A stretch of DNA of 32,352 nucleotides from a virus, in the IMG/VR virus record IMGVR_UViG_3300046004_000462, positions 1-32,352 of that record; one strand, 5' to 3'. Below, in pieces: positions 1-32,352 of the stretch. Each line of letters starts with the position of its first letter. Positions within the stretch are counted from its first letter, which is position 1. The notes below the pieces were generated by a model. It saw nothing but the letters and a program-made list of their open reading frames with translations. It searched no databases and was not told the origin of the DNA. The translations under genes and the position numbers were made by a program.

Positions 1-2186
1 GAATTGAGTATGCCACTTGCTGCCGCAGATGCTTGTTTCTTCAATGATTCCATCGATGCAGAACCGGCACTACTAATCAGAGAAGTCAATTCTGGTTTAC
101 TTACACCGATTGCACTAATAGAGGCTGCTTTTGCTTGCTCGAACTTATCAAGCAATCCAGGTTTAGCACCTGTTTGTTCTATTAGCGTGGTATTGAGTGC
201 TGGAATAGCTGCACCCACGTTTCCCATCTTATTAGTTTCTGATGCAATCAGATCAGAAATTTTTGCGGGGTCAGTGACGCCATCGATTGCCGCACGAAGA
301 AGTGCAGTTGCACCCGGAGGACACATACCGCGACGATTTAACTCATTGATTACCGCAGTCTGTGAATCGTTGGCTAGACCAAAACCAGACTTTAGGGATT
401 CGCCAATAAAACTTAACGATGCTGGATCAACTTTGCCGCTTGCCCCGGCTGCACCAAGCGCAGTACCTACCGCTTCTGTGGCAGTATTTTCAACATCGGC
501 TGCTAGTGAAGTAATCTGTTTTGCAAGCGATGTATTAGATACCTTGCTTACCGCAGAGGTTATACTATTTTTAGACGCAAGACTACTAATAGATGGAACT
601 TTGCTGGTAACTCCGCTAACTTTAGATGAAATGCTTGATATAGACTTCAATGCTGAAGTAGTATTTGCTGGCAATATACTTGACGCCGCGGTCAAGGCAT
701 CTTTAGCCTTATTGATTTCACCGAGTTTATCTTTGATTGTTGATGCTGCTATTCCCAGTCCAGCATCTAGTATTCCACCGATATCGGCAGGAATAATTCC
801 ATTTTTAACTAGTCCAGAAATGACTCCGTTTATGTTTTTACCAGATAGAACATCAGCCAGATCTTTAGCAGTCTCTATTAGAGCCTTGGTACTGATTTCT
901 GTTGTTGGTGCTCTTACGCCGGATTTTAGTAGTGGCTTATCGCTATTAGTTTCTTTTGGTTTTTCAGCAACCGCGTTATATCCAATATCATACCAATACT
1001 TAGAGTTGACGCCATCCGAATTCGATTTGATAACACCTTGGGCAAAACTAATAGCATCATCTAATTTTCCACAAAGCGCAACGGAAAGTAAGCCTGCTAC
1101 AGTTTCCTTAGAAGTGTTTTCATTCACAATCTTCGCATTGCTTAAATCTACGTATGCCTTCTTTAAATAATAATATGCTGCTTTATCTTGCATTTCTTCC
1201 GACGTAACGAAAGAAATCATGCTTCTTACGGCAGCCTCATGATTTAGAGGAATAGGATTGTATAAGAAGAAATACTGGATATTATTGCCGGCTTCTCTTT
1301 TGTAAGGTGCGAAGTCATATTCGCCTGCCCTATCTTGAACTGCCTCTGCGTATGACTTAACTCTTTCAGCGGCACCAGGACGATTGCCATTGATCTGAAT
1401 GCAATCTTCTGCCCATTCTTGTATTTCTGGTTTTAGAAAATCAATATCAATAAGTTGTGATATCGTCATTCTATATGCGCCGTATTCACCGCGATTGTGA
1501 ACCTTACGCCATATGTTTCTCTTACCGCCGACAACATATTTTCTAGAAATTGCTTGTTGACATGCCGTAAGAACTTTTACACAGTCTTCTTTTGTTAATT
1601 TGCCGGGCGAACCGATATCTGGTAATTTTGCGGCAGTAGTTTGATATCCAGAACTTGCCTTAGAAGTTTCAATCGTAGTAGGAACAGCCTTTAATACTTC
1701 AGTTGCTGCTTTAGAAACATTGAGAGGAACATCTGCAATCTTTAATGCGCCGGTTATCACTCCGGAAATATTTCCATTTGATGCTGCATTAAGAATGCTT
1801 AACCCATTTGATAATAATTTGCTAGTAGTTTTATCGATAACTCCACTCTTAGTAAGAGTTGCGAGCAACTTATTTGCATTAGAAACTGTATTTCCGGGCA
1901 GCGATGACGAAGAGACATTAATCTGTTTAGTTAAACTATTTGCACCCGTCTTTGAGAGTAAACCTACTGCCGCTAATCCGCTAGTTACTGCGGATAAGTT
2001 GGGAGTTTTTCCTTGTTCGATTGTGTTCGCTAAGGACAATCCAGATTTGACTGCCTTGGCCTGATCTCGTGACAAAACGCCAGCTGAAGACAGTGCATTT
2101 ACCGTTGAGGATAAATCAGGAAGTTTACCAGTTTTGACAGACTTGACTGCCGAGGTAATTAGACTGGTTGCTTGTAATAATGACAT
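1..2186 (-). CDS. Tail/baseplate-associated protein with lysozyme-like domain (3' end outside window)
   Basis: The reading frame is open from ATG at 2186 to the window edge, at least 728 residues with no stop. A Shine-Dalgarno CGGAG lies 7 nt before the ATG, and the gene starts 12 nt after the gp5-like gene ends. The N-terminal ~170 residues and the C-terminal half are Ser/Ala/Leu-rich helical segments with loosely repeated 'L..AG.....' units. In between is a compact domain (roughly residues 215-400). It carries RGEYGAYRM, a 'Q..A..YYLKKAY' helix and a 'TVAGLLSVA...YWYDIGYNAV' segment. This order resembles a lysozyme/transglycosylase-like domain common in phage tail proteins, where the usual text is 'GkYQmg...L...GY'. 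Whether it is catalytic cannot be told. The position after gp5 suggests a baseplate-tip or tail protein. Confidence 0.6.
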   Translation of the reverse strand, partial: MSLLQATSLITSAVKSVKTGKLPDLSSTVNALSSAGVLSRDQAKAVKSGLSLANTIEQGKTPNLSAVTSGLAAVGLLSKTGANSLTKQINVSSSSLPGNTVSNANKLLATLTKSGVIDKTTSKLLSNGLSILNAASNGNISGVITGALKIADVPLNVSKAATEVLKAVPTTIETSKASSGYQTTAAKLPDIGSPGKLTKEDCVKVLTACQQAISRKYVVGGKRNIWRKVHNRGEYGAYRMTISQLIDIDFLKPEIQEWAEDCIQINGNRPGAAERVKSYAEAVQDRAGEYDFAPYKREAGNNIQYFFLYNPIPLNHEAAVRSMISFVTSEEMQDKAAYYYLKKAYVDLSNAKIVNENTSKETVAGLLSVALCGKLDDAISFAQGVIKSNSDGVNSKYWYDIGYNAVAEKPKETNSDKPLLKSGVRAPTTEISTKALIETAKDLADVLSGKNINGVISGLVKNGIIPADIGGILDAGLGIAASTIKDKLGEINKAKDALTAASSILPANTTSALKSISSISSKVSGVTSKVPSISSLASKNSITSAVSKVSNTSLAKQITSLAADVENTATEAVGTALGAAGASGKVDPASLSFIGESLKSGFGLANDSQTAVINELNRRGMCPPGATALLRAAIDGVTDPAKISDLIASETNKMGNVGAAIPALNTTLIEQTGAKPGLLDKFEQAKAASISAIGVSKPELTSLISSAGSASMESLKKQASAAASGILN

Positions 2187-2198
2187 TAAATGCTCCGA

Positions 2199-3227
2199 TT
2201 ATGCTTTAGCAGACAACATTGCTGGTGTATATTGTCTAGAGAATTTATCAACTTTGGCGAAATTTTCTCTACCAAAGGCAGAACCTGTGCTAAAGTTGTC
2301 TCTGCCTCCAGTTGCATCTGTAATGATTTTGTTTGCTTCGCTCTGACTTCTCGCCGTTTTTCTGCCTCGAACCACTCCTCCACCCAAGCCTCGATATTGA
2401 TAGAAGGCAAAAAACGCCTTAACCGCCACATCTTGATCAGTAATCAACAAATCTGGATTAGCTATGATATCAACGCCAATAATTTGTTTAATCGCGGCAT
2501 AGTTTGCTCTACCCGTCAACTGATTTAGACCCTTACCTCTGTAATTCCATCCGTCGGTTCCGCCTTTATTACCATTTACGGTAGCATAGATGAAGTTGGC
2601 CAGACCCTGTGGATTATTGGCATATTTAACTGCCTGATCTGCTCTTTTCGGCCACACTTCTCTAATTCTTGCTGCGGAATAATTCATTTTTTCTGCTTTG
2701 GGCGTCAGACCACATTCTTTTTGCGCGAGTGCAACAAATGCGATAGCCATATAGTCATCATAACCAAGACTTTTTGCTGTTTGGAAAATCTTTTGGGCCA
2801 TTCCTTTGGCACTACCGGATACTTGAATATCTTGTGCGCCGCCTGGTGCACCTGCTGGATCAGAAGCACTGTTGCCACCTGCTGGTGCGCATGGATCACC
2901 TGCCGGACCGCCAGGTACCGCACCGACCGTGCCAAAAAACATGGGGTGCTGGCCGTCTGAGCCATCTGCAAAGAAACCTACGACCCACGTTCCGGTCACT
3001 ACGCCGTTCGCCGAGCCGCCGACCCCAGATATTGAGGGATTATTTGCGGGCATAATTGGGACAGCCCACGGCAAATCTTCTGTCGGTAGTAGCTCCGTGC
3101 TATCTATGTGATAACCCATGATACGAACACGGCATCTTCCGATGCGTAAAGGATCGTCGCGATCTTCGACCACGCCGAACCACCAGTAAAACTGGCCAAC
3201 ATTATTAGTTGTTCTATTATCCATCAT
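2199..3227 (-). CDS. 5: Baseplate central spike/hub, gp5-like with GH19-type lysozyme domain
   Basis: 342 residues. The N-terminal ~100 residues look like the gp5/VgrG OB fold: 'FYWWFGVVEDRDDPLRIGR', a 'DLPWAVP' segment and 'GFFADGSDGQHPMFFGTV'. A Gly/Pro/Ala-rich linker follows (about 103-140). Residues 141-340 then form a glycoside hydrolase family 19-like muramidase/chitinase domain: AQKECG with the presumed catalytic Glu171, NYSAARIREVWP, and the signature YRGKGLNQLTGRANY (229-243). T4 gp5 instead carries a T4-lysozyme fold in the equivalent place, so the enzyme module appears to have been exchanged. No triple-stranded beta-helix repeat follows, so the protein is shorter than T4 gp5 (575 aa). 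ATG ATG starts 11-14 nt after a GGAG. A late-promoter-like octamer lies just upstream. Its role would be piercing and local digestion of the cell wall at injection. Confidence 0.85.
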   Translation of the reverse strand: MMDNRTTNNVGQFYWWFGVVEDRDDPLRIGRCRVRIMGYHIDSTELLPTEDLPWAVPIMPANNPSISGVGGSANGVVTGTWVVGFFADGSDGQHPMFFGTVGAVPGGPAGDPCAPAGGNSASDPAGAPGGAQDIQVSGSAKGMAQKIFQTAKSLGYDDYMAIAFVALAQKECGLTPKAEKMNYSAARIREVWPKRADQAVKYANNPQGLANFIYATVNGNKGGTDGWNYRGKGLNQLTGRANYAAIKQIIGVDIIANPDLLITDQDVAVKAFFAFYQYRGLGGGVVRGRKTARSQSEANKIITDATGGRDNFSTGSAFGRENFAKVDKFSRQYTPAMLSAKA

Positions 3228-3249
3228 AGTATAAGTAACTCCATTAATC

Positions 3250-3257
3250 TATTTATT
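3250..3257 (-). promoter_or_regulatory. Late-promoter-like octamer AATAAATA
   Basis: Minus-strand AATAAATA differs at one position from the T4 late promoter TATAAATA. It lies about 22 nt upstream of the gp5-like ATG and overlaps the stop codon of the gp27-like gene. The distance suits a short late leader. The sequence is AT-rich and short, so chance occurrence is possible. Confidence 0.35.
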
Positions 3258-4866
3258 TGCTTGGAGCCGGGGTTGGAGCCGGTGAAGGAGGATTAGTTGT
3301 TGCTGGCGCGGCGGCAGGAGCAGCCGATGCTTCTTCGGCTACAAGTTCTTTCAAATAAGAATCCTTAGCAATTTCACAAATCATATTATGTCTCAATTTT
3401 GTAATTTGATGATGTATCGCAGTTATCATATAATATCCACTTATCCATATATCTTTAACACTGTCCTCATCCGTTTCACCATTTCTGCCAGACCCAACGG
3501 AAGGGTAATCGAAATCTACGATTGTACCAACTTCCATGTCTGTTCTACCAGGAATAGTAATTTTCATTTTCATGGTAGAAATGTCGGAAAATAGACTATT
3601 TCGTTGTTGAACATATTTTTCAGGATGAAGATTCATCAATTCCGGGTCTGTGCTATCTAGAACACCAGGATGTATAGACTCAATAAAAACTTTACTGTCG
3701 GATGAGCGAATGACTGTAGCCGGAAAAATTGAATTATATTTCTTGCTTTCATCCAGAACTAGACCCGTTTGACCGGGCGCAGATTTATAACTACCTAAAT
3801 GAGGATATTTCTGAAACTCAAACCCGTGATCGTATGACGTTGCCACATATTCTTTCTTGACTACATCTAATGTGAAAAGAGAGCTTGCAAAATGCCCCAA
3901 GTCTTGACCTTTAAGAACATCAACGTTTGATAGAAACTCTAGATTTTCAACGTGAGAATATGCCAAGCGAATTGCATTTTCTCCTAGTTGTTCTGCCTCA
4001 TATTTCTTACGATACTTCAACTTCGACATAATAAAGCCAACCGACATCTGCGATCTAATTAGATCGTTTATAGAACACATGTAAAAACCTTTGGTCGTCT
4101 CATAAAATAGAAACGTCGGCGCATCGGTAACATTTGTTCCCAATGCTCGTTTTGATAGATAACCCATTATTTGAAATGGTGTCCACATAGGAGGTAATAA
4201 TGAAACCTTAGAAGTATGTGGAGTATCGCCGATAGTAAAGTCAGATTTGGGAGCAGTTGCCGCCGTGTTCTTATCGTTCAAGTATCTAGGAATATCCTTG
4301 AACGAATCCTCAAAAACTTTTGCTGCTATTTCATCTGTTGTACCTTCATACTTCTGGCACAAATATGAAATATTATCTACCATACCTTCCATCGAAATGA
4401 AGTGCAGAGAATACAATTGTTCTTTGTCTTCATTTGACAAAAATCTATTCTTGATAGCATATACAGCAAATGATTTTTGTATTTTATTTGTTGGATCGTA
4501 AGGCGCCTGCGCCAACTGAGGAGTAGAAACATCCAGAGTTAATATTTCATCGCCAATTAGAGGAACTTTTTCTATCAGGTTTTGTGTGTCACGAATAATG
4601 ACATTTCCATGTAAGCAGGGAGAGAACATATCTTCATAGATATTGATTTCGACCACGAAGTCTCTAATATCAATAATGCCGCCGTTAGTAACTAGCAACA
4701 CCTCGTTGTAAATAACATCGCCTGCTTTTTGCAGAATCGCAGGATTCAGGTCAGCAAAAGCCTTCTCATCGAAATCATCTTCATTCGAAAAAAGATCCGC
4801 ATCACCTTCATAATCCGGATCTCCCTTGGGCTTAGATGCACCCAAATAACTAAGAAAGTCTACCAT
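3253..4866 (-). CDS. 27: Baseplate hub subunit, gp27-like
   Basis: 537 residues, with AAGG 8 nt before the ATG. The N-terminal ~65 residues are acidic. The body contains 'RDFVVEINIYEDMFSPCLHGNVIIRD' (about 67-92) and, near the C-terminus, 'GTIVDFDYPSVG' and 'DIWISGYYMITAIHHQITK'. These are typical of the gp27-type hub barrel in T4-like phages of aquatic bacteria. The last 30 residues are Ala/Pro-rich and probably disordered. T4 gp27 is 391 aa, so this version has extensions. Lying between gp53 and the gp5-like spike gene fits a hub trimer that carries gp5. Family-level identity is fairly sure; the residues contacting gp5 cannot be assigned. Confidence 0.75.
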   Translation of the reverse strand: MVDFLSYLGASKPKGDPDYEGDADLFSNEDDFDEKAFADLNPAILQKAGDVIYNEVLLVTNGGIIDIRDFVVEINIYEDMFSPCLHGNVIIRDTQNLIEKVPLIGDEILTLDVSTPQLAQAPYDPTNKIQKSFAVYAIKNRFLSNEDKEQLYSLHFISMEGMVDNISYLCQKYEGTTDEIAAKVFEDSFKDIPRYLNDKNTAATAPKSDFTIGDTPHTSKVSLLPPMWTPFQIMGYLSKRALGTNVTDAPTFLFYETTKGFYMCSINDLIRSQMSVGFIMSKLKYRKKYEAEQLGENAIRLAYSHVENLEFLSNVDVLKGQDLGHFASSLFTLDVVKKEYVATSYDHGFEFQKYPHLGSYKSAPGQTGLVLDESKKYNSIFPATVIRSSDSKVFIESIHPGVLDSTDPELMNLHPEKYVQQRNSLFSDISTMKMKITIPGRTDMEVGTIVDFDYPSVGSGRNGETDEDSVKDIWISGYYMITAIHHQITKLRHNMICEIAKDSYLKELVAEEASAAPAAAPATTNPPSPAPTPAPSK

Positions 4867-4870
4867 TATA

Positions 4871-5365
4871 TTACCTTGAAATCAATGTTTGGAATTTGGT
4901 TACGAATGAACTAAGATACTTGGGTTCTAAAATCTGGACTTCTCTCTTAGCATCATTCAGTATTTCTTCATATTCGATATTCGTAACTGCGATTTTATTT
5001 TCAGTATAGCTAGATTGTACCGTGATACCGTCATCGCTTTCATAGTGATGGACATCGTATAGTCCTTCTAGCCCGCCATATTTTAGTTTACTGTATTCAA
5101 TCAAATCTGCACCCGACTTAGGCCATTCTTCTCTAATGTCAACGATGTTATTTAAAATCATAATAACCCAGTGATATGTAGGTGAACCATAATATAAGTC
5201 ACTGACTTGCTCAACTGTGTATCCTTCAGGAATAGTTACTGTCTCTAATTCGGAATAATGTGTCGCAAACGTATTTGTGTAAACTCGTCTGAAAATATCC
5301 GTGACATACTTATATTCATTTCCAATTTTAAGCATACCTGATGGAAAATTAGTAAAATATGTCAT
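4871..5365 (-). CDS. 53: Baseplate wedge subunit, gp53-like
   Basis: 164 residues (T4 gp53 is 196). It opens with the family hallmark 'YFTNFPSGMLKIGNEYKYVTDIFRRV', then 'PEGYTVEQVSDLYYGSPTYHWVIMILNNIVDIREEWP' (about 47-84), which matches the gp53 core: a LysM-like segment followed by 'YG.p.yHW.I...N...d...eWP'. gp53 joins neighbouring wedges and completes the T4 baseplate hexagon. The gene sits 4 nt upstream of the gp27-like gene and 2 nt downstream of the tube-cap gene, so the three are almost certainly cotranscribed. Confidence 0.85.
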   Translation of the reverse strand: MTYFTNFPSGMLKIGNEYKYVTDIFRRVYTNTFATHYSELETVTIPEGYTVEQVSDLYYGSPTYHWVIMILNNIVDIREEWPKSGADLIEYSKLKYGGLEGLYDVHHYESDDGITVQSSYTENKIAVTNIEYEEILNDAKREVQILEPKYLSSFVTKFQTLISR

Positions 5366-5367
5366 GA

Positions 5368-6558
5368 TTAATATCCCAGCTTTGAACGTTTGTTTGTGAG
5401 AGTTTCGAGTTCGGTAAATTCAAGTCTAATAGTAGCTTCTGTTGGCATACCGCTAGTTCCTTGAAAAGTGGTGAACCCATCTGCACCATAATCGATATTC
5501 ATTCCTGTCAGGGCACAATTTGATATTCTTCTGACCCAGGTGTTTTCTGCGCCAGACTTATGGTAAATTACAATTAAAAACTCGGAAGGATAAATCAGAA
5601 ATACGCCAGCATTACTAGGTTCTGGATGCATATGTTCAAGAAATGTCCCAATAATACCACCGACGCCACCCCTGGCCTCCGATTTACCAAAAACTGTTAA
5701 TCCTTCTTCATATGTTCTGGGTGCAAATTTATATTCAAAACCAAATTTTCTGAATCCCATATTTTTAAACAACTGCTCTTTATACGGGTTCTCTACTGTT
5801 TTTGATGTAGCTTCTTTTAAGTTTGTAACCTGATTTCCGCCAATTGCACCTGCAAGACTTGCTAATTTTCTGGCTGCTAATGCACCAACATCGGTACCGA
5901 CATCTCCTAGTGAGGCTTCTCCACTAAAGTTGCCCGTTGCCGCGGCGCCGACAAAACCTCCTATATCGGCAACATCATAGTTTGCCGAATAACCGTAGCT
6001 AAGTTTATCTTGAATGCCTAAAACAATTGCTTTAGAACCCATAATCAATCTTCTTGCGCCTATACCATTAAGAGCCGCACCAGCTGCCACCCCGGCAGCT
6101 ATACCCAGTGCCGCTGTGACACCTGCTGTTCCAACGGCACCAGATTTGAAGAAGTTTGATAAACCACCTTTAGCGCCCATAATACTCTTCAATCCTGCAA
6201 GACCAGCAGTACCTAATGTTTCGGCAGCAAGTTTTCCACCTAGTGCAGCACCAGCGGCTGTTGCATGTTCTGCATCAACTCTTTGTTGGCCTGAAGTTTC
6301 AAAAATAGTACCTCTATTACCAAGTGCAGTTGCCGCGCTGGTACCTTCTCTAACAAGAGGATAAAAAGCTATCCAATGTGTGTGTTCACTTTGGTCGTTA
6401 ACAGTAGCTAAACTTTCCGGATATGTAAATGTCTTGGACGCTTTACTTGCTTTACTAAATGGATCGACCATACCCTTTTGGTCTCTATTAAATCTTCCTG
6501 GAGTAGGAGAAGAAGAGGACTGCTTTGGGCTTGCCGGCTCTCTTTTTTGTTCTGCCAT
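5368..6558 (-). CDS. Baseplate tail-tube cap/junction protein, gp48/gp54-like
   Basis: 396 residues. The N-terminal ~40 residues are Ser/Pro/Lys-rich. 'FTYPESLATVNDQSEHTHWIAFYPLVRE' follows, then a long Ala/Gly-rich, partly hydrophobic insert (about 80-190). The C-terminal half has the tube-cap pattern: 'FGFEYKFAPRTYEEGLTVFG', 'FLIYPSEFLIVIYHKSG', 'NCALTGMNIDYGADGFTTF' and the closing 'ATIRLEFTELETLTN...GY'. gp48 and gp54 are related and the choice between them is uncertain; the plus-strand gene at 7779 could be the gp54 counterpart. A perfect late-promoter octamer lies 35 nt upstream of the ATG. The glycine/alanine-rich insert is unusual for a tube cap and might interact with the tape measure or membrane. 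Confidence 0.7.
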   Translation of the reverse strand: MAEQKREPASPKQSSSSPTPGRFNRDQKGMVDPFSKASKASKTFTYPESLATVNDQSEHTHWIAFYPLVREGTSAATALGNRGTIFETSGQQRVDAEHATAAGAALGGKLAAETLGTAGLAGLKSIMGAKGGLSNFFKSGAVGTAGVTAALGIAAGVAAGAALNGIGARRLIMGSKAIVLGIQDKLSYGYSANYDVADIGGFVGAAATGNFSGEASLGDVGTDVGALAARKLASLAGAIGGNQVTNLKEATSKTVENPYKEQLFKNMGFRKFGFEYKFAPRTYEEGLTVFGKSEARGGVGGIIGTFLEHMHPEPSNAGVFLIYPSEFLIVIYHKSGAENTWVRRISNCALTGMNIDYGADGFTTFQGTSGMPTEATIRLEFTELETLTNKRSKLGY

Positions 6559-6562
6559 TTCT

Positions 6563-6570
6563 AATAAATA
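6563..6570 (+). promoter_or_regulatory. Late-promoter-like octamer AATAAATA (toward gp4)
   Basis: Plus-strand AATAAATA, one mismatch from T4 TATAAATA, lies 51 nt upstream of the preferred gp4 start at 6621 and 30 nt upstream of the alternative start at 6600. It is the only promoter-like element before the plus-strand morphogenesis operon. It faces the perfect minus-strand octamer 22 bp away. Confidence 0.4.
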
Positions 6571-6592
6571 TCCTATTGGGGTTAGTTTGGAC

Positions 6593-6600
6593 TATTTATA
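6593..6600 (-). promoter_or_regulatory. T4-type late promoter TATAAATA (toward gp48/54-like gene)
   Basis: Exact minus-strand match to the T4 late promoter TATAAATA, placed 35 nt upstream of the ATG at 6558 and inside the 41-60 bp divergent intergenic region. The position is right for a late leader of about 25-30 nt. A gp33 co-activator gene is present in the window, as expected for this type of transcription. Confidence 0.65.
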
Positions 6601-6620
6601 TGGCATACACGAAGGAGACT

Positions 6621-7055
6621 ATGAAAGGTCTCTACAAAATACAATATCCTAAGAAGTATTTAGGTGATCCTAGTAGAATTATATATCGTTCTAGCTGGGA
6701 ACTAAAGTTCATGAAATGGTGCGATAGTAATCCCAACATATTAGAATGGGGTTCAGAAGAACTTGCTATTCCTTATTTGTCGCCAAAAGACAATAGGGTT
6801 CATCGTTACTTCGTGGATTTCTACATTAAGGTAAAAGAAAACTCAGGTGATGTTAAGAAATACTTAATAGAAATCAAACCTGCAAAGTTCGTTAGAGAAC
6901 CAAAAATTCCAAAAAGAAAAACTAAACAATTTCTTAATGAGGTTATTACTTGGGGAGTAAATCAAGCCAAATGGAAATATGCAACTGAATTTTGTAAAGA
7001 TAATGGATGGGAATTTCTTATATTAACCGAGAAAGAACTTGGAATTAAAGCATAA
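6621..7055 (+). CDS. 4: Head completion protein, gp4-like
   Basis: 144 residues from the ATG at 6621 (T4 gp4 is 150). This start is preferred because AAGGAG lies 4 nt upstream. An in-frame ATG at 6600 would add seven residues but has no good ribosome binding site. Family signatures are 'YPKKYLGDPSRIIYRSSWELKFMKWCD' (about 7-33), 'ILEWGSEELAIPYLSP' and 'HRYFVDFYIKVKE', with 'YLIEIKPAK'. This pattern resembles a small nuclease-fold protein. gp4/gp50 proteins act at the end of head filling, before tail joining. It is the first gene of the plus-strand morphogenesis operon. Confidence 0.85.
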   Translation: MKGLYKIQYPKKYLGDPSRIIYRSSWELKFMKWCDSNPNILEWGSEELAIPYLSPKDNRVHRYFVDFYIKVKENSGDVKKYLIEIKPAKFVREPKIPKRKTKQFLNEVITWGVNQAKWKYATEFCKDNGWEFLILTEKELGIKA

Positions 7056-7058
7056 ATA
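7051..7058 (+). promoter_or_regulatory. Late-promoter-like octamer CATAAATA
   Basis: CATAAATA, one mismatch from TATAAATA, overlaps the gp4 stop and lies 18 nt before the next start codon. It is followed by a strong AAGGAG ribosome binding site at 7065-7070. It could supply extra late transcription of the downstream tail genes. With one mismatch it is only a candidate. Confidence 0.35.
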
Positions 7059-7075
7059 TAGACTAAGGAGATTAA

Positions 7076-7201
7076 ATGATGGCTAAAGCAGCAGGAAATT
7101 CAAAGACAGTATTTGCGCCTCGCCGCAAGGGTGTGAAACTAAGCACGATGAACAAGCATAAGCGCCGCAATTTTAAAAAGTATAGAGGTCAGGGCCGTTA
7201 A
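7076..7201 (+). CDS. Small highly basic protein, 41 aa
   Basis: Starts ATG ATG at 7076/7079, with AAGGAG 5-8 nt upstream, and ends in a TAATG overlap with the next gene. These are strong signs of a translated gene. The product has 41 residues, about a third of them Lys/Arg, ending in 'MNKHKRRNFKKYRGQGR'. The C-terminus resembles the short Lys/Arg-rich COX24/AURKAIP1 (mitochondrial ribosomal mS38)-type motif, but this is a weak visual likeness. It could bind DNA or RNA, or act as a packaged basic peptide, being embedded among head and tail genes. Function unknown. Confidence 0.75.
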   Translation: MMAKAAGNSKTVFAPRRKGVKLSTMNKHKRRNFKKYRGQGR

Positions 7202-7779
7202 TGCCATCAAATAACGCCTTTCAGAAACTTCGTGCGCAAGTAGGAGATGGACAGAAGTCCATTGACTGGTATATGCGCAATGTCAGAGGCTTAGTTGGTG
7301 CAAGAGTTTCTGGAAACACAGTGATGCAATCTGATATCGGCAGTCTTACTAGTAAAGTAGAGATTGGCGCGATGTATATGTATTTCTATGATCCAAAGTT
7401 AAAAGCCCAACTTCCTTTCTATGATACCTTTCCCTTGGTATTGCCGTTCGGTCCAGCTAAAGGCGGCTTCTATGGTATTAACGTTCACTATTTGCCTTAC
7501 CTGTTAAGAGCAAAAGTTTTGGGTGAATTGATGAACTTTGCGGATTCCAAGACGCTTACCCCAACCAGCAAAATGCGCTTGTCATATAATCTTTTAAATA
7601 GTCTACAAACAGCAGCCGAAATTAAACCTTGCATCAAACATTATTTGACCACGCATGTAAGGTCGCAATTCATGAAAATTAATCCTGCCGATTGGAAGGC
7701 AGCGATATTCTTACCAGTTGAAGCGTTTGTTGGTGCAACTAAAGAATCCGTTTTCAGAGATACTAGGAGCAAGATTTAA
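7201..7779 (+). CDS. Conserved T4-like phage structural protein (possible head-tail or DNA end-protector role)
   Basis: 192 residues, start overlapping the previous stop (TAATG) and stop overlapping the next start (TAATG). Recognisable stretches are 'MYMYFYDPKLKAQLPFYDTFPLVLPFG' (about 58-84), 'GFYGINVHYLPYLLRAKVL' and 'IKPCIKHYLTTHVRSQFMKI', ending 'AIFLPVEAFVGATKESV'. I recognise this as a family recurring in aquatic T4-like phages, but I am not sure of its established name. A gp2-type DNA end-protector or other head-tail completion role is possible from its place after gp4. No catalytic motif is seen. Gene confidence is high; function is tentative. Confidence 0.7.
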   Translation: MPSNNAFQKLRAQVGDGQKSIDWYMRNVRGLVGARVSGNTVMQSDIGSLTSKVEIGAMYMYFYDPKLKAQLPFYDTFPLVLPFGPAKGGFYGINVHYLPYLLRAKVLGELMNFADSKTLTPTSKMRLSYNLLNSLQTAAEIKPCIKHYLTTHVRSQFMKINPADWKAAIFLPVEAFVGATKESVFRDTRSKI

Positions 7780-8375
7780 TGGAGCAAGCACACAATAGCT
7801 TGGCAAATTTCCGCGCGGAGACGAGAAAAAGAGATTTTGCTCGTTCGCATAGATTTGAGGTACAAATAATTCCTCCGCAAAATTTAATGGGCGACGATGG
7901 TAAAAGAGTGCCAGGCGGACAAAGAATGGCCACACACTTAACATCTGCCGGTCGTTCAGCCAATCATCTGTCTCTATTTGTAGAAGATGCTATGATTCCA
8001 GGGATACTCCTTGGAACTAGACCAGTTAGAATCAACAATTTAAATGAACAACGTGCCAGCGCCATTGATTTTGGTGGGGACTCAATTACCTTTACGTTTT
8101 TAGTTGATGCGACATGGGCAGCAAAAGACTTTTTCGGAGATTGGATGCGCGGAATTATCAATAAGAGAACCCGTGAAATTGCTTTCCCGAACAAATATTA
8201 TGGAGGCATGATAGTAACTGCCTTGAATAATAAAGATGAAGTCGTTGCCAAATGGGAAATAGAAGATGTATTTCCAAGATCGATTGCACCCATTCAAATG
8301 TCTAATAGTAACACACAGCCTATTAGATTACCAGTGACATTTACATATAAAAGATGGTTTGTAATACCAGTTTAA
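7779..8375 (+). CDS. Tail tube or baseplate tube-initiator protein, gp19/gp54 family
   Basis: 198 residues. The protein is largely beta: 'SHRFEVQIIPP', 'LSLFVEDAMIPGILLGTRPVRINN', 'DSITFTFLVDATWAAKDFFGDWMRGI' (about 107-132), and a closing 'PRSIAPIQMSN...RLPVTFTYKRWFV'. These are hallmarks of the contractile-tail tube fold shared by T4 gp19 and gp54. Neighbouring baseplate genes (gp26, tape measure) favour a tube initiator or a tube-like baseplate protein over the major tube protein, which normally lies next to the sheath gene. No sheath gene is in the window. Start is fixed by the TAATG overlap with the upstream gene. Confidence 0.75.
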   Translation: MEQAHNSLANFRAETRKRDFARSHRFEVQIIPPQNLMGDDGKRVPGGQRMATHLTSAGRSANHLSLFVEDAMIPGILLGTRPVRINNLNEQRASAIDFGGDSITFTFLVDATWAAKDFFGDWMRGIINKRTREIAFPNKYYGGMIVTALNNKDEVVAKWEIEDVFPRSIAPIQMSNSNTQPIRLPVTFTYKRWFVIPV

Positions 8376-8393
8376 TTAATGAAGGACTAAATT

Positions 8394-9080
8394 ATGCCGT
8401 TGCCAACTATGACTACTCCGACTTTCAGAGTAAAGTTGCATTCTTTATCAAATGAAATTGAGTTTCGCCCCTTTCTCGTAAAAGAGGAAAAGATACTTAT
8501 CTTGGCTCAAGAATCCAACGAGCCAAAAGAGATGATAAAGGCTATGCAAGATATTGTTACATCTTGCTCTAATGGAAATGTGCAGGGCAGAGACTTGCCG
8601 TTTTTTGATCTACAGTATGCATTTATTCAATTACGCTCCCAGTCTATTGGCAGTGTCACTGATTTCGTTTTGATTTGCGGTGAATGTGGACACAAGACTG
8701 AGACTACATTAGATTTGAATTCGTTGACAATCGATTTTCCCGAAAATCATACGAATAAGATAATGCTATCAGATGCCGTTGGCGTGATTATGAAATATCC
8801 AAAGGCAGAAATTTTGGTCGATGATGAAACTCCGGCATTCGATCTTGTCGTAGCGTGTATAGATAAAATCTTCGACCAAGACGAAATCTACAACGCAGAG
8901 GATGAAGGTCCAGAAGAAGTAGAAAAGTTTATTAACAGTCTTTCGACACAGCAGTTTGAAAAGATAGTAGAATTTTTCCAGACTTCACCAAGACTTGAAA
9001 AGACAATTGATTATACATGTGTTAAATGCGAAACAGAAAATACGGTATTAATAGACGGTGTAGAAAATTTTTTCGAATAA
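8394..9080 (+). CDS. 26: Baseplate hub assembly protein, gp26-like (tail assembly chaperone)
   Basis: 228 residues, AAGGA 9 nt before the ATG. It matches the T4 gp26 baseplate family: 'FRPFLVKEEKILILAQES' (about 25-42), 'LPFFDLQYAFIQLRSQSIG' and 'LICGECGHKTE'. Two CxxC pairs (Cys95/Cys98 and Cys209/Cys212) probably bind zinc. It acts in hub or tail assembly and directly precedes the tape measure, the position of tail assembly chaperones. The 3' end contains the slippery heptamer A AAT TTT at 9065-9071, seven nt before the stop. The gp51-like frame lies in -1, so a minority of ribosomes may make a 287-residue gp26-gp51 fusion. Confidence 0.85.
   Translation: MPLPTMTTPTFRVKLHSLSNEIEFRPFLVKEEKILILAQESNEPKEMIKAMQDIVTSCSNGNVQGRDLPFFDLQYAFIQLRSQSIGSVTDFVLICGECGHKTETTLDLNSLTIDFPENHTNKIMLSDAVGVIMKYPKAEILVDDETPAFDLVVACIDKIFDQDEIYNAEDEGPEEVEKFINSLSTQQFEKIVEFFQTSPRLEKTIDYTCVKCETENTVLIDGVENFFE
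9065..9071 (+). promoter_or_regulatory. Candidate -1 ribosomal frameshift site (A AAT TTT)
   Basis: The heptamer fits X XXY YYZ in the gp26 frame, with AAT at 9066-9068 and TTT at 9069-9071. A -1 slip there bypasses the TAA at 9078-9080 and continues in the frame of the gp51-like ORF to the stop at 9254-9256. The new frame is open from the slip site without interruption. No strong downstream hairpin is obvious. Confidence 0.55.
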
Positions 9081-9100
9081 CCCTTTCTCATGATAATTTG

Positions 9101-9256
9101 ATGAATCATTATAAGACAAACTTTATTTTAATGCAAGAACACAAATACAGTCTGTCAGAACTTGAAAATATGATGCCATGGGAAAGGGAAGTTTACATTG
9201 GATTGTTGATGACTCACTTGAAGAAAAAAGCAGAACAGAACCAACAGGATTATTAA
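9101..9256 (+). CDS. 51: Baseplate hub assembly catalyst, gp51-like
   Basis: From the first usable ATG at 9101 the product is 51 residues: 'HYKTNFILMQEHKYSLSEL', then 'ENMMPWEREVYIGLL'. The 'LMQ.HKYSL.ELENM.PWER..Y..LL' text is typical of gp51-like proteins and of C-terminal extensions of phage tail assembly chaperones. No Shine-Dalgarno precedes this ATG. The frame extends upstream through 'FRITLSHDNL' to the gp26 slippery site, so it is probably translated wholly or partly as a -1 frameshift extension of gp26. It ends 3 nt before the tape-measure start. Confidence 0.7.
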   Translation: MNHYKTNFILMQEHKYSLSELENMMPWEREVYIGLLMTHLKKKAEQNQQDY

Positions 9257-9259
9257 GAA

Positions 9260-11545
9260 ATGGCCAGTAACTTACAAGGACTATCAGATAGACTACAGAC
9301 TGCCCCCAATAATGGGCCAGATCCTGTTGTCGACCGTCTGGATGAGGTTATAGGTCAAGCAAAAGACATCAAAAAATTATTGAGTTCGTCTGGTTCCGGT
9401 GCGGGGAAAGAAACTCAGTTAGAAAAGATTAAGGAAACTACAAATCCTTTGTCAGTGACTACCGTTGATGGCGAAAAAGCGGCCAAGATTTTGTCCGCTG
9501 CCACAGAAAACATAAGCAAAGACTTAGAGCAGTATACAGACGAAGAGCGTAAAATGCTGACCGAACTTGTCAAAGAAATTGGCAAGTTGACCGAAAAGAA
9601 CTTAGAAGGATTCAATAAAGGTATCAAAGAGGTGCTTGCTCTAGCTAAAAAGGGGCAAGCCGTTGCACAGGCTTCAGGTAATACAGACGCCGCAACTAGA
9701 TTTGCGAATGCCGGAAAGGCAGCTAAAGAGCAATATTTTCAAGCGAATGATATGGGTCTTAAAGGAAAAGAAGACACATTTAGAAATCGCTTGAAGCGTG
9801 CCGTTAGTGGCAAAGACACAACAACGGGTACTGCAATTCCAAAAGGATTTGTAAAAACTCAACTTGAAGGCGCAAAAAGAGTCTTCACCGGAAAGCCGGG
9901 CGATCTCAGATATGACCTTTTCACTTCCGATAAAAAGAAGAGAACCGAAGCTAGAGACAGTATGGGCGTGGCCCAAGAAGCGGAAAAATTAACTGATCTG
10001 ACTACAGAACAGAAGAAACTACTGGCCGATAGAGGAATAGCGCCTGCTTCTGAAAAAGATATATCATATCGTAGAGAGGGGAAACCGGTATCAAAAGATA
10101 CTATCAATCAAGAACTTCAAAAAGATTATGATGAGAAAAAGGGCGCATCGGTTATTCTACCTGATAAGCCAACCACAGGAGCAGTAGCGGCTGGTATAGA
10201 ATCTAATGTAGCACAGCCAACTAGCGAACTGCAAGAAGATGCGGCTGGAATGTCAGAGAGCCCGGTTGTAGATGCTATCCAAGAAAATACGAAAAAGCTA
10301 GACGAAATATCTGATACATTCAAAGAAGCAAATGAATTATTCTCTGCAATAAAAGACACAATAGAAAAGATTGCTCAATCGCTTGAGAGTTCTGGTGGTT
10401 CAGACGGATCAGGTGGCGGTGGTGGGGGAATCGATATCGATTTGCCTAGTCGCAGAAATCGTGGCGGAAATATTCCTGGTGCGCCGGATGGAAGCAAGCA
10501 GTCAAAATCAGAAAGAGCTAGAAGTCAACCGAGAGACGCCAAGGGTAGATTTGTCAAGAAAACCCCCGATGTTCCAGCTGGTAGAAAATTCGGTAAAGGA
10601 AAAGGTATACTTGGCGCCCTAGCCGTTGGCGCCGGTGCTATCGGCATGGGTTCAATGATTGCTGGTAACGATAATGATGGCGGTGAAAACTTAGCTGGAA
10701 ATAATGCCACAAACATGGCAGCGAACACCGCAATGACGGCGGCCGAACTTGCACCCACAGCAAAGACGGCTGAAAAGGGTGCGGTTAAAGCAGGCGAGAA
10801 AGTTGCTGCTAAGGGTGCAGCGAAAGTAGGTACAAAAGCTGCCTCCAAGGGAGTAGCAAAAGTTGGTGCAAAAGCACTTGGCAAATCACTACTAAAGAAA
10901 ATACCAGGAGTGGGTCTAATAGCCGGTGGAGTATTTGCTGCTCAAAGAGCTATGTCAGGCGACTTCGCCGGTGCAGGACTAGAGTTAGCATCTGGAGCAG
11001 CCGGAACTATTCCTGGTGTGGGAACAGCCGCCTCTGTTGGATTAGATGCTGCACTGGCTGCTAGAGATATGGGAGCACTGGGCGGTACACCAGAAACACG
11101 TGCCGCAGAAGCCGCACAAAGTGGGCAAGCACCAAAGGCGGCAACACAACCAAAACAAACAGCTAAAGTCCAGGGTAAGCCAGGCGGTGGCATATTCAGT
11201 AAAGCAGCTGGATTTATGAAAAGAAATCCACTAATGACTGCGGCTGGTTTAGGTGGAGTCGGCCTTGCCGCTGTTGGTGCAAAGAAGGCTTACGATTACA
11301 TGAGCGGTGGCGGAGAAGAAGCTAAAGTTCAATCAGGACAAAATCCTGATAGCGGCATCTTAGAAAAGGGTTCAGAACAAGCTAAAGACCAGATGAAAGT
11401 GAATGTTCCTCCTCCAACAATCATCAATCAAGGTGGCGGAGGGGGCGGTGCATCCGAAAGCTCCTCTGTACCAAATACTAAAACTTATGTTAGAGATGAT
11501 GAGAGTAGTTGGATGAGATTTGCTCTAAAACGAGCAATGGCATAA
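9260..11545 (+). CDS. 29: Tape measure protein (gp29 position)
   Basis: 761 residues, starting 3 nt after the gp51 stop, probably by translational coupling since the upstream AAGAA is weak. The first ~170 residues are helical and charged (DRLDEVIGQAKDIKKLL, then long Lys/Glu-rich helices). A Gly/Ser linker at about residues 375-392 is followed by Arg-rich and Ala/Lys repeats ('KAGEKVAAKGAAKVGTKAAS'). Hydrophobic Ala/Gly stretches follow (GILGALAVGAGAIGMGSMIAG and GLIAGGVFAAQRAMSG) and a Gly-rich segment lies near the end. Length, composition and position after gp26/gp51 identify a tape measure rather than sequence identity to T4 gp29 (590 aa). At about 0.15 nm per residue the tail would be near 110 nm, the myovirus range. 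The hydrophobic segments could act in membrane passage of DNA. Confidence 0.75.
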   Translation: MASNLQGLSDRLQTAPNNGPDPVVDRLDEVIGQAKDIKKLLSSSGSGAGKETQLEKIKETTNPLSVTTVDGEKAAKILSAATENISKDLEQYTDEERKMLTELVKEIGKLTEKNLEGFNKGIKEVLALAKKGQAVAQASGNTDAATRFANAGKAAKEQYFQANDMGLKGKEDTFRNRLKRAVSGKDTTTGTAIPKGFVKTQLEGAKRVFTGKPGDLRYDLFTSDKKKRTEARDSMGVAQEAEKLTDLTTEQKKLLADRGIAPASEKDISYRREGKPVSKDTINQELQKDYDEKKGASVILPDKPTTGAVAAGIESNVAQPTSELQEDAAGMSESPVVDAIQENTKKLDEISDTFKEANELFSAIKDTIEKIAQSLESSGGSDGSGGGGGGIDIDLPSRRNRGGNIPGAPDGSKQSKSERARSQPRDAKGRFVKKTPDVPAGRKFGKGKGILGALAVGAGAIGMGSMIAGNDNDGGENLAGNNATNMAANTAMTAAELAPTAKTAEKGAVKAGEKVAAKGAAKVGTKAASKGVAKVGAKALGKSLLKKIPGVGLIAGGVFAAQRAMSGDFAGAGLELASGAAGTIPGVGTAASVGLDAALAARDMGALGGTPETRAAEAAQSGQAPKAATQPKQTAKVQGKPGGGIFSKAAGFMKRNPLMTAAGLGGVGLAAVGAKKAYDYMSGGGEEAKVQSGQNPDSGILEKGSEQAKDQMKVNVPPPTIINQGGGGGGASESSSVPNTKTYVRDDESSWMRFALKRAMA

Positions 11546-11549
11546 AAAA

Positions 11550-11578
11550 GGGGCGCTTAGAGCGCCCCTTTCTCTTTT
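11550..11578. terminator. Bidirectional rho-independent terminator
   Basis: Perfect 8-bp stem GGGGCGCT/AGCGCCCC (11550-11557 with 11561-11568) and a 3-nt loop. On the plus strand it is followed by TTTCTCTTTT; on the minus strand by TTTTTT. It lies exactly between the converging tape-measure and gp32 genes and should stop transcription from both sides. Confidence 0.9.
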
Positions 11579-12494
11579 AGTCGTCCGCAAGACTTGCGAA
11601 GTAACTCATATTATCATCACTCTTTTCATCATTCCAAGGCGGAGTTTCTTCGGTTGCCTTAGCAGCCGTCTTCATCTTGGTTTCAACGAAGAGTTCATCT
11701 TCTGCATCAAGCGGATTTACCTTCTCTGCGGTGGGCACACGGGTACCACTACCTAGAACAGTATTCAGCTTGGCTTTGAGTTCGTCATAAGACTTGAAGT
11801 TCGAAGGATCGAGAAAGGCAGCAAGTGAATGCGTCTGCTTCCAGACTGCTTCCAGCTTATCCTCATTTTCATCAAGTGGCGTATTACCATCAAATTCTGA
11901 CTTATCGTAGTTACGATAGCCTTCTACCTGACGAATACGGAGCTTGAAGTTAGCGCCTTCCCAAAGATCAAACGGATTAACCGGCTTTTCATCTTCAAAG
12001 GTAGGCTGCATTACGTCCTTGATCTTGTCAAAAATCTTCTTACCAAACTTATAGAGAAAGACCTTACCCTCGTTTTCAGGATTAGCGGGATCCTTGATCA
12101 CAAGAACGTTAGAGATATACGACAAGCGGCGCTTCTGCTTACGAGCGATTTCCTTGTTGGCTTCGACACCCGAATTCCAGAGTTCTGAATTGAGTTCGCC
12201 AAGAGGGTCTGGCTTGTTAATAGTGGTCAACGAATTTTCGATATACCACTTACCAGTCGGGCCCTGGAAGCCGTGATCATACACACGAACCCAAGGAAGT
12301 TCTTCGCCTGGAGGAGCAGGAAGAAAACGAAGAACAGCCTGACCATTGCCAGCCTTATCTACAGAAGGCTTCCAGAGGCGATCATCGTCGCCGCGCTTTT
12401 CGTTTGTGGGATTTGCAATCTTTTCGACTTCTTTCATAAGTGAGTCGAAGTTGCCACGGTTCTTACGGAGTTCCGAGAGAGAATTAAAAGACAT
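11577..12494 (-). CDS. 32: Single-stranded DNA-binding protein, gp32
   Basis: 305 residues (T4 gp32 is 301). The N-terminal basic region 'SFNSLSELRKNRGNFDSL' corresponds to the cooperativity domain. The core includes 'LWKPSVDKAGNGQAVLRFLPA' (about 41-61), 'PWVRVYDHGFQGPTGKWYIENSLTT' and 'FLYKFGKKIFDKI'. The tail is acidic (NDEKSDDNMSYFASLADD), the part that in T4 recruits gp59 and polymerase. The His/Cys3 zinc site of T4 gp32 is not evident. AAGGA lies 8 nt upstream of the ATG and a four-copy repeat lies just before it, a possible autoregulatory site. Order gp33-gp59-(55 aa)-gp32 matches T4 apart from the inserted gene. Confidence 0.95.
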   Translation of the reverse strand: MSFNSLSELRKNRGNFDSLMKEVEKIANPTNEKRGDDDRLWKPSVDKAGNGQAVLRFLPAPPGEELPWVRVYDHGFQGPTGKWYIENSLTTINKPDPLGELNSELWNSGVEANKEIARKQKRRLSYISNVLVIKDPANPENEGKVFLYKFGKKIFDKIKDVMQPTFEDEKPVNPFDLWEGANFKLRIRQVEGYRNYDKSEFDGNTPLDENEDKLEAVWKQTHSLAAFLDPSNFKSYDELKAKLNTVLGSGTRVPTAEKVNPLDAEDELFVETKMKTAAKATEETPPWNDEKSDDNMSYFASLADD

Positions 12495-12502
12495 ATTTGT
12501 AT

Positions 12503-12552
12503 TCCTTATTTTGCGCTGTATTGCGTTGTATTGCGTTAATATTTGCGTTGTG
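12503..12552 (-). repeat. Four-copy ~10-nt repeat in gp32 mRNA leader (candidate autogenous operator)
   Basis: Plus-strand TTGCGCTGTA, TTGCGTTGTA and TTGCGTTAAT stand in perfect 10-bp tandem at 12511-12540. A fourth copy, TTGCGTTGTG, is at 12543-12552. In the mRNA this reads as repeated ACGCAA units ending 3 nt before the AAGGA at 12507-12503. The array is A/C-rich and largely unstructured. T4 gp32 represses its own translation by cooperative binding to an unstructured leader, so the array may be the equivalent here. Confidence 0.55.
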
Positions 12553-12703
12553 TATCATAATCATCGTAGTCGTCAAAATCTTCTTCTTGACTACCAGAGT
12601 ATTTATACGGGTTTTTGCGGTGCTTGTTGGATTTGTCCACACCTTTACGAACTTCTTTGACACGAGGTTCGTAATCGAAGTCTCTACGCTTAGAATGACT
12701 CAT
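12536..12703 (-). CDS. Small charged protein between gp59 and gp32, 55 aa
   Basis: ATG at 12703 directly abuts the gp59 stop (12704-12706), and the frame runs to TAA at 12538-12536. The N-terminal ~37 residues are basic (HSKRRDFDYEPRVKEVRKG, KSNKHRKNPYKY) and the end is acidic and Tyr-rich (EEDFDDYDDYD). The two-part charge pattern and the position inside the replication operon suggest a nucleic-acid or gp32/gp59 partner, but no family is recognised. Its stop lies within the gp32 leader repeat. A late-promoter octamer lies inside its coding region. Confidence 0.65.
   Translation of the reverse strand: MSHSKRRDFDYEPRVKEVRKGVDKSNKHRKNPYKYSGSQEEDFDDYDDYDTQRKY
12600..12607 (-). promoter_or_regulatory. 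Late-promoter octamer TATAAATA upstream of gp32
   Basis: Exact minus-strand TATAAATA, within the 55-aa gene (coding Tyr-Lys-Tyr) and 106 nt upstream of the gp32 ATG. T4 gene 32 also has a late promoter, so the match may be functional. A chance coding match is the alternative. Confidence 0.4.
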
Positions 12704-13294
12704 TTAATAGACCACTTGGCCTTTCTCCTTGATCCATAGTTGAGAGAATTTGTCTTTGTCAAACTTAACAAAGACACGATACTTTGTTATCAAACGAGAT
12801 ACATCTTTCCATATAAAATCATTTGCTAACACAGTATTATTACTATACACAAAATTGAACAATTTGTCAAGAATAATTAGGGTTTCAAGACTAATTTTTT
12901 TACCAAGGTATAGTTTTAATGCTAAGGGATGTTGACCATCACTAATCAATGGATCAACATTTACTTTTTCAGCCTCTAATATCAGAGTAGAGATGTCTTG
13001 TGTGAACAGATATGTCAACTTCTCTTTTCTAGCCTTCCAGTCCCGATACACGTTATCGCTTTCGGCATCGAAAAGACCGTTATGTCCATTGACAAAGTTA
13101 GCAACGAAATAATCTACCATCTCAGTAAAGGTAAATCGTTTGGCTAACTTGCGAAACAACAGAACATCCTTACGTTTAAGGAATGTTTCTCTCTTACATC
13201 TAACGCCCGATTTCGTTTTTGTGATATCGTAATCATCAGAAGTAAAATGAAGTTTGAGTGACATGTAGACACGATAAACTTCGAAAGAATCCAT
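12704..13294 (-). CDS. 59: Replicative helicase loader, gp59-like
   Basis: 196 residues (T4 gp59 is 217). N-terminal 'VYRVYMSLKLHFTSDDYDITK' matches the gp59 opening 'vY.lYl.ik.H....YD..ky'. Further on are 'FFRKLAKRF'-like text (LLFRKLAKRFTFTEMVDYFVANF), 'VYRDWKARKEKLTYLFTQDI', and 'PLALKLYLGKKISLETLIILDKLFNF', as in the T4 protein. gp59 loads the gp41 helicase on gp32-coated single strands. The start overlaps the gp33 stop by one base, and gene order gp33-gp59-gp32 is conserved with T4. Confidence 0.85.
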   Translation of the reverse strand: MDSFEVYRVYMSLKLHFTSDDYDITKTKSGVRCKRETFLKRKDVLLFRKLAKRFTFTEMVDYFVANFVNGHNGLFDAESDNVYRDWKARKEKLTYLFTQDISTLILEAEKVNVDPLISDGQHPLALKLYLGKKISLETLIILDKLFNFVYSNNTVLANDFIWKDVSRLITKYRVFVKFDKDKFSQLWIKEKGQVVY

Positions 13295-13569
13295 TAGAAG
13301 GGTAGCTTTCCATCCTTGCGCTTCAACATATTTAGTTCTTCTGCTTCCGCACGAATCTTTTCTTTGAGTGAAGTAGTTAACAGAACAGATGCTGATTCCA
13401 TTTCTATATCATTCTTTACGCAATAATCAACTAGCAAGTCCATACACTGTAGACCTGTTGTCGATGCTTGCTTCTCAATAAATTGAGAAAACTCAGTAGA
13501 AGTTCTAAACTTCTTCGTAATCAGAAATTCGTTGCTGACTTCATCTACCACTTGAAAATCCTCGACCAT
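13294..13569 (-). CDS. 33: Late transcription co-activator, gp33-like
   Basis: 91 residues from ATG at 13569, chosen because it is an ATG with GGA 10 nt upstream. The frame also allows GTG at 13584, adding five residues. Either way it overlaps the end of the methyltransferase gene. The helical text 'FSQFIEKQASTTGLQCMDLLVDYCVKNDIEMESASVLL' and 'LKEKIRAEAEELNMLKRKDGKLPF' matches the gp33 pattern. gp33 links host RNA polymerase to the sliding clamp for late promoter activation. Its presence fits the late-promoter octamers in the window. gp55, the late sigma factor, is not in the window. Confidence 0.75.
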   Translation of the reverse strand: MVEDFQVVDEVSNEFLITKKFRTSTEFSQFIEKQASTTGLQCMDLLVDYCVKNDIEMESASVLLTTSLKEKIRAEAEELNMLKRKDGKLPF

Positions 13570-14086
13570 AAAATTGTGTTCCACTCATTTCATTTTTATC
13601 AAAAAGATACCAACAAGCATTGTCCTTGCCAGTAAACTTACTATCTTCAATCCACTTTACTCTACCTATGGCCACAACCTTACTACAATATTGTAGATAG
13701 GGTATTGCTTGTTTAGTATGCATCCAATCAGCATCAAAGAGAAGCCACGTAGGACGAATACTAGCAAACCTATCAATCAATGGATGTAGTATCCATCTAG
13801 ACCAAGGGGGATTAGTTATAATATACTCGGTATTTGCGGGAATGTCAACAGTTAATGCATCATATTTTTCAATAAAAGTGTCTTTGGGATCGAGATCAGA
13901 AACCAAAGTAGCTACTGCATTACTGTCTGTTAAGGTGTCGATATGCCTACAGAGTCTACCGTCGCCGGCACAAGGCTCAGCGAAGGTAAACTCCGAGGGA
14001 AGAAAGGGTAAGAGAGGCTTTACTGCATCCAACGGAGTCGGATAGAAGTCGTTCTTACGATGTTCAAAGTTGCTTCTCTTACCCAT
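13541..14086 (-). CDS. SAM-dependent DNA methyltransferase (NPPW motif)
   Basis: 181 residues. N-terminal 'DFYPTPLDAVKPLLPFLP' is followed by SAM-binding motif I 'FAEPCAGDGRL' (35-45) and the catalytic motif 'ITNPPWSRW' (91-98), typical of N6-adenine or N4-cytosine methyltransferases. No target-recognition domain is visible, which suits a small orphan phage enzyme. It could protect phage DNA or act on RNA; the substrate is not evident. The gene starts 3 nt after the endolysin stop and its 3' end overlaps gp33 by 29-44 bases. Confidence 0.8.
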   Translation of the reverse strand: MGKRSNFEHRKNDFYPTPLDAVKPLLPFLPSEFTFAEPCAGDGRLCRHIDTLTDSNAVATLVSDLDPKDTFIEKYDALTVDIPANTEYIITNPPWSRWILHPLIDRFASIRPTWLLFDADWMHTKQAIPYLQYCSKVVAIGRVKWIEDSKFTGKDNACWYLFDKNEMSGTQFYGRGFSSGR

Positions 14087-14089
14087 TCA

Positions 14090-14695
14090 TTATCCTGCAT
14101 AAAATATATGATCACCAATTTTAGCTACTCTACGAAGATTCCAACCTGGATTTACATAGTCGGCATGGTAGAATAGAACATTTTTTCCTAATACGCCATG
14201 ATTAGCCCCTGCGAACAATACCTTCTCAGCCACTCTTTTGGCTTGTGCGTATTGTTGCGCACTGCGCACACTCTTCTTTCCTTCGCACACCCACGAGAAC
14301 TGACACACACGTTTTGTTCTCTGGTATACAACGGAGCATACAGATTTAGGAAACTTGGGGCTATTTACCCTATTGATAGTAACGGCCGCGACGGCCAATT
14401 TGCCTTGTGTAGACTGGTTACCAGCCTCATAATAGATGTTGTCTGCGAGACACTTCAATTCTCTATTATTTGCCAGACGAATATTTTGTGTCTGGATTCT
14501 TTGTTGTGTTACTTTACGTTGTTGTTCTTGGGCATCTTCTTTGATACCCTGGATTACTTCTCCGACGCCGAGGGAATATTCCCTTGCTTCTCTTTCGATG
14601 GCAGTTTCAGCATATGAATTAATTCCATATAAACTATAACTTAATAGTGTAATAATCGAAAGAAACTTGAAAAACTTCTTATTAAAGGAAGTCAT
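14090..14695 (-). CDS. Secreted cell-wall hydrolase, SleB/CwlJ family (probable endolysin)
   Basis: 201 residues. A signal peptide is evident: basic start, hydrophobic FLSIITLLSYSLYG, then NSYA|ETA with likely cleavage near residue 29. A charged, Gln-rich helix (about 45-75) leads to the Hydrolase_2 domain: 'LKCLADNIYYEAGNQSTQG' with presumed catalytic Glu90, 'AVAAVTINRVN', 'CQFSWVCEGK' and 'VLFYHADYVNPGW'. The SleB fold cleaves peptidoglycan as a lytic transglycosylase. A signal sequence would allow export without a classical holin; no holin is seen nearby. GGAA lies about 8-9 nt before the ATG. No convincing promoter was found in the 71 bases between this gene and the tmRNA terminator. Confidence 0.85.
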   Translation of the reverse strand: MTSFNKKFFKFLSIITLLSYSLYGINSYAETAIEREAREYSLGVGEVIQGIKEDAQEQQRKVTQQRIQTQNIRLANNRELKCLADNIYYEAGNQSTQGKLAVAAVTINRVNSPKFPKSVCSVVYQRTKRVCQFSWVCEGKKSVRSAQQYAQAKRVAEKVLFAGANHGVLGKNVLFYHADYVNPGWNLRRVAKIGDHIFYAG

Positions 14696-14766
14696 CTTAT
14701 TTCCATTTTTTTGTTATACTTGAGAGGGTATTAACCAGTGACTCCCCACACTGATTGTCCGAAGAC

Positions 14767-14790
14767 AAAAAATGACCCATTAATGGGTCA
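14767..14790 (-). terminator. Rho-independent terminator of the tmRNA gene
   Basis: The palindrome TGACCCATTAATGGGTCA (14773-14790) forms a 7-8 bp stem. On the minus strand it is followed by TTTTTT (14772-14767). It lies about 110 bases beyond the tag stop codon, where the tmRNA transcript should end. Confidence 0.85.
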
Positions 14791-14900
14791 TACAACTATT
14801 TAGCATTCATAGGTTCTTACATCACTCATTTCATCGTATATACAGAACAGGTAATAGTTTTATTCTGTTTCGAGGGAAAACTATCAAAAACCCAATGAGA

Positions 14901-14945
14901 TTATGCGGCTAGCGCATATCCTGCAAAGGCAACGTTATCGTTTGC
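14901..14945 (-). other. tmRNA proteolysis-tag reading frame (ANDNVAFAGYALAA)
   Basis: The resume codon GCA (14945-14943) is followed by codons for ANDNVAFAGYALAA and then TAA (14903-14901). The ANDN start and LAA end are typical of alphaproteobacterial tags, and the terminal LAA is the ClpXP degradation signal. A small hairpin (TGGCA/TGCCA) upstream lies where the first pseudoknot is expected. Confidence 0.92.
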
Positions 14946-15161
14946 ATTTACGTTTTGTGGCACTTTGCCAAGCAATCAGTCTCGAACCGCCCTATTACAC
15001 GAAAATCGATATCCAGGTCACCCCCATCAACTACCAAGTGCCGAATTACATACGCAATTCCCGTGCCAAGCAAACTAAACACTTGATAGATGGTGGAGGT
15101 GCGGGGAGTCGAACCCCGGTCTTTCCGCCTTTATTGTTGATTGTCAACAACTGATAATCTA

Positions 15162-15190
15162 TATATAAGACATAAGTCCTTATTTGTCAA
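15162..15190 (-). promoter_or_regulatory. Sigma70-type promoter of the tmRNA gene
   Basis: -35 TTGACA (15190-15185), 17-bp spacer, -10 TATATA (15167-15162). Start is expected near 15155. The -35 element overlaps the final codons of the upstream nuclease gene. A hairpin ATTGTTGA/TCAACAAC-type stem follows in the 5' leader (about 15150-15132), possibly for processing. Confidence 0.85.
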
Positions 15191-15848
15191 TACCTTTTTC
15201 AAACAAATCGCGAGTTTCAATAAGTTTTTTAGCCCAGTTGTCACGCTTTTCTATGAACACCTGAGGCTCGTCACCGTCTACGGCAATCAAGATGATGAGA
15301 TAGGGAACAGGAATACCAGTCCGTTCTTCATACATGATTGCATATGCAGCGGTCTGCATAAAGTAGGAACTGATATATTCCTTCTTCTTGGGCCGATTGG
15401 AAGTCTTAAAGTCGATTACAGCCCGAGTACCGTTGTATTCACCGATACAGTCAACACGACCAGCCATACGTAAGAAGTCGCTGTATAATGCCAGCTCTTG
15501 GCAATGAATGTTATCGATAGGCTCAAGAATTGACTTAAACTTAGTGAACATTTCCCTGTCGAGCAAGGACGCTTTTACACCATCAAAATCAACTTCTTCA
15601 TTCTTTAGATATGCTTCGGTAAGTGTGTGGATTTTAGTACCACGAGTAGAAGCCTGCTTAGAAATACGATTGGCTTCTTCTTCCCCGACACGCTCACGCC
15701 ACTTGTTGATTGAGTCTTTGTTTAAGACCCCTAGAACGGTGGTAGCAGAGGGATATCCAACACCTGCGGCATTGACGTAAACTCTGCTACCATCTTCTCT
15801 TGTTTCATCTTGGGCGAAATCAGTATAATCATAGATTGTTTTGAACAT
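15180..15848 (-). CDS. PD-(D/E)XK nuclease, RecB/exonuclease-like
   Basis: 222 residues. The nuclease core is visible: 'ASTRGTKIHTLTEAYL' (helix with the motif-I His), 'AGRVDCIGEYNGTRAVIDFKTSN' (about 128-150) with Asp and the D-x-K signature (DFKT), and 'YFMQTAAYAIMYEERTG', the conserved Q..Y helix. Similar small exonucleases are common in T4-like phages of aquatic bacteria and probably act in recombination or host DNA breakdown. A consensus-like promoter ends only five bases before the ATG, so the transcript may be leaderless or nearly so. Its last codons contain the -35 box of the tmRNA promoter. Confidence 0.8.
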   Translation of the reverse strand: MFKTIYDYTDFAQDETREDGSRVYVNAAGVGYPSATTVLGVLNKDSINKWRERVGEEEANRISKQASTRGTKIHTLTEAYLKNEEVDFDGVKASLLDREMFTKFKSILEPIDNIHCQELALYSDFLRMAGRVDCIGEYNGTRAVIDFKTSNRPKKKEYISSYFMQTAAYAIMYEERTGIPVPYLIILIAVDGDEPQVFIEKRDNWAKKLIETRDLFEKGIDK

Positions 15849-15853
15849 ATACT

Positions 15854-15882
15854 CTTATAACATGATTCTCATAGTTTGTCAA
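15854..15882 (-). promoter_or_regulatory. Sigma70-type promoter of the PD-(D/E)XK nuclease gene
   Basis: -35 TTGACA (15882-15877), 17-bp spacer, -10 TATAAG (15859-15854), filling the 39-bp gap after PhoH. The expected start point falls on or next to the ATG at 15848, giving a leaderless transcript unless the true start codon is further in. Confidence 0.7.
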
Positions 15883-15887
15883 GTCTT

Positions 15888-16643
15888 TTATGCGTATCTC
15901 TCCTCATATTCTAGTCTGGCTAGAATATATTCCTTAACCAATTTGGACCTTACTATATCATGAACAGTAAACTCTAGTGTTTTGAACGAAGGCATTAGTT
16001 CTGCGATAGCGATAAACTTTTGAAGTCCCGACATATCGTTCTTTTTATATAAATCAGTTTGACGGAAATCTCCGCAAAAGATGATCTTTGAGTTTCTGCC
16101 AATTCGGGTCATAATCGAATTGAGTTCCATATCCGTCATATTCTGACATTCATCAACAATGACGATGGAATTATCTAGAGTGATACCACGAACAAACGAG
16201 GTGATCATAAAGTTCACCGACTTTTGTTCTTGCAATCGCTGAAATGGCTGGATATGATTAAACAAATCCTCGCAGATTTCTACATAAGGTAACTGATAAA
16301 CTTCTGTCTTTTCTTTTTCATCACCCGGTAGGTGACCAATTTCTCTTGATGGAACAGCAGAGCGGACTATTACTACTCGCTCAAATACTGTTTCTGGATC
16401 TAGTGCTTCTTCTAGTGCCTTAAAAAGCGCGATGTAGGTTTTCCCTGTTCCTGCTACACCGTGTAATAAAATTGCTGGGGACTGTTGGTCGTAAAGTTCA
16501 AAAAATCGTCTCTGATTAAAGTTTTTTGGTTGAATATTTTTTAGGTCTTCGTATTTTACTTTGCATAGCTTACTCTTCTCTAAGGTTACAGGAGCATCGT
16601 TATTTGAGACAACTTGTAATGGGATTTGTTTTTTTCTTGCCAT
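15888..16643 (-). CDS. phoH: PhoH-like ATPase
   Basis: 251 residues with AAAGGA 6 nt before the ATG. It has a basic N-terminus, 'IQPKNFNQRRFFELY', Walker A 'LLHGVAGTGKTY' (59-70), 'VVIVRSAVPSREIGHLPGDEKEK' (89-112), Walker B 'SIVIVDECQNMT' (159-170) and the sensor-like 'KIIFCGDFRQTDL'. This is the PhoH ATPase core, related to superfamily 1 helicases and very common in marine phages. Its role is not established; RNA metabolism is one suggestion. Two hairpins, one terminator-like, lie just upstream, so its expression depends on read-through or an unseen promoter. A candidate octamer AATAAATA lies at 16768-16775. Confidence 0.92.
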   Translation of the reverse strand: MARKKQIPLQVVSNNDAPVTLEKSKLCKVKYEDLKNIQPKNFNQRRFFELYDQQSPAILLHGVAGTGKTYIALFKALEEALDPETVFERVVIVRSAVPSREIGHLPGDEKEKTEVYQLPYVEICEDLFNHIQPFQRLQEQKSVNFMITSFVRGITLDNSIVIVDECQNMTDMELNSIMTRIGRNSKIIFCGDFRQTDLYKKNDMSGLQKFIAIAELMPSFKTLEFTVHDIVRSKLVKEYILARLEYEERYA

Positions 16644-16673
16644 GACAGTCCTTTAGGGGGTTTGAGTTGATAC

Positions 16674-16723
16674 AAAAAAGGCGACCCTGCTATTGCAGAG
16701 TCGCCGAGTGCCAAGGGAGGCAC
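16674..16723 (-). terminator. Tandem hairpins with rho-independent terminator upstream of phoH
   Basis: Minus strand: hairpin GTGCC-TCCCTT-GGCAC (16723-16708) is followed directly by GGCGACTCTGC-AATA-GCAGGGTCGCC (16705-16680, one mismatch). TTTTTT follows at 16679-16674. This would end transcripts of the gene at 16771-17319, only about 30 nt before the phoH start codon. Confidence 0.75.
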
Positions 16724-16770
16724 GATAGCTGGAGGAGGTGAGATCGGTATAACTGTCTTCATGTAGTTAT

Positions 16771-17319
16771 TTATTGTGTTGCGTCTTTCCACCAGCTAGG
16801 AATATCACGATTTTTCCATTTTGCCATAGTTTTTTTCGCACCGATATAATAGTTACGATATGACTGTAAGGAGTCGCCCGATACTTTATATTCATCTGGC
16901 ATAGCAGGTGTCGGTTGTGTTAAATGACTTACAGGAATATTTCTGGGCGGCTTGCGAAGAAAATAAACTAGTCGGTCAGTGGCATGAATTCTGCCATAGC
17001 GATGAGTGTATTCTGTAAGCAGGGATTGGAATAGACACATAAGCCAAGTATAATTATTGTTAGACTGGCGAACCCAGACAGCACTCGGATGATTGATATG
17101 TGTGGCTTTGTAGAGAACGGTTTCTAGCGTATTGTCTTCCATTCGCCATCTCTTGATTGAACGGCCATTAGCAGTCTTGTCCAGATATTGTTCACCGTCA
17201 ATTACACGGTGAGCGGTAGATAACAGTTGTGCATATTCTATAATCATCTTGACAACATGCTTGTCATTATGATATTCAGCGCACTTGGAAACGTCACGGT
17301 CCAAATAAAAGATATTCAT
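16771..17319 (-). CDS. Conserved phage protein of unknown function (MNIFYLDRD family)
   Basis: 182 residues. The opening 'MNIFYLDRDVSKCAEYHNDKHVVKMIIEYAQLLSTAHRV' is a pattern I recognise from many T4-like phage genomes, without an established function. Cys, His and Asp-Lys-His (C-x2-YH-x-DKH) could form a metal or catalytic centre. Downstream are 'HPSAVWVRQSNNNYTWL' and 'VSGDSLQSYRNYYIGAKK..MAKWKNRDIPSWW', both aromatic-rich. No signal or membrane segments. A perfect-consensus promoter (TTGACA-16-TATAAT) lies about 65 bases upstream within the previous gene, and a terminator follows the stop, so it can be a single transcription unit. Confidence 0.75.
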   Translation of the reverse strand: MNIFYLDRDVSKCAEYHNDKHVVKMIIEYAQLLSTAHRVIDGEQYLDKTANGRSIKRWRMEDNTLETVLYKATHINHPSAVWVRQSNNNYTWLMCLFQSLLTEYTHRYGRIHATDRLVYFLRKPPRNIPVSHLTQPTPAMPDEYKVSGDSLQSYRNYYIGAKKTMAKWKNRDIPSWWKDATQ

Positions 17320-17325
17320 GATATA

Positions 17326-17598
17326 TTAACTTTCTTCAATAGATTCACGTATGCAGCGTATATGCTCTTTTGCTACACTTGATATTATATCAGATTCCCT
17401 CGCAATGTCAAGACATTCTATAACTTCAATTGGGTCCATTTCTAATAAATCGTCCATCATGTTTCTTTCTGGTGTAACTCCGAAAGCATTTACGCAAAAT
17501 AAAACAATCTCAATATCGGCATCCGTATACAACGGTATGCGATAGCGTCTAGGTTCCTTACGAAACTTGTCTGGAAACTTTAGAATATTATTAGTCAT
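17326..17598 (-). CDS. Small hypothetical protein, 90 aa
   Basis: 90 residues, mixed charge, predicted mostly helical: 'ILKFPDKFRKEPRRYRIPLYTDADIEIVLFCVNAFG', then an acidic helix 'DDLLEMDPIEVIECLDIARESD'. I do not recognise a family. The gene lies 6 nt upstream of the 182-aa gene and 11 nt downstream of the carbamoyltransferase, so it fits the operon. Its middle codes both for protein and for a consensus promoter for the next gene. Confidence 0.6.
   Translation of the reverse strand: MTNNILKFPDKFRKEPRRYRIPLYTDADIEIVLFCVNAFGVTPERNMMDDLLEMDPIEVIECLDIARESDIISSVAKEHIRCIRESIEES
17384..17411 (-). promoter_or_regulatory. Perfect-consensus sigma70 promoter inside the 90-aa gene
   Basis: -35 TTGACA (17411-17406), 16-bp spacer, -10 TATAAT (17389-17384). 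Both hexamers are exact. Transcription would begin near 17377, giving a ~58-nt leader to the 182-aa gene at 17319. The element lies fully in coding sequence. Confidence 0.6.
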
Positions 17599-17609
17599 GT
17601 TAATATTTA

Positions 17610-19043
17610 TTATGAAAAGACTTTCACGCCATATTTCGCTTCAAAATCATCAGCATCTTTAAAGTTATTCACCATCGGCATACCCTTGATATTGAGACTT
17701 GTATTCAATAGCATTGGACAACCAGTTTCTTCATACCACCTACTAAGAAGGGCATATAGTCCCGGGTGTTGCTCTTTTGTCACAGTTTGGACGCGAGATG
17801 TCCCATCAGCATGAACAATAGCAGGAAACTGATCAGGATATTTACATCTTGAAGTATATTGCATATAAGGGGAGTCTTCCCATGACATTTCAAAGTAGTC
17901 TCGCGCACGTCCTGCCAGAATGACTGGAGCAAATGGGCGAAATTTTTGACGCTTTTTAATAGCATTTACTTTATCCTTAATGTCATGACCTCTTGGATCA
18001 GCTAGAAGGCTGCGATTACCTAATGCTCTAGGGCCGAATTCTGCTTGACCATTTGCAACACCTACTATACCAGTCTTATGCAATTCTGTCAAGAGTTTTT
18101 CTACCGGATATTCTCCTCCCATATCTGCGCCGAGATATGGACCCTTCCATTTCAATTTTTGTCTGTTGTTAGCTGCAATCGCACCCAAGGAACTTCCTGC
18201 ATCACCCGGATTTGGCATAATCCAAACGTTCTTGAAGTATTTTCTAGCAAGATGATTTGCAGAACAGTTTAACGCACAGCCACCCATAAGAACAAGATTA
18301 TCTTGTGCGGCATCTTTCATTTTTGCTCGTATCAGAAGTTTTTCGAATTCTTCTTCATAGACTTTTTGAGTTGCCGCAGCGACACTATAAATGTCCAGGT
18401 CTCCGTCATCTGGCCGCCACCAGCGACATCCACGATGCAGGTTCTCAGATTTCCAAAGATTTTTTACTTCATCATAATACTTTCCAGGATCACCATATGC
18501 TACCATTCCCATTAAGATATATTCGTCTTCATTGGGCTTTAACCCAATTCTATCTGTCATAGCAGAATAGAACAGACCCAAAGACTTAGGATAGTCCATA
18601 GACCATTTCTTTTTGAGTTTACTACCAGAGCATTTCCAGATTGACGCAGTATCGAATTCACCGATAGCATCAATAACAAGAGCGGTTGCATTATCATACG
18701 GCGAAGTATAGAAGCCAGCCGCGGCATGTGATTCATGATGAAATGCAAATTCTACCGGAATATCTTTTAGTCCGAAAGCAGCAAGATATTGTCTAACGCT
18801 AAATCTAACCATGCCCTGACCCGCAAGCAATCGTCTCATAGCTCTAAGTTTAGGTTTTTCATACCAGTGAATTTTTTCTGGTTTACCAAACATCAATGCC
18901 GCGCGAATTAAATCTACATTCAAGTCTTTGTCATTTTTGATACCCGAATACCGTTCAGCATGAGAAGCAAATAAAATTTCACTTCCATCAACTACTGTCA
19001 AAGATGCATCATGTGCTGCTGCGGATATACCCCATTCAATCAT
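17610..19043 (-). CDS. Carbamoyltransferase, NodU/CmcH (TobZ) family
   Basis: 477 residues, shorter than most NodU-type enzymes (about 550-600). N-terminal ASKHA-like domain: 'WGISAAAHDASLTVVDG' (4-20) and 'FHHESHAAAGFYTSPYDNATALVIDA' with the His-rich metal site (HHESH). 'LVLMGGCALNCSAN' and 'IMPNPGDAGSSLGA' follow. The C-terminal YrdC-like part has 'GQAEFGPRALGNRSLLADPR' and 'KFRPFAPVI'. All key motifs appear present. Such enzymes transfer carbamoyl from carbamoyl phosphate through an adenylate to sugar or nucleotide hydroxyls. In a phage the target could be modified DNA bases, a nucleotide or a surface sugar; the sequence does not decide. Its ATG overlaps the stop of the 34-aa gene by 8 nt. 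Confidence 0.88.
   Translation of the reverse strand: MIEWGISAAAHDASLTVVDGSEILFASHAERYSGIKNDKDLNVDLIRAALMFGKPEKIHWYEKPKLRAMRRLLAGQGMVRFSVRQYLAAFGLKDIPVEFAFHHESHAAAGFYTSPYDNATALVIDAIGEFDTASIWKCSGSKLKKKWSMDYPKSLGLFYSAMTDRIGLKPNEDEYILMGMVAYGDPGKYYDEVKNLWKSENLHRGCRWWRPDDGDLDIYSVAAATQKVYEEEFEKLLIRAKMKDAAQDNLVLMGGCALNCSANHLARKYFKNVWIMPNPGDAGSSLGAIAANNRQKLKWKGPYLGADMGGEYPVEKLLTELHKTGIVGVANGQAEFGPRALGNRSLLADPRGHDIKDKVNAIKKRQKFRPFAPVILAGRARDYFEMSWEDSPYMQYTSRCKYPDQFPAIVHADGTSRVQTVTKEQHPGLYALLSRWYEETGCPMLLNTSLNIKGMPMVNNFKDADDFEAKYGVKVFS
18064..18092 (-). promoter_or_regulatory. Possible internal sigma70-type promoter in the carbamoyltransferase gene
   Basis: TTGACA (18092-18087), 17-bp spacer, TATAGT (18069-18064). 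It would give a transcript entering the 90-aa and 182-aa genes. It lies deep in coding sequence and may be coincidence. Confidence 0.3.
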
Positions 19044-19140
19044 AGATGAACGGATCCATTTTACGTAATTCTTTAATTCGTTTTAGATGCTTTCTTCTAG
19101 CAAAATATGAATTAATTTTTTTTATCAGCCATTTTAACAT
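19036..19140 (-). CDS. Small basic protein preceding the carbamoyltransferase, 34 aa
   Basis: ATG at 19140 with an excellent Shine-Dalgarno (CGGAG, 7 nt away) and TGA overlapping the carbamoyltransferase start (ATGATTGA). The product begins with an amphipathic segment 'LKWLIKKINSYFARRKHLK' and ends 'RKMDPFIYD'. Short proteins ending in 'DPFIY' precede other genes in aquatic phages as far as I recall, so this is probably real. It may be mainly a translational coupler or a small membrane-associated peptide. Function unknown. Confidence 0.65.
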   Translation of the reverse strand: MLKWLIKKINSYFARRKHLKRIKELRKMDPFIYD

Positions 19141-19184
19141 AAAGTAACTCCGTAAAGTATAAGTGTGTAGCAATAGAAATTATC

Positions 19185-20540
19185 TCAATTCAATGTCTCG
19201 CAGTTTGCTCCAAAACCTATGACCCGAGTTTTTTCTGGTAACAATTTAATAAAACTTTTATACCTAGCTTGTGTTTCTTTTAGACCATAGTATCCATTGC
19301 TGAAATCAGTGCAAAATATATTAGAGATGTTAATTAATCCATTTTCAGATAGATGTGAACAAAGAGTTTCGGGAGAATTGAATAAATCACATTGAACAAA
19401 AACAACATTACTTTTTCTAAATTCTTCAATCAATTTATTAAAGTTTTCTTCTCCGCCGAAATACGAAACAGTTCGCTGATAACTCTCCAGAAAATCTTTA
19501 GTGAATTCTCCTGATTCCGTAAAAACCTGTCCACCGAGACATTTAAATGTTTTTTTATGTGGATACTCCTGCATTAATTGCAATGGATTTTTATTACTGT
19601 GCATTAGAGTTTCAATCCACTGAATACTTTTTGGATTGAAGTCATATATCACAATTTTACCATCCTGCTTCAGTTTACCCCGATGTAAAATTTCTAAAAA
19701 CTTGAACCCAGCGGCGGGAAACGCAGCGAAAGAATATTGCTTATTATTAAAATCAATTTTTATTTCTTCACTATTAAGAACCCAAATTTGATCAGAAAAG
19801 TTTCGAAGAGTATTAATAAAACGAATTTGATTGGGATTGGTAACTCCACAATTTCGTAATTCTTTTAGTGATTGTAATAGTTCATTGCCGTTATTCTCTG
19901 GGTAATAATATGTCCGCTTGGATCGTATCGTGTCATTCCAATTACCGATTTCACAATTACCACGACTAGAAGCATTAAAGTAATTCCATCCCTGCTTGGT
20001 ATGCTTCTGCGGTTTATATTCACCAGTATAGCGAATCCACAACGGTGTATAATCGTCATGGAAATTTTCTTCGCTTCTTTCTACAACCGGCAGTTCTTCA
20101 ATTTTCTGTTCCCATGCACCATAACTTGGTTTACCACATTTAATCCAGTTGCGGCTATTAACTAACACAAACTGATGATGTAGCTCGTACCAATCTTCTT
20201 TCCATTCTAAGATGTGCCCGAACGCCATGTAGTTGGGACTGGAAAGTATTTCTTCTCTGATCTCAAAGAGGATAGACATGTCATAGATGCGAACACCCGC
20301 TGCCATAAACAAGATATTCTTGTAAGTTCCGTGATACTTTGACATACCATCATCGATACTATCACATTCTAAAATTGATAATGTATTTTCGCGCCGCGCC
20401 AGTTGGTTAAACCTGAGCGCATAAAACTTAGTATACTCAACCATTCTTTTTGCAAGTTCTTTATTTTTAATCGTCTCAGTCGGAAAAATGCAAATTGCTA
20501 AATCTACATCGTTGACAAAATTACCTTGCACGATATTCAT
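19185..20540 (-). CDS. Unknown 451-aa protein with methyltransferase-like segment
   Basis: I do not recognise the full protein. The first ~150 residues have 'DLAICIFPTETI', 'NILFMAAGVRIYDMSILFEI' and 'YMAFGHILEW', reminiscent of a glycosyltransferase-like or nucleotide-binding fold. The C-terminal part has 'FAAFPAAGFKFLEILHRGKLKQDGKIVIYDFNPKSIQWIETL' (about 271-312), which looks like motifs I and II of a class I SAM-dependent methyltransferase, then 'VVFVQCDLFNSPE' and 'ISNIFCTDFSNGYYG'. The start overlaps the oxygenase stop by ATGA. It is the last gene of the radical SAM operon, so it probably shares that pathway. Confidence 0.55.
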   Translation of the reverse strand: MNIVQGNFVNDVDLAICIFPTETIKNKELAKRMVEYTKFYALRFNQLARRENTLSILECDSIDDGMSKYHGTYKNILFMAAGVRIYDMSILFEIREEILSSPNYMAFGHILEWKEDWYELHHQFVLVNSRNWIKCGKPSYGAWEQKIEELPVVERSEENFHDDYTPLWIRYTGEYKPQKHTKQGWNYFNASSRGNCEIGNWNDTIRSKRTYYYPENNGNELLQSLKELRNCGVTNPNQIRFINTLRNFSDQIWVLNSEEIKIDFNNKQYSFAAFPAAGFKFLEILHRGKLKQDGKIVIYDFNPKSIQWIETLMHSNKNPLQLMQEYPHKKTFKCLGGQVFTESGEFTKDFLESYQRTVSYFGGEENFNKLIEEFRKSNVVFVQCDLFNSPETLCSHLSENGLINISNIFCTDFSNGYYGLKETQARYKSFIKLLPEKTRVIGFGANCETLN

Positions 20541-21214
20541 AGTATTTCTCGTAAAAGTTCAGCGGGATTTGTAGTAAGTTTACCATGAATAATAATATGG
20601 TAACGATATTCGTCGCTATCGTTGATAACAGCGTGTTTCTTACCAATGTCAAGTAAAAAACCAGAACCTTGCTTAAACGGAACAACGCCATGTCCTTCTA
20701 TCACAAACTCACAACCTTCTGGGTTATTAATCGCAAAATTAAAAGGTCCGAAGATTCTTCCGATACCATCTGTATGTGGCATAATATATCCCTGAGGACT
20801 CATTCTCATGATACGAATTCTACCGTAATCTTTAAATGGTAGCGAATCAATTAGGTTTTTTGTCAATGGTAATTTCTCACAGACAGAAGTCCATTTATAG
20901 TTTGCTTCTTCTTCGCTGCTAAATCCATACCGATCATAATTTTCAGTTTTGTCGTAATCGATACCGTGCACCGTTAGCGAGTACCAACCCTCGTGACCAT
21001 AACTTTCAATTTTATCTTTTGCTCTGTGTTCTACAAAAAGTTCGCTAACAGCAGATAACTCTGCTATAATTTCATTGTAGTTATGAGTTCCTGTTGCGTT
21101 TACTTGCGACCAGGGCCAATCTGTTTCCCACAGATTATTCGGAAACGTATTGGGATAATTCCATTGCTTCTTTTTGTTTTCTGTAAGAAAGTTGATCAGT
21201 TCTGTGTTAGACAC
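20537..21214 (-). CDS. 2OG-Fe(II) oxygenase, aspartyl/asparaginyl hydroxylase-like
   Basis: 225 residues if started at GTG 21214, two bases after the upstream stop. The frame also opens at TTG 21262 but contains no ATG near the start, so I prefer GTG. The C-terminal double-stranded beta-helix is clear: 'RIRIMRMSPQGYIMPHTDG' with the H-x-D iron ligands (His147, Asp149), 'NFAINNPEGCEFVI', 'GSGFLLDIGKKHAVIN' with the third ligand His194, then Arg204 for 2-oxoglutarate (DEYRYHIIIHG). The family hydroxylates protein side chains or small molecules. The substrate is unknown; a link to the flanking radical SAM enzymes is likely. Translational coupling on both sides. Confidence 0.82.
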   Translation of the reverse strand: MSNTELINFLTENKKKQWNYPNTFPNNLWETDWPWSQVNATGTHNYNEIIAELSAVSELFVEHRAKDKIESYGHEGWYSLTVHGIDYDKTENYDRYGFSSEEEANYKWTSVCEKLPLTKNLIDSLPFKDYGRIRIMRMSPQGYIMPHTDGIGRIFGPFNFAINNPEGCEFVIEGHGVVPFKQGSGFLLDIGKKHAVINDSDEYRYHIIIHGKLTTNPAELLREIL

Positions 21215-21216
21215 AA

Positions 21217-22173
21217 TTATATCTTTTCTTTGCTTATCATAAAATCTGTTCCACAAAAGCAAAGTTTCTGGTTACAAATAACTCCCTTGGTTGGAAGTTG
21301 GTAATCCGCATGGTCGTTGATATGAAACATATATCCGCCCTGAAGACAATTCGCAACCTGGACATGTCCAGACCAAGAGACAAACAAACTTTCCAATCCT
21401 GCTGCACAATACCATCCAGCAAACTTATTATCACCTTCAGTAATATATTTATTTGACTGTCCATTATATTCTACCGAACCATCGTCGAAATAAAAGTCAG
21501 ACATCATGGACGAGTATTTGAAGTTTGGATTTACAATCGACGGATCATAATTCATTTCTTTTCTTGGAATTGACATTAGAATACTTTCCTGCTCGGGCGT
21601 ATAGGTTTCTCCAACGTTTGTTGCTCTCGCTTGTTCAGGAAGAACTCTTACTGCTTCTACTGCAATCTCAGGAATTTCACAACAACGTTGATACATTTCA
21701 TATGCTTTGTCCCAATATCTAGAATCCATCATGATTCTAACAGTTACTAAAGTTTGCTTTGATGCAACCTTTACCTTCTCTAAAAATTCTGGGTCTTCAT
21801 AACTTGGATGATAACTAAAGCATATATAACTAAATTTTTGGGCAATTTTTTCCCAATATTTTATAGGTTTTACACCATTTGTAGTTAAACCAATAGTATT
21901 ATTCTTACTCGTATAGAAAATGTCTACCAATTCTTTAAAGAACGGACTCAGTGTCGGTTCACCGCCGCTGATAGTGCAATGTATCTTTGGGTAGTGGTCA
22001 ATGAGTCGATAGATAAATTCTTTTGCACGCTCCCATTCATAGTGGTGATTCTTACCAGAATTCAATATTGGTGGACAATACGCGCAACGATTATTACAAA
22101 TATTATTAATAATCCACGTAAGCAACATTACATTTTCTGTTTGCTGTATTTTTATTAATTTCTTATCCATCAT
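21217..22173 (-). CDS. Radical SAM enzyme with Cys-rich (SPASM-like) C-terminus
   Basis: 318 residues. The 4Fe-4S/SAM motif is 'NNICNNRCAYCPP' (CxxxCxxC, about Cys26/Cys30/Cys33), followed by 'CTISGGEPTLSPFF' (the GGE SAM-contact motif) and 'IGLTTNG'. The C-terminal third has several cysteines: 'GWYCAAGLESLFVSWSGHVQVANCLQGG' and 'ICNQKLCFCGTDF', suggesting one or two auxiliary Fe-S clusters as in SPASM/twitch enzymes. Such proteins modify peptides, nucleosides or carbohydrates by radical chemistry. The start overlaps the 315-aa gene stop by four bases. Substrate unknown. Confidence 0.85.
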   Translation of the reverse strand: MMDKKLIKIQQTENVMLLTWIINNICNNRCAYCPPILNSGKNHHYEWERAKEFIYRLIDHYPKIHCTISGGEPTLSPFFKELVDIFYTSKNNTIGLTTNGVKPIKYWEKIAQKFSYICFSYHPSYEDPEFLEKVKVASKQTLVTVRIMMDSRYWDKAYEMYQRCCEIPEIAVEAVRVLPEQARATNVGETYTPEQESILMSIPRKEMNYDPSIVNPNFKYSSMMSDFYFDDGSVEYNGQSNKYITEGDNKFAGWYCAAGLESLFVSWSGHVQVANCLQGGYMFHINDHADYQLPTKGVICNQKLCFCGTDFMISKEKI

Positions 22174-23117
22174 AAAAATTCAATTTCTTTTAGTTCTACG
22201 AAAGTGCTAAACACATGTTCATCCCAATGTCGCTTTACGCTTCCTGCTTTTACACTGTAATCCGCAATTGTTCCGCCGTAGCGAGATATAAAATATTCAT
22301 CGATTATAATTTTTCCAAGTTTAAATCTACCATAAGTCAGTTTATTCAGATCGTCAATGGGAACTTTCTTTTGTAGATTCTCTGGTAACTCAGAATACAT
22401 CTTTTCCAGTTGTCTTATTTCCCAACCATCACTATCTGGACCAAAATTAATCCAAGTTTCTGCTGCGAATCTTTCCTGGGGTCTTACTTGTTCACGTTCG
22501 ATTACTTCTAAGTCTTTGTCGGCGACAACCTTCATCCAATCTTTACCAAGGGTGTTATAACCAAGATAAACTTCTCCCCACTGTAGCGTTGGTGTTAACC
22601 ATAGTTTATCGCGCTCGAGGATAGGAAGATGCAATCCTTGTGGATAATAATCATAAAGAAGTGCCATATTCGGAAAGTCGCCCTTCTTGATGTATAGCAA
22701 ATCTTCATGAAGGTGGATAAGTTCGTTCAGTTCCAAAAAGTCTTCGTGCAACTCTTGCGACCACCAATTGGCCGTTTGCATCAAATCCTCAAATCTATCG
22801 CCATACCGCTCAAACTCTTCATGCAAATAATTGAGTTCAGGTGTAGTAAGTTCTTCGATTTCTTCATACAATGGTAGCGGTTCATCGTAAACAGAATTAA
22901 TTCTGTTGAGACAATCAGTCAGTCTAGTTCTAACTTTAGAAATCTGACTATAGGAGAGATTAGTGAATCGAGTATTAATGTAAGAATCAGGAGTTTGTTG
23001 GTTTTTCTTTGTAATCTCGACCCATCGATTAACAAGATCCGTGGGATACAATGCAAAATGCAATTCGTGTTCTTTACCACAATCATCTAGGAAAACCAGT
23101 CTCAAGAGTGTTGCCAT
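22170..23117 (-). CDS. Unknown 315-aa protein in the radical SAM operon
   Basis: No family recognised with confidence. The N-terminal ~180 residues are acidic and helical with many His and Glu ('YEEIEELTTPELNYLHEEFERYG', 'HEDFLELNELIHLHEDLLYI'). These resemble a four-helix carboxylate- or His-containing bundle. The second half has 'LWLTPTLQWGEVYLGYNTLGKDW' and 'FKLGKIIIDEYFISRYGG'. One base separates it from the upstream radical SAM gene, and it overlaps the next one (ATGA), so it belongs to the pathway and may be a partner or substrate-binding protein. Confidence 0.6.
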   Translation of the reverse strand: MATLLRLVFLDDCGKEHELHFALYPTDLVNRWVEITKKNQQTPDSYINTRFTNLSYSQISKVRTRLTDCLNRINSVYDEPLPLYEEIEELTTPELNYLHEEFERYGDRFEDLMQTANWWSQELHEDFLELNELIHLHEDLLYIKKGDFPNMALLYDYYPQGLHLPILERDKLWLTPTLQWGEVYLGYNTLGKDWMKVVADKDLEVIEREQVRPQERFAAETWINFGPDSDGWEIRQLEKMYSELPENLQKKVPIDDLNKLTYGRFKLGKIIIDEYFISRYGGTIADYSVKAGSVKRHWDEHVFSTFVELKEIEFL

Positions 23118-23118
23118 A

Positions 23119-24381
23119 TTAAATACCTTTCAATAATTTGTAGTAATCACCATATACTTCTGAAAATTTAATCGGACGCATCAGTTCTAGTGTATCGATG
23201 TAATTCATCAAATCGGGGAACTTGTCGGAATCATCTCTACTGGTCATATATTCAAACTGATATTTAATTCTATTAATCCATCGCGGATGATTAACCAGAT
23301 CAGGATATTCTTCCCACCTCTTGTTAATAATCTCTTTAACGTTCCGCGGTAAAACTGTTGTGCTAAGATATTGGGGCCAATGAGTAGTACCTACGGAAAA
23401 TAGTCCCTCGTTGCGTTTGCAGATTTTTTTCCATTTACGATCTATAATTGCTTGTGCAAAATCAGGTAGATTGTAGATGTTCATTGCGTGAACAGTAGCA
23501 AGAATATTAACAACGATATTATCTGCCGTTTCGTCTAACCGATCAAGATTCTTTGAGATTACTTCCCATGATGCTGGCCAACGAACAAACTCGTTTCTAG
23601 ATCCCCAATCATCAAGACTTACCATCAATTCAACTAATTTGAATTGACTCCAGAGATCAATAAACTTTTCGCTTAGTTGAGTTCCGTTTGTATGATAGCG
23701 CAGTTCAATATTCTTACTATGACCGCTTTCTACAAGTTTTGTGATGAAACGTTCATGCCCCTTGATTAGTAGAGGTTCTCCCCCACCAAAAATAATGTGG
23801 CGAATATCACCCATAAACTCATCTAGTGCGTCTTGGGTTTCTAGTTTCTCAAACCAGTCAAAACAATCGGTATTAGCAATACTTTTTGATTTAAAATCCC
23901 AATCACTTTTTGCACCAGGACTAGTCAGGGTTTGTGCAAGTTTCTTACTATCATTCAACCACTTACTGCTATCACGAGGACGACACATAACACATTGAAG
24001 ATTGCATGTATTACCAATGCGCAAATCCAAAGTAATTGGGTTAAAGTCTACGCTACCATCTGGATTTGTAAGAGAGATTATGCGATTAATTTTTTCTGCG
24101 CCCAACTTGCGCTTCCACATATCATTCTCGATTACACGGTGACTCTTGATTCCACTTGCTTCTTCTTTCCAACAAGCATTGCATTGAGGAGGTTGTTCTC
24201 CGTTGATAAACTTCAGTCTTGCCCGTTTAAACTGCTCACTGTTCCAAATTTCTTGGGGAGTTGAGTCATTGAAGTTTAAATTTGCCTCAGGTGAAGCAAC
24301 ACAGCAAAGTGGAACCTTGCCGTCATTCCAACTTGCAAGATGTATCCATGGCTGGATACAGAAATTTTTATTATCAATCAT
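23119..24381 (-). CDS. Twitch-domain radical SAM protein 1
   Basis: 420 residues. An N-terminal Cys cluster 'NFCIQPWIHLASWNDGKVPLCCVA' and 'PPQCNACWKEE' (within the first 70 residues) probably binds an auxiliary cluster. The radical SAM motif 'GNTCNLQCVMCRP' (CxxxCxxC) follows, with 'IIFGGGEPLLIKGHERF' and 'YHTNGT'. Placing the twitch-like cluster before the SAM domain is typical of a phage group annotated as twitch-domain radical SAM proteins. The reaction is unknown. The ATG overlaps the end of the second such gene by 8 bases. Confidence 0.85.
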   Translation of the reverse strand: MIDNKNFCIQPWIHLASWNDGKVPLCCVASPEANLNFNDSTPQEIWNSEQFKRARLKFINGEQPPQCNACWKEEASGIKSHRVIENDMWKRKLGAEKINRIISLTNPDGSVDFNPITLDLRIGNTCNLQCVMCRPRDSSKWLNDSKKLAQTLTSPGAKSDWDFKSKSIANTDCFDWFEKLETQDALDEFMGDIRHIIFGGGEPLLIKGHERFITKLVESGHSKNIELRYHTNGTQLSEKFIDLWSQFKLVELMVSLDDWGSRNEFVRWPASWEVISKNLDRLDETADNIVVNILATVHAMNIYNLPDFAQAIIDRKWKKICKRNEGLFSVGTTHWPQYLSTTVLPRNVKEIINKRWEEYPDLVNHPRWINRIKYQFEYMTSRDDSDKFPDLMNYIDTLELMRPIKFSEVYGDYYKLLKGI

Positions 24382-25663
24382 ATAATTTTGCCAAACGTGT
24401 ATCTAAAACTGATATACTTTCTTTGCGCTCTTCATCAAGTGCGTTAGTATATATACGAAATCTATTTACCATAATTTCCCAATCTTTAAGACGAGAATTC
24501 TTAAAAAACCCTACGATGCCTTGAAGAGAATTTTTAGTCATTTCATTCTGAATGGTATTTACTTCACAATAATCTTCAATGAGTTCCACAGCTTCTTTGC
24601 GTAAATCGTCGGGTAAGATTAATGCGCTTAGATGCACCGGGTGATGGTTGATTAGAAAATCAATAAAAATATCCTTAGAATATTTCTCACGTAAATCGTC
24701 TACCCAAGTAAGGATATTTACAACATCAAATGCATTGTATACTTGAATTGTTGGCGTGATACCAAGATGAACATTTGACATTTGTGCAAATTTTTCAATA
24801 TTCTTAGAAACTTGCGACCATTTACTTGGCGCTCTAATATACTCGGTCACTGCCCCAATACCATCAATGCTGGCATTAATATTAACGGCATCAAATTGTG
24901 AGATTAGTTCAAAGAACTTTGGATTAATATTTGTGCAATTAGTATTAAAGAATAGAGTTATATCTCTGCGACCCTGACGAATGCACTCTTCCATAAACTT
25001 ATAGTTATTTTTAATTAGAGTGGGTTCGCCACCTGTCATGTAAACTTTTTTCAATGTTGGAATCAGCGAAATAACTTGATCCCAAAGAATATTGTGATCA
25101 AACCAAGGTTGGTCCTCCATAACTTTTTCTGGGAATTTACCAAAGGTCTTTTGCCACACATCAGCATAATCGGGTCGGCGAGTAACTAAATCAGTATGCT
25201 CTTTTACGATCTGACTGCTATTCCAGGGGTTACACATTCTACACTTTAAATTACACAAATTACCTAAACGCAGGTCGAGATATACGGGAGCAGTTTCAAC
25301 AAACCCATCTGCTTCTCCTGCAGATTCAATAATCTGCTTCAGTTCTTCTGTGCCAAGACGTTGTGACCATTCCCGCAAACTATGCTGGCGATTACTCATC
25401 TTATTATCGTCTTCTTGCTGATAACAAACTGCACATCCAGGAATAGATTCAGCATTAATCATTTTTCTTCGAATATCTCGAATACTTTCTGAGTTCCAAG
25501 CATCTTCAATAAAATTATCTCGACATGTATATGCCTCACCTGTATCTTTTGAAACAACATTTGCACGACCTTTGACCATACAACAATACCGCACAGTAGT
25601 GTCTGTGTTAATCATTGTGCTTACAAAAGGTATTGCGCACATACTTTTATTATTTTCGAACAT
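24374..25663 (-). CDS. Twitch-domain radical SAM protein 2
   Basis: 429 residues, a paralogue of the next gene in the operon. The Cys-rich N-terminus reads 'MCAIPFVSTMINTDTTVRYCCM' and 'PGCAVCYQQEDD'. The SAM motif is 'GNLCNLKCRMCNP', with 'VYMTGGEPTLIKNNYKF' and 'LFFNTNCTN'. The pair shares architecture but differs widely in sequence, suggesting two substrates or steps. Start ATG has CGGAACC upstream. A weak late-type octamer (TATAAATG, minus strand 25712-25705) lies ~42 bases upstream but overlaps coding sequence. Confidence 0.85.
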   Translation of the reverse strand: MFENNKSMCAIPFVSTMINTDTTVRYCCMVKGRANVVSKDTGEAYTCRDNFIEDAWNSESIRDIRRKMINAESIPGCAVCYQQEDDNKMSNRQHSLREWSQRLGTEELKQIIESAGEADGFVETAPVYLDLRLGNLCNLKCRMCNPWNSSQIVKEHTDLVTRRPDYADVWQKTFGKFPEKVMEDQPWFDHNILWDQVISLIPTLKKVYMTGGEPTLIKNNYKFMEECIRQGRRDITLFFNTNCTNINPKFFELISQFDAVNINASIDGIGAVTEYIRAPSKWSQVSKNIEKFAQMSNVHLGITPTIQVYNAFDVVNILTWVDDLREKYSKDIFIDFLINHHPVHLSALILPDDLRKEAVELIEDYCEVNTIQNEMTKNSLQGIVGFFKNSRLKDWEIMVNRFRIYTNALDEERKESISVLDTRLAKLYD

Positions 25664-25703
25664 GGTGGTTCCGATTAGTTGATAAATTGTTCAAAGTCTC
25701 TAT

Positions 25704-26267
25704 TCATTTATAACCCACTGCCATGTATCTATAAAAATGTCCACATTTCAACATTCCTGCATACTGTGGTTCTTTGATATTGTTGATTGTCAAAAAATGT
25801 GCTAGATCATCAGCAAGACGAACATGCTCAGGATTAACTAGATTATTTCCTTGGACGATATATTTAGTACCACTAGGAATAGAGTTCCACCAAGCATCAT
25901 AAACTTCTTGCGTCACATGCTCGGAACTGGTGTTGATAACTAGATCAGGGTGTGGATGATTGAGTGGCATACCATTTTGCATGTTGTGCTGACGAAATGT
26001 GATATCGTGATAATACTCATCGATAGCAGCAAACACCTTCTTACATTCAGAGTCCATGTCAGTAGTTAGTATTCGTGCATCAGGAAACTTGTGGGCAATA
26101 AACTGCGCAAGAACTCCATACCATCCACCAAAAATTACGATAGATCTATCAAGAGGAGTTACATGTTCCAGTAACCATTTCTTACTCTCTATCTGACTTG
26201 GCCAAAAGTTCTCAGAGAATCTGTATGCATTCTCTGGATTATTACGGATGTATTCCATCCAATTCAT
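25704..26267 (-). CDS. SAM-dependent methyltransferase-like protein
   Basis: 187 residues from ATG 26267 (MNWMEYIRNN), 13 bases after the upstream stop. An upstream in-frame ATG at 26342 would overlap the previous gene by 62 bases and is less likely. Class I fold features are motif I 'IVIFGGWYGVLAQFIAHKFP', the acidic strand end 'ILTTDMDSECKKVF', and 'PDLVINTSSEHV', a motif IV-like strand. The GGWYG loop is seen in a phage/bacterial methyltransferase-like group of unknown substrate. It precedes the radical SAM pair and may use or make part of the same product. Confidence 0.7.
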   Translation of the reverse strand: MNWMEYIRNNPENAYRFSENFWPSQIESKKWLLEHVTPLDRSIVIFGGWYGVLAQFIAHKFPDARILTTDMDSECKKVFAAIDEYYHDITFRQHNMQNGMPLNHPHPDLVINTSSEHVTQEVYDAWWNSIPSGTKYIVQGNNLVNPEHVRLADDLAHFLTINNIKEPQYAGMLKCGHFYRYMAVGYK

Positions 26268-26280
26268 TACAACATCAAAA

Positions 26281-26682
26281 TTAACCACGGCGCATTTTCG
26301 CAATCTCCAAAATTTGTTCGTCATTGATAACAGGTACAGCATTACTCTTATGTAGAACGCTGATACCCTTAATAAGTGTGCCCGTATAGACTTTTTCTTT
26401 ACGAGTATAGTTTACACCAATACCATCTCCAGAAGGATATTTTTGTCGATGGTCACTGACTTCATATTTAGGTAGAGGTGTGCCACGCAAGTTAGGTTTA
26501 AATCTACCTTGCCGATATTGCACATACTCGTCAAAGGTCTTAGTCGAAGAACCAAGGCGTTTCATCTGCTTATTGTAATCTACCCAATCTTGCGCATATC
26601 TACTAGTCACGCCTTTGTTTGTAGTTTTGCGCTTTTTAGTATTTGTCGTAGTGTAAGCTGGACCCAACAAATGCATAGTCAT
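26281..26682 (-). CDS. Hypothetical basic protein, 133 aa
   Basis: ATG at 26682 (MTMHLLGPAYTTT) with AAGGAG 6 nt upstream; the longer frame to 26715 lacks this support. The product is basic: 'NTKKRKTTNKGVTSRYAQDWVDYNKQMKRLG' and 'FKPNLRGTPLPKYEVSDHRQKYPSGDG', ending 'ILEIAKMRRG'. No family is recognised with confidence. The Lys/Arg content could suit nucleic acid binding. It is the first gene after a sigma70-type promoter and leads into the methyltransferase/radical SAM operon. Confidence 0.7.
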   Translation of the reverse strand: MTMHLLGPAYTTTNTKKRKTTNKGVTSRYAQDWVDYNKQMKRLGSSTKTFDEYVQYRQGRFKPNLRGTPLPKYEVSDHRQKYPSGDGIGVNYTRKEKVYTGTLIKGISVLHKSNAVPVINDEQILEIAKMRRG

Positions 26683-26703
26683 AACAATCTCCTTATGACT
26701 TTC

Positions 26704-26732
26704 ACAATACAACATATTTGTTTTAATGTCAA
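26704..26732 (-). promoter_or_regulatory. Sigma70-type promoter for the radical SAM operon
   Basis: -35 TTGACA (26732-26727), 17-bp spacer, -10 TATTGT (26709-26704), about 20 nt before the AAGGAG start at 26682. The -35 elements of this and the plus-strand promoter lie back to back, 13 bp apart. Confidence 0.65.
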
Positions 26733-26745
26733 TAGAAAAAACCGC

Positions 26746-26774
26746 TTGACTTTTGGTAGCGAATCGTCTATAAC
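26746..26774 (+). promoter_or_regulatory. Sigma70-type promoter for the small plus-strand genes
   Basis: -35 TTGACT (26746-26751), 17-bp spacer, -10 TATAAC (26769-26774). Start near 26781, followed by GAGG and the ATG at 26800. It is divergent from the promoter at 26704-26732. Confidence 0.6.
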
Positions 26775-26799
26775 TATAATGTAAACAATGAGGTGTGTG

Positions 26800-26991
26800 A
26801 TGATTCTTGAAATATCTAGAAATGAAGAAATCCTACTTAAAGAGTTGGGTGTTGCATGGAACGGCTGGCAGTATGAACATGCCGAGTTTCTCGAAATTAA
26901 TTTTGAACTCGAAGCGAATGGTATTCCTACATATTCGTCTTTTGAAGAGTATCTTGAAGGCCGTGTGGCATATAAAAGGAAGGTTGCATAA
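26800..26991 (+). CDS. Small hypothetical protein, 63 aa
   Basis: ATG at 26800 preceded by GAGG with 6-nt spacing; an upstream in-frame ATG at 26788 lacks such a site. Product is acidic in the middle: 'LEISRNEEILLKELGVAWNGWQYEHAEFLEINFE', ending 'YLEGRVAYKRKVA'. No known family. It stands directly behind a host-type promoter and is followed by a TAATG overlap with the next small gene. This is typical of phage early accessory genes acting on host proteins, which is inference only. Confidence 0.65.
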   Translation: MILEISRNEEILLKELGVAWNGWQYEHAEFLEINFELEANGIPTYSSFEEYLEGRVAYKRKVA

Positions 26992-27128
26992 TGAACCCCG
27001 AAGAACTAGAGCAACACTTCCGTCAGATGGAGAAGGAACTATTCGAACAAGAAGTTACTTCGAAGTCGCCCGATACACGCCGTCCCAATCTTTCGGAGGT
27101 GATACCTGAAACTCTTCAATACGGCTAA
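26991..27128 (+). CDS. Small hypothetical protein, 45 aa, overlapping the cyclase gene
   Basis: TAATG coupling to the previous gene and an AAGGAAGG site 8 bases upstream support translation. Product is acidic at the N-terminus ('NPEELEQHFRQMEKELFEQE') and polar after that. Its last 74 bases overlap, on the opposite strand, the end of the adenylyl cyclase gene. No family is recognised. Confidence 0.55.
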   Translation: MNPEELEQHFRQMEKELFEQEVTSKSPDTRRPNLSEVIPETLQYG

Positions 27129-29145
27129 TCATCGAGTCGTAATAATCAGATAGATTACCTTGCCAGCACTTCTTTAAGTCGCTGGCAAATTTTTTGGCAA
27201 CTTCCCAATTACCTTCGCGATAAAATGTAAGGAACTTCTCATGTTGTTTCTCGCCTGGATGGTCAAAGGTTTCCAAAACTGTAAAAATCTTAGCTGGCAG
27301 GGTCTTACCTTTAACTGCAATCAAATCAAGTTCAACTACTTGGTATACATCCCTAACCAGTTCGGCCGTTTGTGGTCCGACGATGAGTTTGACGCCATAA
27401 GACTTGGTTTGACCTTCCAGACGAGCAGCCAGATTAACGCCATCCCCCAAGCAAGTATAGTCAAAACGCTGAGTGCTGCCCATATTACCAACAACCACAG
27501 TGGCAGTGTTAATACCAAGACCCATCCCAAAAGCGGGAATGCCTTCTCTTTGAACTTCTTCATTGAAAGTCTCCAAATCTTTTAGCATCTGGAAGGCCGT
27601 TTGAACTGCATCCAACGCATGTTTATTGTTATCAAGAGGCGCATTCCAGAATGCCATCTGTGCATCACCGATATACTTATCCAGTGTGCCGTTATTTTCA
27701 AGAATTGCTTTTGTCATAACCGTCATGTAACGATTCATGATTGACGTTAGACCTTGGACATCTTCTCCGTAGTGTTCAGAAATTGTAGTAAAGCCTCGAA
27801 CGTCAGTGAACATAATCGAAAGCTCTCTTGATTCTCCGCCGAGTTTCAAGAGGTCTGGTTGTCTTTGCAATCTCGCAACCAGATCTGGACTCAGATATGT
27901 GCCAAACTGTTTCTTAATCTGTTGTTTCTGTAGGAACTCACTGATAAACTTAGCAGTGTAGATATGCATATAGATTAATGCAATGGCAAACAAATTAAAC
28001 GAAACATCGAATAGAATATTCTGCGTTTGAAATAAATATGTCGGTAAGTATAGATATCCGCCCAGTAGAATTACAATATATACTATTGAGAATCTAAAAC
28101 GAGAAAGAACAATCAATGCCAGAGCAAGACCCAGAAAAGCCGCAAGATCCGCAATTTCTGACCAATTCGGAATCGACACAGAGTCACCATTCAGGAGAGT
28201 TTCTAGTAGACTGGCCTGTAACTGATGGGGATGTTGGGCACCTGAAGGAGTCGCTACAGGGTTCGCTATACCAGCAGCAGTTACGCCAACAATTACAATT
28301 TTCCCATCAAGACGAGGAATATCGTCACCTACTTCAACAGATGGAAATACGTAATTGGGATTAACAAATACTCTACCATATTCGTCTGTTTTAATTGTTT
28401 CAAAAGAAGGAATTCGTAATGCTTCAACCCCAGTCTGATTTATCTTGGCTTGATACGAAGAGTCTCCTGCAGCTACACGCAGCATCTCTATCGCAAATGC
28501 GGGATAGTATTCGCCTGATGACCCAGATAGAAGAGGAACTCGCCTTACAACCCCATCAGGCTCGGGTAGGGTTGACGTTATCCCAACACCGACTGCGGCT
28601 TCTTGAAGAGGTGCGATATTACTTAGAACGCATGGATATTGAGGAAGAAATTCAGTTGCTTCTCCATCGCCGATTACGGCAACGCCTGTTCTCCGAATTG
28701 TCGCACTTGCCTGAGGTGAACCTTGGCCAGATATCGATCCAGCAATACAGTCAGCGGAAACAGTCTGACTCAGGACTACTGGATACTGACTTAGGGTATC
28801 CGCAAGAACTCGATCAGTCCCCATCCGATCAGACTCAGAATAAAGTATAGTGCTGCCAACAAGAGCAGCCCCTCGACTATAAAGGTCATTAATAATTTGA
28901 GCATGGACCTCACGTGGAAATGGCCACTGACCATATTTCTCAATTGCTTTCTCCCCGATATTGACGGTTACAATTTGTTCAGATTGCGTCGGTGAACCGA
29001 GCATCAAATAATCATAAAACTTCAATCTCGCGGATTCAACCAAGTAAGGGTTTGATAATTTTACTACTAACAATAACGCAAAAGTAATCAGTGCCAACCA
29101 AGGCGAAAGAAGAGCTTTCTTAGTTTTTTGTATAAGAGTATCCAT
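27055..29145 (-). CDS. CHASE2-domain membrane adenylyl cyclase (class III)
   Basis: 696 residues. A first membrane helix (about 16-30) precedes a CHASE2 sensor (about 35-325: 'KFYDYLMLGSPTQSEQIVTVNIGEKAIEKYGQWPFPRE', 'GKIVIVGVTAAG'). Three more membrane helices follow (about 331-350, 353-372, 379-398), then a cyclase domain (about 435-625). Catalytic residues appear intact: metal Asp448 (FTDVRGF) and Asp494 (KYIGDAQMAFW), adenine-selecting Lys490 and Asp562 (FDYTCLGD), transition-state Asn571 and Arg575 (NLAARLE). It should convert ATP to cAMP in the cytoplasm in response to an external signal. Its start overlaps the curlin-repeat gene by 26 bases. The pattern FecR gene next to CHASE2-cyclase is also known in bacteria. 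A phage-encoded copy is unusual. Confidence 0.92.
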   Translation of the reverse strand: MDTLIQKTKKALLSPWLALITFALLLVVKLSNPYLVESARLKFYDYLMLGSPTQSEQIVTVNIGEKAIEKYGQWPFPREVHAQIINDLYSRGAALVGSTILYSESDRMGTDRVLADTLSQYPVVLSQTVSADCIAGSISGQGSPQASATIRRTGVAVIGDGEATEFLPQYPCVLSNIAPLQEAAVGVGITSTLPEPDGVVRRVPLLSGSSGEYYPAFAIEMLRVAAGDSSYQAKINQTGVEALRIPSFETIKTDEYGRVFVNPNYVFPSVEVGDDIPRLDGKIVIVGVTAAGIANPVATPSGAQHPHQLQASLLETLLNGDSVSIPNWSEIADLAAFLGLALALIVLSRFRFSIVYIVILLGGYLYLPTYLFQTQNILFDVSFNLFAIALIYMHIYTAKFISEFLQKQQIKKQFGTYLSPDLVARLQRQPDLLKLGGESRELSIMFTDVRGFTTISEHYGEDVQGLTSIMNRYMTVMTKAILENNGTLDKYIGDAQMAFWNAPLDNNKHALDAVQTAFQMLKDLETFNEEVQREGIPAFGMGLGINTATVVVGNMGSTQRFDYTCLGDGVNLAARLEGQTKSYGVKLIVGPQTAELVRDVYQVVELDLIAVKGKTLPAKIFTVLETFDHPGEKQHEKFLTFYREGNWEVAKKFASDLKKCWQGNLSDYYDSMISRIEEFQVSPPKDWDGVYRATSK

Positions 29146-30574
29146 TACATGGTCCAGTCGTGCATGTTATTTCCATTTTCGCAGAGTCGGCGGCAGTCAA
29201 GTTATTTTGCGTGACAGTTACACCAATTCCAGGACTATTTAGTAAAAGTTGAAATTGCTTCATAGAAGAACCCAATTGAGTAACAGATGCAGTAACTCCA
29301 CCAAACGGTGCGCTGATATCTAGAAAATGGTTAGCAGTTCCCTGTTGTAAGGTGCTGATATTATTAGAGTTTCCTAAAACACTGATAAACAACGATTTTC
29401 CTCCAGCATCTTTTTGTTGTGCGGAGATTTGATTGCCAAGACCATTGGTGACAATCTCGGCGTATTTGCCTGCATATTGTTGTGTCAGTGATACGATGTT
29501 GTTGTTACCAGTAACAGAAACTTCTGCCAAGTTCTTACCAATTGGAGTTGTTGTCGTTCCTTGGTTGATAGTAACGCTGTTGCCACTACCATTGATAGTC
29601 ATTGCTTGTGCGCCATTGACACCACGGATTTGGTTCTGCTTAGAGAACTGTTCAATGTAAACTGAATTGTTAGAACCCGTTGCATTGATATAGATGGAGT
29701 TTTGTGTAATCGCATTTGTTTGATTAATCTTCAATGATTGATTAGCACTAATTGTTGCTAATGGAAATGTTGGAGCAGGAGGTTCAGGCGCAGGAGGTGG
29801 AGGCGCAGAAGAACCAGCATTAGGTTGAACTGGCGCAAAGGTTGTTCCATTGAGTGAAGTTGTACCCTGCATCTGATCGATAAACAGAATTGGCGACAAT
29901 GCGGTATCACCTAGATTGAATGAGGCAAATCCTAACAGATAGTTTCCATCAGTAGGAACTGTGAATACGGCGACTTGCCAACCAGTAGCACCGTAAGATC
30001 CAACTGAATAGTTACCAGTGCCTTCGTTTGTAAATCCAAGAAGCGCAAAGTTTTGGGTTTGTCCATTAATCGTTGGGGTTCCTGGGCCACCAGTCAATGT
30101 AATCATAGAACCATCATTGTATGGAACATAATCGGTAGAAACATACTGCCAAGCATAACTGTATGTCGTGCCTGCTTGTAGAAATATTGTTCTACTGATA
30201 GATGTGGCATTCGTAGGATTCATATTACCATTTGCATAGATGGTATTTCTAATCGAAGTAATTGTAGAACCTGTCAACCCCAAAGTAGTCATAGCACCGT
30301 CAAATCCAGGAGAACCACCACCTGCTTGAAGTGAAATCATATATGAACCATATGGCGTAACAGTCCAGCATTTACCATCACCTGGACAGTAGTTAGTCAT
30401 ACCAGTTGTAACTTGTGCGCCAGAACCACTATCACTCCACGAAGTTCTTGCGGCAGTTGAACCGTTACTCACCGTCCAACCAGTATAGTTACCATTCTCG
30501 AAACCATAGTTCGTAACTTGCGCGAATGCAGGCATCGTAAAGAACAGGAGGAAGAGAGCAATTAGTTTTTTCAT
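29120..30574 (-). CDS. Secreted protein with beta-sandwich domain and curlin-type repeats
   Basis: 484 residues. A clear signal peptide (KKLIALFLLFFTMPAFA|Q) is followed by an aromatic/Gly-rich beta domain (about 20-245: 'NYGFENGNYTGWTVSNGS', 'TGWQVAVFTVPTDGNYLLGFASF'). This resembles carbohydrate-binding-like or PEP-CTERM-type sandwich domains. A Pro-rich linker (PPPPAPEPPAP) leads to a C-terminal repeat region with 'ATGSNNSVYIEQ', 'GSGNSVTINQG', 'VTGNNNIVSLTQQ' and 'GLGNQISAQQ'. The G-x-x-N-x5-Q spacing is curlin-like (CsgA/CsgB). It probably forms or decorates an extracellular fibre. Overlaps the FecR stop by four bases. Confidence 0.78.
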   Translation of the reverse strand: MKKLIALFLLFFTMPAFAQVTNYGFENGNYTGWTVSNGSTAARTSWSDSGSGAQVTTGMTNYCPGDGKCWTVTPYGSYMISLQAGGGSPGFDGAMTTLGLTGSTITSIRNTIYANGNMNPTNATSISRTIFLQAGTTYSYAWQYVSTDYVPYNDGSMITLTGGPGTPTINGQTQNFALLGFTNEGTGNYSVGSYGATGWQVAVFTVPTDGNYLLGFASFNLGDTALSPILFIDQMQGTTSLNGTTFAPVQPNAGSSAPPPPAPEPPAPTFPLATISANQSLKINQTNAITQNSIYINATGSNNSVYIEQFSKQNQIRGVNGAQAMTINGSGNSVTINQGTTTTPIGKNLAEVSVTGNNNIVSLTQQYAGKYAEIVTNGLGNQISAQQKDAGGKSLFISVLGNSNNISTLQQGTANHFLDISAPFGGVTASVTQLGSSMKQFQLLLNSPGIGVTVTQNNLTAADSAKMEITCTTGPCNGYSYTKN

Positions 30575-31716
30575 CTCGCACCCGATTCTTGTATCACAGT
30601 AATGTTACCCTGTGGTCTACCAGTTCCCGATGTTGTCCACTTATCATCCATAAAGTTATAGACATCAACTAGTCCATTTTGCACCGAAACGACTTGCGCT
30701 TCGTTACCCTTCTCTAACCAGATAGTAACTGCCTGTTGTCTGTCCTCAGATAAACGAGTATACACCCATCCGACCTGAACATTCTTTTTGAATATCGGGG
30801 AAACATTAGTGTAGTAAGTTTCTGCTGGAATGTTGCCTTCATTAAATTCAGCAAAAACGTCTAGTAGTTCTTGCGGTGTTGCTGGTCGACGCATTGTCGC
30901 AGCGACTTGTTCGACGTTATCATTTGTGCCACCATCTGGATCTTTATTGTCATCCGATGCTGCTTTAGAAGGATTGGTAAATTTCTTTAAACTATCTCTA
31001 GCAAGTTGAAGCAAACTTTGACCGTCATCTGTTTCCAGCGAAACAAGTTGAACGTTGTTGTCCAATGCCTTCATCAAAGGATTAACGATTACTGGTGGAG
31101 CAGGAGGAGCAAAGTTGTTTTCTACAACTGTTGCTTGGAATGGTTGGTTTAACGTAACTACACCAGATGCGGTGATAACTTCGATCATGCCTGTTGGACA
31201 TTCGGCAGTTTGTTTTGTAATGTCTAATTCGTTATAGCATTCGGGAACCAGCACGACCGTAGAACGACCTGCTTCATCAACCGACATAACGAAGTCTGTG
31301 CCACGAACTGCAATGGTAGCAGTTGGTGTGCGAATGTTTACGCCTCGTGGGTTTGTTTTCGCGACTTTGCCCGATGCGTATCTGACGGTGCCAAGGGCGA
31401 CCCGAAGTCCAAGTTTGCCCTTCGTCTTCCCTCCCCCATCATACACAAAGTCGTCCACAAGAAGGCGAGAGTTTTCTGTAATATTAACTGTAGTCGAGTC
31501 ATTAAATGTAATCCTAAATCTACCTTGAGAGTTGGTAGAAATTGTGTCCATCTTTTCTACACCAGCACCTTTAGATGCTACTGTAGTCTTGGCGCCACGC
31601 TTAATAGCACCACCTCCTCTGAAATCTGTTATCGACCCAATATCCGCAAAGGCAGGAGTCGATAACAGAAATATCAGTAGAAGATTAGTGACCAGTTTTG
31701 ATATTAAACGTGCCAT
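30571..31716 (-). CDS. Secreted FecR-domain protein
   Basis: 381 residues from ATG at 31716, chosen because a signal peptide starts there (ISKLVTNLLLIFLLSTPAFA|D) and GGGA lies upstream. The longer frame from 31761 would hide the signal. The FecR domain (about 24-160) shows 'GSITDFRGGGAIKRG', 'ISTNSQGRFRITFNDSTTVNI' and the hallmark 'RTPTATIAVRGTDFVM'. A Pro linker and a C-terminal half with no known domain follow. Unlike classic FecR anti-sigma regulators, there is no inner-membrane or cytoplasmic sigma-binding part. Proteins like this often neighbour CHASE2-cyclases. The start overlaps the upstream curlin-like gene by 32 bases. Confidence 0.85.
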   Translation of the reverse strand: MARLISKLVTNLLLIFLLSTPAFADIGSITDFRGGGAIKRGAKTTVASKGAGVEKMDTISTNSQGRFRITFNDSTTVNITENSRLLVDDFVYDGGGKTKGKLGLRVALGTVRYASGKVAKTNPRGVNIRTPTATIAVRGTDFVMSVDEAGRSTVVLVPECYNELDITKQTAECPTGMIEVITASGVVTLNQPFQATVVENNFAPPAPPVIVNPLMKALDNNVQLVSLETDDGQSLLQLARDSLKKFTNPSKAASDDNKDPDGGTNDNVEQVAATMRRPATPQELLDVFAEFNEGNIPAETYYTNVSPIFKKNVQVGWVYTRLSEDRQQAVTIWLEKGNEAQVVSVQNGLVDVYNFMDDKWTTSGTGRPQGNITVIQESGAR

Positions 31717-32352
31717 TTGATCCCACACTATTAATATTGATAACAGTTTCAGATGCACCATACTGTTGGGTTGTTACAGTGTTTAGCGAACCTGTCAGGT
31801 TTACATATAGTGAGTGACCGAATGTTCCACCGAGATCGGTTTGTGTAACATCAAAGTCATTATAGTTGCCTGTCACCAGAATAGTTTGTGACGCATTTGG
31901 TGATAGTGCATCCATGTTTACTGTGTTATTGTTGCCGTTGAAATCCATCGAGTTACGGATATTAGCACCCGAACCACGGAAAACAAACGAGTTGTTGTTA
32001 CCAGTAAACTTGGCATTCATGTCGAGTTGATTACATGAGGAGTCAGACACTTCTGTTCCACAACGAATAGTAGCCGTGTTCAAATCGCCAATTTGACGAA
32101 TTGTTACATCGGCGATTCCTTGGGCTCCTGTGTCGGATACGACACCCATATAAAGTTGGTTTCCATTGCCTGTTTGTATTGCGATAACGCTCTGGTTATC
32201 ACCACGTAGGTAAATAGGATCAAGAGTAGAACCGATAACGTTAGCAGTACCAGTTTGAACGATGTTAACATCTACGTTACCCCCTTCTTGATCAATATAT
32301 ACCTTGTTTGTAGTTGCAACAGTATTCGCTTCTGTTTCGTTTGGCGAAGTTG
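31685..32352 (-). CDS. Curlin-repeat protein (5' end outside window)
   Basis: The frame is open from the window edge, giving at least 221 residues ending at TAA 31687-31685. Internal ATG at 32149 is not the start, since the same repeat pattern continues upstream. Repeats include 'VDVNIVQTGTANVIG', 'QSVIAIQTGNGNQLYMG', 'DVTIRQIGDLNTATI', 'KFTGNNNSFVFRGSG' and 'LNTVTTQQYGAS'. Strand-turn-strand units with conserved Gln, Gly and Asn match the curlin (CsgA/CsgB) pattern. The product is probably an exported amyloid-like or fibre subunit. It is the first visible gene of the curlin/FecR/cyclase operon; the genes before it are not in the window. Confidence 0.72.
   Translation of the reverse strand, partial: TSPNETEANTVATTNKVYIDQEGGNVDVNIVQTGTANVIGSTLDPIYLRGDNQSVIAIQTGNGNQLYMGVVSDTGAQGIADVTIRQIGDLNTATIRCGTEVSDSSCNQLDMNAKFTGNNNSFVFRGSGANIRNSMDFNGNNNTVNMDALSPNASQTILVTGNYNDFDVTQTDLGGTFGHSLYVNLTGSLNTVTTQQYGASETVININSVGSNGTFNIKTGH

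Follow-up and report, generated by a model that had tools for sequence, protein, structure and literature searches.

A core of three genes, encoding a 2OG-Fe(II) oxygenase and members of two apparently undescribed protein families, is kept together and in many cases fused in relatives of the virus studied here, and we propose, with a probability of about 0.5, that it forms the centre of a phage-borne glycoconjugate pathway, in which the core would hydroxylate, glycosylate and O-methylate an acceptor and accompanying enzymes would decorate it. In the window, by which we mean the entire 32,352 nt of record IMGVR_UViG_3300046004_000462, the core lies within seven consecutive minus-strand genes (19185-26342) that overlap by at most 8 nt or are separated by at most 40 nt, provided that the oxygenase starts, as is likely, at a GTG. 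Exact 4-nt ATGA overlaps join the gene for the 451-aa core protein to that of the oxygenase, and the gene for a 318-aa radical SAM protein (rSAM318) to that of the 315-aa core protein (the orphan). The oxygenase/rSAM318 junction is -46 nt by the longest open reading frame and +2 nt by the GTG at 21214, probably the true start because it agrees with the starts of relatives; the other junctions are -8, +1 and +40 nt. The tight coupling reported in the preliminary description is thereby borne out, as is the carbamoyltransferase gene next door (17610-19043, minus strand), 141 nt downstream. The end that it gave to the operon, 26682, falls inside an eighth minus-strand reading frame and takes in most of it, so the seven genes end at 26342. 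That frame (26281-26715) overlaps the adjoining seventh gene and encodes a 144-aa protein matching phrog_27048, a family of unknown function, at E 8.2e-17; it stands at the head of the operon, of which it is an uncertain member. Promoter-like sites numbered 41 against 34.2 expected, and terminator-like sites 6 against 6.2.

The comparison of the arrangement started from 126 loci, the viral scan with the orphan profile contributing the best 80 of 98 relatives. Seventeen were removed by hand (near-identical or repeated window contigs, L001, L002 and L035), L125 and L126 were set aside for separate analysis, and merging by shared 21-mers took the other 107 down to 69. Of 57 non-redundant viral loci, 44 carry the three core genes as a single uninterrupted run, with the oxygenase scored at 60 bits or more. 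An oxygenase match lies within 5 kb in all 58 loci that have the 451-aa gene, weak second matches being counted, and shares one reading frame with it in 19 of the 58; in the window the two are separate adjoining genes. Besides this fusion, orphan-oxygenase, 451-orphan and reversed 451-oxygenase fusions were found, and one bacterial reading frame matches all three core proteins, the orphan part weakly. Conversely, 12 of the 57 orphan loci have no oxygenase and/or no 451-aa gene on the same strand within 5 kb, and the 105-kb record G014 has no 451-aa gene. Distances within the core are correlated (Mantel r 0.90-0.93, 0 of 2000 permutations), these being locus distances with no unlinked gene as a control. 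The gene set is kept in relatives at 30-90% identity, and since gene order persists between viral contigs whose proteins are 30-60% identical, the operon is more than a chance assembly: it is real and common to many uncultured T4-like bacterial viruses, not a feature of a single genome.

The remaining genes are separable from this core. A radical SAM gene of any kind occurs within 5 kb in 37 of the 57 orphan loci, the gene for MT212, the small methyltransferase-like protein of the operon, in 11 of the 57, and the carbamoyltransferase in 8 of 22 records. The preliminary description had read the whole set as a multi-step modification pathway, to be judged by co-occurrence in other phages, with independent scattering as the adverse outcome. 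The contiguity and frequent fusion of the core support such a pathway, and the reading holds for these three genes but not for the radical SAM, MT212 and carbamoyltransferase genes as fixed members.

Among the core proteins, the oxygenase (241 aa, 20537-21262, minus strand, likely start at 21214) is assigned by its sequence to the Asp_Arg_Hydrox family (PF05118, E 9.3e-12, 45.5 bits against a cut-off of 22.6), in agreement with its earlier annotation. Residues H163, D165 and H210, which we take to be the HxD...H iron site, and R220, presumably the 2OG-binding arginine, are invariant in 24 sequences. Against the PDB, its profile matched human AspH (5apa, E 3.9e-5) and L-proline cis-4-hydroxylase (4p7w, E 1.1e-4). 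PF05118 also includes lipid and free amino-acid hydroxylases.

The 451-aa protein (19185-20540, minus strand) has no significant family-level match in Pfam, NCBIfam or PHROG, and a PDB profile search with its family returned nothing useful. Its AlphaFold2 model (mean pLDDT 91.0, pTM 0.88; best Foldseek E 9e-5) predicts a GT-A glycosyltransferase fold at about residues 8-245 joined to a class I SAM methyltransferase fold at 246-451, an assignment that is new here. With VIA-align, the first domain matches GT-A folds at Z 9.3-10.4 (rmsd 3.0-4.3 over about 143-185 residues), with ties across unrelated donors and acceptors, and the second matches the Rossmann methyltransferases PNMT and NNMT at Z 9.3-9.8. 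Glycosyltransferase structures of the chlorovirus PBCV-1 match at Z 9.3-9.5; a match to human LH3 falls on residues 294-539 of the LH3 chain, presumably its accessory glycosyltransferase-like domain and not the catalytic one. H109, H161 and D162 are invariant among 25 sequences of the family. In the alignment, the window's copy has AAGVRI in place of a conserved DxD metal motif, and the lineage of L045, L048, L052 and L056 has PDTEF or ADTEF there. Metal-independent GT-A enzymes exist; the missing motif nevertheless lowers the claim to a classical GT-A enzyme, and activity is not certain. Of the two methyltransferase-like proteins described earlier, the 451-aa protein is thus better regarded as a predicted glycosyltransferase-methyltransferase fusion whose overlooked first domain indicates sugar chemistry.

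The orphan (22170-23117, minus strand), previously noted as merely rich in His and Glu, belongs to a conserved family whose model (mean pLDDT 87.8) predicts a cyclophilin-like barrel into which a helical segment is inserted, likewise a new assignment. The first 40 VIA-align matches are mostly cyclophilins (Z 7.7-10.3), the best at Z 10.3 with 138 residues aligned and rmsd 3.0, yet the best Foldseek PDB match reaches an E-value of only 0.12. H99, E103, H135 and E138 are invariant and lie on two helices of the predicted model. Sequence searches gave no Pfam match at E ≤ 1, none in PHROG or NCBIfam and no cyclophilin among the PDB profile matches; neither they nor Foldseek back the cyclophilin match. 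A protein of Agrobacterium phage Atu_ph07 matches the orphan fold in BFVD (E 2.1e-11); neither the orphan nor the oxygenase profile finds a sequence match in its record, and a permissive scan of its pieces gave weak matches, all at E 4e-5 or above among the matches listed.

The three radical SAM proteins of the preliminary description, two with N-terminal Cys clusters, are likewise recovered, each with a CxxxCxxC motif. In rSAM318 (21217-22173, minus strand; PF04055, 47.3 bits against a cut-off of 29.5) the motif is at residue 26, and C-terminal Cys 256, 276, 300, 305 and 307 are invariant among 12 sequences. The two longer proteins, of 420 aa (23119-24381) and 429 aa (24374-25663), both minus strand, are N-terminal-twitch radical SAM proteins, matching N_Twi_rSAM (NF033640) over their full length (357.6 and 351.7 bits against a cut-off of 170), with N-terminal Cys at 8, 26/27 and 67/70, and at 9, 27/28 and 77/80; the model names no reaction, and membership therefore assigns them no function. 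Vibrio phage K566 carries several such twitch genes, and its record has no match to the orphan or oxygenase profile. MT212 (212 aa, 25704-26342, minus strand) matches Methyltransf_25 below the cut-off (E 0.0066), with G73, W74, G76, D95 and D97 invariant in an alignment of 11; a search with its profile gave one unrelated weak match. The carbamoyltransferase has both domains common to the NodU/TobZ family above cut-off (PF16861, E 2.5e-52; PF02543, E 1.3e-36), its nearest solved structures being a novobiocin-type carbamoyltransferase (9s2t), GdmN and TobZ, although at 477 aa it is shorter than its solved relatives (576-702 aa).

Neither the orphan nor the 451-aa family was found by sequence in 50,697 GenBank phage records, and both appear to be undescribed families; the cassette was likewise absent from the titles and abstract openings listed in searches of published open-access literature. 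Both families also occur in Bdellovibrionota genomes. A first cellular scan found two relatives and later profile searches more: within one order, 5 of 129 genomes have the 451-aa family, and within one phylum, 32 of 368 have the orphan family. The idea of a purely viral core was rejected on these grounds. The neighbours are varied. Paired glycogenin-like (GT8) proteins lie upstream in several lineages; the L012 neighbourhood has GT7, UDP-glucose dehydrogenase and carbamoyltransferase genes; around a twitch pair, G021 has a carbamoyltransferase 57% identical to that of the window, an epimerase, FkbM and GT11; and in a Halobacteriovoraceae genome the core is near GT2, a YdjC-like protein, a B12-radical SAM protein and a carbamoyltransferase. 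In one T4-like lineage the core has no companions and is flanked by a CobT-like peptidase gene and by CobS/sliding-clamp genes, and in G029 and G030 it adjoins unrelated genes. A tail-fibre-like gene (c17 of L015) lies upstream in one lineage; in PHROG scans of this neighbour family, c17, one member matched tail fibres (E 1.8e-5 and 0.0038) and a family of unknown function (E 5.1e-22), and three members gave no match. A PDB profile search with another neighbour family, c6, returned nothing useful.

In the pathway that we propose, the AspH-type oxygenase would hydroxylate the acceptor, the GT-A domain would add a sugar to the hydroxylated acceptor and the fused methyltransferase domain would cap it. 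The orphan would bind or present the acceptor, and on that proposal the three core proteins would quite probably operate as a single complex. The twitch radical SAM proteins, rSAM318, MT212, extra glycosyltransferases and the TobZ-like carbamoyltransferase would build or decorate the sugar as interchangeable parts that vary between phages. That sugars are involved we consider likely, because of the predicted GT-A and methyltransferase folds and the sugar genes nearby (GT8, GT7, UDP-glucose dehydrogenase, carbamoyltransferase). With slightly less than even confidence we favour a protein acceptor, either a fibre of the phage or a protein on the host surface, on account of the AspH-like oxygenase, the cyclophilin fold and the tail-fibre-like gene. 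The boldest version, an undescribed three-part protein-modifying machine of aquatic T4-like phages and Bdellovibrionota that attaches an O-methylated glycan to a hydroxylated side chain, must be considered doubtful.

Much the same sugar genes, together with the epimerase, would suit a cassette that alters LPS or capsule during infection, for example to exclude competing phages, with the oxygenase acting as a lipid or sugar hydroxylase. We regard this as unlikely, if a serious contender, since the core also stands alone among CobT-like and CobS/sliding-clamp genes or beside unrelated ones, and an unsystematic look turned up neither a dedicated lipid carrier nor a flippase or an O-antigen ligase. 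Tailoring of a short encoded peptide, as in RiPP pathways, by the twitch/SPASM radical SAM proteins, oxygenase and methyltransferases would fit the weak NCBIfam similarity of the radical SAM proteins to many peptide maturases, the peptide-binding potential of a cyclophilin-like protein and the fact that AspH-type oxygenases act on peptides; it is nevertheless improbable, there being no obvious precursor in intra-operon gaps of at most 40 nt, small unconvincing reading frames in the flanking gaps of 141 and 339 nt, and no transporter or recognition element recognised, again unsystematically.

Nucleic acids, also named earlier as possible targets, fare worse. Base J and the TET-based modifications of phages arise by hydroxylation followed by glycosylation, and one lineage has the core among replication genes, but shielding of the phage genome by such bases seems quite improbable: the oxygenase is of PF05118 and not Tet_JBP (PF12851, in 0 of 22 records, a search whose control was also silent), and homologs reside in bacterial chromosomes. 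Thymidylate-synthase-type genes, which include dCMP hydroxymethylases, occur in 2 of 21 records (PF00303), and canonical 5-hydroxymethylcytosine chemistry, with little to support it, was set aside. As for tRNA or rRNA, radical SAM enzymes and methyltransferases often modify RNA and weak similarity to QueE/MoaA exists, yet matches above the curated cut-offs included neither an RNA-binding domain nor a tRNA-modification family, which makes RNA a very improbable target.

If the glycoconjugate reading is correct, phages own a hydroxylate-glycosylate-methylate machine for which two undescribed protein families supply the parts, and whose fusions are single polypeptides suited to expression and assay and whose bacterial homologs offer a possible genetic system. 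It would also give a handle on the radical SAM/glycosyltransferase cassettes of abundant aquatic phages, be their role virion decoration, host remodelling or another. Pelagimyophages, also T4-like and aquatic, carry glycosyltransferases and "radical SAM" cassettes in variable host-recognition islands, and an aspartyl/asparaginyl beta-hydroxylase is called core to all of them; the orphan/oxygenase/glycosyltransferase-methyltransferase unit, its fusions and a shared pathway are not described in the available part of that article (PMC7029224). A virus-encoded GT-A domain and a methyltransferase also share one protein in PBCV-1 A064R, a GT-GT-methyltransferase for the capsid glycan according to the accessible portion of PMC9614988. 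The 451-aa protein differs in having a single glycosyltransferase domain where A064R has two, in the absence of DxD from the window's copy, and in its coupling to an oxygenase and a predicted cyclophilin-like protein; the capsid-glycan role is that of A064R. Mimivirus L230 (PMC9614988) and human LH3 similarly combine a 2OG oxygenase and a glycosyltransferase in one polypeptide that hydroxylates and then glycosylates. The phage oxygenase, in contrast, is of PF05118 and not of the lysyl/prolyl-hydroxylase type, the fusion order is usually oxygenase-glycosyltransferase, and a methyltransferase is also fused. Collagen-like proteins (PF01391) occur in 5 of 21 records, 4 of them above cut-off, and collagen was set aside as a general target. 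Should the three-part machine prove real, it would be an independently assembled prokaryotic counterpart to the hydroxylation and glycosylation of collagen, in which radical SAM enzymes would make the sugar more diverse.

The 32,352-base window, an IMG/VR virus record, comes from a T4-like aquatic phage, as judged by its ssDNA-binding protein, which shares 56% identity with the counterparts in Methylophilales phage Melnitz, Pelagibacter phage HTVC008M and cyanophages. Seven consecutive genes occupy the minus strand from 26342 down to 19185. Two of their junctions overlap by exactly 4 nt and one by 8 nt, and gaps of 1 and 40 nt separate two others; the remaining junction measures -46 nt if the longest ORF is taken and +2 nt if the GTG at 21214 is the start. 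The preliminary description had recognized this tight packing, but the span it gave includes most of an eighth ORF (26281–26715). Its adjacent carbamoyltransferase gene lies 141 nt past the operon end, and the three radical SAM (rSAM) proteins and one 2OG oxygenase that it listed are borne out by family matches: two rSAM proteins, with the N-terminal twitch, are full-length NF033640 members, the third is shorter and matches PF04055, and the oxygenase belongs to PF05118, with an invariant HxD...H...R set. Of its two methyltransferase-like proteins, that of 212 residues has a weak methyltransferase match, whereas that of 451 residues is predicted to be a composite.

Neither this 451-aa protein nor the 315-aa orphan has a significant family match, and their structures were predicted from alignments of relatives. 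The 451-aa model (pLDDT 91.0) comprises two domains. The N-terminal one has a GT-A fold, whose best matches (Z 9–10.4) are tied across many glycosyltransferases (GTs) and name no donor at the level of the predicted fold; the C-terminal one resembles class I methyltransferases in its fold (Z 9.3–9.8 to PNMT/NNMT). In the alignment of relatives, the DxD motif is absent from the window's GT domain. Rows 1–40 of the structure alignment for the orphan model (pLDDT 87.8) are mostly cyclophilins (Z 7.7–10.3). Foldseek, proposed earlier for such orphans, gave by itself no significant PDB match for it; among predicted viral structures the orphan matches uncharacterised phage proteins, with E-values down to 2.7e-27. 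In the alignment, H99, E103, H135 and E138 of its helical insert are invariant and possibly form a metal site. Active-site support for both the GT domain and the orphan is incomplete, which we count against the mechanism proposed below.

Scans of viral contigs yielded 28 loci with the orphan (best 80 of 98 kept for its profile), 5 with the 429-aa rSAM protein and 38 with the 451-aa protein, reduced to 69 non-redundant loci, of which 57 carry the orphan and 58 the 451-aa family. All 58 of the latter also encode the oxygenase no more than 5 kb from the 451-aa gene, 19 of them in the same ORF. Of the 57 orphan loci, 45 have these three core genes together on one strand inside 5 kb, and 37 have some rSAM gene at that distance or less. 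Co-occurrence across phages, suggested earlier as a check, favors a conserved core: the core run is uninterrupted in 44 of the 57, 17 of these runs being a two-gene unit of orphan and fused oxygenase–451 with no adjoining rSAM gene. Orphan–oxygenase, 451–orphan and reversed 451–oxygenase fusions also occur, and one bacterial ORF matches all three proteins, the orphan part weakly (17 bits in the portion examined). Distance matrices, compared among linked genes only with no unlinked-gene control, correlate at r 0.90–0.93 within the core and 0.65–0.90 for pairs including rSAM genes, values reached in 0/2000 permutations. As exceptions, one or both core partners are missing nearby in 12/57 orphan loci, and the 451-aa gene is absent from the whole of the 105-kb record G014. 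We conclude that the core is real, widely conserved and separable, with interchangeable accessories, and that the orphan and the 451-aa protein represent two undescribed families.

Neither protein found a match in 50,697 GenBank phage records, whether with window queries (E 0.01) or relatives' proteins (E 0.001). A scan of 84,980 bacterial species genomes gave 2 loci, both, by record title, in MAGs of the Bacteriovoracales type, which we take to belong to the phylum Bdellovibrionota. By profile, the 451-aa family is present in 5/129 genomes of one bacterial order and the orphan in 32/368 of the phylum containing it. In a 207-kb Halobacteriovoraceae contig, the core is flanked by genes of cellular appearance (PilZ, histidine kinase, response regulator), and ~8 kb around it encode two twitch rSAMs, a carbamoyltransferase, a B12-rSAM, a GT2 and a YdjC-like protein.

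Other sugar genes accompany the core in some viruses. Paired proteins upstream of the cassette in several phage lineages resemble glycogenin (GT8) in a profile search (E 1.6e-9), and locus L012 encodes a GT7, UDP-glucose dehydrogenase, a carbamoyltransferase and a 451-aa protein fused to a B12-rSAM. In the 239-kb record G021 the core is apart from the twitch rSAM pair (451-aa gene at 77 kb, pair at 148–150 kb), near which are an epimerase, an FkbM methyltransferase, a GT11 and a carbamoyltransferase sharing 57% identity with that of the window. Since it is present in 8/22 records, the carbamoyltransferase is considered an accessory. Against a sugar pathway, the core is separated from other sugar genes in several neighborhoods.

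On the simplest reading, the oxygenase would create a hydroxyl on an acceptor held by the orphan, the GT domain would attach a sugar to it and the methyltransferase domain would cap that sugar, which the rSAM enzymes, extra GTs and carbamoyltransferase would diversify. We infer this function; as the acceptor we favor, at about even odds, a protein over a lipid or polysaccharide, because solved relatives of the oxygenase family in profile searches include protein and proline hydroxylases and because a cyclophilin-like partner suits a polypeptide. A serious rival is that the cassette remodels the host surface, as the pelagimyophage authors (PMC7029224) read GTs in such islands. A candidate acceptor is a 280-aa protein (family c17) encoded upstream of the paired GT8-like genes and cassette in several lineages (L015, L030 and L056; e.g. 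L030:1154–1993); three members have no PHROG match, and one bears a Gly-rich tail-fibre-like extension.

Elsewhere in the window, a phage-borne tmRNA (14810–15186, minus strand) encodes the tag ANDNVAFAGYALAA; tmRNA is described in PMC9004378 as a feature of Melnitz-like phages. Also on the minus strand are a curlin-repeat protein (31685–32350; PF07012 just over cut-off) and a 484-aa protein (29120–30574) with repeats that resemble it by eye. These could be the missing fibre subunits, because related phages carry csgF/csgG, reportedly without csgA/csgB (PMC7029224, PMC9004378). A CHASE2–nucleotide cyclase protein (27055–29145) and a FecR protein (30571–31761), again on the minus strand and kept in relatives L005 and L007, possibly form a second-messenger module. 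Vibrio phage K566 (L002; OZ196521) has several twitch rSAM genes (11711–18453 and 28029–29084), with PagP and nicotinamide phosphoribosyltransferase genes nearby.

The cassette oxygenase differs in type from those of mimivirus L230 and human LH3, a hydroxylase-glycosyltransferase acting on collagen. The LH3 analogy is limited by a fold match of the 451-aa protein at LH3 residues 294–539, presumably an accessory domain, and the analogy to viral layouts by the lack of DxD. Within these bounds, parts of the cassette have viral precedents, alike in layout rather than family: according to PMC9614988, L230 hydroxylates lysine and adds glucose, and A064R of chlorovirus PBCV-1 joins GT domains to a methyltransferase, finishing the capsid glycan.

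Follow-up and report, generated by a model that had tools for sequence, protein, structure and literature searches.

Why would a T4-like phage carry, side by side, genes for curlin-repeat proteins, a FecR-domain protein and a CHASE2-adenylyl cyclase? The question is raised by the window analysed here, a stretch of 32,352 bases that makes up the entire IMG/VR contig IMGVR_UViG_3300046004_000462. An initial annotation had described four overlapping genes at positions 27055-32352, coding for two exported curlin-repeat proteins, an exported FecR-domain protein and a membrane-bound cyclase, and had read them as an envelope-sensing system coupled to cAMP output. Our analysis confirms that the contig belongs to a T4-like phage and that the four genes overlap, on the minus strand, at its right end (Table 1). 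The gene content also stands, with three corrections: curlin protein 1 is truncated by the contig edge, a later start of the FecR-domain protein is likelier than the one upstream of it, and the module runs past the contig into csgG and csgF. All Pfam matches in the module genes exceed the curated cut-offs, and pairwise dN/dS values of ~0.02-0.2 indicate that these genes are under purifying selection. A chimeric assembly, which had been named as a possible refutation, is ruled out because 36 loci match the contig on either side of the junction where the cyclase gene meets the neighbouring phage genes.

Table 1. Positions of the module genes and of their domains in the window.
Feature	Position	Strand	Basis
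CHASE2-adenylyl cyclase, 696 aa	27055..29145	-	Pfam; hydropathy; PHROG_35576 1e-230
Class III cyclase domain, residues 440-615	27301..27828	-	Pfam Guanylate_cyc 1.7e-17; catalytic residues; conservation
CHASE2 domain, residues 23-344	28114..29079	-	Pfam CHASE2 1.1e-39
Curlin-repeat protein 2 (signal peptide, N-terminal adhesin-type head, proline-rich linker, curlin repeats)	29120..30574	-	Alignment; model; strand pattern
Curlin-type repeats of curlin 2, ~residues 295-456	29207..29692	-	Alignment, strand pattern, model
N-terminal head of curlin 2, ~residues 19-250, CBM-like	29825..30520	-	Foldseek; Pfam of homologues
Exported FecR-domain protein	30571..31716 (start likelier than 31761)	-	Pfam FecR 1.5e-13; homologue alignment; hydropathy, start position
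C-terminal strand GNITVIQ of the FecR protein, curlin-strand-like	30589..30609	-	Same ending type in homologues
FecR (PF04773) domain, residues 72-172 from the 31761 start	31246..31548	-	Pfam
Curlin-repeat protein 1, C-terminal 221 aa, 5' end lost at contig edge	31685..32350	-	Pfam Curlin_rpt 2.1e-4 (above cut-off); order in relatives

Elsewhere in the window, a permuted (two-piece) tmRNA gene (14810-15186, minus strand) matches the alphaproteobacterial tmRNA model, as in Methylophilales phage Melnitz, a hint that the phage infects, or once infected, an alphaproteobacterium. Three radical SAM genes (two with SPASM), an Asp/Asn beta-hydroxylase gene, a methyltransferase-like gene and uncharacterised genes occupy 20537-26342 on the minus strand, with a gene for a Nol-like carbamoyltransferase beside them (17610-19043).

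To place the four genes in their full context, we examined 80 cyclase-anchored and 35 FecR-anchored IMG/VR loci, several contigs being in both sets. Wherever the contig allows, the order is csgF-csgG-curlin-FecR-(curlin)-cyclase, so that the search for the same gene order in related phages proposed with the initial annotation is answered positively. In these relatives csgF and csgG lie directly upstream of the gene for curlin 1, i.e. beyond the edge of the window; CsgF is recognised in close relatives by Pfam (2.8e-17) together with a CsgG homologue, and a complete homologue of curlin 1 is found at 6634-7458 of one relative (L005). In a csgG-anchored sample of 54 distinct loci with downstream room, FecR is present in 54, the cyclase in 51, and a cyclase without FecR in none. 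Curlin 2 is absent from about one third of the cyclase-anchored contigs with room, and in these contigs the frame of FecR and that of the cyclase either overlap, by up to 53 nt, or are separated by no more than 35 nt (stop to stop). Based on this close spacing, FecR and the cyclase look like the core pair. The module is also present on contigs of 259, 361 and 328 kb (L050, L078 and L083), which may be jumbo phages.

The combination itself was already known. Zaragoza-Solas 2020 (PMC7029224) described the csgF/csgG part and proposed "sibling capture", and Wittmers 2022 (PMC9599517) described the pelagiphage module including its curlins, FecR and adenylyl cyclase, and reported its expression in metatranscriptomes; csg genes also appear in Buchholz 2022 (PMC9004378). 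We find the same operon in two isolated phages, Pelagibacter phage HTVC008M (gp014-gp019) and Melnitz (genes 99-104). Thus, the window adds one member to a published family. It shares gene order and protein families with the pelagiphage T8SS module, with curlin-FecR-curlin-cyclase in the window and csgF and csgG added by its near relatives, and the cyclases of the known members are ~40% identical to that of the window, but it belongs to a distinct contig clade with ~40% GC. What the present analysis adds is the swapping of adhesin heads, the tracing of the sensor pair to loci for adhesins and the enrichment of a late promoter, none of which we met in the module literature as covered at keyword level and with few subscription journals.

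The cyclase has the anatomy of a CHASE2 class III enzyme. Hydrophobic segments near residues 9-36 and 328-395 flank the CHASE2 domain, and the catalytic domain holds the metal, substrate and transition-state residues. The catalytic residues claimed to be intact are indeed found in the window, all six of them (D448, K490, D494, D568, N571 and R575); across 16 phage cyclases five are invariant and N571 nearly so. We take D448 and D494 to be the metal-binding aspartates, K490/D568 the ATP-type Lys/Asp pair and N571/R575 the Asn/Arg pair, and from the K490/D568 pair the enzyme is predicted to use ATP. In the Melnitz cyclase (L002 12013-14064), unlike that of the window, Ser replaces the Asn of the NxxxR motif, so that its activity may be reduced. 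A cyclase with intact catalytic residues and under purifying selection invites the idea, also voiced in the initial annotation, that the phage acts on host metabolism by way of cAMP and CRP-like regulators; the curli genes would then be secondary. The neighbourhoods speak against it: in the csgG-anchored sample the cyclase is never seen without FecR, and 3 of the 54 loci keep the rest of the module but lack the cyclase, which makes it look accessory. Direct support for altered host metabolism did not emerge. A receptor encoded by the phage can be rejected for the 8 phage records searched for the cyclic-nucleotide-binding family PF00027, including the complete HTVC008M and Melnitz genomes, all of which lack it. 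Any cAMP output should, therefore, act on a host protein.

The FecR-domain protein is free-standing, ~380 residues long and without RTX repeats. Its hydrophobic N-terminus is signal-like and, by hydropathy, no further membrane segment follows. Two papers (PMC9599517, PMC7029224) suggest a function in uptake, with CsgG importing macromolecules or siderophores and FecR sensing iron, and the name of the FecR domain and the width of the CsgG pore agree with this suggestion. However, Pfam detects no FecIRA-type anti-sigma domain in the protein, in which the signal-like N-terminus runs straight into the FecR domain; neither an ECF sigma factor (FecI) nor a TonB receptor (FecA) is seen among the module genes or the scanned window proteins; and the bacterial FecR domains found next to the closest cyclases belong mostly to adhesins. 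The label "iron regulator" is therefore not supported, and we consider nutrient or iron uptake very improbable. The structural comparison points to adhesins as well. In a model of moderate confidence (mean pLDDT 62), built from IMG/VR homologue rows only, the best PDB match is 5ix9, a "cell surface anchoring domain" from an antifreeze adhesin (TMt 0.81, probability 1.0, E 0.017), and the same chain ranks first, weakly (E 0.028), with the FecR sequence profile. In addition, 40 of 41 distinct FecR C-termini end in a curlin-like strand of the N-x-I/V-x-I/V-x-Q type while the region before it is divergent; the protein might dock on or cap a curlin fibre.

The origin of the sensor pair can be followed further in bacteria. 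The best 80 bacterial relatives of the cyclase are 32-37% identical to it over nearly the full length and come almost exclusively from Alphaproteobacteria; in the cyclase tree, phage and bacterial sequences are parted by a fully supported branch. Among these 80, 72 loci have upstream room, and a FecR-domain gene lies directly upstream on the same strand in 26, in agreement with the earlier statement that such pairs exist in bacteria, and elsewhere in the fetched stretch in a further 13. In several of the remaining loci the contig ends within a long frame that resembles an adhesin. Most of the bacterial FecR proteins scanned are large and repetitive (cadherin, Big_9, VWA or RTX repeats), with genes for type I secretion (HlyD, ABC and TolC-type) in their vicinity. 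For instance, in Bradyrhizobium (L131), Roseibium (L147) and Microvirga (L172), a FecR domain is encoded beside a full-length related CHASE2-cyclase (33-37% identical), as in the phage, but near the N-terminus of a giant RTX/cadherin-repeat adhesin with type I secretion genes close by, whereas the phage has a separate small FecR protein, not fused to such an adhesin, beside curli genes. Other clusters follow a similar theme. A Campylobacterota CHASE2-cyclase cluster pairs a FecR-domain protein with a CHASE2 sensor (PMC9239204) and the Burkholderia BiofilmReg operon encodes a FecR-domain protein with a CHASE2 sensor (PMC5192318); unlike the phage module, neither has a reported curlin or csg gene, and the Burkholderia output is a histidine kinase rather than a cyclase.

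How general the FecR-CHASE2 association is depends on the sample. In eight Alphaproteobacteria chosen for holding a related cyclase (G007-G014), 14 of 14 CHASE2 genes have a FecR gene within ~13 kb, with only 1-6 FecR genes in each genome. In a wider sample of Pseudomonadota (L257-L276), a narrow FecR profile finds FecR near CHASE2 in only 9 of 20 cases, and FecR as a universal CHASE2 partner is rejected on this count. The tendency of CHASE2 genes to have a FecR gene nearby suggests that FecR proteins feed CHASE2 sensors in general.

The curli half of the module has a different background. Among 385 alphaproteobacterial genomes, five CsgF loci were found; they share csgF, csgG and curlins with the phage module but, in contrast to it, none has FecR or a cyclase within ~10 kb. 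Alphaproteobacterial curli operons are reported to lack csgE (PMC3521004). Conversely, nine genomes holding near cyclases lack CsgF. Within this limited sampling, no single bacterial operon is found from which the whole module could have been taken.

Both exported subunits carry curlin repeats. In curlin 1 they are recognised by Pfam. Curlin 2 of the window has no Pfam match of its own, and its repeats are recognised in three other ways: it contains 14 (overlapping) matches to the curlin-strand pattern compared with 2.6 +/- 1.9 in shuffled sequences, it aligns with phage relatives of which several match Curlin_rpt, and structure prediction renders the repeats as regular beta strands, mostly with pLDDT 70-91, in a model of only moderate overall confidence (mean pLDDT 68). 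The proline-rich linker is a feature of the clade of the window. The N-terminal head of curlin 2 varies. Among 45 distinct homologues, Pfam finds Curlin_rpt in 22, F5/8 type C in 7, PA14 in 5 and GLEYA in 2. The window head is modelled with a likeness to CBM61, CBM27 and CBM4 and to the adhesin domain of the gingipain Kgp (Foldseek probability ~1.0, E only ~3e-3 to 2e-2), whereas HTVC008M has PA14 and Melnitz no recognised head. Thus, phage curlin 2 proteins bear PA14, F5/8 type C or CBM-like heads or none: unrelated heads of adhesion type are swapped on a conserved repeat body. For PA14, binding of sugars has been demonstrated in RTX adhesins (PMC6650083); a text search of PMC9599517 returns no mention of this domain. 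The idea of fibre formation put forward in the initial annotation gains support from these heads.

When the operon is expressed bears on two of the alternatives. Of 34 distinct regions covering the 1.5 kb upstream of csgF, 20 contain the T4 late-promoter sequence TATAAATA in sense orientation, whereas base composition predicts 3.7 and the antisense strand has 2; in many of these regions its position clusters near -560 to -630. In the window itself, the same motif precedes the gene for gp32 and the gene for the tail tube cap. Judged by these promoter sequences, the operon is probably expressed late in infection. The signal argues against an early takeover role; taken together with the considerations above, reprogramming of the host by cAMP is distinctly unlikely.

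Late expression agrees with a function in the timing of lysis, the argument made in Buchholz 2022 (PMC9004378). Here, CsgG/CsgF would form a gated outer-membrane pore that helps to open the cell late, with a small pair of proteins acting as holins and the cyclase as timer. This pair (PHROG_18771) is a tandem of ~90-residue proteins with one apparent membrane segment each. It immediately precedes csgF in 76 of 83 loci (e.g. L005 4652-5346) and has a weak similarity to a holin family (E ~0.002 at best). In five loci, however, the pair is downstream on the opposite strand, and the window has a separate cell-wall hydrolase gene (Hydrolase_2; 14090-14695, minus strand) apart from the curli module, a probable endolysin. 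A lysis timer also leaves the conserved curlins, the exchangeable adhesin-type heads, FecR and the CHASE2-cyclase unexplained, and we regard this explanation as unlikely. For podophages, PMC9599517 reports a histidine kinase upstream of csgF; in this connection, MW574966 has no annotated curli genes within positions 1-45000 of its 59769. In the myophage relatives that position is occupied by the PHROG_18771 pair, which is too short for a kinase and is possibly what was called a histidine kinase in podophages.

We suggest that the module is best read as a late surface-adhesin system with a sensor that reports the status of the adhesin by cAMP, a reading to which we assign a probability of about 0.55. 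In this model, the infected cell would acquire a type VIII (curli-type) secretion pore made of CsgG and CsgF. Curlin 1 would be exported through this pore as the fibre, and curlin 2 would be the adhesive subunit with its sugar-binding-type head. The FecR protein, which is akin to the FecR domain of bacterial adhesins, would report from the periplasm to CHASE2 on the state of pore or fibre, and the cyclase in the inner membrane would respond by making cAMP, acting on a host receptor. CHASE2 cyclases are known to take input from the outer membrane in S. meliloti, in which the outer-membrane barrel protein NsrA mediates signalling to CyaD1, CyaD2 and CyaK (PMC13001267). The benefit would come late, either by sticking the infected cell or its debris to cells or particles, or by masking the surface from competing phages; the blocking of superinfection envisaged earlier would be a possible benefit of such an adhesin with a sensor. 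The original reading of envelope sensing with cAMP output thus fits the anatomy, conservation and selection of genes that form one conserved operon, but it missed the csgF/csgG pore beyond the contig edge.

Four observations weigh against the adhesin-with-sensor reading. Clumping of Melnitz-infected cells was not seen in PMC9004378, although curlin 2 of Melnitz has no recognised head. About one third of the cyclase-anchored contigs with room have no curlin 2 at all. A phage receptor for cyclic nucleotides is missing from the 8 records. Finally, the models of FecR and curlin 2 are only moderately confident, with PDB matches at E near 0.02 and 0.003.

Going one step further, we consider it possible, at a little short of even odds, that phages joined two machines that are separate in the sampled bacterial loci, namely curli secretion and the FecR/CHASE2-cyclase sensor found with giant adhesins in Alphaproteobacteria. 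The cyclase would then read the secretion state of a virus-encoded, adhesin-headed amyloid with exchangeable sugar-binding heads and, by extension, FecR would be a common periplasmic input of CHASE2. Public data contain the module on many phage contigs, and phages of abundant marine bacteria are among its carriers. With adhesin heads on curlin 2 and a sensor traced to adhesin loci, the vague annotation "curli plus regulators" can be replaced by a testable model, which also suggests what the widespread CHASE2 sensors may be detecting.
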